Shown in pieces: positions 1 through 50,244 of a stretch of 50,244 bases of DNA. Origin of the DNA: a virus; the IMG/VR virus record IMGVR_UViG_3300005663_000064, positions 1 to 50,244 of that record, one strand, 5' to 3'. How positions within the stretch are numbered: the first letter of the stretch is position 1; each line of letters opens with the position of its first letter. The position numbers and the translations under genes are program-made. The notes beneath the pieces were generated by a model. That model saw only the letters and a list, made by a program, of their open reading frames with translations, had not been told where the DNA came from and ran no database searches.

Positions 1-51
1 TTATCTAAACATGCCGCTAAACGTAGAAGAAGAAAATTAAGAGGAAAGTAA
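1..51 (+). CDS. C-terminal end of a small basic protein (partial)
   Basis: An open frame runs from the first base to a TAA directly followed by the ATG of the scaffold gene. The visible 16 residues end in an Arg/Lys-rich tail (about nine basic residues). It sits exactly where the gene starting at 50202 would end if the genome is circular, but the two pieces are not in frame when joined directly: 2 (mod 3) extra bases would be needed. No function can be assigned. Confidence 0.55.
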   Translation, partial: LSKHAAKRRRRKLRGK

Positions 52-1074
52 ATGGCAGAAACAGAAAAGATGACTGACAAGCAAGTCGATGCTACTTTTG
101 GTGATTTAGACCAACCTGAATCTGATCCGTCAGAGATAGAGGTTGCGATACCGGAGAATACACCGGCTACTGAAGAAGTCGTTGAAGATAAAGTTGAGCA
201 GGATGAGGTTACGACCGAAACGCCTGAAGTGTCTGAGGAAGTTGATACGTCAACAGCAACGGAGGCTACGCAGGAGGAATCTACACCAGCGGAAACTACT
301 ACTGAAGAAACAACTGAGGTAAAGGTTGAAGTTGATATTAAACCTGAATGGCAGGATATGGAGAAGGAGGCGTTGATACAACTCCTTGCTGAGACTGAAC
401 AAAAGAGACGTGGTTTTCAGTCTGAATCCGTTAAGTCTGCCGATTCCCTTAAGATGCTCAATACGATTGAAGCATCTACAGGGCTTCCGGTTAATGACAT
501 GCTCTCACTCTTTACCGATCTTAACAAGCCTGAATTTCAGCAATATTTACAGTCTTGGTATAGCGGTGACCCACAGGATTTGACTACTAAAACGGTGTCA
601 ACTACTGAGAAATCCGCTCAAAGCTTTATGCCTGAAGGTAAAGATTACGACCTGACCGATGCCTTAGACCCAACGTCTGAGAGTGGTCAGGCTTATCTTA
701 AGTATAGTTCATGGTATAATGACCAACAGAGACTTATTGCCGATAACAGGGTTGTTCAGCAGAATATACAGGTAAGTCAGAGAGAAGCGAAACAGTATAT
801 ACTTGGTCAAGGTCAAGATATTTCTGAGTTTGATAAGTATGCTGATAAGTTCAACTCGCCCCTTGCTGTTGCCAAGCTTATTCATGCTGAGATGGTTCGA
901 GAACAGAATCAGGCAAAGATTAAGAATAAGAAGGCTGATGATGTTCTGACTAAGGTTAGAACCAATAAGGCTAAGATCAGTGGTGTAAATACCGTAACCG
1001 GTGTAGAGACTCAAGAAGTAGGTGAACGACCTCCTGTGATAAAGGAATTGAATGATGTATTTGGTGACTATTAA
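52..1074 (+). CDS. putative capsid scaffolding protein
   Basis: 340 aa. Residues 1-100 are a low-complexity, very acidic Glu/Thr/Val-rich segment. Residues 105-340 are predicted helical and charged (KEALIQLLAETEQKRRG). Its position directly before the major capsid gene, and after the portal if the genome is circular, is the classical place of the podovirus scaffold. Scaffolds are acidic and helical, direct procapsid assembly and leave before DNA is packaged. ATG follows the previous stop with no gap, with AGAGGAAAG as ribosome binding site. The assignment rests on synteny and composition, not on a recognisable domain. Confidence 0.7.
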   Translation: MAETEKMTDKQVDATFGDLDQPESDPSEIEVAIPENTPATEEVVEDKVEQDEVTTETPEVSEEVDTSTATEATQEESTPAETTTEETTEVKVEVDIKPEWQDMEKEALIQLLAETEQKRRGFQSESVKSADSLKMLNTIEASTGLPVNDMLSLFTDLNKPEFQQYLQSWYSGDPQDLTTKTVSTTEKSAQSFMPEGKDYDLTDALDPTSESGQAYLKYSSWYNDQQRLIADNRVVQQNIQVSQREAKQYILGQGQDISEFDKYADKFNSPLAVAKLIHAEMVREQNQAKIKNKKADDVLTKVRTNKAKISGVNTVTGVETQEVGERPPVIKELNDVFGDY

Positions 1075-1089
1075 ACGGAGGAATTAATC

Positions 1090-2412
1090 ATGGCTCTAGG
1101 TTCAAGAGCCACTACAAATACAGCGGGTACGATACCCTTACAGACTCGGAGAAAGTTTGATCGCTCTGATCTAATCGTTTTTAAGGAAGTTAATCATGCC
1201 CCTATGCTTACCAAGGTATTACGTAGTGGTAACAAACGCGTTACAACTGACCCGAAGTATTACGTCTTCGAAGACGACTATGAAAAGTTCGAATTCGAAT
1301 TGACCGGTGCGGTTGCAGCTGGTACAAGCCTTACGCTTGCTACCGACACGACCTACATATTTATCACATCCTTACAGGATTTTCTTAAAGCTGGCGATGC
1401 ACTTCACATCTCTGCTGGTGATCCTAATCAGTCTAATGCTGCCGGAACTGTGGCTGCTGCTGGTGAGGATGTAATCATTGAAGAAACAATCGGAATTAAC
1501 GCTGCGAGAGTAACCCGGTTCGGTGGATCAGGGGGACAGTCTTACGGCTGTACAAATGCTGCCGCTGGGAATACTATCAAGGCATCTCTTATAGGCCCGC
1601 CTACTCATGAAGGTTCAACCTCACCATCCGCACTTTCCGGTGCATTGACTGAGGATTTTAACTATACTGAGATTAATCGGCTGCCGTGGGAGAACACCGG
1701 TAGTAACATTGCTACCGAGTTTTATGCTGGCCCGGATGAACAACGTGAGGCACGTTTGAAACGTAAGACCTTCATGCGTAACCTTGAACGTTCATGGTGG
1801 CATCAGCATCGTAACATCCGCAGAGTTTCCGGTAAACCTAAACGTCATCGTGGTGGATGGTTCGAGTTTATCGCTGATACGGCTGCTTCCGGCACCCGTA
1901 TCGCGGTTTACGATTCAACCAAGGAGCTTATTAGTGGTGACGGTACTCAGCGCATGATCAACTTTGGGACATCATGGAGCGTTGACGACTTTAACAATGC
2001 GATGGAAAAAGCGTTTCAGTATGGCGGTCAGACTAAGACTGGCTATTCTGGCCCTGGTTTTATCACACGGTTCGAGAACGTTATGCGTCCTTATATTCGT
2101 ATGCAATGGACTACCGACAAGTTCGGTCAGAAAGTTGCCACTTACCAGTGCACTCACGGAATGGTGAATTTCATCATTGAACCTGAGTGGTATAATGAGT
2201 ATACCAATGATCTCGTCATAATTGATGAGGAATATTCGTGGTATCGTTATATGGGTAAATGTGTGGTCTGTAAGTCAAGTTCACGAGATATTCATGTTCA
2301 TACCAACATCCAGGCTAAGGATGTTGATGGAGTGAAGAACGAATTGTTCGCCGATATTGGGCCAGACCAGAAGCATCGGAATGCCCATACTTGGCTGACA
2401 GCGCAGGTATAG
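1090..2412 (+). CDS. major capsid protein
   Basis: 440 aa, preceded by ACGGAGGAATT, the strongest ribosome binding site of the head block, as expected for the most abundant protein. The N-terminal part has a basic/aromatic start and a beta-rich stretch (residues ~70-130). A central segment rich in Arg/Trp/His (ARLKRKTFMRNLERSWW, near residue 220) is followed by the FENVMRPYIRMQW-like region. The overall look resembles podovirus-type capsid proteins of the SU10/N4-like HK97-fold group. That family assignment is from memory of sequence character and should be tested by HHpred. Position between scaffold and the first tail-side genes fits. Confidence 0.8.
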   Translation: MALGSRATTNTAGTIPLQTRRKFDRSDLIVFKEVNHAPMLTKVLRSGNKRVTTDPKYYVFEDDYEKFEFELTGAVAAGTSLTLATDTTYIFITSLQDFLKAGDALHISAGDPNQSNAAGTVAAAGEDVIIEETIGINAARVTRFGGSGGQSYGCTNAAAGNTIKASLIGPPTHEGSTSPSALSGALTEDFNYTEINRLPWENTGSNIATEFYAGPDEQREARLKRKTFMRNLERSWWHQHRNIRRVSGKPKRHRGGWFEFIADTAASGTRIAVYDSTKELISGDGTQRMINFGTSWSVDDFNNAMEKAFQYGGQTKTGYSGPGFITRFENVMRPYIRMQWTTDKFGQKVATYQCTHGMVNFIIEPEWYNEYTNDLVIIDEEYSWYRYMGKCVVCKSSSRDIHVHTNIQAKDVDGVKNELFADIGPDQKHRNAHTWLTAQV

Positions 2413-2424
2413 GAGGATTGACCA

Positions 2425-3426
2425 ATGACGAGTATGATTAACGATCTAAATACAATGAGTCCGTCCGCTTTCAAACATAAGTTAGGGAGACTCGTTACAG
2501 CTAACCAGGCATTTCCAGCCTATACCCGTGGTAATACGTACTTTGTTGATCCTGAATTTGGGAAAGATTCATATTCCGGCACAGATATTAAGTATGCTTT
2601 CCAGACAATTCAGAAAGCAGTTGATAAATGTTCCGGTGAATCGGATGATTACATTTATCTCCTTCCCTCTGATGGTGTGGATTACGATGATGATACTGTG
2701 GGTACAAGTTTAGCCAATGCTTATGTTTACATTAACAAGTCAAACGTGCATTTGATCGGACTTAATCCGCCTCACATGCAATCGGTTATTATCAAACCTG
2801 GTGCGGCCGCTACTGCCGGCATTATAGCATTAGGAACTGGTGCCGACCGTTGTGAGATAGCTGGTATTACGTTTGATCTTACCACCGCTGCTAATGAATG
2901 TATCGATGTTCCGAGTGGTGGAGCAAACGGAGTATGGGTGCATGATTGTCACTTTATCGGAACCGGAGATACTAATGATACCGGTATCAATACGGCAAAT
3001 GCTGCTAATTCGTCATATTGGATTATTGAGGATTGTGTTTTTTATAATCTGGTAATCGGTGCAGTTAAGGGCTATTTTAACAGAGGTGTTATTAGAAATA
3101 ACAGAATAGTTAAAACTGTTACCGGTGCTCTTACAGACGGTATTAGTCTACTTGATAACACCACAACTGCTGATTCCGATGGATGTCTCGTTGAGAATAA
3201 TATAGTTGGCGGTGGGATTGTCGGCACTACGCCATTAGCAACCGGAATTAAGGTAGCCTCTGCATGTTATGGTGTCATTATTTCCAATAACTACATAGGG
3301 GGCTGCACTGATAACTTGAGTATGACCGAGAACACTGCGGCTGCACATGCATTTCACAATTACACTTATGATCAGGGTCAAGGTAATGTTGCCTACACCA
3401 CTCTTGATGATAAACTACCGCAATAA
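2425..3426 (+). CDS. right-handed beta-helix virion protein
   Basis: 333 aa. After a 40-residue N-terminal part there is FVDPEFGKDSYSGT, the usual opening of pectate-lyase-like phage beta-helices (DPxxGxDxxxGT). Parallel beta-helix rungs follow (GVWVHDCHFIG, YWIIEDCVFYN, GVIRNNRIV, GCLVENNIV, GVIISNNYIGG). Such folds are found in tailspikes, capsid fibres and depolymerases. It starts 12 bp after the capsid gene, so a capsid-attached or adhesion role is as likely as a tailspike. No catalytic triad could be picked out. Confidence 0.75.
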   Translation: MTSMINDLNTMSPSAFKHKLGRLVTANQAFPAYTRGNTYFVDPEFGKDSYSGTDIKYAFQTIQKAVDKCSGESDDYIYLLPSDGVDYDDDTVGTSLANAYVYINKSNVHLIGLNPPHMQSVIIKPGAAATAGIIALGTGADRCEIAGITFDLTTAANECIDVPSGGANGVWVHDCHFIGTGDTNDTGINTANAANSSYWIIEDCVFYNLVIGAVKGYFNRGVIRNNRIVKTVTGALTDGISLLDNTTTADSDGCLVENNIVGGGIVGTTPLATGIKVASACYGVIISNNYIGGCTDNLSMTENTAAAHAFHNYTYDQGQGNVAYTTLDDKLPQ

Positions 3427-3441
3427 TGGAGGTATAATATA

Positions 3442-3756
3442 ATGGGAAAAGCAATAGCGGGCAATCCAGATTGGATCAGCAACTCGACCATGATCATGGA
3501 ACGTGTTGTTGCTGCCGTGTCAAGCGGCGTTGCCGAAGTTCAGAAAATTAACAGCGGGGGAAGTGCCACACAGCTTGAGTATATCGAGAACATTGAATCT
3601 GTTTTCGGCACTCTCGTTCCTGCATCCGGGACAAGTTCATCTGCCCAAGGCGCCGATCCTGCATGGAGTAAGATTGGCAGTGATGGAAGTTCTGCACAGA
3701 TAACATGGAATGGTGCTACGAGTGTAACAGCTCATCTCATGGTTTTTGGCACATAG
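3442..3756 (+). CDS. small Ser/Gly-rich structural protein, unknown
   Basis: 104 aa, with AATGGAGGTATAATATA upstream. The sequence is rich in Ser, Gly, Ala and Thr, and its second half is predicted beta. It lies between the beta-helix protein and the glycosyltransferase cassette and its stop abuts the next ATG. It could be a head decoration protein or a short fibre subunit. No family is recognised. Confidence 0.6.
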   Translation: MGKAIAGNPDWISNSTMIMERVVAAVSSGVAEVQKINSGGSATQLEYIENIESVFGTLVPASGTSSSAQGADPAWSKIGSDGSSAQITWNGATSVTAHLMVFGT

Positions 3757-4731
3757 ATGCGATATTGTTTAGTAACATCAAGGCGGTGGAAGGAACTGTT
3801 TTTCCCTGGGGGGTTGACTCAGACCCTTCCATCCGGCTTATGGCAATGGCTTGGTGCTTTTGGTGGAACCGAGAAGGATTTACTTATCCCACGTTGTGAA
3901 GCCGATATGGAGGAATATGATATTGTTCATATTAATGTTCCAAGGGCAAATATCCCGTTTATCAGGCAGATCGCTGAGTGCAAACCTAAGCATACTAAAC
4001 TCGTTGTAAATGTAGATTATTCGATTGAGATGTGGCAGAACGGCTACGAGCACATTACCGTCTTATTGCGAGAATTGGATAAGGCTGACTTGATCTTCTC
4101 GGTTGAGTCAACTATGGCTGATATCATCAGTCATTACCTGAAGCGTCCAGTTCCCGTGATACCACATCCAACGAATATTGAGCAAGTTCAGGGCCATGCA
4201 AGGGAACGGCGCAATCCTAAACCGGTTATCGCCGTTATCGGGCATCGCTATGATAAGAATTTTACTCTACCATACTTTACCTTCCATGACATCGATTGTC
4301 TGTCGATCTTATTCGGCTATACCAAGATCGATGCCAAGGGAATCGGGTTTTACTACGATATAGTCAATGAGAACTTGCCGATTGAGAAGTATTTCAATCT
4401 GCTTGCAGGTTGTGACATCGCTATCGAGACAGCTCTTACGAGAAGCTATGGACGCAGCGTGGTGGAGTGCGCCATATTGGGTATTCCCGTTATCGGTGGC
4501 CCTAACGTGGAAGCTATGAGAACTATGTTTCCCGACACCTGTGAAAGGATCGCTGAAACACGTGTAATTCACGACTTGATAATGACATTAATGCAAGATC
4601 ACGAATACTGTGATTATACGGTGAAGCGAGCACAGAGTAAGATCGATAACTATTCACACGAAACTTGTAAGAATATGATGCTCGAGGCTTTAGGATATGA
4701 AGTGGAATGTAAACAGGCAGTTGGTTTCTAA
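3757..4731 (+). CDS. GT-B fold glycosyltransferase (GT4-like)
   Basis: 324 aa. The N-terminal half has the Rossmann-like pattern of GT-B enzymes (YDIVHINVPRANIPF; HTKLVVNVDY). The C-terminal half carries a nucleotide-sugar binding region: PVPVIPHPTNIE near residue 130, VIAVIGHRYDKNF near 155, and SYGRSVVECAILGIPVIGG near 230, which matches the ExxE-type donor site of GT1/GT4 families (here one E, in VVECAILGIPVI). It likely transfers a sugar from a nucleotide donor; acceptor unknown. It is the first gene of a tightly packed cassette (35-bp overlap with the radical SAM gene). Confidence 0.75.
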   Translation: MRYCLVTSRRWKELFFPGGLTQTLPSGLWQWLGAFGGTEKDLLIPRCEADMEEYDIVHINVPRANIPFIRQIAECKPKHTKLVVNVDYSIEMWQNGYEHITVLLRELDKADLIFSVESTMADIISHYLKRPVPVIPHPTNIEQVQGHARERRNPKPVIAVIGHRYDKNFTLPYFTFHDIDCLSILFGYTKIDAKGIGFYYDIVNENLPIEKYFNLLAGCDIAIETALTRSYGRSVVECAILGIPVIGGPNVEAMRTMFPDTCERIAETRVIHDLIMTLMQDHEYCDYTVKRAQSKIDNYSHETCKNMMLEALGYEVECKQAVGF

Positions 4732-5362
4732 GATAGACCAGAGGCATACCAAGTCTTATATACGTGATGACGGCAGGTTTGGCTTTCGTGTTAATTGCTA
4801 TCTCACGTTTAAGTGTAGTCTTGATTGCCATTACTGCACGAATAAGTATCTGGACGGCGTGACTCCATGTTCTGATGAGATGGATCTAACCGGATGGATG
4901 AAAGCCATCGAAGGGTTCCAACTTCCGATTATGCATGTCTACATTACAGGCGGAGAACCTACTCTACATCCCGACTTTAGCGATATAGTTAATTCTCTCT
5001 TAGGGCGCGGATACAGTATCACGCTCATGTCGAACCTTACCAATGGCAAGATGGGTGAGTTAATCAAAGATGGCGCCAAGGAGAACAGCACGTTACCATC
5101 TGGTAAGCAGCGGTTCCGAATCCTGGCAACAAGGCATGTTGGATACTCATCGACTATGTTTAAAGATAGGCTTGAGGAATTGCGCGATTACCCGATCTAT
5201 CCATTAGAATTTGAGGAGGAGCAATTACTCGATGTAAGTCATTCACTATCGGTTATGGATAAGGATAAGTGCCTCAATGAGGTTAAGTTCTGTATTGGCC
5301 CTGATGGGAAGTTCTTTACGAGTAAGCGTGATCTGCTTGAGAACTATGCGGGGCCGTCATGA
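4697..5362 (+). CDS. radical SAM protein
   Basis: 221 aa. The [4Fe-4S] motif CxxxCxxC is clear at C40, C44 and C47 (KCSLDCHYCTNKY), and the SAM-binding GGEP motif is at residues 85-88 (YITGGEPTLHP), followed by the usual YSITLMSNLTNG strand. It is short, so the barrel is probably partial, and the C-terminus holds no SPASM-like cysteine cluster (only two further Cys near 193 and 200). It overlaps the preceding glycosyltransferase by 35 bp and the next gene by 4 bp, so it is co-translated with sugar-transfer enzymes. The reaction is unknown. It is not an obvious QueE, because the cysteine spacing differs and no other preQ genes are present. Confidence 0.85.
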   Translation: MKWNVNRQLVSKIDQRHTKSYIRDDGRFGFRVNCYLTFKCSLDCHYCTNKYLDGVTPCSDEMDLTGWMKAIEGFQLPIMHVYITGGEPTLHPDFSDIVNSLLGRGYSITLMSNLTNGKMGELIKDGAKENSTLPSGKQRFRILATRHVGYSSTMFKDRLEELRDYPIYPLEFEEEQLLDVSHSLSVMDKDKCLNEVKFCIGPDGKFFTSKRDLLENYAGPS

Positions 5363-6141
5363 TAACTCTATGCCCAGTTTATGTTGAACCTTCAGTGGAA
5401 AACGAGGGCAATGAAGTTGTGAGGAACTCCCGCAATTTTGATTATAGCAAGATGCTGGATTGCTTATCGGAGAGTCTCAGATGGCATAGTGACTATGTTG
5501 AGTTTCTTGTTCTGACCGATGGTAATACCAATGTTTACGGTCATGACTCGTTTAGAGTAAGTTTGGATAATATGACCGTTATGGAATCCTTTGTTCATTT
5601 ACAGACTTTAGCCGTTAAGGAAAGACTTAGCGAGGGCAAGATGATCCTTACAGGTTGCGATCACATTGTCTGTGGTGATTTAAGCAATCTCTTTAACGGC
5701 ATCGACTTTGATGTAGCTATCGGGGTGAGGAAGAATCAAGGCAAGGTTAATGACTCTCTCGTTGTGGTTAATGACGGCAGACCGGATAAAGCTAACGATT
5801 TCTTTAAGCGTAGACTTGACCATTATAACGAAATGCGCCAAGATGAGCGAGTTTGGTGGGGTAGTCAGGATAGCTATGATAAGGTGATCAGGTCGTTCAA
5901 GGAAAGTGACTTATGGGAATCTAAGGTCTACGATATGGACGGTATCAAGGTTTATATCTATGAATATGGAGGTGGGTGGATTAACAACTTCAAGTATAAG
6001 GTAAATGGGTCGAGTGAGTTCATGGATGAGTTTATGAATAACCTTCCTCTGATCTTTGACCTTAAAGGCAATGCTAAGGCTGATCATAGTTACTGGTATA
6101 AACTCTTTAAACGGAGGTTCGGTGAAGATCGCAATAATTGA
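5359..6141 (+). CDS. GT8-like nucleotide-sugar transferase
   Basis: 260 aa. It starts with a Rossmann-type strand (MITLCPVYVEP). The GT-A type metal site appears as GKMILTGCDHIVCGDLSNLF (near residues 95-115), matching the glycogenin/GT8 pattern of an Asp-x-Asp region followed by a GDL turn, but with CDH in place of a strict DxD. The end (LIFDLKGNAKADHSYW) resembles the GT8 His-x-x-Gly-x-x-Lys area only loosely. ATGA overlap with the radical SAM gene places it in the same operon. Sugar donor and acceptor are unknown. Confidence 0.6.
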   Translation: MITLCPVYVEPSVENEGNEVVRNSRNFDYSKMLDCLSESLRWHSDYVEFLVLTDGNTNVYGHDSFRVSLDNMTVMESFVHLQTLAVKERLSEGKMILTGCDHIVCGDLSNLFNGIDFDVAIGVRKNQGKVNDSLVVVNDGRPDKANDFFKRRLDHYNEMRQDERVWWGSQDSYDKVIRSFKESDLWESKVYDMDGIKVYIYEYGGGWINNFKYKVNGSSEFMDEFMNNLPLIFDLKGNAKADHSYWYKLFKRRFGEDRNN

Positions 6142-7021
6142 CAGAATTAAAACGTTCAGTCCGATATTTGCTGAACACTGGAAGAAGAAACATGAGGTGA
6201 CTACCTCATCTACTTATGTGAGCGTTTCTGCCACATCGGATTATTATGATATAGTTTACTTCGATTGGGCTGATGGGAATTGCGTAGAATACTTTACCAA
6301 TCTTAACGGCAAGAAGCGACCAAAGGTGATAGTTCGGATCAGGCGTTACGAAGCGTTTGATACCGGCAAGATGACGAAGATCGATTGGGACAAGGTTGAT
6401 GAGATCGTATTTAATACTGAGTTTCTTAGGAATATGTGTCATGCCTGGTATAAAGTTGATAAGTTCAAGGATGCTCACATTATTCCTAATGGCGTTGACG
6501 TGTCTAAGTGGAACTTCAGAGAACGAACCGGTGGCAACAAGATAGCGATGCTTGCTTACTGGAAAGAGCGTAAGAACATTTCTATGGCGATGCAGATATT
6601 CGCATTGCTTCCCCCTCACTATGAGTTTCACCTTGCTGGTAGATGGAATGATGCTGTATCTCGTTTTCTGGTGGATGATTCCGCTATGAAACTTGGCATT
6701 AAGAACCGGGTTTTCGTTACAGACGGTCTTGTCGACACCGACAGTTACCTTGATGATAAAGATTACCTGCTACAGACCTCGACATCGGAAGGCGTATCGA
6801 ACATCGTTATTGAGTCGATGGCTAAAGGGATTAAGCCGGCTATCTTTAACAGTCTTGGACAGCAGGGTTTATATCCGAGAGATTGTATGTTCAATCACAT
6901 TCTTGAGGCTAAGGATATTATAATTGATACTTCTGCTTATCTGTCAGGTTTATATCGTTCCTATGTAGATGAGCGGTATAACCGTAAAGAGATGTTAACT
7001 AAGATGGATGCGTTATTATAA
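6122..7021 (+). CDS. GT4 family glycosyltransferase
   Basis: 299 aa from a GTG preceded by ACGGAGG with 4-nt spacing. An in-frame ATG upstream at 6056 would overlap the previous gene by 86 bp and has no comparable ribosome site. Family motifs: HIIPNGVDVSKWNF (~100-113), KIAMLAYWKERKNISMA (~137), HYEFHLAGRW, and the donor-binding TSTSEGVSNIVIESMAKGI (~220-240) with two Glu eight residues apart as in GT4 retaining enzymes. It is the third transferase of the cassette and overlaps the previous gene by 20 bp. Confidence 0.85.
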   Translation: MKIAIIDRIKTFSPIFAEHWKKKHEVTTSSTYVSVSATSDYYDIVYFDWADGNCVEYFTNLNGKKRPKVIVRIRRYEAFDTGKMTKIDWDKVDEIVFNTEFLRNMCHAWYKVDKFKDAHIIPNGVDVSKWNFRERTGGNKIAMLAYWKERKNISMAMQIFALLPPHYEFHLAGRWNDAVSRFLVDDSAMKLGIKNRVFVTDGLVDTDSYLDDKDYLLQTSTSEGVSNIVIESMAKGIKPAIFNSLGQQGLYPRDCMFNHILEAKDIIIDTSAYLSGLYRSYVDERYNRKEMLTKMDALL

Positions 7022-7719
7022 TGGGTAATTTAACATTTAATTATCAGAAGACTTGCAAGCGGTGCAGAGAAGATAAGTCGTTAAATAGATTTGAATCTTT
7101 ACCTAGTAATAGATTCAGACTTATTTGTAAGGATTGCTATAATAAACGTAGGAGAGAGTTGCACGGAGGTGTTGAAAGAGATAATGTTAGGAGGCTTAAA
7201 AAGCTGAATGGTATTATAAATAAAATAAGTGGTTGTTCTTTATTGTCTATGTATAAACCTGACGATAGTAGCCATTATAGGATTAAATTATCTTATTGTG
7301 GGTTTGAGTGGGATCTAAGAAATTCGAGTTTTATACAAGGAAATAGACCTTGGACTAAGTATAAACAACCAGATTATGTAGATGGTAGTTATGTTTATAA
7401 GTTTTTAGACTGTAAGAAAAAAGTTTTATATGTTGGTAAAAGCTCTTTTGTAAATGAAAGAATGAGTAAACATTTTTCTCCGTCTGAAATTAAAAAGGGA
7501 AAACAATATTGGAAATCAGATGTAGCTCAAGTACTTATTCTTAAATGTGAATCTGAAGCTGATATGCATTTTTTAGAGTCATATTTAATTAATAAAATAA
7601 AACCTAAGCATAATATGGGATCTATTGCTAAAGATCAGTTATCTTTTAATATAGAAATTCCAGAATTTAAGGATATGTGGGTTGAGGCAGTTTATGGCAA
7701 TGTTGACAAAACACTTTAA
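7021..7719 (+). CDS. GIY-YIG homing endonuclease
   Basis: 232 aa. The N-terminal part has a zinc-binding pair (C12/C15 and C36/C39) as in many phage endonucleases. The GIY-YIG domain covers ~120-200: YVYKFLDCKKKVLYVGKSS with the conserved Arg in FVNERMSKHF, and the terminal LESYLINKIKPKHN with its Glu and Asn. The gene is visibly more A+T-rich than its neighbours, a sign of recent insertion between the sugar cassette and the peptidase gene. It overlaps that gene's start by 26 bp. Probably a free-standing homing endonuclease. Confidence 0.9.
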   Translation: MGNLTFNYQKTCKRCREDKSLNRFESLPSNRFRLICKDCYNKRRRELHGGVERDNVRRLKKLNGIINKISGCSLLSMYKPDDSSHYRIKLSYCGFEWDLRNSSFIQGNRPWTKYKQPDYVDGSYVYKFLDCKKKVLYVGKSSFVNERMSKHFSPSEIKKGKQYWKSDVAQVLILKCESEADMHFLESYLINKIKPKHNMGSIAKDQLSFNIEIPEFKDMWVEAVYGNVDKTL

Positions 7720-8041
7720 TAGATCAGAGTTTGCATGTAAATGTGGTTGTGGATTTGATACAGTGGATTACTTACTTCTGCTTGTGTTAGAGGACTTAAG
7801 AGATGTTTTTGGAGCAATTATCATAAACAGTGGGTATAGGTGCAAGTTATACAACCGTGCGATCGGTGGAGGAATGTTTAGTCAGCACAAGAAAGGTAGA
7901 GCAGCTGATGTGGTTGTCAATGTTACGCCGGCACAGGCCATTCAAGATTATCTAAAAGAGAAGTACCCTGATCGATTCGGAATAGGATGCTATGATGGCT
8001 TTACCCATATTGATGTTAGAAACAGAAAGGCGCGTTGGTAA
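7694..8041 (+). CDS. M15 family D-Ala-D-Ala-type peptidase (endolysin candidate)
   Basis: 115 aa from ATG 7694, which has GAGG six bases upstream; a TTG at 7682 is the longer alternative. The M15 zinc site is complete: SQHKKGRAADV (His65, Asp72) and THIDV (His105), within the usual SGYRC..N..IGG context. Such enzymes cut peptidoglycan stem peptides. With membrane proteins downstream at 23.5-24.3 kb, a lysis role is likely, although a virion-associated wall-cutting role is possible given its position among structural genes. Confidence 0.88.
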   Translation: MAMLTKHFNRSEFACKCGCGFDTVDYLLLLVLEDLRDVFGAIIINSGYRCKLYNRAIGGGMFSQHKKGRAADVVVNVTPAQAIQDYLKEKYPDRFGIGCYDGFTHIDVRNRKARW

Positions 8042-8694
8042 TGACAGTTCTTGAGATGACATTGTTACTTGGTGATTTGATGAACGATAGCACTGTTGCC
8101 GGAACAGGCGAAGGTAACGAATGGACTGCGGCCACTAAGGTGAGGTTCCTCAATAGATCACAAGAACGATTCTGTGCATTGGTGGTTAATGATGCCTTGA
8201 GTGAACTTCAGACTATCAAGAGTGTTTCTGCTATGACGAGTAGTGGGTTTGCCTTCTCAGGCTTATCTGCCGGTAATAATTATTTCAGATATGTCAATGC
8301 TAAGAATACCACTGACAATGTGTTCTTCACTAAGATAGAATCAGGTCAGGTAGGTCAGATTGACAATAGCCTTGCAACCGGCGAGGACGATGACCCGCTC
8401 TGTTATATCTTTAAGGACACATTCTTTCCCATCTTTACAAGTGGGAACAGAGATGTAGACATCTGGTATATCCGGCGACCTAAGACTCTCGTTGTAAGTG
8501 GTGCTTCAGGTGGGGAAGCTGCAACCTGTGAGATTAATGATATGTTTCATTGGCACATAGTCGCACTGGCTGAGGCTTGGATGAAGTCTGCTACGAAGGA
8601 GTTTGAGAACGCATCGGCTCTTATCAAGACAGCGTTTGATGAGATTGCATTGATTAATCAGAATTATAAGGTGTTGGAGAGTAGTGATGAATAG
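8041..8694 (+). CDS. putative head-tail adaptor protein
   Basis: 217 aa from an ATG overlapping the previous stop (TAATG). The design matches podovirus/siphovirus adaptors: an N-terminal helix pair (KVRFLNRSQERFCALVVNDAL), a beta middle (DVDIWYIRRPKTLVV), then a long C-terminal helix (MFHWHIVALAEAWMKSATKEFENA). Located between the peptidase and tail genes. Function inferred from fold pattern and synteny only. The gene at 11283 has a similar C-terminal helix, so two adaptor-like proteins exist. Confidence 0.6.
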   Translation: MTVLEMTLLLGDLMNDSTVAGTGEGNEWTAATKVRFLNRSQERFCALVVNDALSELQTIKSVSAMTSSGFAFSGLSAGNNYFRYVNAKNTTDNVFFTKIESGQVGQIDNSLATGEDDDPLCYIFKDTFFPIFTSGNRDVDIWYIRRPKTLVVSGASGGEAATCEINDMFHWHIVALAEAWMKSATKEFENASALIKTAFDEIALINQNYKVLESSDE

Positions 8695-9022
8695 ACTTGA
8701 AGCAAGAGAATACGTTGAGATGATGACTGGTCAGATTGGCACTGCCAAGACTGATGGTCGCAAGACTCTGCGTAAGGGATTTCTGAATAAGATAATTAAC
8801 GAGATTCAATTGGATTACTTTCGCACTACCCATTCACTTGAGGCGTTTAGTCATACGGTTATATCGGACAATCAGTTTGAATATACCTTGCCTACGAATA
8901 TCCTCAAGGATGGAATACAGCGGGTCACGGTTGATGATGCAGTATATACTCATAGGCAGTTCCCAAATACCGTTGATGGTTGGGAACATAGCAACTCAGA
9001 AGATCAGGTGCAGACATCATGA
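8687..9022 (+). CDS. small virion protein, unknown
   Basis: 111 aa from ATG 8687, overlapping the adaptor gene by 8 bp; a GTG three bases earlier is possible. It has an N-terminal helix (RLEAREYVEMMTGQIG), basic residues, and a YTLPTNILKDGIQRVTVDD segment that looks like the middle strand region of adaptor/connector proteins. Probably a structural protein of the neck; no family is recognised. Confidence 0.6.
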   Translation: MNRLEAREYVEMMTGQIGTAKTDGRKTLRKGFLNKIINEIQLDYFRTTHSLEAFSHTVISDNQFEYTLPTNILKDGIQRVTVDDAVYTHRQFPNTVDGWEHSNSEDQVQTS

Positions 9023-9309
9023 GTTTAATTAGAACAGTCCATAATATCGGGATGTGCAACGCAGGAGTCCATGTTAGGAGAGATGACTGCATTGGTTTAT
9101 ATCCAAGACAGCCTATAGCGGATTCTAAGATAACCGCTATGTGCTACTGGTATTGCCCGGTATGTGAAAAAGAGTTTATTAAGAAGGGTGTGGATGACCT
9201 CACCAATGAGGAATTGAACCTGTTCGAGGAATTACTTGCAGACACCGATAGTTATATGCCTCCTTCTGGAGGTATTATAGTTCCCGATAAACACTACAGT
9301 TATAGTTAA
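9019..9309 (+). CDS. small cysteine-containing protein, unknown
   Basis: 96 aa, ATGA overlap with the gene before. Five Cys including a YCPVC pair, followed by a KEFIKKGVDDLTNEELNLFEELL acidic helix. A zinc-ribbon-like fold is possible. It ends before the second beta-helix gene and may be a small virion or assembly protein. Confidence 0.55.
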   Translation: MSLIRTVHNIGMCNAGVHVRRDDCIGLYPRQPIADSKITAMCYWYCPVCEKEFIKKGVDDLTNEELNLFEELLADTDSYMPPSGGIIVPDKHYSYS

Positions 9310-9320
9310 GGAGATAGATA

Positions 9321-10754
9321 ATGGGATGGAGAACAGATAAAGCACTGACCGTTGCACAACTCAGCAACAATATGTCGGATAGTCTTGTGCCGGATACAAC
9401 TTACTGGCAAGCTTATGCTTATCAGCAGATTAAGAATATCCTCACTGGCATGGATAACCGGATACCTATAAGCGATGACTTTACTGACATCCCTACGGCT
9501 ATTGCCGATTCGGACGTTACAACCTTTGGTGGTCTTCTTCTTACAGGAGCAACTGACCTGGGCGATACTCCTGCCGATATTCCGAGTGACATGGCCTTCT
9601 CAGGTGTTGGTGCAATAACTGAGATTTCAAGTGATAACGATAAGAGGATATTCCAACAAAAAGCGTCTACCTCTCCTGATAGAGTTTCATTTCAGAATAT
9701 GGCCTTTGATGGCAATAGTACCGAAGCGTCTGGAGCCATTGTGCAACATGCTCATGCTATCGATATGTATCAATCAGGACAGACTTCGACTAATAACATT
9801 ATTGGCCCGAACATCTGGATAAAGGATGTTGGTGGCGATGGTGTTTACCTTCGAGAGTCGGATAAGAACATTGTCCACGCCCTAAATATAGATGTTAACA
9901 ACCAGGCAATAGGAGCTAATCTTAGAGGTCGCAATGGAATTGCCGTGACTGATGGCGACTCGCTTATCATTGCTAATTGTTATATAAGGAGAGCTGGTAA
10001 TGCCGGAATAGATTTAGAACCTAATGCAACTGAGGATATAAGTAGAGTTGTCATTAGTAACTGTGTTATAGAGGATAGCCTCTATGGAATAGCAATTCCT
10101 GGCGGGGCTGGAGCATCCCCTCCTATAAGTTATGTTTCTATAAGTAACTGCGTTATTAAAGTAGGGGATAAATCTGCTACAGGTTTTAACACCACTACCA
10201 TTGGTATAATTATTCAAGCTGCTGAGACGGTTTGCATGAGTAACATCTGGGTTGTTGGACAATCTGACCAAACTAAAAGTGGAACCGGTATATTTATTGA
10301 TAATGCTGATAGGGTTTATTTAAACAATGTTAACGTCACAAGGTGTGATAGAGGGCTTCAAATATTTTCTGATAATGGAACTAATGATTATATCTCGATA
10401 ATTGGTGGAGAGTTTTCAGAGAATCAAAAACATGGACTCTCATTAAATGGAAGTTCTGGCAATCATATTGGGAATCTTATTGTAAAAGGTGTTCAAATCT
10501 TTAATAATGATAACGGTGATACTGGATTTGATGGTATTCGTGTTGATTATTGTGATAATCTTATAGTTGATGGCTGTTTAGCTTTTGACGATCAAGGATC
10601 ACAAACTCAAGATCGAGGAATAACTGTTCAGAATAGTGGCAACGTGGTTATTTCAAATAATATTTGTTACGGCAATACGGTTTCTCAAATACAATTAAAT
10701 TCCAATACGACCAATGAGTACGGTCACAATATTGGTGCTATAAGCATAACATAG
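9321..10754 (+). CDS. right-handed beta-helix tailspike-like protein
   Basis: 477 aa with AGGAGATAGATA upstream. Residues 1-95 form a helical/loop head that may attach to the virion. Residues 95-470 are regular beta-helix rungs with Asn/Val ladders (DSLIIANCYIRRAG, ISRVVISNCVIEDSLYGI, YVSISNCVIK, GNVVISNNICYG). The fold is shared with phage tailspikes and polysaccharide depolymerases. The 3' half becomes more A+T-rich. Active-site residues cannot be named. It is probably the host-recognition spike, with a possible glycan-cleaving role. Confidence 0.8.
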   Translation: MGWRTDKALTVAQLSNNMSDSLVPDTTYWQAYAYQQIKNILTGMDNRIPISDDFTDIPTAIADSDVTTFGGLLLTGATDLGDTPADIPSDMAFSGVGAITEISSDNDKRIFQQKASTSPDRVSFQNMAFDGNSTEASGAIVQHAHAIDMYQSGQTSTNNIIGPNIWIKDVGGDGVYLRESDKNIVHALNIDVNNQAIGANLRGRNGIAVTDGDSLIIANCYIRRAGNAGIDLEPNATEDISRVVISNCVIEDSLYGIAIPGGAGASPPISYVSISNCVIKVGDKSATGFNTTTIGIIIQAAETVCMSNIWVVGQSDQTKSGTGIFIDNADRVYLNNVNVTRCDRGLQIFSDNGTNDYISIIGGEFSENQKHGLSLNGSSGNHIGNLIVKGVQIFNNDNGDTGFDGIRVDYCDNLIVDGCLAFDDQGSQTQDRGITVQNSGNVVISNNICYGNTVSQIQLNSNTTNEYGHNIGAISIT

Positions 10755-10762
10755 GAGATAAT

Positions 10763-11098
10763 ATGCAAAACCATAGTGCGTTTGCTGCTTCAAATGAAAC
10801 CTTAACGGCTACATCAGATGGTGTTGCCGCTTCGATATTACTTAGAACAACTTATATAGTGACTAACGATGACAACGATTTAGATAATATCACCTTAGCT
10901 AATGGCGTTATCGGAGATGAGAAGGTGTTCGCACTCAAGACTATCAATGCCGGTGATTCCGTGAAGATAACCCCTGCTTCAGCAAGTGGGTTTACGCAGA
11001 TTACCTTTGCTGATTCCGAAGTTGGGGACGGTTGTATTATGAGTTTTGATGGAACTTCCTGGCATATAGTGGCTAATAATGGAGGCACGATAGCATAA
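10763..11098 (+). CDS. small beta-rich virion protein, unknown
   Basis: 111 aa, starts 8 bp after the spike with TAGGAGATAAT as ribosome site. Predicted beta-sandwich-like (alternating Val/Ile/Thr; CIMSFDGTSWHIVANNGG at the end, a common C-terminal pattern of phage tip or fibre domains). It may be a chaperone, cap or short fibre working with the beta-helix protein. Confidence 0.6.
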   Translation: MQNHSAFAASNETLTATSDGVAASILLRTTYIVTNDDNDLDNITLANGVIGDEKVFALKTINAGDSVKITPASASGFTQITFADSEVGDGCIMSFDGTSWHIVANNGGTIA

Positions 11099-11283
11099 TG
11101 GCTACTAAGGTAAAAATACGAGACATGCAACTTAGGACTGCTCCGTCCTTTACCATAGCGGATTGGGTTACGATCGGAATCGAGATGATACCGCAGGATG
11201 GTGCTGAGAGTCCCCAGGGAGCAAAGTTCAAGGAGCAGGACGAGGATAACGTAACTTCGTCATCTTATGGAGATAGCGACTAA
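11098..11283 (+). CDS. 61-aa virion-region protein, unknown
   Basis: Begins at an ATG overlapping the previous stop (TAATG) and ends at a TAA overlapping the next ATG, so it is translationally coupled on both sides. Beta-prone N-terminal half, acidic Ser-rich tail. No family recognised. Confidence 0.55.
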   Translation: MATKVKIRDMQLRTAPSFTIADWVTIGIEMIPQDGAESPQGAKFKEQDEDNVTSSSYGDSD

Positions 11284-11810
11284 TGCCTAATGATCAATTA
11301 TTCTACTACGTTAGAGGTAATCTGCTCGGGATTGTTCCAACGCCCACTGAGAGCACGGCTTCTAAGGCAACGGGGACAGTCACAGTATCGAGTTCCACTT
11401 GCACAGACTCTTCAGCAGGCTTTGGCACTAATACGCTTATACAGGACTTAGTGGAGGTTAATGGAACGCTTCACATCATAGTCAGTAATACGGCGACTAC
11501 GTTCACCGTGGATGGAACGCCTACCGCCGGCACTTATACTATCTATAAGAAAGGTTTGGAGATATGGTATCTCAAACTTCCGAGTAACCTTACCTCTGAT
11601 TCTGACAGCCTTGCCGGTAACGAGATCGATCACTGGACTATGGTCTATGGTGTGATCTCAAGAGTGCTCGCCATGAACGGTCAACTTAATGAGTCTGAGT
11701 ATTACAGGCGCCTCTATGAGGATGGCAAGGAGAAGCGTAGGGTCGAGAAGGTGCGAGAAGCAGGGCCGTTGCATATACAACCTTGGAATATAAGGAGTGA
11801 TCTGAAATGA
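11283..11810 (+). CDS. putative second head-tail adaptor / tail tube-side protein
   Basis: 175 aa. The middle is a small beta domain with a GTVTVSSSTCTDS..GTNTLIQ..VEVNG motif that recurs in phage structural proteins. The C-terminal helix (EIDHWTMVYGVISRVLAMNG followed by a Tyr-Arg-rich helix) is typical of head-tail adaptors. It precedes the tail nozzle gene by two small Cys-rich genes. Role inferred from pattern. Confidence 0.55.
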   Translation: MPNDQLFYYVRGNLLGIVPTPTESTASKATGTVTVSSSTCTDSSAGFGTNTLIQDLVEVNGTLHIIVSNTATTFTVDGTPTAGTYTIYKKGLEIWYLKLPSNLTSDSDSLAGNEIDHWTMVYGVISRVLAMNGQLNESEYYRRLYEDGKEKRRVEKVREAGPLHIQPWNIRSDLK

Positions 11811-12031
11811 GCGATAAATCTAATTTATGGAAACAACCAAAGATGTGTGGTGCTGGTGTTCCAGAGGGCAGTTACAGCGTTAAAGGAAGATTAGCCTGTT
11901 GGGAGGATTGTTGTAAGGCTTATTGTAGTAGTTGTTCTTTCTATATCAAGGATGATGTTTTAGTTGATGAGAAATTACTTTCAAGAGATTGGAATACGCC
12001 AGAAGAAGATAAAGCATGGAAACACTTATAA
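11807..12031 (+). CDS. cysteine-rich small protein 1
   Basis: 74 aa, ATGA overlap with the preceding gene. Six Cys clustered between residues 14 and 43 (CWEDCC, then CSSC). It could bind zinc or form disulfides. A related-looking Cys-rich gene follows immediately, and neither has a recognisable family. Confidence 0.55.
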   Translation: MSDKSNLWKQPKMCGAGVPEGSYSVKGRLACWEDCCKAYCSSCSFYIKDDVLVDEKLLSRDWNTPEEDKAWKHL

Positions 12032-12044
12032 GGAGTGATCTGGT

Positions 12045-12284
12045 ATGAAGTCAGAGAAACAGATAAAAGATTTTTTGAAGAAATGCTCTGACACTCCAAG
12101 AAGTTCCAATGGAATGTTGGCTGATAATTGTCCTATAGATGGGGAGCTTGGCTGTTGTGCTGAATGTTCATTCCCAAGTGGGCTTGAATGGGTATTAAAG
12201 TCTCAGTCATCTAAAATGAAACTTCCTATAGATGGATGGGAAACAACGGTATCCGATTATTGTGATAGTCACTTGAAGGTGTAA
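12045..12284 (+). CDS. cysteine-rich small protein 2
   Basis: 79 aa with AGGAGTGATCT before the ATG. Six Cys (including GCCAEC), similar in style to the gene before (Cys pairs, Trp, short helices), so the two may be diverged duplicates. The stop is directly followed by the ATG of the 861-aa nozzle gene. Unknown function. Confidence 0.55.
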   Translation: MKSEKQIKDFLKKCSDTPRSSNGMLADNCPIDGELGCCAECSFPSGLEWVLKSQSSKMKLPIDGWETTVSDYCDSHLKV

Positions 12285-14870
12285 ATGAAAATAGCAATTA
12301 AGAAATTCGGTGGATTAAACGATAACACGTCAATCACCGATATAGCGGATGTTCAGGCTGAGACTTGCGTTAACTTCGAGATAGCGAAGAAGTTCGGTAA
12401 GTTGGTTAAGCGTAACGGATTGACTGATAACTTCACATCCTATCCGTCTAACTGGACTATCGTATCCATGCATAAGATGGAGGTGACTAAGCCGTCTACG
12501 CAGACTATCTTCTTTGTCCATGCCACGGTCTCATCGGTGGATAAACTCTTTATCCGCCCTTATCTTGACTGGACAGGATCATGGATTGATGCTTGGCAGG
12601 AATTGACTGAAAGTGAGGAGGAACTTGTTGCTGATGGTTCGACAACTGCTACATCCCTGATAGATGCTGCCTTATCAAGTTCCACTAACGATTATTACAA
12701 CAATTGGGTTGTCTGCAACTGGACCCGTGGCAAGATGGGTTTAGTAGAAGATTATGTTGGTTCTACTAAAGTGCTTACTCTGAAAACTCCTGGTATAGCA
12801 AGTCAAGCAAGCGGTGATTCCTATTCAATTTATCGCCATCCACTATTCTTTAACTACCAAAATACTGTGACTGCTGATGCTGGAACATCGGGCACTACCC
12901 TTGTTGATGCTGCTAACTCAGGCTATACTGACAAATGCGAAACTGCTGCAAGAGCTGATGATTATTATAATGGATGGTCGTTGTTCTTTCCAGTTGGAGG
13001 AGAAGGCTCTACCTCAACGGTGGTTACTGACTTTGAAGCTCAACCTTATTCATGGTGGTCTAAGGTTGTCTACACTCTCACCGCTGATATAGGCATAACT
13101 GACGGTGCTGATTTCTTCGGTTTCAAGCGGACACGAACTCTGAACATAGATAGCGTTAGACTGTTTCAGAAATCTAATGAGGCAACAATAACTACCGGAT
13201 CAAGCAAATCATATCCAACTCAGTTTCCTATGTGGTTTGGATATATTAAGAAATATAGTTACTTTCTCAATTCGGTAACATCAATTGCTGGATACTATTT
13301 ATACCCATCTGTGCTTGACGCTCCCGATGATGTGATTATAAATAATACAAGCACTCCCGTTGGCGATCTTGGAGAATCCTACGATGCTGTTTTCCAAGTT
13401 AGATGTGCCTACCGTTATCATGGGGGTCAGATTGGGCCTTTAACATCGCTTGATAGAGCCTATCAACATGAAGAAGCTATTACTGGTGGGGCATCGGAGG
13501 ATTTTAGAGTTAATATTCAGGTTGGTCTTGTCAATGCAAGGTCTATGAGATTTAGTCAAATGCTCGATCTTAGAGTGAAGTCTGTGCTTATTTATATTAG
13601 AATTATCGAAACAACTGTTGATTATCTCAAAAATCGAGGCATCTTTTACTTTGTTACAGAATTACCAATAAGAGGAGATGCTAATCAAGAAATAACTTGG
13701 AGCGGAACTGATGTTTATACGTATAACTACGATCTTACCGCTTCTAAATGGACAAACAAAGGGCCTTCTTACGAAGATCATTCCGGAATGCCTTATGACA
13801 GCAGTCTCAGAACTACCCAGATGAACTATCGTCATAGGCTCGACCTTACTACCCGATCTGTGGTTGCCAATATCAATATAGATGCTCAAGAACCAGAGAA
13901 CCTTGCTTATTCTACTATTACTGGAAATGGTGATTTCTCATTTGATGTTCATCCTCCACTTAACACTGTTCCACTTGCCAAATATGGAGCCACTGATATT
14001 AAGGGTTTACGAAATCTACTTGACAGGGTTGTCGTGTTGGACAGGGATGTCATTATTAAATTAGCAATATCGTCTGCCGCTAACTTTTCTTTCAACATAG
14101 AGGATGCTATACCAGGCAAGGGCTGTGGTGCTGAGTTGACCGTAGCCGATGTGTCCGGCTTCATCTTCTATTACTCACCCAAAGTTGGTGTCTGCGTATA
14201 CGATGGTAATAACATCACCGTTATAAGTGATCTGTTTAATTCGTCTATACAGCGGACTCTAAATGCGATTACTACTACGTCTTACCATGAAAATGCTGTA
14301 GGATGGTATTATCCACGAATGAGGCAATACTGGCTGCATATTCAATCAGCAACTTCGACTTACCGAACATTTGTTTACCAGATGTTTGAACGATTTAGTA
14401 TTTATGAAGGTGTGTGGATTGAGTTTTCTTTTCCTAACCAACTTCTAAGTGGATTCGTGGACAGAGTTGGTGATCTCTTTGTTGCTACTTCTACTGAAAT
14501 ATACAAAGCTGATAGCACGGCTACTGATGACGATGGAACGGACATAGTTCCTCAATGGAAGTCTAAGATACTTCAGCCGGTCAATGACAAGATAGCTCAT
14601 TTTTCCGAGATCATCTCATTTTATAAGTCCAATACAGCTCTGGATATTAACTTCTATTTAGATAGATCATCCACGGCGATATCGTTTAATAATGAGAACT
14701 GGCCTGCCAAGACAACGGAGGGGAAGGCTCAGAATAAGTTACCACTCGCTACCGTTGGGAAGTATGGTCAGTTAGAGGTGACACTGGTATCTGGTGTTCA
14801 GGCTACCAATACATCGGTGGAAGTTGATGAATTAGATGTTATGTTCTATGAAATGGAGGAACGGCGGTGA
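12285..14870 (+). CDS. large tail nozzle-like protein (T7 gp12 / P22 gp10-like role)
   Basis: 861 aa. It opens with KKFGGLNDN, ETCVNFEIAKKFGKLVKRNG, the hallmark start of podovirus tail tubular B/nozzle proteins (GGLN..NF....G.L.KR.G). The rest is long and beta-rich, with blade-like repeats near the end (YRTFVYQMFERFSIYEGVW; LLSGFVDRVGDLFVATSTEIY). These proteins form the distal tube through which DNA leaves. The size fits. Abuts the previous gene and overlaps the fibre gene by 4 bp. Confidence 0.75.
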   Translation: MKIAIKKFGGLNDNTSITDIADVQAETCVNFEIAKKFGKLVKRNGLTDNFTSYPSNWTIVSMHKMEVTKPSTQTIFFVHATVSSVDKLFIRPYLDWTGSWIDAWQELTESEEELVADGSTTATSLIDAALSSSTNDYYNNWVVCNWTRGKMGLVEDYVGSTKVLTLKTPGIASQASGDSYSIYRHPLFFNYQNTVTADAGTSGTTLVDAANSGYTDKCETAARADDYYNGWSLFFPVGGEGSTSTVVTDFEAQPYSWWSKVVYTLTADIGITDGADFFGFKRTRTLNIDSVRLFQKSNEATITTGSSKSYPTQFPMWFGYIKKYSYFLNSVTSIAGYYLYPSVLDAPDDVIINNTSTPVGDLGESYDAVFQVRCAYRYHGGQIGPLTSLDRAYQHEEAITGGASEDFRVNIQVGLVNARSMRFSQMLDLRVKSVLIYIRIIETTVDYLKNRGIFYFVTELPIRGDANQEITWSGTDVYTYNYDLTASKWTNKGPSYEDHSGMPYDSSLRTTQMNYRHRLDLTTRSVVANINIDAQEPENLAYSTITGNGDFSFDVHPPLNTVPLAKYGATDIKGLRNLLDRVVVLDRDVIIKLAISSAANFSFNIEDAIPGKGCGAELTVADVSGFIFYYSPKVGVCVYDGNNITVISDLFNSSIQRTLNAITTTSYHENAVGWYYPRMRQYWLHIQSATSTYRTFVYQMFERFSIYEGVWIEFSFPNQLLSGFVDRVGDLFVATSTEIYKADSTATDDDGTDIVPQWKSKILQPVNDKIAHFSEIISFYKSNTALDINFYLDRSSTAISFNNENWPAKTTEGKAQNKLPLATVGKYGQLEVTLVSGVQATNTSVEVDELDVMFYEMEERR

Positions 14871-15355
14871 GTAAACAGACCTTTCCTGAGACTCTATCTT
14901 TACCTGTCCGATTAGTTGGAGACGAATCACAAGAAGAACTTGTGAAGAAACTCACCGCTGACTTTAACTATGTTCTATCTAAGATGAATGAACTAAACTT
15001 AAGAGAGACCGACCTTGAAACCGGTTCTGTGGGCGGAACTGAGTCTACTGTTGGGCCACATTCTCATGATGTTACTGAGATAGTGGCTAACACCAAGATA
15101 TTCAATGCGAACGGCACTACGAGAGTGGATACCGAGGAAACGTTATTTGAGGATATTATCAGGTTCTACGTGAACGGTACTCAGGAAGCTCAGATGGATT
15201 TGAACGGATTAACGCTTAAGACAGGTGCGAGTATAAATGAATTTAGCATTGATGGCACGATGGCTGGTGATAGCGATGATGCAGTTCCAACTGAACAGGC
15301 GGTAAAAGAATTTGGAGATTTTAATAGACGTTACGCTTTCTTGGTAGGTTGTTGA
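14867..15355 (+). CDS. tail fibre-like protein
   Basis: 162 aa from a GTG overlapping the previous stop (GTGA), with AATGGAGG 9-16 bases upstream. An N-terminal helix is followed by a His-containing GPHSHD turn. The C-terminal FSIDGTMAGDSDDAVPTEQA is the repeat found at the junctions of phage tail fibres (…D..lpTe.AVk.). Short for a fibre, so it may be one subunit of a multi-gene fibre with the next two genes. Confidence 0.65.
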   Translation: MSKQTFPETLSLPVRLVGDESQEELVKKLTADFNYVLSKMNELNLRETDLETGSVGGTESTVGPHSHDVTEIVANTKIFNANGTTRVDTEETLFEDIIRFYVNGTQEAQMDLNGLTLKTGASINEFSIDGTMAGDSDDAVPTEQAVKEFGDFNRRYAFLVGC

Positions 15356-15356
15356 T

Positions 15357-15692
15357 ATGACAATAACTGAGAAACAACTTGGGCAGGCAAGGGAGAATAG
15401 CACAAATGCTGTTAGCGTGTATAGTCCTGGTGCATCCACTAATACGATCATTAAAACGATTGTGCTTTGCAACACAAGTGGAGCAAGTGCTACATATAGA
15501 TTGTTTTGCGATGATAACGGAACTACATATACCGAGGTAACTGCGTTAGCTTGGGATGTTGTGTTACCAGCAGATTCAGTTGTTCAGATAGATGGATTTA
15601 TAACTATGAATGATGCAACAGGAAACTTTGCATATAGATCAAGTGTGGCTAATGCAATTACAATTACTTTATTTGGAGCAGAAATAACATAA
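15357..15692 (+). CDS. small beta-sandwich fibre-associated protein
   Basis: 111 aa, one base after the fibre gene. Predicted all-beta (IKTIVLCNTSGASATYRLF; ITITLFGAEIT), a composition typical of small phage fibre or head-fibre domains. Overlaps the next ATG (TAATG). Function inferred from context. Confidence 0.55.
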   Translation: MTITEKQLGQARENSTNAVSVYSPGASTNTIIKTIVLCNTSGASATYRLFCDDNGTTYTEVTALAWDVVLPADSVVQIDGFITMNDATGNFAYRSSVANAITITLFGAEIT

Positions 15693-16537
15693 TGCCTATT
15701 ACAATGATACAGCCGGCTACCCAATTAATCGATGAGAATGGAACTCCTTACGGAGTGAAGCACGTAGGTAATAAACCTCGTGTAAGTGCTATGCCATATA
15801 CATTTGACATTGCAGAAGGTAATGTGCCTAATCATACAGCGGTTAATAAGTTCGGCCAGAACGTCACTGTTGGAGCTACCTTAGAGGATGTATGGGATTA
15901 TAGTGCTGCCTACGAATATCTTGCTGACGATACTTTTGCTACGATGTATATCAGTTCTGATGATGAGCTTAGCGATGTGGGATTAACATTTAGTGTTACC
16001 GGTATAGATAGTGACTATAATTACTCAACTGTTACCGGCACGTTACACGCTGTTGACGCTCGAACAATGGTAGCAATAACCTCCGGTGCTGCCGATAATA
16101 AATGGTGGAGGATATTTAGAATTATCAACACATCCGGAACACCTGTTTCAGGAAATATATATGTTAGTAAAGACAACACTGATGCTGGGGGAAATGGAAT
16201 CCCTGATGATACAGATGATATTCAAGCCCAAGCTATAATAGGAAATGATCAAACATTGATGGCCTTATGGTCTTGCCCTGTTGGCAACACTGCTTTCTTG
16301 ACTCACTTTTTTGCGTCAACATCATCCAATAAGGTTACATCAGTTGAATTATTTGTTAGACCTTTCGGAGGCGTTTTCAATGTTAAAGCTGCTCTGAGCA
16401 TAAATCAAGGACACATGATTCATCAGTATGATTTTCCAGTTGTTATCTCAGCCAAAAGCGATGTTAAGATAATGGCGAGTGCTGTTGGTGGTGGAGGAAT
16501 TGTCTCGGCTGGATTTGATTTATGGTTTGAAACTTAA
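15692..16537 (+). CDS. virion structural protein (EDVWD-type)
   Basis: 281 aa. Residues 35-80 carry NVPNHTAVNKFGQNVTVG followed by LEDVWDYSAAYEYL, a signature seen in structural proteins of several marine and environmental phages (…G.N..V....EDVWD.gg.Y…). That family link is from memory. The remainder is beta-rich with VSKDNTDAGG and HMIHQYDFPVVI segments. It is probably part of the distal tail or fibre complex. Confidence 0.6.
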   Translation: MPITMIQPATQLIDENGTPYGVKHVGNKPRVSAMPYTFDIAEGNVPNHTAVNKFGQNVTVGATLEDVWDYSAAYEYLADDTFATMYISSDDELSDVGLTFSVTGIDSDYNYSTVTGTLHAVDARTMVAITSGAADNKWWRIFRIINTSGTPVSGNIYVSKDNTDAGGNGIPDDTDDIQAQAIIGNDQTLMALWSCPVGNTAFLTHFFASTSSNKVTSVELFVRPFGGVFNVKAALSINQGHMIHQYDFPVVISAKSDVKIMASAVGGGGIVSAGFDLWFET

Positions 16538-16553
16538 GGATTAGGAGATTGAT

Positions 16554-17081
16554 ATGTCAAACGGAATAGGATTTTCAGGAGGAAACTTCGGTAACATGCA
16601 AGCACCATCTCAAACGAGTTTGTTTGGGCCAAGAGCCTTCACGCCGTTTGAGAGTCCGAAGAAGATAGGACAGTTATTCGGCAAGGTCGGAGGTGCTGCC
16701 GGTGTGTTGACGGCATTAGGATCGTTGCTTGGCTTTGCACGGCAGGGGTTTCCTGAATTCAACTTGCCTGAACAGCAGTTTGGAGCTGGTGAAGCTCGCC
16801 AGATAGCGTCAAGGTTTGGCACTCAGCTTAAACAGGCGGGTGCAAGTTCGCTTGAACGAACTGGCCTGGAAACTCCATCGAGATTCCTTGGGGTTCAGGC
16901 ACGGGCTGGCACTGAGCAAGCCGGATTACTTGCCAATCTACTTAGGCAGGTTGACCAGATGTCTCTGCAACGGTCAATGGCAGAATTTCAGGCTAAGGCA
17001 TTGAAACAACAGAACAAAACGAATGTGTTATCAGGTATAGCCGATATATCAGGCTTAGTTGGTGCTGGATTATTACTATAG
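16554..17081 (+). CDS. internal virion (ejection) protein, small
   Basis: 175 aa, rich in Gly/Ala/Gln/Phe. A hydrophobic Gly-Ala segment (GGAAGVLTALGSLLGFA, ~45-62), a long Gln/Arg amphipathic helix (~100-155) and a hydrophobic C-terminus (GIADISGLVGAGLLL). This pattern and its place as the first of three genes ahead of a giant protein match T7 gp14/P22 gp7-like ejection proteins, which form a channel in the host envelope. Confidence 0.65.
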   Translation: MSNGIGFSGGNFGNMQAPSQTSLFGPRAFTPFESPKKIGQLFGKVGGAAGVLTALGSLLGFARQGFPEFNLPEQQFGAGEARQIASRFGTQLKQAGASSLERTGLETPSRFLGVQARAGTEQAGLLANLLRQVDQMSLQRSMAEFQAKALKQQNKTNVLSGIADISGLVGAGLLL

Positions 17082-17090
17082 AGGTTAATC

Positions 17091-17975
17091 ATGGCTGACA
17101 GATTTGCACCTGGACTTACAGGATTGTTACAGAACATAGCCTTACAGAAGTTGCAAGAGAGGTCGAGAGAGCGTGACCCTATGCGACAGTTGGAGCTGTT
17201 ACAGTTACAGCAACAAATACAGCAAAAGGCTGAGGCGTTTCCCCTTACAAAGCGGGCACAGCAAGAGAAGATCAAGGCTGACATTGCCGGAGAGAAGAGG
17301 AAGAAGAAAGAATTTCCTATATCAATAAGGAAAGCTCGGGCTGGTGCTGAACAAGCTGATATAATTCTCCAACAGCAGGAAATAGAACTTGATAAGACCG
17401 CTCGGACTCAGGAAGAAGAAGTTAAAAGATTCCAAGAGAAGGAGCGATTCTTAACCGATGAAAGGATACGGTTAAAGGAAGTGCCGTCTATAATCAAACA
17501 TCTCTCCACGGACAAGGCAACCGGCAAGACTACATTCCCTGCTATTCCTGAGAATACAAGACAGGCTATGATGAGTCAGATGTTTGAACAGATCAAGACT
17601 GAACTTGGACAGGTTAAGGGTGAGGGATTTCTTGGTTTCTTTGGCTTGGACAAAGGCACTGGTGTGATAGAGGAAGAGGATCTTAATGAGATGCTTAATA
17701 CCGGCAACTTTCCTCCCGGGTTAACGCCGAGAGCAGTTACCCTTATCAATTCTTATAAGCTTATGAGAGATAGGGCTGACATTCCAGCGAGAATGTCTAA
17801 CGCTCCGACTGAGGTTCAGGAAGTTCTGAAAGGAACTCTATCAGCATTAGCTCTTACAGGTAAGCAACCTCAAGGACTTACCGAGCAAGAGCAGATTAAT
17901 ATTCAAGCTCATATAGATGATGGAATTAGCAAAGAAAAAGCTACTCAAATAGAATTAGATAGAAGGAAGAAATAG
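17091..17975 (+). CDS. internal virion (ejection) protein, Gln-rich coiled coil
   Basis: 294 aa. Residues 15-125 are almost continuous amphipathic helix with many Gln, Glu, Lys and Arg, with strong coiled-coil character. The C-terminal third is helical with NAPTEVQEVLKGTLSALAL. Follows the small ejection protein by 9 bp and overlaps the start of the 1158-aa protein. It matches the second ejection protein of T7-like phages (gp15 role) by order and composition. Confidence 0.6.
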   Translation: MADRFAPGLTGLLQNIALQKLQERSRERDPMRQLELLQLQQQIQQKAEAFPLTKRAQQEKIKADIAGEKRKKKEFPISIRKARAGAEQADIILQQQEIELDKTARTQEEEVKRFQEKERFLTDERIRLKEVPSIIKHLSTDKATGKTTFPAIPENTRQAMMSQMFEQIKTELGQVKGEGFLGFFGLDKGTGVIEEEDLNEMLNTGNFPPGLTPRAVTLINSYKLMRDRADIPARMSNAPTEVQEVLKGTLSALALTGKQPQGLTEQEQINIQAHIDDGISKEKATQIELDRRKK

Positions 17976-20900
17976 TGCTACAACAAGTTATAAAAGAGCC
18001 AGATCAGTTCACGAAAGACCTGATTGCTAAGAGACAAAAGCAACGTAGCCAATTGCAACCTGATGCTTTTACTCAAGAGCTAATCGCTAAGAGAGCTAAA
18101 GCTCAACCAGATCAGTTTACTCGTAACCTTATTTCTGAAAGAGCTAAGGAAAATAATGAAACTGGTTTCTGGCGCAGAGCAGGGCAGAGGGCTATATTCT
18201 CTGGACTTAGCCTTGTCAAGGGTGTTCGTGAGGTATTCGAGCCACCCGAGAAGTTAGGCGAAGCGATAAAGGAAGCTCTGCCAAGTAGCGCAATAGAGGC
18301 TCAGGAAGAACAGAAAAAGGCTTTCGAGAGATTGCGGTCTAAGGCCAAACCAGAAGAAGCTAAGGGATGGAAGGATATAGCTGCTGATATAGTCGGTGAA
18401 GTTCCATCATTCTTCGTTGCTGGTGGTTTATCCAAGAAGTTAACTCAAAATATTGCTAACAACCTACTTAGACGTGGATCGCGTGGAGCGTTAACCTCGT
18501 TTGTATTCGATATATCGCAAGATCATAAGATTTCGCCTGAGCAAGCCGTTGCCTTTGCCGGCATAGATGCTTTACTCATTCCTGGTGCTAAGAAAACTTT
18601 CGATATACTTAAGCAGGTTAAACAGCTCAAGAACTTGAAAGTCACGGCACAGATACCAAAGAGTGCTGATGATCTATTCGGTGCTGCTGAAGGTTTAGTT
18701 CCAACTGAACTTGATCGACTTGGACTGGCTGCTAAGACTGCGGAAAGAGAACTCGCTGAGTCAAAGAGGCTGCTCAAGAAACCGGTAGTTACTAAGCCGA
18801 GTAAGGTAGCAACCAAAGGCAGGGAGGAATTAGAGGAATTTGCTGGGATAGGCCCGCCTAAAGAGAAAAGGGCGTTTGTAATCGAGTCTGAGAATGTGTT
18901 CAACGAGAAAACCTCAAGTTTCGATAACATCAGAACGGTTAAGATACCGGATCACGTTACCAATCCTATTGATAACTATAAGATGATAAGCCATAGTCCC
19001 GGTAGAAATCAGACTTACCTATCTGAGATGCACGCTGACATAGTGGAAGGCTTAGAACGGGTTGGTAATCGACTCACAGATAAGGAGCTTAATGCTATCG
19101 TTAAGGGAGCATATAGCGATAAGACAGGCCAAGTGCTGATGCAACAATTAGAGAAAGTTCCCAATGAGGTTAAGAACGACCTGTTTAAGAACCTCAGAGA
19201 GATGGGATATAGTAACCAGCAACTTGATGAGTTCGCTAAGACGATAAAGTTCGCTGATAAAGCCATCCCCGAAGTGGTAAAAGATGCTACGGAGGTGGTA
19301 TCACCTGAATTAAAGACGCTACAAGGGCAATTCTTTGCTACATTAAAACGTAAAGGCATAAGCACGGAAAGCCAAGAATATAAGGCTCTTCTTGAAGAAG
19401 GCTTAGGCATAAATGATCTAAAGTTTAAGGGTAAAACTGCGGTTGGCGAGACTCAGATGAGAGATATGATCAGGCGGGTCAACAGTCTCAGCGTAGACGA
19501 TGTGCCTCAAGACCGGCTTACCAAGCTGATCAACGGTGAGATGCCGGTGATACTTGGTGAGGACTTAGGCAATCAATCGTCTTCATCCTTCAGAGTAGCA
19601 AGAGTCATCTTCAACAAGGGGTTGACCAGCGTAGAGACGATGATGCGTAGGACAGGCCCTATAGGCAACCAGATAGCTGAGAGGATTCTTAAGTTCAAAG
19701 CTTGGAAAGATCGTACTACTCAGCAGGACTTGAGTGTCATCAAACAAGCCTTTAAGAAGTTTAACAATAAGGAAACAAGGGAGTTTATCAAGAGCTACGA
19801 AACCGACACTGTAGACTTCTCTAAGCCGAAGTTTAAGGATGCTTACGATCTCCTTAGGCCAGTGCTTCATGAGAAGGGCCTGAAAGCCGAGGAGTTAGGA
19901 TTCAAGATACGATCTACTTCAGGCAAGGGTGTAAGGCCGTTTACTCTCAAGGAGAATTACTGGCCTCACGTCTTTGACTTTGATATAACCAAGGCTACTA
20001 AGGGCAGAGAACGGCTGATCAAGCACTGGATGAAGAAAAACGGTGTGACAAGGGGTGAAGCTATGGCCGAACTCGATAAACTTGCCAAGCTCCGTAATTC
20101 CAACCTTGATCCTAACCTTGAGTTCGAGAGAGCGTTTAACGCTGGTGGCTGGCTTGGTGATCCTACGTTTGAAGGCTTTACCAAGCGGAAGGCCATTAGA
20201 GGTTTATCCCGTTATGTGGATGGTGCTAACAGGCGACTCGGGGAGGCTACCTTCTTCGATGCTGAAGGTAAGCGTGTTTTCGGTGAAGGATGGAAGTCGT
20301 TTAACGAGTTGGTTAACATGGTCGGCGACCGTGATAAGCAAAACCTGCTGGTCAAGGGGCTTGAAGCTGTCAGAGGTCTAAATTCCTCTGAGGTGGAGAA
20401 TACATTCCTCGGTGCGTTGAGGAACTACCAGATTGTGCAGAAGTTATTCTTCGCTACTATTCCCAATGCGTTCCAGAACGCTATTACTACTATTCCCAAG
20501 GTTCAAGGACTTGGCTTTACAAGAGGGGTCAAGGCTGTGATTAAGGGTGGATTCGATGCCTTTGCTAATCCCAACTTTGCAAGACTTGAGGTTGGAGCTG
20601 CCGTTAATCAGACGCTAAAGGATATTACGGGTATGTCAAGCCGTGGATTTAGTGGTAGACTGGCAAACATCTTCCTGAAGATAAACGGATTCTCTGCGGT
20701 TGAAGCGAGGAACAACATCGTTGCTGCATCTATGGGTAGAGTCTATATTAATGAAGCGTTCAAGGTTGTTACTAAGAAGCAAGCTACAGGGACTTTCATA
20801 GGTAAACGGCTAACCGATAGACTAATCTTCAATGCTAAGAAGGAACTAAAGCTATTCGGTATAAGTGAAGATGCTATTAAGAGAGGTTCGCTTGCCTCGG

Positions 20901-21451
20901 ACGAGATAGCTGAAGCATCATGGCGCATGGCTCGCCTTACTCAGTTTAGAGGCGGTGCTTTCGATATACCGCTATATGCTAATGGGCCGTTGGGCAAGTT
21001 GGCGTTCCAGTTCAAGACGTTCGCCTTCAACATTAACAAGCTGGCCTGGCACAACTTCGGCAAACCTGCTATGAAGTTTATGTCGACAGGCGGCAAGGAG
21101 GGAACACTCCTCCCGCTGACAACCTTCTTAGGAGCTTCGCTCTTAAGCGGTGAAGTCATCGCCTATATCAGATCAGAGCTTATATGGGGAAGGAAGCGAC
21201 CGGAAGAGGCTTGGAAGCGGATATTGGACGATCTCTTCTGGGCAGGATCATTCGGCCTTTGGTACGACATCTATCAATCACACTTCTGGGGAGGGGCAGC
21301 TAAGAGTGCGTTAGGGCCTACATTCGGAGATATCTTCGATGCTGAGAAGGCACTGCGGTCAGAGAAAGCCGGCAAAGAGTTTTTACGTAAACAGATACCA
21401 ATAATAGGGCAAACGCCCATAGGTAAAGAAACGAAACGGAGGACATTCTAA
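17975..21451 (+). CDS. giant internal virion / ejection protein
   Basis: 1158 aa, the longest gene, GTG overlapping the previous stop. The N-terminus holds three copies of a 12-residue motif PDxFTxxLIxxR (residues 9-20, 29-40, 45-56). A long helical body follows with Lys/Glu-rich segments. Hydrophobic stretches sit near 1085-1110 (TFLGASLLSGEVIAYI) and 1125 onward. Such giant proteins (T7 gp16 role) are ejected and line the trans-envelope channel. No lytic transglycosylase or protease signature was recognised. Confidence 0.7.
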   Translation: MLQQVIKEPDQFTKDLIAKRQKQRSQLQPDAFTQELIAKRAKAQPDQFTRNLISERAKENNETGFWRRAGQRAIFSGLSLVKGVREVFEPPEKLGEAIKEALPSSAIEAQEEQKKAFERLRSKAKPEEAKGWKDIAADIVGEVPSFFVAGGLSKKLTQNIANNLLRRGSRGALTSFVFDISQDHKISPEQAVAFAGIDALLIPGAKKTFDILKQVKQLKNLKVTAQIPKSADDLFGAAEGLVPTELDRLGLAAKTAERELAESKRLLKKPVVTKPSKVATKGREELEEFAGIGPPKEKRAFVIESENVFNEKTSSFDNIRTVKIPDHVTNPIDNYKMISHSPGRNQTYLSEMHADIVEGLERVGNRLTDKELNAIVKGAYSDKTGQVLMQQLEKVPNEVKNDLFKNLREMGYSNQQLDEFAKTIKFADKAIPEVVKDATEVVSPELKTLQGQFFATLKRKGISTESQEYKALLEEGLGINDLKFKGKTAVGETQMRDMIRRVNSLSVDDVPQDRLTKLINGEMPVILGEDLGNQSSSSFRVARVIFNKGLTSVETMMRRTGPIGNQIAERILKFKAWKDRTTQQDLSVIKQAFKKFNNKETREFIKSYETDTVDFSKPKFKDAYDLLRPVLHEKGLKAEELGFKIRSTSGKGVRPFTLKENYWPHVFDFDITKATKGRERLIKHWMKKNGVTRGEAMAELDKLAKLRNSNLDPNLEFERAFNAGGWLGDPTFEGFTKRKAIRGLSRYVDGANRRLGEATFFDAEGKRVFGEGWKSFNELVNMVGDRDKQNLLVKGLEAVRGLNSSEVENTFLGALRNYQIVQKLFFATIPNAFQNAITTIPKVQGLGFTRGVKAVIKGGFDAFANPNFARLEVGAAVNQTLKDITGMSSRGFSGRLANIFLKINGFSAVEARNNIVAASMGRVYINEAFKVVTKKQATGTFIGKRLTDRLIFNAKKELKLFGISEDAIKRGSLASDEIAEASWRMARLTQFRGGAFDIPLYANGPLGKLAFQFKTFAFNINKLAWHNFGKPAMKFMSTGGKEGTLLPLTTFLGASLLSGEVIAYIRSELIWGRKRPEEAWKRILDDLFWAGSFGLWYDIYQSHFWGGAAKSALGPTFGDIFDAEKALRSEKAGKEFLRKQIPIIGQTPIGKETKRRTF

Positions 21452-22026
21452 TGAAGAAAGTTATTTTAATCGGGTTAATCGTCTTGATGGCAACCAGTCT
21501 CATGGCTCAACAGAAAGCTGAGAAACACCGAGGCAGGTATGAGGTCTGGAACGAAGGTAGAGTTTTCCTTTACTCTAAAGGCACCGGTAGCGGTCTGGTG
21601 GTTCAGTCTCGATCCAACACTGATAACTGGACGTTTGATAATGGCGACACGCTCTTGTCCACAGTTATGAAGACTACGCCGGCTATCGGATGGCAGGGAT
21701 CGCTGACCACTGATTCAGATTCAGCAGTTTGTATTATAGAGATACTTTGCGCTACAGGCTTTGAACGCAACGAGGAGGATGTGCCGGATAGCCAGTTTAT
21801 TCCTACGGGGTGGATTGGCACTAATGCCGGCGGTCACATGTACTACTCATCATTCGTAGATGACGCTACACCTGACAGTGTTACGGCTACCGGATGGAAG
21901 AATCCTATATCGCTTCCCTTACCCGTAAGCTCTTTGTGGAGGATACGAGTCAGGGCTATCACCACGAGTGAGAAGGTCGGCACGCTGACGTTGAAGCAAA
22001 GACGAACCAGCTATATAGCTAATTAG
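21451..22026 (+). CDS. secreted protein, unknown
   Basis: 191 aa. Signal peptide MKKVILIGLIVLMATSLMAQ (1-20) with basic start, hydrophobic core and probable cleavage after Ala19 or Gln20. The mature part is beta-rich (FLYSKGTGSGLVVQSRSN; SLWRIRVRAITTSEKVGTLTL). It overlaps the ejection gene stop (TAATG) and is the first of three consecutive genes with such signals. A phage late gene with a cleavable signal suggests an envelope or lysis function rather than a capsid part. Confidence 0.65.
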   Translation: MKKVILIGLIVLMATSLMAQQKAEKHRGRYEVWNEGRVFLYSKGTGSGLVVQSRSNTDNWTFDNGDTLLSTVMKTTPAIGWQGSLTTDSDSAVCIIEILCATGFERNEEDVPDSQFIPTGWIGTNAGGHMYYSSFVDDATPDSVTATGWKNPISLPLPVSSLWRIRVRAITTSEKVGTLTLKQRRTSYIAN

Positions 22027-22035
22027 GAGGCAACG

Positions 22036-23106
22036 ATGAAACGATTTATTTTACTTATACTGCTTTTACTTACTCCGCTGGCTCTTAAGGCTCAGGCCGA
22101 CAAGTTCACATTCTTTGACTTAGGCGGAGGTGTAATCGTTGGACTTTCTACTTCTGGTGGGATATTTACTTTTACCGGTAGTATAGTTGCAACTGGCGAT
22201 TTGACCCTTGGCGTTGCAGGCTCCAGCGAAATCACCCCAACACTCTCAATCATAGGCGATGCCGACAGCGATGCAGAGGATATGGATGACACATTCGCTT
22301 TGACTTTGGTTCCAACTGTTAATCCAATAAACGCTTTCTATAAGTTTTCTACCTCACAAGCCAAAGGTTTTTCTTTTGATGGTACCGTTGGAGTTGGACT
22401 ATCAACGGTACCCGGCTCTCAGTTCTGGGTTGAAGGTGGTTGGATTACCCACAATGCCGGAGCCGGTTCTGCTGGTCGCATAGATGTAATTGGGGGCGAT
22501 GGTCAACCTGCTGGAATTACTTTGAAAGCGGATAGGTTTGATGATAATGCTGACTGGTGGTCGATGAGTGCCTCTGTCGCTAATGTGTTTACAATAAATT
22601 CATTAGCCACAGGATCGGTAGTTCCATTAATTTCGATAACAACGGATGGTTCGACAACTCAAGAAACCTACGTAGTCCGCAAACACGTAGCTCTTTCAGG
22701 TGCTACTGACAACAGTGCCACAAACATCTTCACCATCACAACTGCTGATGAAACTGGTTCAGCAGATGGTGGAATGTATAGTGTTAAAGTTCATTTATCA
22801 GCAGGCGAGGCAACTGCCGCCAGTGGTGCTGTGAATACAGCATCTATGAGTCTTGTTGTCCATTGGACAAGAATTATGGCATCAGCAGGAACGGGAGCAA
22901 ATTCTGTTGTATCTGAAATAAGTCAAAGTGCTTCTGCTAATGAAGGAACAGGACAGATAACTGACATATTAGTTACAGTAACAGAAACAAGCGAATTTGT
23001 TCAGCAAGTTTTGGTAACTGTAAATACAAGTGGTGGAACTGCGGATGCTTTCGCTATGGTGGAATTAATTTACAGTGATTTTACAACGCCGCCGTCAATC
23101 CAATGA
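22036..23106 (+). CDS. secreted fibre-like protein, unknown
   Basis: 356 aa with TTAGGAGGCAACG upstream. Signal peptide at 1-20 (MKRFILLILLLLTPLALKAQ). The mature part looks like tail-fibre or adhesin material: Gly/Thr/Ser-rich beta repeats (GDLTLGVAGSSEITPTLSII) and a C-terminal beta domain with YSVKVHLSAGEATAASGA. The combination of export signal and fibre-like body is odd for a phage. It could be displayed on the host surface or could be a virion protein with a hydrophobic N-terminus. Confidence 0.6.
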   Translation: MKRFILLILLLLTPLALKAQADKFTFFDLGGGVIVGLSTSGGIFTFTGSIVATGDLTLGVAGSSEITPTLSIIGDADSDAEDMDDTFALTLVPTVNPINAFYKFSTSQAKGFSFDGTVGVGLSTVPGSQFWVEGGWITHNAGAGSAGRIDVIGGDGQPAGITLKADRFDDNADWWSMSASVANVFTINSLATGSVVPLISITTDGSTTQETYVVRKHVALSGATDNSATNIFTITTADETGSADGGMYSVKVHLSAGEATAASGAVNTASMSLVVHWTRIMASAGTGANSVVSEISQSASANEGTGQITDILVTVTETSEFVQQVLVTVNTSGGTADAFAMVELIYSDFTTPPSIQ

Positions 23107-23501
23107 TGAAGAAACTAATCCTAATATGCGCCATCTTGCTCTTATTCTCACCAGTAGAGGCTCAGAGCTTCAAATGGTATCCTGTAGAGCGGGATTTTCC
23201 CGATAGCAAATATGGGGAATTCTTTAAATATGACAAGGCGGATCACTTCGCTACATCCGCTTTGTCAGTTATGGTTATTCCGGCAAAGAAGTATAATCTG
23301 GACTTCTGGACAACGGTTGCCTTCGGTATAGGTTACGAGATATATGACGGCTACGATTGGCGCAGGTCGGGCGGGTTTAGCGTTACAGACCTCATCTTCA
23401 ACATAGCGGGAGCGATTACGGGCGTGTGGATTAAGGATCTATGCCACACTTTAGGGATTTACGTGTTAGTCAATAGAAACGGTATATCAATTAACTTCTG
23501 A
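23103..23501 (+). CDS. exported YfiM-like protein
   Basis: 132 aa. Signal peptide 1-21 (ends FSPVEAQ). The mature part shows YDKADHFATSAL and GIGYEIYDGYDWRRSGGFSVTDLIFNIAGAITGVW. This is the pattern of the YfiM/DUF2279 family of small envelope proteins (K.xHF.…, W/YE.yD…fs..Dl..N..Ga..G). Overlaps the gene before by 4 bp. In phages, proteins of this kind sit in or near lysis modules. Function unproven. Confidence 0.6.
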   Translation: MMKKLILICAILLLFSPVEAQSFKWYPVERDFPDSKYGEFFKYDKADHFATSALSVMVIPAKKYNLDFWTTVAFGIGYEIYDGYDWRRSGGFSVTDLIFNIAGAITGVWIKDLCHTLGIYVLVNRNGISINF

Positions 23502-23518
23502 TAACTTCTGAGGTTCTT

Positions 23519-23650
23519 ATGAACAAGTATCTAAAAATTGCATTGTGGGTCGTAGGTACGATCACTGTCATGGTCATACTGTTTATGATCATAATCGAAG
23601 GCTGTGTGGATTTAGCTTTTCAAGTCTTTAGTGGGAAGCAATCTAATTGA
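23519..23650 (+). CDS. 43-aa single-pass membrane protein
   Basis: Starts at ATG 23519 with TGAGG five bases upstream. One transmembrane helix (residues ~5-26, LKIALWVVGTITVMVILFMI) followed by a short polar tail. It lies in a run of small membrane genes at the end of the late operon, a typical holin/spanin position. Confidence 0.6.
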   Translation: MNKYLKIALWVVGTITVMVILFMIIIEGCVDLAFQVFSGKQSN

Positions 23651-23664
23651 AATGGAGTGAAAAA

Positions 23665-23925
23665 ATGGCTGAAGAAAAACGTGGAATCAGAGTATCGCCA
23701 GCGGTGATCTTGCAAGTTCTTCTTATACTTGGTGTCTTCGCCGGTTGGATTATGTCTTATTCAACACTCAAGGGCGATATTAAGCACCTAAAAGAAAACG
23801 TTACCAAGATTGAGATAAAATATGATACAATAGCGGCAACTCGACTGGAATGGATCGGTACTGTCCACAAAATCGAGGTTCACTTGGAAAACATAGACAC
23901 TCGACTTAAGGCTATTGAGAAATGA
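23665..23925 (+). CDS. membrane-anchored coiled-coil protein (holin or inner spanin candidate)
   Basis: 86 aa from ATG 23665 (GGAG 7 bases upstream). A single N-terminal transmembrane helix (~15-36, AVILQVLLILGVFAGWIMSY) and then a regular coiled coil (IKHLKENVTKIEIKYDTI; IEVHLENIDTRLKAIEK). That topology equals Rz-type inner-membrane spanins, but also several phage holins. Sits between two other small membrane genes. Confidence 0.65.
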   Translation: MAEEKRGIRVSPAVILQVLLILGVFAGWIMSYSTLKGDIKHLKENVTKIEIKYDTIAATRLEWIGTVHKIEVHLENIDTRLKAIEK

Positions 23926-24077
23926 TGAAGATATGGAAGATGGCAGCTAACTTCTTGACTAGCCGATTTGTGGGCGTGAAATTGTTTACAGTAAATAAGA
24001 CTCGATCCATTATGGATTGGGTGATAAAGATAATCCAACTAATAATGAACAAATGGAAAGGTAAAGACCATGGATAA
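23922..24077 (+). CDS. 51-aa amphipathic protein
   Basis: ATGA overlap with the gene before and 8-bp overlap with the gene after, so it is embedded in a translationally coupled chain. Basic and hydrophobic throughout (VNKTRSIMDWVIKIIQLIMN), which could be membrane associated. No family recognised. Confidence 0.5.
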   Translation: MMKIWKMAANFLTSRFVGVKLFTVNKTRSIMDWVIKIIQLIMNKWKGKDHG

Positions 24078-24309
24078 TGGATTGCTTGCAACATTAGCTA
24101 CAGGCATTATCACACTGCTTAGTGTCTTTAAGATATGGCACAATGTAGGGCAGGTGTTTAAAGCCATCAAGGAAGTGTCTGACGTTGGGACTACTCTTGC
24201 TCGGATAACCGCTGATCAGAAGATAACGGTTGACGAGATGAAGGAGTTGCAGAAGGAAATTGCCGAAGCCAAGGATGCCCTTAAAGGGATTAAGTTTGGT
24301 AGGAAATAG
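24070..24309 (+). CDS. small membrane protein, holin candidate
   Basis: 79 aa. N-terminal hydrophobic helix (LLATLATGIITLLSVFKIW, ~5-23), a second amphipathic helix, then a charged helical tail (VDEMKELQKEIAEAKDALKG). It is the last gene before the convergent terminator. Size and topology match small phage holins; not provable from sequence. Confidence 0.6.
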   Translation: MDNGLLATLATGIITLLSVFKIWHNVGQVFKAIKEVSDVGTTLARITADQKITVDEMKELQKEIAEAKDALKGIKFGRK

Positions 24310-24316
24310 CAATGTA

Positions 24317-24336
24317 AGAGGGAGGCGACTCCCTCT
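24317..24336. terminator. convergent bidirectional terminator hairpin
   Basis: AGAGGGAG / CTCCCTCT form an 8-bp stem with a GCGA (GNRA) loop on the plus strand, followed by ATTTTATT. It lies 8 bp after the last plus-strand gene and overlaps the stop of the last minus-strand gene, so it probably ends both transcripts. Confidence 0.8.
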
Positions 24337-24583
24337 ATTTTATTCTCCCTATTTCTCTTAATATTGCTTTTACCACGTGATCAGGCGTGTCCTTAATCAC
24401 ATAATACCTTCCCTTGTAGAAGAAACTTTCAACTGGACTATATCTTAACGCTTGTTGCATGAGCCTATCAAATTCTTCATAAGTCCAATGTGCTGATTCG
24501 GCAGTTGAGCTAACCACTGCCTCAGCTATGCTTGGAAATGCTGACAACGCTGGGATAAGTCTCATGAAGGTTCGCCTGTTCAT
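24335..24583 (-). CDS. small protein with Tat-like signal
   Basis: 82 aa. The N-terminus MNRRTFMRLIPALSAFPS has the twin-arginine arrangement (N-R-R-T-F-M followed by a hydrophobic core) and a plausible cleavage after AEA (20-22). The rest is a short polar domain (WTYEEFDRLMQQALRY; FFYKGRYYVIKD). It is the last gene of the minus arm and overlaps the next upstream gene by 4 bp. Tat export would be unusual for a phage protein. Function unknown. Confidence 0.6.
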   Translation of the reverse strand: MNRRTFMRLIPALSAFPSIAEAVVSSTAESAHWTYEEFDRLMQQALRYSPVESFFYKGRYYVIKDTPDHVVKAILREIGRIK

Positions 24584-24768
24584 TTTATCCTCTCCACTAA
24601 CTCCGCAATCACCTCTCTATATTCTTGGCCCGCTTGCTCGTGAGCTTGGGTAATGATTTTATAGTCGTTTATCGTCCTCTGCTGAATGATAATAAGGACT
24701 GCCAGAGCTACGATCACCGCTACAAGCACTAACCACCTTACTCCTTGCGCTACAACGCCTCTGGTCAT
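24580..24768 (-). CDS. single-pass membrane protein with coiled-coil tail
   Basis: 62 aa. Transmembrane helix at ~10-30 (VRWLVLVAVIVALAVLIII) and then a short charged helix (INDYKIITQAHEQAGQEYRE). The topology matches a small inner spanin or other membrane anchor. 4-bp overlaps on both sides couple it with its neighbours. Confidence 0.6.
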   Translation of the reverse strand: MTRGVVAQGVRWLVLVAVIVALAVLIIIQQRTINDYKIITQAHEQAGQEYREVIAELVERIK

Positions 24769-25127
24769 AGCTCCTCCAGTCTAATTGTAGGTTTGCCGAT
24801 TAGCCCTGAACGGATGAACTCAAATGCTTCCACGAACCCTGCGCTGAGCAGTTCCCTCTCTTGAGTAGCCTCCATTAAGAGCAAGATTACTTGTTCGTCT
24901 TTAAACACTCTCAGTTTTTTCTCTTTTTCTGAGTCAAGCTTTATTACATGGGTAACGGTATCCTGCTCCTTCACAGTGTTATATCGCTTCATCGCTACCG
25001 ATGCTACATTAGGTTTCTTACACACGGTGCAGATTGTTAACGCGGACTTGTTGCCTATAGACGAATCTGTTACATCAAGCTTCATCACCATTCCGCACTT
25101 AAAGCATATTCCTTTTCTATCTTTCAT
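24765..25127 (-). CDS. zinc-ribbon protein, unknown
   Basis: 120 aa. Two Cys pairs (CFKC at 8-11 and CTVC at 33-36) form a probable zinc ribbon. The C-terminal half is helical with DEQVILLLMEATQERELLS. Unknown function. Confidence 0.6.
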   Translation of the reverse strand: MKDRKGICFKCGMVMKLDVTDSSIGNKSALTICTVCKKPNVASVAMKRYNTVKEQDTVTHVIKLDSEKEKKLRVFKDEQVILLLMEATQERELLSAGFVEAFEFIRSGLIGKPTIRLEEL

Positions 25128-25140
25128 TTCACAATTCCCT

Positions 25141-25785
25141 TCACGGTTGTCTTTCGATAATATTTAATCTTGCAAATTCGCCATGATACTTTAACGCCCC
25201 TATATTGTAAGCAATTGCCGCCTCAATTTCTTTTTCAAAACAACCGAGTGATATTGATTTAAAGTTAACACAAATCAATGCTCGCCATTTTTTTAAACTC
25301 TTATGCCAAGAAACACCTTTATATTTAGATGTTCCGCGATTAGAAATCATGTTCATGTGGTTTTGAGAGTTGCTACAAAGTCTTAAATTGCTAATATTAT
25401 TATCTGATTTGACTTCGTTTCTGTGATCTACTTGTTTGTCTGGCGGTGCGTTAACGACCAGTCGTGCAACCTTTTTCTTGTGGCGCTTTCCGCCCGTAAA
25501 TAGATCGATGTTCAAATATCCTTTTTGATTTAAATATGGTTTTAGTTTAACTAGTTCACCGCTTGGGCGTCCGTTATACTTCTTGTTGCTCCAGACTTCA
25601 CCTAAATCATTAACAAAATAGTTCGGGAAATCTGGTATCGGTCTCAATTCTGCTTCTTTGTTCACGTTGTCACCATAAAAAAATCCCATCGAACACGGAA
25701 GGTCAGCAAAACCATTACGCCCAATGGGATTCATAAAACACTGTTTGCTTGTTTCCGTGCTTATAATATAATCGTTCATATCCAT
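25141..25785 (-). CDS. HNH homing endonuclease with NUMOD4 and AP2 domains
   Basis: 214 aa. Three domains in order: NUMOD4 (~48-95, RPIPDFPNYFVNDLGEVWSN), HNH (~115-145, QVDHRNEVKSDNNISNLRL with the catalytic His and Asn), and AP2-like DNA binding (~152-205, SKYKGVSWHKSLKKWRA, ISLGCFEKEIEAAIAYN). This domain chain is diagnostic of free-standing phage homing endonucleases. No strong ribosome site precedes it, and it interrupts a chain of overlapping genes, suggesting insertion. Confidence 0.92.
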   Translation of the reverse strand: MDMNDYIISTETSKQCFMNPIGRNGFADLPCSMGFFYGDNVNKEAELRPIPDFPNYFVNDLGEVWSNKKYNGRPSGELVKLKPYLNQKGYLNIDLFTGGKRHKKKVARLVVNAPPDKQVDHRNEVKSDNNISNLRLCSNSQNHMNMISNRGTSKYKGVSWHKSLKKWRALICVNFKSISLGCFEKEIEAAIAYNIGALKYHGEFARLNIIERQP

Positions 25786-25806
25786 AAAATCAACTAAATT
25801 TTCCCA

Positions 25807-26157
25807 TTACATTTCACTCCATTTTTTCATTAAGGTTTCAAATAAGATCCAGCGGAGAAACAGGAACCAAAGGAGGAGAAAACCTAAAATGCCCGCTGTC
25901 CTCAATTTATATGGTTTCGGTTTGTGGCCATCAACTTTCCAAATTAATACTTTTTGATACCAAATTTCATCCCACAATCTAACCGCAAACCATCCCGTCA
26001 AAACCGCAAAGCCAATCCACCAGTACTTCAGGAAATGCCATAGCCATTTATCGCCATACCAAGCGAAGTTTTGATAAAACAATATCGCATCCGTGACCGA
26101 GTTCGTGATTGTGAACAGAGTCCAAAACAGAAACGTTAAACTAAAAGCCTTAGTCAT
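25807..26157 (-). CDS. three-helix membrane protein, unknown
   Basis: 116 aa, Trp-rich. Probable transmembrane segments at ~6-27, ~40-60 and ~88-106 (TAGILGFLLLWFLFLRWIL). It lies between the HNH gene and the loader ATPase. No family recognised. Confidence 0.6.
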   Translation of the reverse strand: MTKAFSLTFLFWTLFTITNSVTDAILFYQNFAWYGDKWLWHFLKYWWIGFAVLTGWFAVRLWDEIWYQKVLIWKVDGHKPKPYKLRTAGILGFLLLWFLFLRWILFETLMKKWSEM

Positions 26158-26178
26158 CTTGCCTCCTCAAATGATTCA

Positions 26179-27027
26179 TTACTCATTCCTTATGATTTTT
26201 ATTTTATCGTCCTTTCCTTTATATCGCCTGTTCGTCCCCCTAATTGTGAATATCCGATCACTCATTTCTACAATCCGGCTGACCACCGACTCATCATACA
26301 CCTGGGATAGATTAGCTATACTCACAGTGGAGATGAAGACGGTAGCTGTGTTGGTTCGAAGCGACTTCCAGTTCCGGTATCTCAAGTCCACAAAGTCAAA
26401 CAGCACATCGGACTCGAACTTACTCTTAGTCCGATTAACTACCGTCTGATGGTCGGTAATCTCCATGGCTAAATAGCGTTTATGCCTATACCGATCGATC
26501 ACAGCCACTTCTGACTCATCGGTATCGTAGGTGCGTCTAATGTCTAAAAAGATGTCCCTCATTCTTATATACGAAAGTTGTTCATGGTGAAGGATGGATT
26601 CTCTGAGTAGATTGCTAAAGATGAAACTGGCATAGTAGGATTTCCCTACGCCACAATCCGATACTATGGTGTAGCTCTTGAGCTGCTTCAATCCCATGTA
26701 GATTTCTCTGCACATGGCAACATCGTCCTCACTAAAAGCATCTGCCGTAGTCTCTGTGAAGGGCAAGCCTACAATCCGTGCATACTTGTCGAAGCTCTTA
26801 AGTCTACGCTTCTTCTCTGCCGTTTTCTTCTTGGCTTTATCTATAAGAGTAGCTTCGTTTACTTTCTTACCACACTCCACACATATCGCAACTTTCACAC
26901 TTGTATACATCTTCACACCATCTACCAATATCGCCTCCACATCTACAGTCACAGCACAGAGTTGGCATTTTAGAACAGGTTTTATCCTTGTTAGAATCGT
27001 CTTCAGGCTCGACTTTATCGATCTCAT
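26179..27027 (-). CDS. DnaC/IstB-like ATPase, helicase-loader candidate
   Basis: 282 aa. An N-terminal zinc finger (C21/C24, C49/C52) is followed by an AAA+ domain: P-loop SDCGVGKS at 123-130, LFDFVDLRYRNW near 218, a sensor-1-like VFISTVSIANLS, and SRIVEMSDRIFTIRG at the end, as in DnaC-like loaders. The first P-loop Gly is replaced by Ser and the Walker B segment reads YLAMEITD instead of hhhhDD, so catalysis may be altered. The nearby SSB and recombination genes fit a replication role, delivering the host helicase to phage DNA. Confidence 0.7.
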   Translation of the reverse strand: MRSIKSSLKTILTRIKPVLKCQLCAVTVDVEAILVDGVKMYTSVKVAICVECGKKVNEATLIDKAKKKTAEKKRRLKSFDKYARIVGLPFTETTADAFSEDDVAMCREIYMGLKQLKSYTIVSDCGVGKSYYASFIFSNLLRESILHHEQLSYIRMRDIFLDIRRTYDTDESEVAVIDRYRHKRYLAMEITDHQTVVNRTKSKFESDVLFDFVDLRYRNWKSLRTNTATVFISTVSIANLSQVYDESVVSRIVEMSDRIFTIRGTNRRYKGKDDKIKIIRNE

Positions 27028-27033
27028 AATCCA

Positions 27034-27282
27034 TCACAACTTCTCATCTGTTCTTACGATTCTCTTCCTTATAGAATCGCTTATAACCCCCAACAAGTTA
27101 AACCCGATACATGGCTCGCCCCAATTATGCAGGTTGTTCGCATCGGTCTTCAACTCAGCCTCATGATCCGCTATCCACTTGGTAATGTCATAAGCTGATT
27201 CAACCTTGGACAGCTTCATCTTAGGAGTGTTAATCTCCTTGATTGTGCCATCTCGGTATATGGCGTAGATTTTACGCTTCAT
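27034..27282 (-). CDS. small protein, unknown
   Basis: 82 aa with TAGGAGGCAACG before the ATG. Begins with a beta hairpin (KIYAIYRDGTIKEIN), then a helical part. It lies between the loader and SSB genes. No family recognised. Confidence 0.6.
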   Translation of the reverse strand: MKRKIYAIYRDGTIKEINTPKMKLSKVESAYDITKWIADHEAELKTDANNLHNWGEPCIGFNLLGVISDSIRKRIVRTDEKL

Positions 27283-27294
27283 CGTTGCCTCCTA

Positions 27295-27831
27295 TTAAAA
27301 TGGTAAGTCAGACTCACCATTATTTGCATGATCAACGGGAAAGAGTTCCATCAATTCGTCCTGTGTGCACACCTTCAATCCATCGATGATGGTGAAGCTT
27401 TCCGGTTCCGAATATTTTGCACCCTTCGGCTTGAACATGTCGATTGTACAGCCACGACCTATGAGGTTCTTCTGGCTTAATTGCCATTTCTTAACTGGTT
27501 CACCATTCTTATAAGTCTTAGTCTCATGGGGAACGTAAGGTAGATCGATAGCTTTGAACACTTCATCCAACTTCCATTGAGCGTTGCCATACAGAAATAC
27601 TTTCTTTTGCTGACCCGCCCACCCTCTATCATCGATGTTGGGGACTACCTTGAACGTGAGGTTGACGTTGAGTTGTGTTTTACCAGTTGATTTACTGGTA
27701 TAGTGGGTATCAATCTCCGCTGCAACGATACGGAAGAAGAAATCTCCCTCGAACTTGCCTTTCTCCTCACCGCCTTCAACTTCGATTACCTCATCATCTA
27801 AAAAAACATTGTCATTCTTTTTCTTTGTCAT
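27295..27831 (-). CDS. single-stranded DNA-binding protein-like
   Basis: 178 aa from ATG 27831 (AAGGAG 7 bases upstream); a longer frame to 27861 lacks a ribosome site. A beta-rich OB-like core (FFFRIVAAEIDTHYTS; QLNVNLTFKVVPN) is followed by an acidic end NGESDLPF, the same tip that bacterial SSB (…DDxxPF) uses to bind partner proteins. It overlaps the candidate annealing protein by 20 bp and sits with nuclease and loader genes, consistent with coating single-stranded DNA during replication and recombination. Confidence 0.7.
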   Translation of the reverse strand: MTKKKNDNVFLDDEVIEVEGGEEKGKFEGDFFFRIVAAEIDTHYTSKSTGKTQLNVNLTFKVVPNIDDRGWAGQQKKVFLYGNAQWKLDEVFKAIDLPYVPHETKTYKNGEPVKKWQLSQKNLIGRGCTIDMFKPKGAKYSEPESFTIIDGLKVCTQDELMELFPVDHANNGESDLPF

Positions 27832-28525
27832 CTGCTTTCTCCTTCTTGTTAAGTAACTCATTCATGTGAACTGTATAAGATAATATAGTTGCCTTAGTAG
27901 AGTCTTGATCCCTAAGAGCATCGTTAACAGCTTTAGTCTGGGTCATGCTTAATAGTTTTAGTTTGCAAACTTTACCAAAGGCAGCGTTACAAGCTCTAAT
28001 CTCTTCCGTAGTCGGTGTCTCATCCATGATCTTCTGATACACATCGTCACAAATGTTGGTAGCTCGCTGGATGCCGTCTTTTTTCGCTTGCGTTCGGCTC
28101 GCTTTAAACTGTTTATCTAAATCCACTATGTTTATAGGAGTATGAGGCTGATCCTTCTTGTATTGAATCCGGGATGCTCCGACACCAGCCTCTTTCCTTG
28201 TAAGCCCATTATCTATAAAGGTGAATAAGCCAGCGAACATAATCCACTCAGGAGAGCGCACCATGTGAACTTCGTCTTTACCGTTGACCTTAAGCACTTG
28301 AGGAGTTTCCGTATAGACTACGTGAATCCATTTATCCTCGAATGAAGATGGCCCATACTCTTCTAAGGCTCGTTGGAAGATGTAGCTATCCTTAACATAG
28401 TCATAACCGTCAGTACGTTGCTCGATCTTTCCTTTGGGAGTTTTCTTGTTAGAGATTCTCTTGTGTTTATCAATTATGATAGCCTTAAAGCTCTCCCATT
28501 CGTCAGATTTCATTATCTCGTTCAT
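27812..28525 (-). CDS. candidate Rad52-like single-strand annealing protein
   Basis: 237 aa from ATG 28525 (GGAG 5 bases upstream); a TTG at 28597 would add 24 residues. The order is typical of Rad52/Sak-type annealers: a GYDYVKDSYIFQRALEEYG helix, beta strands with DKWIHVVYTET, and an RTQAKKDGIQRATN helix resembling the Rad52 K..x.DA..RA segment. The C-terminus is very acidic/basic and helical. It sits between SSB and the Cas4-like nuclease, a normal phage recombination trio. The family assignment is tentative. Confidence 0.5.
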   Translation of the reverse strand: MNEIMKSDEWESFKAIIIDKHKRISNKKTPKGKIEQRTDGYDYVKDSYIFQRALEEYGPSSFEDKWIHVVYTETPQVLKVNGKDEVHMVRSPEWIMFAGLFTFIDNGLTRKEAGVGASRIQYKKDQPHTPINIVDLDKQFKASRTQAKKDGIQRATNICDDVYQKIMDETPTTEEIRACNAAFGKVCKLKLLSMTQTKAVNDALRDQDSTKATILSYTVHMNELLNKKEKADDKEKE

Positions 28526-28602
28526 TTCTTCTCCATAATTAATTATAAGTTTCTTTTGCTTCGACTGCTTTCCAATGCCGATTCCAAAACCCTCCAATTA
28601 AT

Positions 28603-28652
28603 CTCTGCCTAATAACGAAGGAGAGGAGAAGAAAGCTTCGCGTTCAGCAGAG
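28603..28652 (-). other. intergenic nested hairpin
   Basis: CTCTGC (28603-28608) pairs with GCAGAG (28647-28652), enclosing CGAAG (28616-28620) pairing with CTTCG (28636-28640). It fills the gap between the Cas4-like and annealing-protein genes. It may be an RNA processing or attenuation site; there is no T-tract. Confidence 0.4.
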
Positions 28653-28655
28653 TTG

Positions 28656-29321
28656 TTAACGACTATTAGGATCACAGATCCCTGCTAAATTCCAGGCACA
28701 ATAGTTGGATGAGCACTCCCAGCTCTCCCTTATCGCCTCCGGCATCACGCCTTCCTTAAAGGCATCTTTTAAGGTAACCTTCTTGTCCAGAGCATCGAGC
28801 CAATTATCCTCTATTTCCTCTTTGGTGAAGTCGAACCGCCACATCTTAAAGATCGGTTTCTCGCACGTCCAGACTGGACTCCAATTTCCCATAAGGTGAA
28901 TAACGGCAAGACGGTAGGTGAAAACGTTATAAGCCTTGCAGTAAGCTTGCATCTGTCTTATCCACGCTGTTTGCTCCTTTATGTCTTTGTTGCTGGACAA
29001 CATAGTAGATTTTATCTCAAGTAGATCGTCCTCATCTTTCGGATTAACGAAGTCGGGAGTGAGGAGGATGCCATCGACTTCAACCTCCTTCTGTTCGTAG
29101 TCACCGGTAATCCATTTCTCCAAGGCTAAGCCGATGGAGAACTTTAAGATGGTCTGCTCAGACAGGTTGCCTCCTATATCAGGATACTTCTTGCGGAAGT
29201 AGGCTTTGCGTAGGCAGTAGTTTAGATCGCTGAAATGGAGGCCGGTTCTATCTCCGAAGTCTCTCGTCTTAATCTGATCGAGTATCTTAGCCTTAAATAG
29301 TTCGTCAGATATTACCTTCAC
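28656..29321 (-). CDS. Cas4-like PD-(D/E)XK nuclease with Fe-S cluster
   Basis: 221 aa. N-terminal HFSDLNYCLRKAYF (C36), nuclease core with His29, Asp90 (LLTPDF) and Glu102-x-Lys104 (LLEIKST), motif QMQAYCKAY (~123-131), and three C-terminal Cys (C203, C208, C216). Cys 1+3 arrangement and core motifs equal Cas4/AddB-type RecB nucleases that hold a 4Fe-4S cluster and resect DNA ends. There is no cas operon or CRISPR array here, so it likely serves phage recombination or replication. Confidence 0.85.
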   Translation of the reverse strand: MKVISDELFKAKILDQIKTRDFGDRTGLHFSDLNYCLRKAYFRKKYPDIGGNLSEQTILKFSIGLALEKWITGDYEQKEVEVDGILLTPDFVNPKDEDDLLEIKSTMLSSNKDIKEQTAWIRQMQAYCKAYNVFTYRLAVIHLMGNWSPVWTCEKPIFKMWRFDFTKEEIEDNWLDALDKKVTLKDAFKEGVMPEAIRESWECSSNYCAWNLAGICDPNSR

Positions 29322-30013
29322 TTAACCTCCTCGTTCAATAGGTCAAACAACTCCCTCAAGCAATTTCTATCGTTCTCCATCTCCTTTAACTCATCTGGCA
29401 ATAAACCCAAATCCACAGCATCTAACTGATCCTTGAAGTCATCATAATCACTAAACCCTCTCTCCACCACGGAATTGAACACCTTGATGCACTCCATGAT
29501 ATAGGATGCGCCAGAGAATAAACCCCGTTCCTTATACTTAAACATGCGGATCAAGGAAGATAAAGGATAGTCGGAGCCAGTGTAGTAGGTAGATTGAAAC
29601 GTCATTGCTTGGATGAAGTCATCAGTAAAGTATATATCTGGATCGGCGAAGTTCTCAGCAGAGCACCACGCTCCTATCTGGCAGTGAGCATAGTCGAAGG
29701 ATTTAACAAGTTTCTTGAGTGATTCCTTAACGTAGCTACAGAACTGCACGGTATTTCCCTCAACGCGAAAGGTCACAGCGTTCTTAGTCTTAGATAGAAC
29801 CTGAATATTATCATCACTGGTTACGAGCTTTTCAGCCTTAACATAATCAGCTTTAGTATCAAAGAATATATCGATGTCCCGACTATCCTTAATGAGGAAA
29901 CCACCAGCTATCATGAATCCTTTGATCGAAAGATCGGACATGATCTTAGTCAGGGCAACGGGGAATCTTGTTATCAGCCTTTGCCTGAATTTCTCTCTTA
30001 ATTGTTCTTTCAT
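29318..30013 (-). CDS. nucleotidyltransferase-fold protein
   Basis: 231 aa. GFMIAGGFLIKDSRDIDIFF (32-51) gives the NTase signature GG…DxD (G37, G38; D46, D48). The strand expected to carry the third acidic residue reads NTVQFCSY, without an obvious Asp. The C-terminal part is helical (YPLSSLIRMFKYKERGLFSG). Overlaps the nuclease gene by 4 bp. Possible roles range from RNA/tRNA or protein nucleotidylation to signalling. No specific family can be named. Confidence 0.65.
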   Translation of the reverse strand: MKEQLREKFRQRLITRFPVALTKIMSDLSIKGFMIAGGFLIKDSRDIDIFFDTKADYVKAEKLVTSDDNIQVLSKTKNAVTFRVEGNTVQFCSYVKESLKKLVKSFDYAHCQIGAWCSAENFADPDIYFTDDFIQAMTFQSTYYTGSDYPLSSLIRMFKYKERGLFSGASYIMECIKVFNSVVERGFSDYDDFKDQLDAVDLGLLPDELKEMENDRNCLRELFDLLNEEVK

Positions 30014-30207
30014 AACTTTCTCCTCTTAGTCACGTTATAGTTTCTGCGCGTCTTACCCACATCGCCTCTTGTATCCTTCAGCGGGCAAACTTGAAGTTGG
30101 TCAATCTCGTTCAGACCGGTAACGCGTCCACCACAAAACTTTACTCCTTCCGAGATTCCAGCGAAGGCGCATATCTCGTTATTTTTATGCTTACACCTTA
30201 GATACAT
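30010..30207 (-). CDS. small Cys-containing basic protein
   Basis: 65 aa, four Cys (CKHKNNEIC, CGG, CPL) that could coordinate zinc or iron-sulfur, then a strongly basic tail (KTRRNYNVTKRRKL). 4-bp overlap with the nucleotidyltransferase gene. Unknown. Confidence 0.55.
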   Translation of the reverse strand: MYLRCKHKNNEICAFAGISEGVKFCGGRVTGLNEIDQLQVCPLKDTRGDVGKTRRNYNVTKRRKL

Positions 30208-30245
30208 TAGTCAGCTTACGTCCTACGCTAAGATTAATGCACACA

Positions 30246-30623
30246 TTATTCATCCTCCTCGCCTTCCTCGGGTGTAAATGTGTTAAAACATTTCTGAAAG
30301 TTTTTTAAACTAAACGACACACTAACCGCCACCGTCTCTCCGCCGATATCCCATCCTGAACCATACTCATCCATGAAAGCCTTAACCGCTGGTATCTTGT
30401 TTACTCCTTCCTTAAGAGCGGTGATCATAGCCAATTTAGCGGTGTAAAACTTTTCCTGTTCCTTGCTTACAAAGCGAGTCCGCCCACCTGGGATGCGGAG
30501 TTCAGCGATAAATCCATCTGTTACCGCAGCATCAAACGCTTCTTGCGTTAGAACGCCATCTTCGATTAGTTGCAGTCCGGCTACGCGGGAAAGTTTCTTC
30601 TTGTCTTTTTTCCTGTTTTTCAT
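30246..30623 (-). CDS. small protein, unknown
   Basis: 125 aa. Lys/Arg-rich start, a helix-turn segment (GLQLIEDGVLTQEAFDAAV), acidic end (TPEEGEEDE). 4-bp overlap with the membrane protein gene upstream. No family recognised. Confidence 0.6.
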   Translation of the reverse strand: MKNRKKDKKKLSRVAGLQLIEDGVLTQEAFDAAVTDGFIAELRIPGGRTRFVSKEQEKFYTAKLAMITALKEGVNKIPAVKAFMDEYGSGWDIGGETVAVSVSFSLKNFQKCFNTFTPEEGEEDE

Positions 30624-31036
30624 TTCTTCTCCTTCTGCTTGGTGATTGATTCGATTATATCGATTACATCCTTCTTCAGCTCGTCCTTGAAAGCCTTACC
30701 ACTCTTAAGAGCTTCCCCGGCGGTATCGTAAGTTACTTTGTCAGCTACGTACATAGCGATGATGGTGTTCTTATTAGGACAGACAACGGCTAAGATTATA
30801 AACAAAAGAAACAAATAAATAGATGCTTTACCTTTTCCACTCCAATTCTTTAAGAAGTTATCAAAGTCATTGTTACCACCACAGTCTTCAGCCTTGAGTA
30901 ATCCATATATAACATATATAATTATATAAACTAAATACCCAGTACCTGAAAGCACAGCACCCGTAGTAAGCAACACACCAAAGTTGTTCACCACGCTTAA
31001 TAAATAAATAAACCAAGGGTTAACAATATGTTCCAC
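30620..31036 (-). CDS. membrane protein, unknown
   Basis: 138 aa. Two N-terminal transmembrane helices (~8-48), a third at ~72-90 (ASIYLFLLFIILAVVCP) and a long charged C-terminal helix ending EKK. Proteins of this layout recur in phage early regions without known function. Confidence 0.65.
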   Translation of the reverse strand: MEHIVNPWFIYLLSVVNNFGVLLTTGAVLSGTGYLVYIIIYVIYGLLKAEDCGGNNDFDNFLKNWSGKGKASIYLFLLFIILAVVCPNKNTIIAMYVADKVTYDTAGEALKSGKAFKDELKKDVIDIIESITKQKEKK

Positions 31037-31040
31037 GATA

Positions 31041-31262
31041 CTACTCCTTCTTTAAGTTATCAATATAGTTATTATGAAGTTTGACGATATGGCGAGCAGC
31101 CCTCTTGCCCGACTCAGTATAAACCGTAATATGTTCTACACCAGATTCACAGACACAAGTTTTGTCATCTACTTTACAAGCACATTTATAGTCTTTACCT
31201 ATTATATATTTATAGCCGTTAGACCCATGAGGCTTTATTAGCTTCCACTTCTTGTTAATCAT
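31041..31262 (-). CDS. small protein, unknown
   Basis: 73 aa from ATG 31262, which has AGAAGGAGAT before it; a longer frame to 31304 lacks a ribosome site. Beta-rich with four Cys (CACK, CVC). Unknown. Confidence 0.55.
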   Translation of the reverse strand: MINKKWKLIKPHGSNGYKYIIGKDYKCACKVDDKTCVCESGVEHITVYTESGKRAARHIVKLHNNYIDNLKKE

Positions 31263-31281
31263 AATTATCTCCTTCTTATTA

Positions 31282-31470
31282 TTAGTTCGTTTCATCTCCT
31301 TCATCGTGATATCGTGACCCTTCCATTATATCATCAATAGCCAAGTGCAGATAGCCAATCATAGACACCAGCTTGATATCCTTCGGGAACGTGTGAATGT
31401 CGATCTTGAAGTCTTTGTTCACAGACTCCTTCACGGTGATGCTGATTTTAGTTATCTTAGGTTCAGGCAT
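31282..31470 (-). CDS. small protein, unknown
   Basis: 62 aa. An N-terminal beta strand pair (KITKISITVKESVNKDFKID), then an amphipathic helix, acidic end. Overlaps the Lar-like gene by 8 bp. Unknown. Confidence 0.5.
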   Translation of the reverse strand: MPEPKITKISITVKESVNKDFKIDIHTFPKDIKLVSMIGYLHLAIDDIMEGSRYHDEGDETN

Positions 31471-31663
31471 TATGCCTATGATTCCAAGTATCTAACGCCT
31501 TCTGTTCATCACTTTGCCATTTAGTGTAGATGCTACATTTCTTACATCCAACTTGAGCAACCTTATGCGAAGGAGCATTATTGAATAATGTTGCCTCACT
31601 CCCACAGAACGGACACGGCTCACATCGCCTAAACGACTGTGTTGTGTCTGTTTTTAATCCCAA
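31463..31663 (-). CDS. Lar-like restriction alleviation / zinc-ribbon protein
   Basis: 66 aa. CEPCPFCGSEATLF at ~14-27, then VGCKKCSIYT and a C-terminal ALDTWNHRHN: the pattern of the Lar family (PCPFCG…V.C..C…A..aWN.R). Rac-prophage Lar modulates type I restriction/modification; many phage homologues are only zinc ribbons of unproven role. Confidence 0.7.
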   Translation of the reverse strand: MGLKTDTTQSFRRCEPCPFCGSEATLFNNAPSHKVAQVGCKKCSIYTKWQSDEQKALDTWNHRHNA

Positions 31664-31714
31664 ATCTCTTACCCTCTCACATTAATCAATCACCACTTCA
31701 AGTGCAATAGCTTT

Positions 31715-31831
31715 CTAAGGAAAAGCCAGAAGCGGGCAAAACGGCTCAACCTCATCTTTCTTGACTTGAACCGCCTTCTTCTTAGGCAAACGGTGTAACT
31801 TCATCATGTTTGGGGTGTGGAATCGACTCAT
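31715..31831 (-). CDS. 38-aa basic protein
   Basis: Starts at an ATG overlapping the stop of the upstream gene (ATGA), with GAGGAGG at optimal spacing. Composition Lys/His/Arg-rich (MMKLHRLPKKKAVQVKK). Short but well supported by its ribosome site and coupling. Unknown. Confidence 0.5.
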   Translation of the reverse strand: MSRFHTPNMMKLHRLPKKKAVQVKKDEVEPFCPLLAFP

Positions 31832-32172
31832 GTAACCTCCTCAAGAATGGTGATGCGTCTGGCGACTATAACTTCACCTTCTGCTTGTAGGCCAATAGCT
31901 GTTACCTTAGAATATCTAACCTTAATCACTATACCAGGTGAATCAAATTGATAACATTTTGCAGCTTTCTTAGACTTAAATATATGATATCCTGTCCTAT
32001 ATTGATGTCGAGAAAGAGAGTAATCTTGAGGATCATCATAAGTTTGCCCTACAATCAACGATCTTGAATAATGAAAAATCATAGGACGAAACTTACTATC
32101 CACAGATTTATATCCTACACCCCACTTAGGTAAATCAGTTATCTTCGTGATTACACTCAGACACATACTCAC
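31828..32172 (-). CDS. conserved-looking phage early protein, unknown
   Basis: 114 aa. Segments GVGYKSVDSKF, YRTGYHIFKSKKAAKCY and IVIKVRYSKVTAIGLQ resemble a small beta domain seen repeatedly in phage early regions. ATGA overlaps on both sides. Confidence 0.6.
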   Translation of the reverse strand: MSMCLSVITKITDLPKWGVGYKSVDSKFRPMIFHYSRSLIVGQTYDDPQDYSLSRHQYRTGYHIFKSKKAAKCYQFDSPGIVIKVRYSKVTAIGLQAEGEVIVARRITILEEVT

Positions 32173-32546
32173 TCCTCTTTATCAATACTTCGTTCAATCT
32201 CGTCAGCCCATTTATAACCCTTACAGGCTTTGCACTCTTTCAACTCGCTATACACCCCAACATACTCATATTCACCAGCTACCCCACAATTTGGACAGGT
32301 ATCCCTTATCGCCTTCACGCTTTTGATTCTGACCTGATCCGCCGGCTCTTTATTCCAAGCGAAGAGCGCGATGCGATCTTTGTCATCTGGCTCAATCACA
32401 TATTTAACCTGCTTCTTATCAAGGTCATCGCATAACCCCTGAACGAACTCTCCGAAGGTTAACTTGGACACTTTGCCAGTCACAAGGTCTTTCACCTGAT
32501 GATTCGGTCTATCCCATGTAGTGAGTCTAACTTTCTTAGCTTTCAT
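32169..32546 (-). CDS. zinc-ribbon protein, unknown
   Basis: 125 aa. C-terminal ribbon with CPNC and CKAC pairs (~84-110). N-terminal half basic with helices. Unknown. Confidence 0.6.
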   Translation of the reverse strand: MKAKKVRLTTWDRPNHQVKDLVTGKVSKLTFGEFVQGLCDDLDKKQVKYVIEPDDKDRIALFAWNKEPADQVRIKSVKAIRDTCPNCGVAGEYEYVGVYSELKECKACKGYKWADEIERSIDKEE

Positions 32547-32853
32547 TCTTCTCCTTACACCATGTATATAGTTCTGCTAACGAGTTGAATTCTATTACCG
32601 CCTCTTGTTGCGAGTCTGTGATGGATACCTGACCATAAACGTTGATTACCAATTCGTGCATGTCGCTATACTCCTCACTTACAACCTCAAGGACAGACTC
32701 AATCTTCGAGTCAGACCAATACTTGACCGTTCTACCCATCACGTCAAGCTGACACTCCATAGGCTGGAGCCTAAACTTATAACAGAAGGCATAGCCCAAC
32801 ACTATACCGGTAAGTAACTGAGAAATAGCAAGCAATATCCAAAAGGCTATCAT
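32536..32853 (-). CDS. membrane-anchored small protein
   Basis: 105 aa. One transmembrane helix (~2-24, IAFWILLAISQLLTGIVLGY), then a soluble alpha/beta part. Overlaps the zinc-ribbon gene by 11 bp. Unknown. Confidence 0.6.
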   Translation of the reverse strand: MIAFWILLAISQLLTGIVLGYAFCYKFRLQPMECQLDVMGRTVKYWSDSKIESVLEVVSEEYSDMHELVINVYGQVSITDSQQEAVIEFNSLAELYTWCKEKNES

Positions 32854-32865
32854 CGTTTTTTCTCC

Positions 32866-33006
32866 TCAATCTTTATAAGGATATTTACAGTCGGTCATGG
32901 CATCCTTCAACTTTCTTATTCTTTTATTCTTATAGTAGATTCTACCAACGACATAACCGGCAATACCACTAAGGGAGAACAAAAGAAAATATTTGATATA
33001 GTCCAT
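32866..33006 (-). CDS. 46-aa membrane protein, first gene after sigma-54 promoter P1
   Basis: ATG 33006 with GAGGAG at good spacing. One transmembrane helix (YFLLFSLSGIAGYVVGRIYY, ~6-25) and a basic tail. It is the first open frame downstream of the structured leader and the sigma-54 element at 33154. Confidence 0.55.
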   Translation of the reverse strand: MDYIKYFLLFSLSGIAGYVVGRIYYKNKRIRKLKDAMTDCKYPYKD

Positions 33007-33032
33007 AATCAACTCCTCGTTACGTTAATAAA

Positions 33033-33130
33033 GCGCAGTCAGGCAGTAGGGTTTTCACTGCAACAATACCTGACTATCGGCATACCGGGTCGCCACATCT
33101 ATCGTCAGACTCCCACACCACTGACTGCAC
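33033..33130 (-). ncRNA. structured leader RNA with alternative pairings (RNA-A)
   Basis: The 98-nt stretch can close on itself: GCAGTCAG at 33035-33042 with CTGACTGC at 33121-33128. Inside are GCAGT/ACTGC (33043-33047, 33057-33061) and a weaker GGGTC/GA..CCC stem (33087-33114). The same AGTCAGG (33037-33043) can instead pair with CCTGACT (33069-33075). The predicted sigma-54 start is near 33143, so this would be the 5' leader of the 46-aa gene. Mutually exclusive stems are typical of riboswitches and attenuators. No known class is recognised. Confidence 0.45.
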
Positions 33131-33153
33131 TTCTATAGTTGTATCTATGGTAT

Positions 33154-33169
33154 AGCAATCTCTGTGCCA
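33154..33169 (-). promoter_or_regulatory. sigma-54 (RpoN) promoter P1
   Basis: Minus strand TGGCAC-A-GAGA-TTGCT: the -24 GG and -12 GC are exactly 10 bp apart and every conserved base of TGGCAC(G/A)-N4-TTGC(A/T) matches. Predicted start near 33143, just before RNA-A and the 46-aa gene. Confidence 0.75.
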
Positions 33170-33206
33170 CAGCGGATTCACGCACACTAGAGTCAAGAGC
33201 GGCGGT

Positions 33207-33266
33207 TCAAGAAGGGTGCGATGGTGGTCGGTTATCGTCCACTGAAGCTTTATCAGGCAGTTTCAT
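33207..33266 (-). CDS. 19-aa microORF upstream of P1
   Basis: ATG directly after the stop of the 107-aa gene with GGAGGAG at good spacing. Pro/Asp-rich 19 codons. It may be a real micropeptide or a chance frame. Its 3' part overlaps a block also seen upstream of P3. Confidence 0.3.
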   Translation of the reverse strand: MKLPDKASVDDNRPPSHPS

Positions 33267-33590
33267 TTACTCCTCCATGATTTGTTCGGTGGTGACACGT
33301 TTGATTAAACGAAACAAATCAGGGTTTCGTGGCAAAAAATGTTTTCGTTCTTTTTTTATATATGTGCGTGCTCCTTTTTTAGTTTTTTGGTAATCATGTA
33401 AATCACCCCAATTACCAAGTTTATATTGCACCACATACTCAACCTTCCCCTCCATTTCAAACAGTTTTTCTATCTCAGTGGCAATGGTTTCGTATTTTTG
33501 ATTCCAAATATCTAAATATGTGAGAGCGTTAACCTCGTAAATAGATTCATTAAGCCTTAACACTTTAATTATTTTATCTCTCCATCTCAC
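33267..33590 (-). CDS. small protein, unknown
   Basis: 107 aa from a GTG inside a GGAGGAGATGTG context. Helical N-terminus (IYEVNALTYLDIWNQKYETI), then beta (KVEYVVQYKLG) and a basic tail. Unknown. Confidence 0.55.
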   Translation of the reverse strand: MRWRDKIIKVLRLNESIYEVNALTYLDIWNQKYETIATEIEKLFEMEGKVEYVVQYKLGNWGDLHDYQKTKKGARTYIKKERKHFLPRNPDLFRLIKRVTTEQIMEE

Positions 33591-33661
33591 ATCTCCTCCT
33601 TTGGCTGGGGGTTAAAATCCACCTTGCCATTTTTAAATGTTACCTCAATTCCCTTTTGCAT
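33587..33661 (-). CDS. 24-aa micropeptide
   Basis: ATG 33661 with GGAG five bases upstream, and the stop overlaps the next start (GTGA). One beta hairpin-like stretch (GIEVTFKNGKVDFN). Short, but coupling on the downstream side supports it. Confidence 0.4.
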   Translation of the reverse strand: MQKGIEVTFKNGKVDFNPQPKEEM

Positions 33662-33662
33662 A

Positions 33663-34091
33663 TTAACTCCTATTTATTATTGTCATCACTGTTGAAATAT
33701 ATTGTCCCTGTTTTAACACAATATGTTGACAGCCTTTAATCTCTCCTATTTCCATTAACCAGCTCTCCCAGCTTTCTGAGAGTAATGAGATAAAATCCTT
33801 TGAACTACCACGCTTTTCATATCTATCGATATACTCATCTTTTAACTTCAAGTCAGGATAAACTAAAATTACTATTATCCCTATCTTAATTACAGAAACC
33901 ACTACAGTTGGGTTTGTGCTGATGAAGATAATATCAGCATTACCGAGAGCTTGTTGTATGTCGGTAATACAGTTTTTTGGAAATTTATCTTGGTTATATC
34001 TCCAGCACTCAAACTCAACGAACCTATCGCTGGCATTACAAAGATGTGTTTTCCCTGTCCCACAAAATGCTGACACAACTATTGCGCTCAT
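33663..34091 (-). CDS. P-loop NTPase (kinase-like)
   Basis: 142 aa. P-loop AFCGTGKT at 8-15 directly after the first strand (SAIVVSAFCGTGKTHL). Further marks: FPKNCITDIQQAL, ADIIFISTNPTVV, IIVILVYPDLKLKDEYIDRY and RGSSKDFISLL. This order is shared by a family of phage/plasmid P-loop proteins related to nucleotide or small-molecule kinases. Substrate unknown. Confidence 0.7.
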   Translation of the reverse strand: MSAIVVSAFCGTGKTHLCNASDRFVEFECWRYNQDKFPKNCITDIQQALGNADIIFISTNPTVVVSVIKIGIIVILVYPDLKLKDEYIDRYEKRGSSKDFISLLSESWESWLMEIGEIKGCQHIVLKQGQYISTVMTIINRS

Positions 34092-34130
34092 CTCATCCTC
34101 CTCTTAGTTAATGAGTTTACTTAGTTTATT

Positions 34131-34144
34131 CCGGCTATCGCCGG
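34131..34144. other. short GC-rich hairpin between genes
   Basis: CCGGC/GCCGG around a TATC loop between the HNH gene end (34178) and the P-loop gene start (34091). No T-run follows on the minus strand, so it may be an RNA stability or weak termination element. Confidence 0.4.
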
Positions 34145-34177
34145 TTGTTGTCTTATCAGTGCAACCGACAGGAGAAG

Positions 34178-34477
34178 TTAATTGCCTAAATTCTTTCTCA
34201 ACCTCCTGGCAGCACCCCAAAGTGTTGATCTATTCTCTTTGTCTTTCACTATTAGATGAACTTTCTCATGACAATCGCCACATAACGGTAATAGATCGTG
34301 TAGATTTTCACGTTTTAGACGATTATACGACTTGTGATGTATCTGTAACGGAACATCGGGATTCTCACAGCAGTAACAGTGTCCTTTATACAATTTGCTT
34401 CTATAATATCGCTTTTTAACAGCTTTCCATTCGTCAGATCGCAGGTAAGCTCGATAGTCCTTGTAGTCGATTCTCAT
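34178..34477 (-). CDS. HNH endonuclease
   Basis: 99 aa. Zinc pair CYCC (~34-37) and CGDC (~66-69) frame the HNH core LQIHHKSYNRL … LLPLCGDCHEKVH. Such small HNH proteins are mobile nicking enzymes in phages. TCAAGGAGAG precedes the ATG. Confidence 0.85.
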   Translation of the reverse strand: MRIDYKDYRAYLRSDEWKAVKKRYYRSKLYKGHCYCCENPDVPLQIHHKSYNRLKRENLHDLLPLCGDCHEKVHLIVKDKENRSTLWGAARRLRKNLGN

Positions 34478-34884
34478 TTGTCTCTCCTTGAACAGCTTGT
34501 CTTGATCTTACTCGACTGACCCAGGCGCAACACTCCGTATGTAGAAGGCGTTCCAGCGATAATCTCAAGTGGCGTTGGCTGAGCGGTTGCTCCCGCCTCG
34601 ATCATCACTGTCCGCAAGTCTTCGCCGCCAGTCTCTTAAGTGTTTTAGCCAATGGTGGTCGTGGTGTGGACATAGTTATATATCAAAAAGGTGTTTCAAT
34701 TGGGTAGGCCCGCTGCTTGTTTCAGACAGCTCATAGAGGCGAATCCCCCTAAGAAATTGTCAACGCAATGCGTTAGGTTTATGTGTGCAATCTTATTAAT
34801 CGCTGACGGCTGTCTCTCCGCTTCAACATCTTAACCTTGCTATTTTAGAGTGCTGCTTCATTATCTCAAGGAATAGCAACAAGT
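34478..34884. other. 407-bp stretch between two HNH genes, hairpin-rich, no convincing gene
   Basis: Contains short inverted repeats (AACGC-AAT-GCGTT at 34763-34775, GCGG/CCGC near 34581-34595, GCTG/CAGC near 34712-34730). One minus-strand frame of 43 codons (34474-34605) overlaps the HNH start by 4 bp, but no ribosome site precedes it. Possibly a remnant of endonuclease-driven insertion or a structured RNA. Confidence 0.4.
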
Positions 34885-35322
34885 TTAAAGACCTTTTTTC
34901 TTTCTAAGCTTACTATTAATCTCATCCATTTTACTGAGATTGAATGGTTTATTTAAGTGGTTATTTTTATTTATACTTCTATTGGTTGGTGTGTTTAATT
35001 TATCTTGAAGTCTTGTCAATTCTTTCTTCTTTGGAGCGTAGGGGGTTAACTCTTCTGGTTTGCTGTGATTGTGATATATATTATGGCATCCTCCGCAGAG
35101 GACAATTAAATCTTCTGATATAATTTCTTCATAAAGACGGTCGTAATTTCTGTGGTGAACTTCGAGCCCCCACCTTATTCCGCATAATACACAGGATCTA
35201 TACATCCGCAAAGTCAATTTTCTCACGTTCTTCCAGTGGGGAGTTCTTAGATAGTGGCGATAAGACTCTCTGTGCTGCCTCTTCTTACTTCTTCTCTTTG
35301 ATCTGTATGGATGATTCGCCAT
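34885..35322 (-). CDS. HNH endonuclease
   Basis: 145 aa. Strongly basic N-terminus, CVLC (~44-47), LEVHHRNYDRLYEE, then LIVLCGGCHNIYHNH: a complete HNH/zinc core. C-terminal 50 residues are Lys/Asn-rich and A+T-rich. Likely a free-standing homing endonuclease. Confidence 0.85.
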   Translation of the reverse strand: MANHPYRSKRRSKKRQHRESYRHYLRTPHWKNVRKLTLRMYRSCVLCGIRWGLEVHHRNYDRLYEEIISEDLIVLCGGCHNIYHNHSKPEELTPYAPKKKELTRLQDKLNTPTNRSINKNNHLNKPFNLSKMDEINSKLRKKKGL

Positions 35323-35331
35323 ATAATTCTC

Positions 35332-35493
35332 TTATTTCACAGCCTCAGCTTCCAGCTTCGCCATTTCACGGTCGCTATACTCTCCATTGCAATCGTCACA
35401 GATCAGCCCACACTTATCCTGCGGATCTTCGTGGCAACCGTGGTAGTCTGAGTCAATTTGTTCATCGCACATGTTACATCGGAATATGCTCAT
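35332..35493 (-). CDS. 53-aa zinc-finger protein
   Basis: ATG 35493 with GGAAGG upstream. Cys pairs RCNMC (6-9), then CH and CGLICDDC (28-35) suggest a small zinc-binding fold. Overlaps the next upstream gene by 20 bp. Unknown. Confidence 0.55.
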   Translation of the reverse strand: MSIFRCNMCDEQIDSDYHGCHEDPQDKCGLICDDCNGEYSDREMAKLEAEAVK

Positions 35494-35620
35494 GCTTGGC
35501 CTTCCATTCTTCTTCAGTTTTAGGTTCTGGTTTTTTATAACAAGGACAGGTGCTTACCCATATAGCATTAACCCGACTGCACTTGGGACACTCCCAACCT
35601 TTTGATGTTTGCTTATTCAT
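35474..35620 (-). CDS. 48-aa zinc-ribbon protein
   Basis: ATG 35620 overlapping the YopX stop (ATGA), with GAGGAGAAGG upstream. CPKC (11-14) and CPC (25-27) with WECPKCSRVNAIWVSTCPC are RanBP2-type/ribbon-like. Unknown partner. Confidence 0.6.
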   Translation of the reverse strand: MNKQTSKGWECPKCSRVNAIWVSTCPCYKKPEPKTEEEWKAKHEHIPM

Positions 35621-36117
35621 GCCTTCTCCTCAGCCTCAGCTTCGAGTAGTTCAGGGTTCTCATGGATATTGCCGATGATTTCAATCCACTCAATATACAT
35701 TTCGGCAACATAAGTAGCCCAATTAGAAATTTCGTAATGGAAGCAAAACGATCCTTGTTTGAAAACTATTTCAGCGATTCTTGTATAGTCCTCTCTTGTG
35801 GTTGGTTTCCCGCATTTTGGGCAGTATTTTGATGTTCCAAGCTCAAGGCTCTCATGACACTTTTCCCCCTTGCAGAATGTTTTTTTCTGTGCAAAATTCA
35901 CCACGTCCCCCTCGTAAATCTCCTTCCTGTTCTTATCCTTTAAGCCGGTAAATTCCCCCACTGTTTCGGGATTGACACAATAACTACTTTTATCGGTTTT
36001 TATCCAGTAACTATTATCACGATCAATAACAAGAGAGCCATAAACCCACTTATTCTCTTCTGGGTATAGTGCATTTTTAGCTTTAACAAATCTACCTCTG
36101 AATTTTATAGTTCGCAT
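35617..36117 (-). CDS. YopX family protein
   Basis: 166 aa. MRTIKFRGRF at the start, WVYGSLV, NPETVGEFTGLKDKNRKEIY, EGDVV and the terminal IEIIGNIHENPELLE match the YopX family found in many phages. A zinc-ribbon insert (CKGEKC … CPKCG, ~83-105) extends the usual length. Biological role of the family is unclear. Confidence 0.88.
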   Translation of the reverse strand: MRTIKFRGRFVKAKNALYPEENKWVYGSLVIDRDNSYWIKTDKSSYCVNPETVGEFTGLKDKNRKEIYEGDVVNFAQKKTFCKGEKCHESLELGTSKYCPKCGKPTTREDYTRIAEIVFKQGSFCFHYEISNWATYVAEMYIEWIEIIGNIHENPELLEAEAEEKA

Positions 36118-36132
36118 ACCTACTCCACAAAT

Positions 36133-36166
36133 AAAAAAAGCTACAGAACCAAACGAAACTGTAGCC
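36133..36166 (-). terminator. intrinsic terminator/attenuator before yopX-like gene
   Basis: GCTACAG (36140-36146) pairs with CTGTAGC (36159-36165). On the minus strand the stem is followed by seven T. It lies after the 31-aa ORF and only 16 bp before the YopX start, so it may act as an attenuator rather than a full stop. Confidence 0.65.
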
Positions 36167-36177
36167 TTTTATAATTA

Positions 36178-36273
36178 TTAACTATGTCTGTTTGGTTTTT
36201 CGTTTTCATCACCGTTTGGTGACATCTTCAATCTATCACTTAATTCTGATAATGTCAATACTAAATTCATCAT
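36178..36273 (-). CDS. 31-aa small protein
   Basis: ATG overlaps the stop of the preceding gene (TAATG). Hydrophobic first helix (MNLVLTLSELSDRLKM), polar tail. It ends 11 bp before the terminator. Coupling supports translation; no function. Confidence 0.4.
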   Translation of the reverse strand: MMNLVLTLSELSDRLKMSPNGDENEKPNRHS

Positions 36274-36461
36274 TATGGAATTGACACTAACGCATGAGGC
36301 GGAACCAGCTCAAATTCACCACGTTGGGTTTGGACTATAGCACATGGTTGACCGAACTCGCTAGCAGATACAAAACCAACGATGTAGCCGAACTCCCAAG
36401 CATGGACTGTTGTAGGTTGGGGAACGGAGTTGTTCATTTTCATTTTTACTTTGATCTTCAT
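36273..36461 (-). CDS. small protein, unknown
   Basis: 62 aa with GAGGAGGAGAT before the ATG. Lys/Met-rich start, then a beta domain (EFGYIVGFVSASEFGQPC; RGEFELVPP). ATGA overlap with the gene upstream. Unknown. Confidence 0.55.
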   Translation of the reverse strand: MKIKVKMKMNNSVPQPTTVHAWEFGYIVGFVSASEFGQPCAIVQTQRGEFELVPPHALVSIP

Positions 36462-36721
36462 ATCTCCTCCTCATCATCTTTGCCAACACAATAAGAGCAT
36501 GGCGGATTAATATGACACGAACAACCATCGTATGTCCCGCCATCATAATCGGAGATGGCATCGTCTAATCGCTTGCTTTGTCCTGGTGCAAAGTGACGGT
36601 CGTAGCTCTTCCTCTTCTCATCCATATTTTTCCATATCTTTTCTCTGAGCTTACGAGTGCACTCTCCGCAGTAGCCATAGTCAGATGCGTCAGGGGTGCA
36701 ACCACACGATAGTTTAGCCAT
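36458..36721 (-). CDS. Cys-rich zinc-binding protein
   Basis: 87 aa from ATG 36721 (AAGGAG upstream); a longer frame to 36811 overlaps the next gene and lacks a ribosome site. Cys clusters SCGC, YCGEC and CSCHINPPCSYC suggest two metal sites. Unknown. Confidence 0.6.
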   Translation of the reverse strand: MAKLSCGCTPDASDYGYCGECTRKLREKIWKNMDEKRKSYDRHFAPGQSKRLDDAISDYDGGTYDGCSCHINPPCSYCVGKDDEEEI

Positions 36722-36932
36722 TAGCCTTCTCCTTTTTATCCACCGTTCGCTGAACCTGTTGCATAGCCCAATCGAGTCTATCTTCAGGCATATTGTCAAC
36801 CACTTTATCAATGTGTAAATCTAAATTGTTATGCGAATACATTCGTTTGAATAGTAGCTTTTCCGCTGTTGTGCATTGCGATAGACCCTTCTTCAAGCTA
36901 TCTCGCGCAAACTTCTGTAATTGGTTATTCAT
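36714..36932 (-). CDS. small helical protein, unknown
   Basis: 72 aa with ATGAGGAGGAGAG before the ATG. All-helical, charged (FARDSLKKGLSQCTTAEKLL). First gene after the long structured noncoding stretch. Unknown. Confidence 0.55.
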   Translation of the reverse strand: MNNQLQKFARDSLKKGLSQCTTAEKLLFKRMYSHNNLDLHIDKVVDNMPEDRLDWAMQQVQRTVDKKEKANG

Positions 36933-37250
36933 CTCTCCTCCTCATATAAAATATAGAGTTGTGTGCTATTACGCCAAAGAGGCGAGGACAGTCTGCCAAC
37001 ACACGTTGATTGACACCGTTCCGACATTGGCTGTGTCTCAAGCCAGAGGTCGCCTAGCTTATTTAAGGCTGCCCACCTCACTCTTTAAATGGTGGCTGCT
37101 TCTAAGCCTACATCCAACTCTATGCTTTGTTAATATAGTAAGGCGGCCGGCAGTTGGCCTGCAACCCACTCGGTCAGGATGCCACTCCACAACCGCCTAT
37201 AAACAGCGACCCAGACACTAGATCATATTTCCTCCAATAACAACCAGCCG
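36933..37250. other. noncoding stretch dense in inverted repeats
   Basis: No convincing gene. Stems include CGCC/GGCG (36972-36984) inside GTGTG/CACAC (36961-37004), GACAC/GTGTC (37012-37037), CCACC/GGTGG nested in AGGCT/AGCCT (about 37066-37110), and AGGCGG/CCGCCT (37141-37198). On the minus strand a GGAGGAAATATG is followed by a stop after two codons, which may be the relic of a lost gene. Probably transcribed, structured RNA. Confidence 0.45.
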
Positions 37251-37360
37251 GAGAGCGCAATAGGCGTGCGTGCAACGCCTCGTTTTACGTGGACGGTTAT
37301 GGCTATATGTTAAAGCAGAGCCACACCATAAGATGTCTGCTTTTATCACCTCGCGCTCTC
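37251..37360 (-). ncRNA. three-stem structured RNA candidate (RNA-F)
   Basis: A closing stem of 8 bp (37251-37258 with 37353-37360, GAGAGCGC/GCGCTCTC), an 8-bp hairpin AAAGCAGA/TCTGCTTT (37312-37319, 37336-37343) and a 6-bp hairpin AGGCGT/ACGCCT (37262-37267, 37275-37280). All are perfect and mutually compatible, giving a three-way junction of 110 nt. It lies just downstream of a minus-strand terminator, so it could be a separate transcript. No known RNA class is recognised. Confidence 0.45.
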
Positions 37361-37370
37361 AGACTGCCCA

Positions 37371-37434
37371 ATAAAAAACCCACACGCGGTAAATTCTGGG
37401 AAAGAACAGGCTCAACAGAAGCCCTGCATGTGGG
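37371..37434 (-). terminator. intrinsic terminator with internal hairpin
   Basis: CCCACA (minus; 37429-37434) pairs with TGTGGG (37379-37384), enclosing GGCT/AGCC (37409-37412, 37420-37423) and followed on the minus strand by TTTTTTAT. It ends the transcript coming from about 38.6 kb. Confidence 0.6.
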
Positions 37435-37547
37435 TAATGTGGTTATGTTAATATTGTCCTGTTGATTTGTTCGTTCTTCCCAAAGATTCATTTGATTCAT
37501 TATATATCTATAATCTAACCTTCTAAACACTAAAGTCAAGCTTTATT

Positions 37548-37694
37548 TTACATTACCTTAACAAATATACGATCATGGCTCCAAGCATAAACGCTTTGAT
37601 TTATCTCTTTTATTTCGCCCAGCTCGATCAATCTGTCAACATAAGCCATCATGTTCCAGACATCACTTTGTACATCTTTTAATGCGAAAAACAT
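37548..37694 (-). CDS. 48-aa ORF, probable continuation of the gene at 37745 in the -1 frame
   Basis: From ATG 37694 this reads a protein-like sequence (MFFALKDVQSDVWNMMAYVD…EINQSVYAWSHDRIF). The same frame stays open upstream without any start codon to a stop at about 37765, through LKVRAKANRLLKDAGAFK. This looks like the second half of the 76-aa gene displaced by one base at the TTTTAAAA run (37743-37750). Either an indel, a sequencing error, or two overlapping genes. Confidence 0.45.
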   Translation of the reverse strand: MFFALKDVQSDVWNMMAYVDRLIELGEIKEINQSVYAWSHDRIFVKVM

Positions 37695-37744
37695 TTTAAA
37701 TGCCCCAGCGTCTTTTAGTAACCGATTTGCTTTGGCGCGTACTT

Positions 37745-37975
37745 TTAAAAGGTTTCGCTTTCCATTAACTGTCTTTTATCTTCTTCCAATTCTTGCAGCC
37801 TCAACTCAAAGCCATTAACCAAGGTGCTAATTTCCCGCACGGAATGTTCCAAACTATCCAGCTTGCCACGGAGCGAAGAAATCTCGTGACTGTCTGCTTT
37901 ACCATCTACTTTCCTCCTTATTTCTGAAATTTCTGATTGTAGCTGTCCTGAATCTGTACACGGATGAAGCAACAT
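37745..37975 (-). CDS. coiled-coil protein, possibly frameshifted
   Basis: 76 aa with TAAGGAGAAGTT before the ATG. Strong heptad pattern (SEISEIRRKVDGKADS; LRGKLDSLEHSVREIS). Stops at TAA inside TTTTAAAA. One extra T there would join it to the frame described at 37548, giving about 144 aa. Unknown function. Confidence 0.55.
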   Translation of the reverse strand: MLLHPCTDSGQLQSEISEIRRKVDGKADSHEISSLRGKLDSLEHSVREISTLVNGFELRLQELEEDKRQLMESETF

Positions 37976-37995
37976 AACTTCTCCTTAAAATTAAG

Positions 37996-38150
37996 GCGGT
38001 TGACGACATCGGCTGGCCTCTTGGCTTGCTGCGTATTACCCACTTCCACTTGGCTTAGTCTACCTGGCCGACAGGTTGCAATTAAGGTTATATACTAACG
38101 CCCGGATTTTCACCGTATTTTGCAAGCTCCTGGCGTTAATCGTCAACCGC
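37996..38150 (-). ncRNA. 155-nt structured RNA candidate closed by an 11-bp stem (RNA-E)
   Basis: GCGGTTGACGA (37996-38006) is perfectly complementary to TCGTCAACCGC (38140-38150). Inside are TCGGC/GCCGA (38009-38013, 38067-38071) and AACGCC/GGCGTT (38097-38102, 38132-38137) with a CGG/CCG hairpin in its loop. Again a three-way-junction layout. It fills the gap between the 48-aa gene and the coiled-coil gene, and no convincing ORF lies inside. Confidence 0.5.
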
Positions 38151-38169
38151 GTTACCTGCCACTAATTCA

Positions 38170-38316
38170 TTATTTCTTTTTTCCCTCATAGGTATCTAAA
38201 ATCGCATTGACATTTTTAAGCTGGGTAGGTATCAGGTCGATTCCTTTTAGATACGCAACCAGCCATGATTGCATGTCACTAAACGATTGCTGTTTGATCT
38301 GTTTTACTTTAGTCAT
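38170..38316 (-). CDS. 48-aa small protein
   Basis: ATG 38316 with GAGGAGG at good spacing, overlapping the previous gene by 8 bp. Helical (QQSFSDMQSWLVAYLKGIDL), basic end. Second gene of the P2 unit. Unknown. Confidence 0.6.
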   Translation of the reverse strand: MTKVKQIKQQSFSDMQSWLVAYLKGIDLIPTQLKNVNAILDTYEGKKK

Positions 38317-38581
38317 TGGTTGCCTCCTCTTTGTTATATCCTAAGTGTTTCAACCAAGCATCAATTGTAACTTGGGGGATGTTGGTATTGCACTTCTTAA
38401 TGTCTCTGAAGTTGCAACTCTCAGAGTTTGTCATTGTGCGTAATTGTCCTCCCTGGTAGTTGCTCCAAAACCGGCAAAAGGCAGATTCGTTTGACTCTTT
38501 CACCTTAGTTATAAACCCATATTCAACGTCATAATGTCCAGGATTATACTTTATTTGATCACCTATTTTGAACTTAGGCAT
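38309..38581 (-). CDS. small KOW-like beta protein, first gene of P2 unit
   Basis: 90 aa with AGAGGAGGTTCAACA before the ATG. N-terminal KFKIGDQIKYNPGHYDVEYG, FITKV and FCRFW look like a small beta-barrel. A 70-nt leader separates it from the sigma-54 start. Unknown function. Confidence 0.6.
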   Translation of the reverse strand: MPKFKIGDQIKYNPGHYDVEYGFITKVKESNESAFCRFWSNYQGGQLRTMTNSESCNFRDIKKCNTNIPQVTIDAWLKHLGYNKEEATND

Positions 38582-38661
38582 TGTTGAACCTCCTCTTTTT
38601 GTTTCAAGTTGAAAAATCTTGTGCTTAGACCGGCGTTTTTTTATTTTTCATAATGAAAATT

Positions 38662-38677
38662 AGCAACAATCGTGCCA
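38662..38677 (-). promoter_or_regulatory. sigma-54 (RpoN) promoter P2
   Basis: Minus strand CTGGCACG-ATTG-TTGCT-AAT: full match to the -24/-12 consensus including the flanking C and A/T. It starts directly after the stop codon of the 56-aa gene. Predicted start near 38651, where ATTTTCAT-T-ATGAAAAT forms an inverted repeat (possible operator). Confidence 0.8.
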
Positions 38678-38678
38678 G

Positions 38679-38849
38679 CTAATTTCTCGTTATCGTATAA
38701 AGATCACCCTTAAGCCGATTCACCGGCAGGGCGAACACGGCGATCGTCACGGCTTGCACGTCCTTGATCAGCCCAAAACGGAAGTAATAGGCCAGTAGGT
38801 GGCTGATTAAGGTTGGTTTATGCATGGTGTTAATTAGTTGCCATCCCAT
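38679..38849 (-). CDS. 56-aa small protein
   Basis: ATG 38849 with GAGGAG seven bases upstream. Mixed hydrophobic and basic (LISHLLAYYFRFGLIKD; VTIAVFALPVNRLKGDLY). It ends the P3 transcription unit; its stop touches promoter P2. Unknown. Confidence 0.55.
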   Translation of the reverse strand: MGWQLINTMHKPTLISHLLAYYFRFGLIKDVQAVTIAVFALPVNRLKGDLYTITRN

Positions 38850-38869
38850 TGCTTTACTCCTCTGTTCGT

Positions 38870-39112
38870 TTATAATTTCTTCCAGTAATAACTTGGTTCT
38901 TTTGATGTCGCATCGTCTATAATTCTTGCCTTGTCACCTTTTGCTTCCTGTTTAGCACAATCCAGTGCCGAGTCATAATTGCAATGGATTGTTTTACAAC
39001 CCTCTTCGCCCGTATCGGTATCTAGTATGCCCATATACCAAACATAATATTTAGCGTTTTGTTTTCTGTCGTGATACAGTTCAGGGCCGGTTATGTGGAA
39101 TACGTATGCCAT
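38870..39112 (-). CDS. small protein, unknown
   Basis: 80 aa. Beta hairpin with aromatic residues (AKYYVWYMGILDTDTGEEG) then an Ala-rich helix (DSALDCAKQEAKG). One-base overlap with the gene upstream. Unknown. Confidence 0.55.
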   Translation of the reverse strand: MAYVFHITGPELYHDRKQNAKYYVWYMGILDTDTGEEGCKTIHCNYDSALDCAKQEAKGDKARIIDDATSKEPSYYWKKL

Positions 39113-39393
39113 TAAAACGTTCCCACCAAATCCTCAATATCGCCATTAGCGTCAATGTGATCCCATATCTCGGTTAGCGATACCTGGCTAATGATTTCAC
39201 CGACACCATAAGCGTCAAGCTCGGTGTTGTCATATTCGGTCATGGAAACATCTGACGTGATTCTTTTTTCCTTTGCGATTCGCGCTAAAACCATAACGTA
39301 ATCAGAGTCCCAGCTATCGGGCAGTTTGTGGCAACCCCCATACTTTTTAAGTGGTTTAATGTCATCATACCAACTCATTGAAAATCGTTTCAT
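39112..39393 (-). CDS. small acidic protein, unknown
   Basis: 93 aa, acidic (DSDYVMVLARIAKEKRITSD; WDHIDANGDIEDLVG). Part of the P3 unit; AAGAGGAATAAAGAT before the ATG. Unknown. Confidence 0.55.
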   Translation of the reverse strand: MKRFSMSWYDDIKPLKKYGGCHKLPDSWDSDYVMVLARIAKEKRITSDVSMTEYDNTELDAYGVGEIISQVSLTEIWDHIDANGDIEDLVGTF

Positions 39394-39450
39394 ATCTTTA
39401 TTCCTCTTGTTAATGCCTAAGATCCAGCCAAAAGGGCAAGGAAACAGTTG

Positions 39451-39672
39451 TCAGAGAACCTTTTTTTCAAATACGCTTCTTAATGGGCCGGAAGGAAGTA
39501 ATTTCCAGTCCTTTTGTTTGAACGAGTTTAGCACTATTTTCTTACACTTATTGTCACAGTGTAGAGTTTGCTTTATTCCTTGAATGGTGAAGTTGTTTAC
39601 CCGTTCATTTGGATCAATAGGTAAGATAAATACTCCACATACATCACATTTAGCACCGCTACTTGTTATCAT
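39451..39672 (-). CDS. zinc-binding small protein
   Basis: 73 aa. KCDVCGVF (9-12) and HCDNKC (39-43) give a probable zinc site; basic C-terminus. Unknown. Confidence 0.55.
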   Translation of the reverse strand: MITSSGAKCDVCGVFILPIDPNERVNNFTIQGIKQTLHCDNKCKKIVLNSFKQKDWKLLPSGPLRSVFEKKVL

Positions 39673-39743
39673 TTAACCATCCAAGTTTTTTAAGTCCATA
39701 TTATAATTATCCCCACTGGCCGGATTTCGTCCATTAGGAATCA

Positions 39744-39968
39744 TCAGTTAGGCTGATCTAACATCCAAACTAAATGCTTGCCTATCCATTCCGGTTTTAC
39801 GATTCCTTCGTAGTTATTATTTGGGGTGCAAGTTGGTGCTTTTCTGCATGCTCTTCTGGTGTAAGATAAAAGAAAAGCGCAACCAACGCAAGCGTGACTT
39901 CCTTTTTTGTATAGATACGGTTGTAGTTTATAAGTACTTCCATCATCATCGGTATATTTTAATTTCAT
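39744..39968 (-). CDS. Cys-containing small protein
   Basis: 74 aa with TTGAGGAGATTGT before the ATG. CVGC and two further Cys in RACRKAPTC could form a zinc or disulfide core. Unknown. Confidence 0.55.
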   Translation of the reverse strand: MKLKYTDDDGSTYKLQPYLYKKGSHACVGCAFLLSYTRRACRKAPTCTPNNNYEGIVKPEWIGKHLVWMLDQPN

Positions 39969-39981
39969 ACAATCTCCTCAA

Positions 39982-40236
39982 CTATTCTTTAATCATGGTA
40001 TCAAAGTTATCGGTAAACAATAAATAACCATGATTCGTTTCGCTCAGTCCGATAATTGGGATGCTCCGAAACTTTGTTAAATGGTCGGCAGCAGTGGTAT
40101 ATATCCCATTGTTTTCTTCATAGTCGAAGTCAATTATAATTCTTTTATCGTGTCGGGTGTCGTGTATTCTGATTCTTGCTCCCTTGGTGTCGGTAGGGCC
40201 TATATATTTTACATCAAACGCTCTGTAATTTTTCAT
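39982..40236 (-). CDS. first gene of P3 unit, unknown
   Basis: 84 aa with AGAGGAGGTAGTGAA before the ATG, only 18 nt from the predicted sigma-54 start. Beta-rich (RAFDVKYIGPTDTKGARIRI) with basic and acidic stretches, possibly nucleic-acid binding. Unknown. Confidence 0.6.
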   Translation of the reverse strand: MKNYRAFDVKYIGPTDTKGARIRIHDTRHDKRIIIDFDYEENNGIYTTAADHLTKFRSIPIIGLSETNHGYLLFTDNFDTMIKE

Positions 40237-40264
40237 TTCACTACCTCCTCTTTCAGTTTATTAT

Positions 40265-40280
40265 TGCAAGAAGCGTGCCA
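40265..40280 (-). promoter_or_regulatory. sigma-54 (RpoN) promoter P3
   Basis: Minus strand CTGGCACG-CTTC-TTGCA-ATA: complete consensus match. Predicted start near 40254, giving an 18-nt leader for the 84-aa gene. Upstream (40296-40345) lies a block similar to the one upstream of P1. Confidence 0.82.
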
Positions 40281-40350
40281 GCCCTGATCCATGCTTGATT
40301 CAGAGCCAGCGGGTCAAGGCGATGGACGATTATCGGCCAGTTAAAGTAAA

Positions 40351-40419
40351 TTATTCGGGTTCAATTGTTCCGCCAAATTGCTTTTCCTCAAGTGCTTTGA
40401 TAAGTGCTGTTTTATCCAT
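40351..40419 (-). CDS. 22-aa micropeptide
   Basis: ATG 40419 preceded by GAGGAGG with 7-nt spacing. Helical start (TALIKALEEKQFGG). Short; its excellent ribosome site is the only evidence. Confidence 0.4.
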   Translation of the reverse strand: MDKTALIKALEEKQFGGTIEPE

Positions 40420-40443
40420 TGTGTTTCCTCCTCTTCTATTCCA

Positions 40444-40641
40444 TCAAAACCAGTTATTCCGTATCCTGGTTATATTCTTATAGGCCACTGTCCGGCTTAT
40501 GTTGGGATATTTCTTGCTGTATTCTTTACTTGCCCATAGCATCCGTTGGTAGTTACTGTCATCTTGACCGGATAAAGCACATTTAGCAAGATGAAAAAGG
40601 TTCATCAACTCCGCCTTTTGTTCCTGGTTAAAGTCAAACAT
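40444..40641 (-). CDS. small helical protein, unknown
   Basis: 65 aa from ATG 40641, which has GAGGAGG upstream; a longer frame to 40683 has none. Helical (EQKAELMNLFHLAKCALSGQ) with a basic end (YKNITRIRNNWF). Unknown. Confidence 0.55.
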   Translation of the reverse strand: MFDFNQEQKAELMNLFHLAKCALSGQDDSNYQRMLWASKEYSKKYPNISRTVAYKNITRIRNNWF

Positions 40642-40870
40642 AGTGTTAGTTTCCTCCTCTTTAGTTAAATTAGCTCCATACAAGCTCTGTAAGGGACGAT
40701 CTTTTTAGTTAGGTGTTGTTGGTTCGGCTATTTACCAAGTTAAATAAAGTGGCCATAGCTGGCGTATCATTTGACCTCAACTTGCAAGGTAGCGCTTAAT
40801 CTAACCAGCGCCCGTGTTTGGACAGCCATCACGGCATTATGACCACTATGCAGTTGCAACTTTTGGCTAT

Positions 40871-41071
40871 TTAGTGATAAACCACGTTCAACGTATGGGA
40901 ATCTAATTGTATATCTTCTTCGAACTCATCCCCTTGATAGTTGACCTTAGCAGTTATCAAATCAACATTGACATTAGTCAATAACAACTCACAACCTTTA
41001 GAGTTGTAGACTGTAAGGTTTAACTCTCTAAGAACGGTTAAGACGTCTTTTGTTTGTTGTTTGGTTATCAT
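40871..41071 (-). CDS. first gene of P4 unit, unknown
   Basis: 66 aa with CGAGGAGATAAAGAA before the ATG. A helix (KDVLTVLRELNLTVYN) followed by beta strands (CELLLTNVNVDLITAKVNYQ). It follows the P4 leader. The 230-bp gap downstream (40642-40870) holds a perfect palindrome AGTTGCAACT (40852-40861) and a GCGCT/AGCGC hairpin but no convincing gene. Confidence 0.6.
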   Translation of the reverse strand: MITKQQTKDVLTVLRELNLTVYNSKGCELLLTNVNVDLITAKVNYQGDEFEEDIQLDSHTLNVVYH

Positions 41072-41075
41072 TTCT

Positions 41076-41149
41076 TTATCTCCTCGTTTGGTTTACTTAC
41101 AGCTCCGCCAGTTAAGTCCCATTATCTTGACTTATTGGGGTGTTATCTA
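41076..41149 (-). promoter_or_regulatory. structured leader of the P4 transcript
   Basis: On the minus strand the leader begins near 41149. TAAGTC/GACTTA form a hairpin. CAGTTA near the 5' end can pair with TAACTG just after it, while the overlapping TACAG can pair with CTGTA before the ribosome site. Two competing pairings resemble those of RNA-A. Confidence 0.4.
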
Positions 41150-41159
41150 ACTGTAGTAT

Positions 41160-41175
41160 TGCAATCTTCGTGCCA
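41160..41175 (-). promoter_or_regulatory. sigma-54 (RpoN) promoter P4
   Basis: Minus strand TTGGCACG-AAGA-TTGCA-ATA: full consensus match. Predicted start near 41149, upstream of the 66-aa gene. It is the most upstream of the four elements and lies beside the origin-like stretch. Confidence 0.82.
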
Positions 41176-41247
41176 AGCTACCCTATCTCTTTACTCATCT
41201 ATTTAACCTACAAGCTACTAAACTAATAACACTAACTTGCTTATAAG

Positions 41248-41576
41248 CTGGTTTATATCAGACCACTGGATTATAATTATCCACATTAAGCACAAATCTT
41301 CGGAATCAGCGGTTTACAGATCCAAAACAGCGGGGCAAGGGTTGAAACAACGTCCATAGAAGGCTTGTAATGGGCGGTCTATCCAGGGTTAACCCGTTTG
41401 TATGGGCATTTTTCAGGGTAAGCGATTTAAGACCCAAACTTTCTTTTTCTTATACTACTCCGAAGGAGTTCTTTTTCTTTGCTCTTGATCTTATCTCATT
41501 TATTTATCTTATAAGTTAATCTACTAAGTGAACTATATCAGTTTACACCTGGTTTATATCTATCCACCTGGATTAG
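41248..41576. repeat. direct repeat pair in origin-like stretch
   Basis: CTGGTTTATATC followed by a CCAC-TGGATTA block occurs at 41248-41274 and again at 41549-41576, nearly identical over about 27 bp. Each copy has a TATCCAC-type DnaA-box-like core nearby. This fits an iteron-like or regulatory repeat in the gene-free 41.1-41.9 kb interval. Confidence 0.55.
41277..41285 (+). promoter_or_regulatory. DnaA box
   Basis: TTATCCACA, identical to the canonical bacterial DnaA box. Near matches CTATCCACC (about 41560) and GTATCCACA (about 41954) follow. A single 9-mer can arise by chance; the surrounding repeats make it more interesting. Confidence 0.45.
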
Positions 41577-41641
41577 ATTACACCACTTTATCCCATCATC
41601 TATTATAATCATATATATGGTATATCCCACAGAGTAATACA

Positions 41642-41719
41642 TACTACATGTAGTAGTATAGGCTAAAACACATATATACAGTATGTTATGCACTGTGTAC
41701 ACACTGACAATAGGTGTCA
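41642..41719. promoter_or_regulatory. cluster of palindromes (operator-like)
   Basis: TACTACATGTAGTA (41642-41655) is a perfect 14-bp palindrome, TGTGTACACA follows near 41695, and TGACA-ATAGG-TGTCA (41705-41719) is a perfect inverted repeat. Such clusters are typical of protein-binding control sites. Confidence 0.45.
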
Positions 41720-41744
41720 TATTCGCCGCTATATTCTTTTACTT

Positions 41745-41800
41745 TTGTATATATATATTATATACTATATACACGCGCACGCGATACACGCGTGCGCGCA
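41745..41800. other. alternating AT tract plus Z-DNA-prone GC palindrome
   Basis: A long TA-alternating run is followed by CGCGCACGCG (41774-41783), ATACA, and CGCGTGCGCG (41789-41798): perfect 10-bp arms made only of alternating purine/pyrimidine. Such sequence can extrude a cruciform or adopt Z-DNA, and the AT tract next to it could melt easily, as in replication origins. Confidence 0.6.
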
Positions 41801-41896
41801 GGGGTTAAAGAGTTTAGTATAGCAGGTTAGAATACTACTCTCTACTTGCCTATCTTATCAACTAAACAATGATATAGCACGTTAATATGCTCATGG

Positions 41897-41980
41897 TTAT
41901 AGTTTTTTATAAATATCATCTAGCTTGAAGTAGCTACATGCTAAACCAGCAAGTATCCACAGTAGCAGAATAACAGTCAT
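41897..41980 (-). CDS. 27-aa membrane micropeptide
   Basis: ATG 41980 preceded by GGAGG with good spacing. One hydrophobic helix (VILLLWILAGLACSYF) and a charged tail. Short; the ribosome site and clear membrane segment support it. Confidence 0.45.
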   Translation of the reverse strand: MTVILLLWILAGLACSYFKLDDIYKKL

Positions 41981-42006
41981 CTATCCTCCAGGTTATAAGT
42001 TAAATA

Positions 42007-42104
42007 AAAAAGAATTCTTTTTAGTATATTCTTATGGGTATGACCCTTTAAAGCTGAGGTAGGGGTGAGAGTATAAAAATGTCTATGATAATTTACAGTA
42101 AATT
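42007..42104. promoter_or_regulatory. two perfect palindromes
   Basis: AAAAAGAATTCTTTTT at 42007-42022 (16 bp) and AATTTAC-A-GTAAATT at 42090-42104, the latter touching the stop of the 49-aa gene. They may be transcription end hairpins or operator sites for the small-gene unit. Confidence 0.4.
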
Positions 42105-42253
42105 TATTCATATTCTCTCATATACTCTTCATTAATCTCTTTATCAGTTTTTCTTTCCAGTCTACTTCGATATTCAGCTATCTCACCTGCTAGGTGATTT
42201 TCTTCAGTACTAACTAACCTATCAATTTTCTCTTGCTTAGTTAACTCCTTCAC
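42104..42253 (-). CDS. 49-aa charged helical protein
   Basis: GTG overlapping the previous stop (GTGA) with AGGGAGG at good spacing. Highly charged helix (GEIAEYRSRLERKTDKEINE). Last gene of the proximal minus-strand unit. Unknown. Confidence 0.6.
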   Translation of the reverse strand: MKELTKQEKIDRLVSTEENHLAGEIAEYRSRLERKTDKEINEEYMREYE

Positions 42254-42426
42254 TTAACCTCCCTGAAGAACTTCTTCAGTAGTTCCTGCAACTCAGTTGC
42301 ACAGTTATAGCAGAGATCTGCATCATACCCGTTATGTCGGCATTCGTCTGCTGTTATAAACTTAAGATCGTAAACATCGCAGGTATCAAACTCCCCACAT
42401 CGATCACACTTAATCGCTTTACTCAT
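42250..42426 (-). CDS. 58-aa zinc-finger protein
   Basis: ATGA overlap with the gene upstream. KCDRCGEF (7-10) and CYNC (39-42) form a clear two-pair zinc site, then a Leu/Lys helix. Unknown partner, possibly transcription related. Confidence 0.65.
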   Translation of the reverse strand: MSKAIKCDRCGEFDTCDVYDLKFITADECRHNGYDADLCYNCATELQELLKKFFREVK

Positions 42427-42587
42427 TTTTTCGCCATTTTATATATGGATTTACAGGTGTTGCAACGCCAAGTCTCTTTCACTCTCCGTGTGAATAAGCA
42501 ACCGGGTGAAATCATCTCAACTGATTCAAGTTTTAACATCTTTGATTTTTTAAACTTTCCATGGCAGACATCACATTTCTTCTTCAT
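42423..42587 (-). CDS. 54-aa zinc-ribbon protein
   Basis: From ATG 42587 with GAGGAGG upstream. KCDVCHGKF (5-8) and RCNTCKSI pairs; Lys-rich. Overlaps the helical protein gene upstream by 17 bp. Unknown. Confidence 0.65.
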   Translation of the reverse strand: MKKKCDVCHGKFKKSKMLKLESVEMISPGCLFTRRVKETWRCNTCKSIYKMAKK

Positions 42588-42750
42588 CCTTTCCCTCCTC
42601 ATCCACAAGCCGTTGCATCAGCATCCTGACAGTCGCAGCATAGTTCCTGCTGGTTTCGTTACAGTAAGCGGTAAAATCCCGATAAAGTTTGTGGTGCTTG
42701 GGTTGACCTCTGAATGGGATATGAAGATCCCTGATTGGTATCTTTTTCAT
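42571..42750 (-). CDS. 59-aa ribbon-helix-helix-like protein
   Basis: Overlaps the 167-aa gene stop (ATGA). A strand IPIRDLHIPF is followed by two helices (KLYRDFTAYCNETSRN and YAATVRMLMQRLVDEEGK). That strand-helix-helix order and size match Arc/MetJ-type DNA-binding repressors. Its place as second gene of the first minus unit suits an early regulator. Tentative. Confidence 0.55.
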   Translation of the reverse strand: MKKIPIRDLHIPFRGQPKHHKLYRDFTAYCNETSRNYAATVRMLMQRLVDEEGKDEEEM

Positions 42751-43250
42751 GATATATACTCCGCAAAATTGATAGCTGCTTGCTTCGCTTGATTTAGACC
42801 TGTTATCTTAATCGAACCCCTGAGTCGGAATGGTACTTTTTCACACTCAATGAGAAACCCACATTTGTCTCTTTCTCCTGTTCCCCCTTCAGGATACCAG
42901 TTCTCTTCAAAGAGCATGTCGTTGTACCCGAAACCTTGGATTGCTCGATGACTCCACCCATACCACTTTTCTTCTTTAGCACAGAAACCAATGGAGCAAA
43001 CATATGAAGATACATCTTTCTTTATCGGGGATATTCCGTGTTTTACTATTAACTTATAAGCCCACTTTGAGTCACCTATGTAATGTCCGTAAAGATTATA
43101 AGCCCCTTTTTTTGTTAGTAGAGCGTGCCCTTCCGGTTTGTCTTTAAAGTGTGATAGCCAATATTCATCTCGAATAGTATATCCAGCTTTGTAATGCCTC
43201 TCACGAACAACTCGGTTGCCTTCCTTCTTGTTTAGAATGATCTCGTTCAT
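42747..43250 (-). CDS. first early protein, conserved phage type, unknown
   Basis: 167 aa. VSSYVCSIGFCAKEEKWYGW followed by SHRAIQGFG is a segment seen in early proteins of other phages. No enzymatic signature. First gene after the divergent promoter; no close ribosome site is obvious beyond AAAGGGAAAAAG. Confidence 0.65.
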   Translation of the reverse strand: MNEIILNKKEGNRVVRERHYKAGYTIRDEYWLSHFKDKPEGHALLTKKGAYNLYGHYIGDSKWAYKLIVKHGISPIKKDVSSYVCSIGFCAKEEKWYGWSHRAIQGFGYNDMLFEENWYPEGGTGERDKCGFLIECEKVPFRLRGSIKITGLNQAKQAAINFAEYIS

Positions 43251-43318
43251 TTTCTTTTTCCCTTTCTTGAACCGCTGTTTTTGATCTACTTTAATTATGG
43301 ATTATGTTAATCTGTGTT

Positions 43319-43347
43319 AATATACGGTAAGTCTTCTGATAATGCAA
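43319..43347 (-). promoter_or_regulatory. sigma-70-like early promoter (minus)
   Basis: Minus strand -35 TTGCAT (43342-43347), 17-bp spacer, -10 TATATT (43319-43324). It faces the first early gene 43250. A 17-bp spacer and 4-5/6 matches in each box support it. Confidence 0.6.
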
Positions 43348-43369
43348 ATCTTTTCTTGTTATTTTTTAT

Positions 43370-43398
43370 TTGCTTTTTAGTTTTCTGCGTATTATATT
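43370..43398 (+). promoter_or_regulatory. sigma-70-like promoter (plus)
   Basis: -35 TTGCTT (43370-43375), 17-bp spacer, -10 TATATT (43393-43398), 27 bp before the ATG of the candidate small terminase. Back-to-back with the minus promoter, making 43.26-43.42 kb the divergent control region. Confidence 0.55.
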
Positions 43399-43424
43399 TC
43401 CTCCGAACCGTTGAAAGGTAGAGA

Positions 43425-44324
43425 ATGTATGAAGTCACAATCAATAGATGGAAACCTGACGAAAATGGTAAGCGGATTTACTACAGAGAAACATTCGCCT
43501 ATTACGAATCTGCTGATGAAGCTGATAAAAACGGTGTCCCTTATCACCAAGACTGGAAAGAAGCCTATATTCTTAATGAACTTAAGAGTGGCGACTACGT
43601 TCTTACCGAAGAAGGTCATGTTATACCTACAATCGAAGTTAAGTACGGTTCGTTCCCGCTTGTTAGAACGCCGACTGGATCGTTTAATCCAGACAATAAA
43701 TATGGACTTACGTATAAAGAATCTAAGGATAGACGTGCCTTTGAAAAGCGGAGCGACGAGGGTGCCCGGGAAGATAATCCAGGTCTTTGCAGGGCTGCGT
43801 GGCATTTTGCCAGATATGGCGATCCGACTAAGGCTTATCTCTTTGCGTATTGCAATACACACTGGATTAGCAAGATGTCGAAGGAACAGATTGAGAAACG
43901 TGCTGGATACATGTGTCGGCGAGTGCGATTTGCGAGGTTATACATGGTTGAGCTGAGTAAACACTTTGAAGAAGCTGGCGTAACCCCGGCACAACTGCTT
44001 AAGAATATTAGAGATAGAGTTATAAACCCTAAAGAGAAGTATGAGAATGTAGAGAAGGGAACGAAACTTCTCTTGGCGTTACACCCTGACTTTAGGGAAC
44101 AAGTTATCCCGATGATAGTTATAGGGGGTAAGGGACAACTACAGTTAACTGACCCTAACCCTGCGGAAGATGTAGAATATACTGAAATTGAAGAAGAAGG
44201 AGAGGTTAATCCAGGGCAACATATTGAACCTAAGAAAAATGATGAAAACAAAAAGACAAAAACAGTGGATGCAGTGGTATCTGACGACTTATCTTCAGAG
44301 CCGGTATTGGAGGGAAAAGCGTGA
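43425..44324 (+). CDS. putative terminase small subunit
   Basis: 299 aa with GAAAGGTAGAGA before the ATG. The middle (~115-215) is helical with GDPTKAYLFAYCN, EQIEKRAGYMCRRVR and VTPAQLLKNIRDRV, the pattern of small terminase DNA-binding domains (DP.kA.…, eqi..rA…). The acidic C-terminus (~235-299) could contact the large subunit. First gene of the packaging operon ahead of large terminase and portal. Assignment by context and pattern. Confidence 0.6.
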   Translation: MYEVTINRWKPDENGKRIYYRETFAYYESADEADKNGVPYHQDWKEAYILNELKSGDYVLTEEGHVIPTIEVKYGSFPLVRTPTGSFNPDNKYGLTYKESKDRRAFEKRSDEGAREDNPGLCRAAWHFARYGDPTKAYLFAYCNTHWISKMSKEQIEKRAGYMCRRVRFARLYMVELSKHFEEAGVTPAQLLKNIRDRVINPKEKYENVEKGTKLLLALHPDFREQVIPMIVIGGKGQLQLTDPNPAEDVEYTEIEEEGEVNPGQHIEPKKNDENKKTKTVDAVVSDDLSSEPVLEGKA

Positions 44325-44517
44325 GGAGATTCTTGATTTCTTCGGTCATAAATGCACTGAATGCGGCATCACATTTAGTCTCTGTGTTCACCACCTTAAC
44401 TACAAGAATCTGTGGAGAGAAGAACCACACAAGGATGTCACTGTCTTATGCAACGGCCATCACAAAGAAGCTGAAGGAATTGAACATGACGAATTTGAAG
44501 TGGAGTTGGTAGCATGA
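44239..44517 (+). CDS. HNH endonuclease (terminase-associated)
   Basis: 92 aa from ATG 44239; an upstream TTG (44188) would overlap the small terminase further. Core CTECGITFSLCVHHLNYKNL … VTVLCNGHH has two Cys pairs and the His-His motif. HNH genes next to terminase genes are common, and in some phages the HNH protein assists genome cleavage during packaging. Overlaps the previous gene by 86 bp. Confidence 0.85.
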   Translation: MMKTKRQKQWMQWYLTTYLQSRYWREKREEILDFFGHKCTECGITFSLCVHHLNYKNLWREEPHKDVTVLCNGHHKEAEGIEHDEFEVELVA

Positions 44518-44717
44518 GGAAACTAAGACCAATAGGCACAATATTTACTCAAGAGTTTCCTCCGAATATCACAAGTACACGAAGTCGGAGCCGCGTTACA
44601 ACCTATAAAGTTATAGCGCATAGGAAAGTTGCGTTTACGCCTGACACGGTAGACGGCATGGCTGAGGAATTACTGCCGATTAAAATCGAATACAGCGATG
44701 GAGAAGTGGTAGAATGA
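44514..44717 (+). CDS. small basic protein, unknown
   Basis: 67 aa, ATGA overlap on both sides. Basic N-terminal half with Ser/Arg repeats (STRSRSRVTTYKVIAHRK), acidic end. Unknown; part of the packaging operon. Confidence 0.55.
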   Translation: MRKLRPIGTIFTQEFPPNITSTRSRSRVTTYKVIAHRKVAFTPDTVDGMAEELLPIKIEYSDGEVVE

Positions 44718-45445
44718 AACGAATTCTCATAGCCATCATATCAGATCGTTTCCCCTATCCTGAGTTCGTTAGGGGTTTATTCCGAAACATCGTGATGGAT
44801 GTTTTTGAGTTGGCCCACAGAGGATACCGACTTGATTACGTTGATATTATAAATAAACCGAGGGACGCTGCACGTGAACTTTCTGTTGAAACGTTTAAAC
44901 ACCAGTGTAGTGATCCTGACGATAGAATCTTATTCCTCGATACAGACATGATCCATCCCGATCACGCCATACTCCGCTTGCTTGACAGAGACAAGCCCGT
45001 TGTAGGCGGTTTTTACGTTAAGAGAGACCAACCTGATTTCCCCCTTGTAGGCAAGTTCTCTCACCACAACGAAGCTGGTGCAGCATGGTTTACCCCGATG
45101 ATGGATGTTGAACTGAATCAGCTTTACAAATGCGATGTAACCGGTGCAGGTTGTTTGATGATTAAACGGTCTGTATTCGACCTTCTTGAACCGCCGTATT
45201 TTCACCACAACCCCCCGTACGATCGCGCTTCCGAAGAGATGGCTTTCTTTGAGGCATGTCGGACGAAGAAGATTGATGTCTATGTGGATACTTCCGTGGA
45301 TTGTCCTCATGCTCATACGAGTTTCGTAGATTTCGTTAACTTCGATATGCTTAGGAAATCCAAGGGTAAGACGTTTTGGATTGAGAAGGATCGGGATAAT
45401 GGCGATGAGAAACCTAAGATGGAGATAGTTAAAGATGCTTCATAA
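44714..45445 (+). CDS. GT-A glycosyltransferase
   Basis: 243 aa. GT-A core: RILIAIISDRF strand, then ILFLDTDMIHPDHAILRLL with the metal-binding DxD at D76/D78, followed by PVVGGFYVKR and a later CDVTGAGCLMIKRSVF. This is the Anp1/GT2-like layout met in many phages. It is separate from the three-transferase cassette at 3.8-7.0 kb, though on a circular map both lie in the same late arm. Acceptor unknown. Confidence 0.8.
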   Translation: MKRILIAIISDRFPYPEFVRGLFRNIVMDVFELAHRGYRLDYVDIINKPRDAARELSVETFKHQCSDPDDRILFLDTDMIHPDHAILRLLDRDKPVVGGFYVKRDQPDFPLVGKFSHHNEAGAAWFTPMMDVELNQLYKCDVTGAGCLMIKRSVFDLLEPPYFHHNPPYDRASEEMAFFEACRTKKIDVYVDTSVDCPHAHTSFVDFVNFDMLRKSKGKTFWIEKDRDNGDEKPKMEIVKDAS

Positions 45446-45704
45446 AGTTGATATTCCTGAAACTTACTTATTGATTATAGCGGTACATGGTAAAATGGGA
45501 GATGGGGAATTGCCTGATTTCATGAGAATGTGGGCGCAAAAAGAATGTCGAAATCTTGGAATATCTGAAAAGGTTAGTAAATTGCAGAATGAAAAAATGA
45601 TAGAATTAAAAAATAGATTAAGCAAAGTCATTGGATCTGAAAATGTTAATAAGATTGAAGTTGAATGTAAAAAAGCTGGAAAATATTTAAAAAATACTTC
45701 TTAA
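45435..45704 (+). CDS. small helical protein, unknown
   Basis: 89 aa, overlapping the transferase gene by 11 bp, A+T-rich. Charged helices (EKVSKLQNEKMIELKNRLSK). Unknown. Confidence 0.5.
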   Translation: MLHKVDIPETYLLIIAVHGKMGDGELPDFMRMWAQKECRNLGISEKVSKLQNEKMIELKNRLSKVIGSENVNKIEVECKKAGKYLKNTS

Positions 45705-45719
45705 TTCGGAGATAGTTTA

Positions 45720-45884
45720 ATGATTAAAGTTGAATTACAAGGCATGGCTCTAAAGCATAGTACAATTAAATTGTTAAATAGTTGGTATAAAGATAATTCT
45801 GGTTATGATGAGGAGAATTGGCCTAAGATAAAAAAAGTTATTGAGGAGAACCGATCTTCCTATAGGAGAAAATTCAATGATTAA
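45720..45884 (+). CDS. 54-aa protein with N-terminus duplicated in the next gene
   Basis: ATG 45720 with CGGAGAT upstream. It starts MIKVELQGMALK, almost the same as the next gene (MIKVKLCDMALK), and the DNA of the two starts is also alike. The remainder (SWYKDNSGYDEENWPKIKK) is unrelated. It overlaps the next gene by 8 bp. Confidence 0.6.
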   Translation: MIKVELQGMALKHSTIKLLNSWYKDNSGYDEENWPKIKKVIEENRSSYRRKFND

Positions 45885-45909
45885 AGTTAAACTATGCGAC
45901 ATGGCTCTG
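45720..45909 (+). repeat. partial tandem duplication of a gene start
   Basis: The first 33 bp at 45720-45752 and 45877-45909 encode MIKVxLxxMALK in both and share most bases, with a similar purine-rich lead-in. It looks like a local duplication after which the rest diverged or was replaced. Confidence 0.55.
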
Positions 45910-46248
45910 AAGGCCACGAGTTTTGAGATCGATGATTTACTCGGCAAGGTAGGTGAGGTTGTTGAACGTGTAGCTGATGGTAACTGGATCGTTTCATTTG
46001 GACATCATCGTGTCTATGCTCTCCCTGAACATTATCTCGGCGAGACTGTGCTTAAGATAGTTTATGACGATACTCATGGCACACCGCCTGAACCTGAAGT
46101 TGTTAAGAAGTCTAATGCGAAGAAAGTAGCTACTGCGAAACGTAAAGAAACTATGAAGAAGAAAGTTGCGGCAGAGAAGGTTGCTGTGGAATCTAAAGTT
46201 ACTCTACCTGTAAAAAAGAGGACTGATGGAAGTCTTAACCTCAAGTAG
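45877..46248 (+). CDS. small beta-domain protein with basic tail
   Basis: 123 aa from ATG 45877 (TAGGAG upstream). Residues 15-65 look like a small beta barrel (LLGKVGEVVERVADGNWIVS). Residues 80-123 are Lys/Ala-rich (KRKETMKKKVAAEKVAVESK), a histone-like tail suggestive of DNA contact. Overlaps the large terminase start by 23 bp. Unknown. Confidence 0.55.
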   Translation: MIKVKLCDMALKATSFEIDDLLGKVGEVVERVADGNWIVSFGHHRVYALPEHYLGETVLKIVYDDTHGTPPEPEVVKKSNAKKVATAKRKETMKKKVAAEKVAVESKVTLPVKKRTDGSLNLK

Positions 46249-47269
46249 AACCCATACGAAGCATGATGATATGGTGAAGATGTATCAAGATCCTGCATAC
46301 TTTGATATAAACATCTTGCCTAATCATTTCTGGAAACCTCTTGCTGAAGTTCATTTCAGAATGCAGAGGGCTATCCATTCCACTGTTCCGTTCGTGAACA
46401 TTATCGTCCCTCGTGAATTTGGCAAGACTACCGTAGTTAATTGTGGGTTCCCACTTTACAATATCTGCTTCGGTCTTGAGAGATTTATTGTTATGTGTTC
46501 TGAGACTGCTACCGAGGCGGAGTCCAATCTCCGGACTGTTAAGTATGAACTCGTTACGAATGATCGGATTAAGCATTATTGGGGTGATCTTAAAGTTGAT
46601 CGGGTTAAGGATGAGTTTGGAAAGTGGAATGAAAAATACGCTAAGACGAGTACTGGGATCTACTTGGCGGCGAAGGGTGCCGGATCGCAGATTCGAGGCA
46701 TTAAGGCGATAAACGTCCGGCCTACATTGATCATAGTCGATGATCCGCAGGGAATCCGCACTATTCTTACCGAGCAGACTCTTAACAAGATGGATACTTG
46801 GCTTGAGAATGAAGTTATATTCGCCAGAGCGACTAAGTATCAACGTAAGGTTGGCGGTAAGACTAAGACTTTTCATGGCAAGGTTAGATTACTCGGGACG
46901 GTTGTTCATCATGAGTGTTTGGTTAATCGTAAGCGTAAGGATAGTCGATTTACGACTGTGTTTATGCAAGCGATTGAGCATGATAAGGATGGTAATCGAA
47001 TCAGTTTATGGCCTGAGATGTTCTCTCTTAACTCTCTCGATAAACAGCGGGCTGAGTATAAGGCTAATGGTAAAGAGAAAGTGTGGATGCAGGAGAAGAT
47101 GAATGTGCCGATGTCGGAGGAGGATAAACCGTTTGATAAGAATAGGATTAAGTACTGGGATAATGTTGTTGATGGCGGTAATTCCTATTTCGATATCTAC
47201 CATGGCGTTCCCGTTCTAACGTTTAGTAACCCATGTGTAGGATTAACTGAAGGGATGGATAGTGTCTGA
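46226..47269 (+). CDS. terL: large terminase, ATPase half
   Basis: 347 aa. ATPase core of the packaging motor: Walker A PREFGKTT at 62-69, a GSQIRGI loop at 153-159, Walker B LIIVDD at 168-173, and the FTTVFMQAIEHDKDGN region after it. The real reading frame continues to residue ~330 (HGVPV) and then runs into 17 unrelated residues from an insertion (LTFSNPCVGLTEGMDSV). The nuclease half is encoded downstream at 47431. It belongs at the motor on the portal. Confidence 0.9.
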   Translation: MEVLTSSRTHTKHDDMVKMYQDPAYFDINILPNHFWKPLAEVHFRMQRAIHSTVPFVNIIVPREFGKTTVVNCGFPLYNICFGLERFIVMCSETATEAESNLRTVKYELVTNDRIKHYWGDLKVDRVKDEFGKWNEKYAKTSTGIYLAAKGAGSQIRGIKAINVRPTLIIVDDPQGIRTILTEQTLNKMDTWLENEVIFARATKYQRKVGGKTKTFHGKVRLLGTVVHHECLVNRKRKDSRFTTVFMQAIEHDKDGNRISLWPEMFSLNSLDKQRAEYKANGKEKVWMQEKMNVPMSEEDKPFDKNRIKYWDNVVDGGNSYFDIYHGVPVLTFSNPCVGLTEGMDSV

Positions 47270-47440
47270 TAAAATAGTTCAAGGCGGAAAGAAAGGTCGG
47301 AAGATCGGAAGGAATAAAGTTGAGTGTAAGCGTTATCGTGATGAAGATAGGCGTGAGAAGAATAAACAGAGACGTGCTGAGTTTAGAAAACTTAGACTAG
47401 AAAAAGGTAAGTTGAAAAAGGAACTTAAAAGTGTATAGAC
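47208..47440 (+). mobile_element. 233-bp insertion splitting the large terminase gene
   Basis: TTCCCGT occurs at 47208-47214 and 47441-47447. Deleting one 233-bp repeat unit joins GGC-GTT-CCC-GTA-TAT-ACC in one frame and restores GVPVYTFTAMD, a normal terminase linker/nuclease start, in a 525-aa protein. Inside lies one small gene (47262-47438). The unit is too short and lacks the end bases expected of a self-splicing intron. A gene insertion or recombination product is more likely. Confidence 0.7.
47262..47438 (+). CDS. 58-aa basic protein inside the terminase insertion
   Basis: GTG start four codons before the stop of the ATPase half (8-bp overlap). KKGRKIGRNKVECKRYRDED resembles a small basic protein type common in phage genomes (GKKGRKIGRNK…C..Y…R.KNK). 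Mostly Lys/Arg and likely to bind nucleic acid. It is the only gene of the insertion. Function unknown. Confidence 0.65.
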   Translation: MSDKIVQGGKKGRKIGRNKVECKRYRDEDRREKNKQRRAEFRKLRLEKGKLKKELKSV

Positions 47441-48036
47441 TTCCCGTATATACCTTCACCGCTATGGATATTGCAACCACTGATGCGAAGATTCCGGATT
47501 ATACGGTTATTATAACCGGAGCTACTGACTATAGAAATAACTTGATGGTGCTTGAGATTTGGAAACAGAAAGGGAGCAATCCGATTAATCGTATGAAAGA
47601 AGTGACGAGACAGGTTTTGCATTATCAATCAAGAGTGCTTGGCATAGAGGAAAATAGGGCTGAGGACTTTATCGACATGTACGAATGGCTTCTTGATCGT
47701 GGTGAGTGGGCTCAGGAATTTGGCGAGATAAGCAGAAGTATCGTTAATAGAATTCAGAGACTTCCGCATTACACACAATCCAAGAGGGATAGGATTATTG
47801 ATAGATTGCAGCCAATTATCAATGCTCACTCTCTATGGCTAACTAAGGATTTATCCTGGCTTGCCGACAATCTTGATATTTATCCACAGATTGAATATGA
47901 TGATGATATTGATGCTCTTGAGATGTTACGATATATCGCCCGACCGCCTTCTGAAGATTTGAATATTAGCGGTTACGAGGAGGAAAATTCCTTAACTGTG
48001 CTTGAGTATAACCCAATAACGATGTGTTGGAATTAG
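47431..48036 (+). CDS. terL: large terminase, nuclease half
   Basis: 201 aa from GTG 47431 (AAAGGAAC upstream), overlapping the 58-aa gene. RNase H-like nuclease: AMDIATT with Asp13, LGIEENRAEDF with Glu73/74 and the closing DDDIDALEMLRYI with Asp161. Acts in cutting the concatemer to headful or unit length. ATG 47464 is a shorter alternative start but would drop Asp13 to position 2. Confidence 0.88.
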   Translation: MYRLPVYTFTAMDIATTDAKIPDYTVIITGATDYRNNLMVLEIWKQKGSNPINRMKEVTRQVLHYQSRVLGIEENRAEDFIDMYEWLLDRGEWAQEFGEISRSIVNRIQRLPHYTQSKRDRIIDRLQPIINAHSLWLTKDLSWLADNLDIYPQIEYDDDIDALEMLRYIARPPSEDLNISGYEEENSLTVLEYNPITMCWN

Positions 48037-48038
48037 TT

Positions 48039-48236
48039 ATGAGTAATTTTATTAAACAAGAACCAAAACGACTTGAACGAGAAACCAAGATGAAGTTATA
48101 CGATTGGGGGTTTATTCATATATTCGAATATGCCTTAGTTATGTTAGGAAGAGATGTTATTAATCGAAATGGTTGGAAATTTAAAATGATAGATCGTGAT
48201 AATAAAATATATAAGCTATGGAATTATGGCAACTAA
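48039..48236 (+). CDS. small protein, unknown
   Basis: 65 aa from ATG 48039, overlapping the portal start by 11 bp. Basic and aromatic (LYDWGFIHIFEYALVMLGRD). Unknown; placed between terminase and portal. Confidence 0.55.
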   Translation: MSNFIKQEPKRLERETKMKLYDWGFIHIFEYALVMLGRDVINRNGWKFKMIDRDNKIYKLWNYGN

Positions 48237-50202
48237 GTCTCAAATAGAAATAGCTAAGAAGAACTTCCAGCTTTGGGATGATATAGCTAAGTCTCAGAAT
48301 CGCAGGACGTTTATTCAGCGTTGGAGGAAGGGTGAGTCGTTCAGATTGGGTGAACAATGGACTGAGAAGGAAAGCACTGATCTCAAACAGAACGGCATGG
48401 TCGATTATGTGATCAACCGCCTTCGTCCTGCTTACAGGCATGAGAAAGCTATGATCATGTCTAAGCGTCCGACTATCAAACTGACCGGAGTTCGGAGTAA
48501 GCACACTGGTGCAGCTACGGAGATGCAGAGACTTATAAATTATATTTGGGAAATATCGAGTGGTTTACATCAGTCTCAGAGGATGCTTGATTACTACTTC
48601 GATGGTGGACTTGGCATCCTTGGTATTTTTCCTGACTTAGAGGCTGATTACGGTAGGGGTGAGTTGAAGATCGAGGAGGTTGCCCCTGACTTTCTTTATA
48701 TTCCCAACTATGCACGTAAATTACAATTTGATGATGCAATTCACATGTTCTACGCTCGGCCAATCTCTATTGATGATGCGTTGGAGAAGTATGGTCATAT
48801 ACGTGGCATAACCGAAGAAGCTCTCAAAGCTCAGGCTCAGACTGCGACCGAGTGGTTCAATGATACTGAAGTATTATTAGGCCCTGAGCGCGATGCGATT
48901 AGCCGCGATCTCCGCGATATATGGGGTATTGATGAGCAGACTTTATTGGTAATGGTTCTTGAGAAAACTACTAAGTTCAAAGCACCGAGAGAGTTGGTCA
49001 AGGTGAGGAATAATGAAACAGGAAGTATCGACATCTTCATCATTGAATCCGGCACTAATATGGATGAGTTCTTAGCATCTAAGGGAATTACCGATTTTAA
49101 AGTAAGTGATAGTGAGGAAACCAGCGTGACAAGGATTCGCAAAGAGGTAACGATCTCTGAAAGTATCTTCGTTGATACTGAAACACTTCCTATCTCTACC
49201 CATCCTTACGGATTTTGCGTTGGAGAAGATACACGGAACCCATATCCTGTAGGCGATGTTCATTTCAACATTGGGCAGCAGAAACTTGTGAATCACTTAC
49301 ACAGCCTGATCTTGTTTATAGGTCAGACTATGGGAGTGCCCCATATTATCGCTAAAGCGTCTGCGTTTAAGGATAAGAATCATAAATCAGAGATTCAGAA
49401 GAATTGGGCGATCCCTGGCTATATCGCCGAGTTTGATGTTAAGACTAACGAAGCTCTCAGTAATGCGATTAGCGTTATTCCCGGACTTCAACCTTCAGGT
49501 ATCTTTATGGACTTGCTTTCACTTAATATGGGGCATATCGACCACTCAACGGTTAACCCGCTGGCTATGGGAGATCCTACCAACGCTCCTGTTACAGACC
49601 GGGCTACAGAACGGATTGGACAGTGGGCTGATATGGTTGTTCAGCTCCCACTTATAAGCATGGCTGGCTGTTTCACCCGCGTGTTCAATGTCCTTGCTGA
49701 GTGGATGCCTAACTTCTACACCATTGGTAAACTGTTCGAGTATATCGAAGGTGAGAAGTTGGAAGAAGGATCGATCAATATGAGTCAACTTGAGTCCGAG
49801 GATATGCTTAACGATATAACGAACCTTGAGGCAAAGGTTCATGTTACGGTCGGTTCGCACATGAGCACGTCACGTATTTCCGACCAACTTGCCTATAAAG
49901 AACTTGCCGGTATTCATCCTACATTTATGAAACTCTTCGTCCGTGGGATTGACAATATGGACGAAGATGAGAAGAAGGAGGCGTTGGAAGAGATCGATCT
50001 TGTTCCTAAACTTGAACAGCAGATTCAGCAGATGACTGAGTATGTTGAGCAGTTGGAAGAAGCTATCGGCAAGGTTGACACTGATAGATTGCAAGCAGAA
50101 GAAAGAATTAAGATAGAACAGTTACGAGGAAACTTGAAAGTTGTATTAGCTCTGGCGAGGGAACAGGCTAAGAAGAATAAAGAAACTAAGGAGAAGAAGT
50201 AA
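48226..50202 (+). CDS. portal protein
   Basis: 658 aa from ATG 48226. N-terminal helices with SFRLGEQWTEKESTDLKQNG and VDYVINRLRPAYRHEKAMIM, the core with DFLYIPNYARKL, GEDTRNPYPVGDVHFNIGQQ, then a long C-terminal helix/coiled coil (~600-658). The layout and motifs (Q..p....N.i...v….) match P22-type portal proteins of podoviruses. It forms the dodecameric entry ring for DNA. Follows the large terminase as usual. Confidence 0.85.
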   Translation: MATKSQIEIAKKNFQLWDDIAKSQNRRTFIQRWRKGESFRLGEQWTEKESTDLKQNGMVDYVINRLRPAYRHEKAMIMSKRPTIKLTGVRSKHTGAATEMQRLINYIWEISSGLHQSQRMLDYYFDGGLGILGIFPDLEADYGRGELKIEEVAPDFLYIPNYARKLQFDDAIHMFYARPISIDDALEKYGHIRGITEEALKAQAQTATEWFNDTEVLLGPERDAISRDLRDIWGIDEQTLLVMVLEKTTKFKAPRELVKVRNNETGSIDIFIIESGTNMDEFLASKGITDFKVSDSEETSVTRIRKEVTISESIFVDTETLPISTHPYGFCVGEDTRNPYPVGDVHFNIGQQKLVNHLHSLILFIGQTMGVPHIIAKASAFKDKNHKSEIQKNWAIPGYIAEFDVKTNEALSNAISVIPGLQPSGIFMDLLSLNMGHIDHSTVNPLAMGDPTNAPVTDRATERIGQWADMVVQLPLISMAGCFTRVFNVLAEWMPNFYTIGKLFEYIEGEKLEEGSINMSQLESEDMLNDITNLEAKVHVTVGSHMSTSRISDQLAYKELAGIHPTFMKLFVRGIDNMDEDEKKEALEEIDLVPKLEQQIQQMTEYVEQLEEAIGKVDTDRLQAEERIKIEQLRGNLKVVLALAREQAKKNKETKEKK

Positions 50203-50244
50203 TGCAGGTAGAAGAGAATCATCTTATTAGTGGTGATTTATTAA
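50202..50244 (+). CDS. start of a small gene cut by the window end
   Basis: ATG overlaps the portal stop (TAATG) and 14 codons are visible (MQVEENHLISGDLL). The left end of the window shows the end of a small basic gene at the corresponding position of the usual order portal - small gene - scaffold. Confidence 0.5.
   Translation, partial: MQVEENHLISGDLL

Follow-up and report, generated by a model that had tools for sequence, protein, structure and literature searches.

Likely sigma-54 promoters before small genes of a tailed phage, and arrays of the same element in other viral contigs

Introduction

An ATP-driven activator is needed to turn on sigma-54 promoters, which are otherwise silent, and phage accessory genes placed behind such promoters would therefore be conditional on host physiology. 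The bacterial sigma-54 promoters of the Salmonella regulon (PMC3844500) and the Desulfovibrio vulgaris regulome (PMC4641369) share with four elements of the phage analysed here an identical -24/-12 element and its spacing, as well as an intergenic position before genes with a ribosome-binding site. The phage copies differ in that they are repeated before small genes, in a phage without a detectable activator or RpoN, and in that no recognisable enhancer is common to all four. The Psp phage-shock response, which operates through PspF and sigma-54 (PMC3844500), resembles the reading proposed here in tying phage infection to sigma-54 transcription via an enhancer-binding protein. However, a host operon responds to infection in the Psp response, whereas here the phage's own genes would.

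The T4 early and middle, phiKZ-type and SPO1 promoter arrays depend on sigma-70, on sigma factors of the phage or on phage RNA polymerase. They resemble the putative array described here in that strong promoters recur on one strand, ahead of small accessory genes, but differ from it in the promoter type, which in our case would need ATP-dependent activation. No description of a phage sigma-54 promoter array was found in the open-access literature searched, with preprints and subscription papers outside the scope.

Gene layout of the window

The window, by which we mean the whole stretch of DNA that was analysed, corresponds to an entire IMG/VR record, 50,244 bases long. It belongs to a tailed phage with a P22-type portal and an SU10-type capsid, with matches to P22_portal (8.9e-33), SU10_MCP (1.1e-18) and the terminase family phrog_38 (2.9e-41). 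The structural genes lie mostly on the plus strand, and the accessory and replication genes on the minus strand. The minus-strand cluster includes HNH, YopX and Lar-like genes, a DnaC-like loader and a Cas4-like nuclease, and begins with the following gene.

42747..43250, minus strand: Type I Thoeris inhibitor, Tad6 family (PF25188, 1.9e-45), without a sigma-54 element before it

The Lar-like gene, a restriction alleviation gene, thus stands in the same cluster as the Thoeris inhibitor. Among the window proteins scanned with Pfam and PHROGs, none was recognised as an integrase, a repressor, a sigma factor or an RNA polymerase. The original prediction assigned the sigma-54 elements to a phage 'middle' region. 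This is not shown, as there are no expression data; the sites lie in the minus-strand accessory/early half, leading into the replication genes.

Four elements match the sigma-54 consensus

The elements are listed in the order of the minus strand; the +1 positions are predictions.

41160..41175, minus strand: sigma-54 element 1, TGGCACGAAGATTGCA, by consensus match and matrix; predicted +1 at ~41149; predicted to drive ORF 40871-41071
40265..40280, minus strand: sigma-54 element 2, TGGCACGCTTCTTGCA, by consensus match and matrix; predicted +1 at ~40254
38662..38677, minus strand: sigma-54 element 3, TGGCACGATTGTTGCT, by consensus match and matrix; predicted +1 at ~38651
33154..33169, minus strand: sigma-54 element 4, TGGCACAGAGATTGCT, by consensus match and matrix; predicted +1 at ~33143

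All four match TGGCACR-N4-TTGCW without a mismatch and contain the sigma-54 promoter core (GG at -24 and GC at -12, ten bases apart). They are intergenic; the coding-strand frames across them run for 10-62 codons from stop to stop, none of them long. A sigma-54 weight matrix gave the four elements scores of 18.0-20.4 (maximum 20.4), with the next-best window site at 13.8 and none between. The matrix consists of rounded Barrios-type frequencies, so the scores are approximate, while the gap between them is independent of the exact values. The version of the matrix with a five-base spacer (N5) had no match in the window.

Dinucleotide shuffles of the window contained a mean of 0.04 consensus matches, and four or more were reached in 0 of 100 shuffles. 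Chance matches in intergenic DNA could be considered, since single matches do arise randomly, and most of the single sites examined in terminase relatives of the phage sit in reading frames. However, four matches were seen where 0.04 are expected, and a control with altered spacing (see below) showed no clustering, which all but excludes this explanation. The prediction of four 16-bp intergenic elements on the minus strand, matching the consensus at all conserved positions, thus held with coordinates and strand confirmed, as did the chance expectation of well under one. An equal match density in shuffled sequence, named beforehand as refuting the prediction, was not seen, and the matrix scan of the genome proposed with it found only the four claimed sites above 13.8.

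Alignment of the four promoter regions showed two invariant blocks, TGGCAC...TTGC and AAC..AA.GAGGAG, and otherwise scattered single columns. The regions may be independent, or they may be old duplicates in which the element and the ribosome-binding site alone were kept. The persistence of a perfect element amid diverged flanks indicates that its function has been maintained.

Genes and leaders downstream of the elements

The elements at 41160, 40265 and 38662 are separated by 88, 28 and 80 nt, respectively, from an ATG with GAGGAG before it, and the ATG after element 2 is preceded by AGAGGAGG. For the element at 33154, an ATG with GAGGAG lies ~147 nt downstream.

40871..41071, minus strand: small gene of 66 aa downstream of element 1, no family match
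39982..40236, minus strand: small gene of 84 aa downstream of element 2, weak match to phrog_3199, function unknown
38309..38581, minus strand: small gene of 90 aa downstream of element 3, no family match
32866..33006, minus strand: ORF of 46 aa downstream of element 4, followed by ORF 32536-32853 (from ORF layout)
33031..33133, minus strand: strong hairpin in the would-be leader of the element-4 transcript (fold z-score -2.9; equalled by 2 of 200 shuffles)

The window has no match in Rfam, and a tRNA search of it found none.

Sequences upstream of the elements

Two of the elements have alignable sequences upstream.

40283..40371 (approximate ends), minus strand: block upstream of element 2, candidate regulator site, alignable with the block upstream of element 4
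33186..33283 (approximate ends), minus strand: block upstream of element 4, alignable with the element-2 block

About 90 bases align upstream of 40265 and 33154 with a score of 48, compared with 36 for the best of 5000 dinucleotide shuffles, and none of 2886 random pairs from the same region reached 48. The block could be a regulator site, a tentative assignment without binding data. No motif is common to all four upstream regions of the window, and an upstream block is alignable for these two elements only. The motif CTTGAMCCGCYG was set aside; some of its copies lie inside reading frames and it may be a coincidence.

Arrays of the element in other viral contigs

Scanning IMG/VR with TGGCACG-N4-TTGCAATA returned at least 119 stretches. 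The control pattern with one extra spacer base returned 35 stretches from the whole collection, none with two in one stretch. Of 236 loci from two sigma-54 patterns, 36 have at least three same-strand sites scoring at least 16, and some of these are short-repeat families. None of the 35 control loci with the longer spacer showed an array with either matrix. The array sample is a partial one from IMG/VR rather than a census, its contigs were chosen for at least one site, and multi-site contigs judged to be repeat families were set aside by eye.

G039 (IMGVR_UViG_3300021399_000099, 217 kb): ~42 sites, ~30 of them consecutive on one strand, 30-58 kb
G040 (IMGVR_UViG_3300022654_000841, 81 kb): 34 sites, 30 of them on one strand
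Other array records, sites per whole record: G045, 8; G079, 9; G041, 6; G081, 7

The reversed control pattern occurs zero or one time per strand in the array records. In G039 and G040, the median distance from element to start codon is 33-35 nt, and ~87-91% of the distances are within 60 nt vs. 36-37% for random positions. Terminases are present in G041, G045 and G081, accompanied in G045 by portal, capsid and tape-measure genes. The families listed for the scanned parts of G039 and G040 include no recognised structural or packaging gene, and the virus status of both records rests on IMG/VR and on jumbo-phage-type genes. The hosts of these two are possibly Bacteroidota, as inferred from TonB-plug, BACON and BspA-type leucine-rich-repeat domains and the absence of Shine-Dalgarno sequences.

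Five further viral contigs (L178, L275, L305, L311 and L343) contain numerous sigma-54-like matches that form short clusters and often occupy both strands. They were rejected as promoter arrays; the many sites on both strands of the first four and the short repeats that hold the sites of L343 look like repeat families.

The sequences upstream of the elements differ among the array records. In G041, five of the six elements have a TGACATGACA/TGTCATGTCA repeat 20-90 nt upstream, and exact copies elsewhere are nearly absent (~79 kb examined). This repeat, seen at loci L347, L479 and L480 of the record, which has a T4-type terminase, is palindromic and directly upstream of the elements, and is a candidate activator site without binding data. 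At loci L339 and L340 of G039, GGGGTATATTAAAA occurs in either orientation upstream of ~17 of 38 sigma-54 elements; an activator site or a terminator is conceivable. No upstream 7-mer stands out as enriched in G040, the promoters of which often abut stop codons, an unusual position for enhancer-dependent promoters.

The original prediction knew of no well-established phage with such an array. None was found in the open-access literature either, yet the window phage is not unique, as arrays occur in several virus lineages and are far larger elsewhere. The window array is probably a small instance of an architecture that recurs among viruses and is undescribed in the open-access literature searched, with promoter function inferred throughout.

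One alternative is that the elements bind the sigma-54 holoenzyme mainly as roadblocks that stop read-through between units, or as decoys that titrate host sigma-54 polymerase from stress operons. The holoenzyme is known to bind without initiating unless activated. Consistent with this, no phage-encoded activators were detected, and G040 has ~30 sites without a visible local enhancer. However, the window sites are all on the coding strand before start codons, and the tight spacing to the start codon in the other arrays is expected of promoters and unneeded for decoys. We consider this alternative unlikely.

Search for RpoN and activators

The sigma-54 DNA-binding domain (PF04552) is absent from all 30 records tested, among them the window and array records, and the enhancer-binding protein family PF00158 has no match in the window. 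Four array records have weak PF00158 matches (15-40 bits, E 8e-4 to 4e-11) in AAA proteins that are either long or partial; we infer that the matching protein of G039 is likely its ClpB-like ATPase. The window phage has no detectable RpoN and no recognisable enhancer-binding protein, and does not meet the description of a self-contained phage sigma-54 system. The host is therefore the expected source of activation, unless a phage protein escaped recognition. In Proteobacteria, PspF, which is released by phage-type envelope stress, would be a natural, if conjectural, candidate.

Another possibility is that the elements are read by a phage-encoded factor, such as a divergent RNA polymerase, a sigma factor or a DNA-binding protein, with a site that resembles the sigma-54 consensus. 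It is common for phages to repeat a promoter of their own before many genes, and host RpoN has not been demonstrated. Against this, the exact 12-position consensus with its spacing recurs in unrelated viruses of different GC content and flanks, and neither a sigma factor nor an RNA polymerase of phage type was recognised in the window by Pfam or PHROGs. This possibility is unlikely.

Relatives of the window phage and of the array records

Single-protein scans with the terminase, portal and capsid found no close relatives of the window phage. The nearest terminase relatives are only 25-30% identical and are spread over many phyla, which makes them uninformative on the host. They have 0-2 sites each, mostly zero or one. 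Caulobacter phage Kuura, Desulfofustis phage LS06-2018-MD01 and Microcystis phage Mel-JY34 are distant relatives with 24-30% terminase identity, and the capsids of Kuura and Mel-JY34 are ~22% identical to that of the window phage. Kuura resembles the window phage in keeping its structural genes and its replication/small genes on opposite strands. Unlike the window phage, none of the three has a TGGCAYR-N4-TTGCW site. The scan of relatives proposed with the original prediction could be run only at the level of such distant terminase relatives; the array is not kept among them, and they give no sign of a conserved array in that clade. Similarly, no sigma-54 site occurs in the 2.2 Mb of six phages distantly related to G041 and G045. 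The arrays are therefore lineage-specific gains rather than a general phage property.

Such a distribution leaves room for passenger elements, that is, small host-derived cassettes ('morons') acquired with their own sigma-54 promoter, active in particular host states and minor for the lytic cycle. The genes are small and of unknown family, each unit has one promoter, two units have alignable upstream blocks, and distant relatives are without the array. However, the element is still perfect where the flanks have diverged, and 30 or more in a row in other contigs are too many for incidental acquisition. Passenger elements are thus an improbable explanation.

Host sigma-54 promoters as the preferred reading

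The four window elements are likely promoters for host sigma-54 (RpoN) RNA polymerase, with a probability of ~0.74; initiation, RpoN dependence and the host activator are inferred. This reading is favoured because the consensus and spacing are exact, the elements are intergenic on the same strand before a ribosome-binding site, and only the element and that site are conserved. It is strengthened because arrays of this element also occur in unrelated viral contigs and a change of one spacer base abolishes the clustering. Every sequence-level test supported the original prediction in this respect; transcription starts, RpoN dependence and the activator remain inferences for an unknown host.

In the proposed mechanism, the holoenzyme would be held at the elements in a closed complex and stay inactive there until remodelled by a host AAA+ activator, and each element would give a short transcript of one or few small accessory genes. 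These units would be conditional on a host signal, which may be nitrogen state, envelope stress/phage shock or another activator input. Genes at the head of the cluster, such as that of the Thoeris inhibitor, would probably be on sigma-70 promoters.

Several points stand against this reading. There are no transcription data, the host and its RpoN are unknown, and no upstream motif is common to all four sites. G040 has no enriched upstream word and has promoters after stop codons, and the distant terminase relatives are without the array.

A bolder reading, less likely than not, is that phages of several lineages run an accessory regulon via host sigma-54 and await an infection-triggered or nutrient-gated AAA+ activator, some (G040) perhaps without local enhancers and others (G041) with a dedicated palindromic activator site. 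The combination of an enhancer-free G040 and a palindromic site in G041 would imply a non-canonical, possibly phage-encoded activator.

If host sigma-54 does read the elements, the nutrient or envelope stress state of the host would directly gate phage gene expression, and rpoN status would shape the outcome of infection. Host capability could then be predicted from such elements in the genomes of uncultured phages. Running genes through a tightly gated host regulator would be a little-noticed route for phages, and arrays of at least 30 promoters without a recognised activator raise the question of what opens them.

Other features of the window

Between two HNH genes, a long intergenic gap (34500-34640, minus strand) folds better than shuffles (z -2.2) and has no Rfam match. 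Several other non-coding gaps of the small-gene region are richer in GC and seem unusual, yet their folding is not significant. The large terminase (46226-48036, plus strand) is split, its ATPase ORF (46226-47269) and its RNase-H nuclease ORF (47431-48036) lying in different frames on either side of an ORF of 58 aa; a frameshift, an insertion or an assembly error are all conceivable. Glycosyltransferase-like, radical SAM and GIY-YIG genes are clustered among the structural genes at 3757-7719 on the plus strand.
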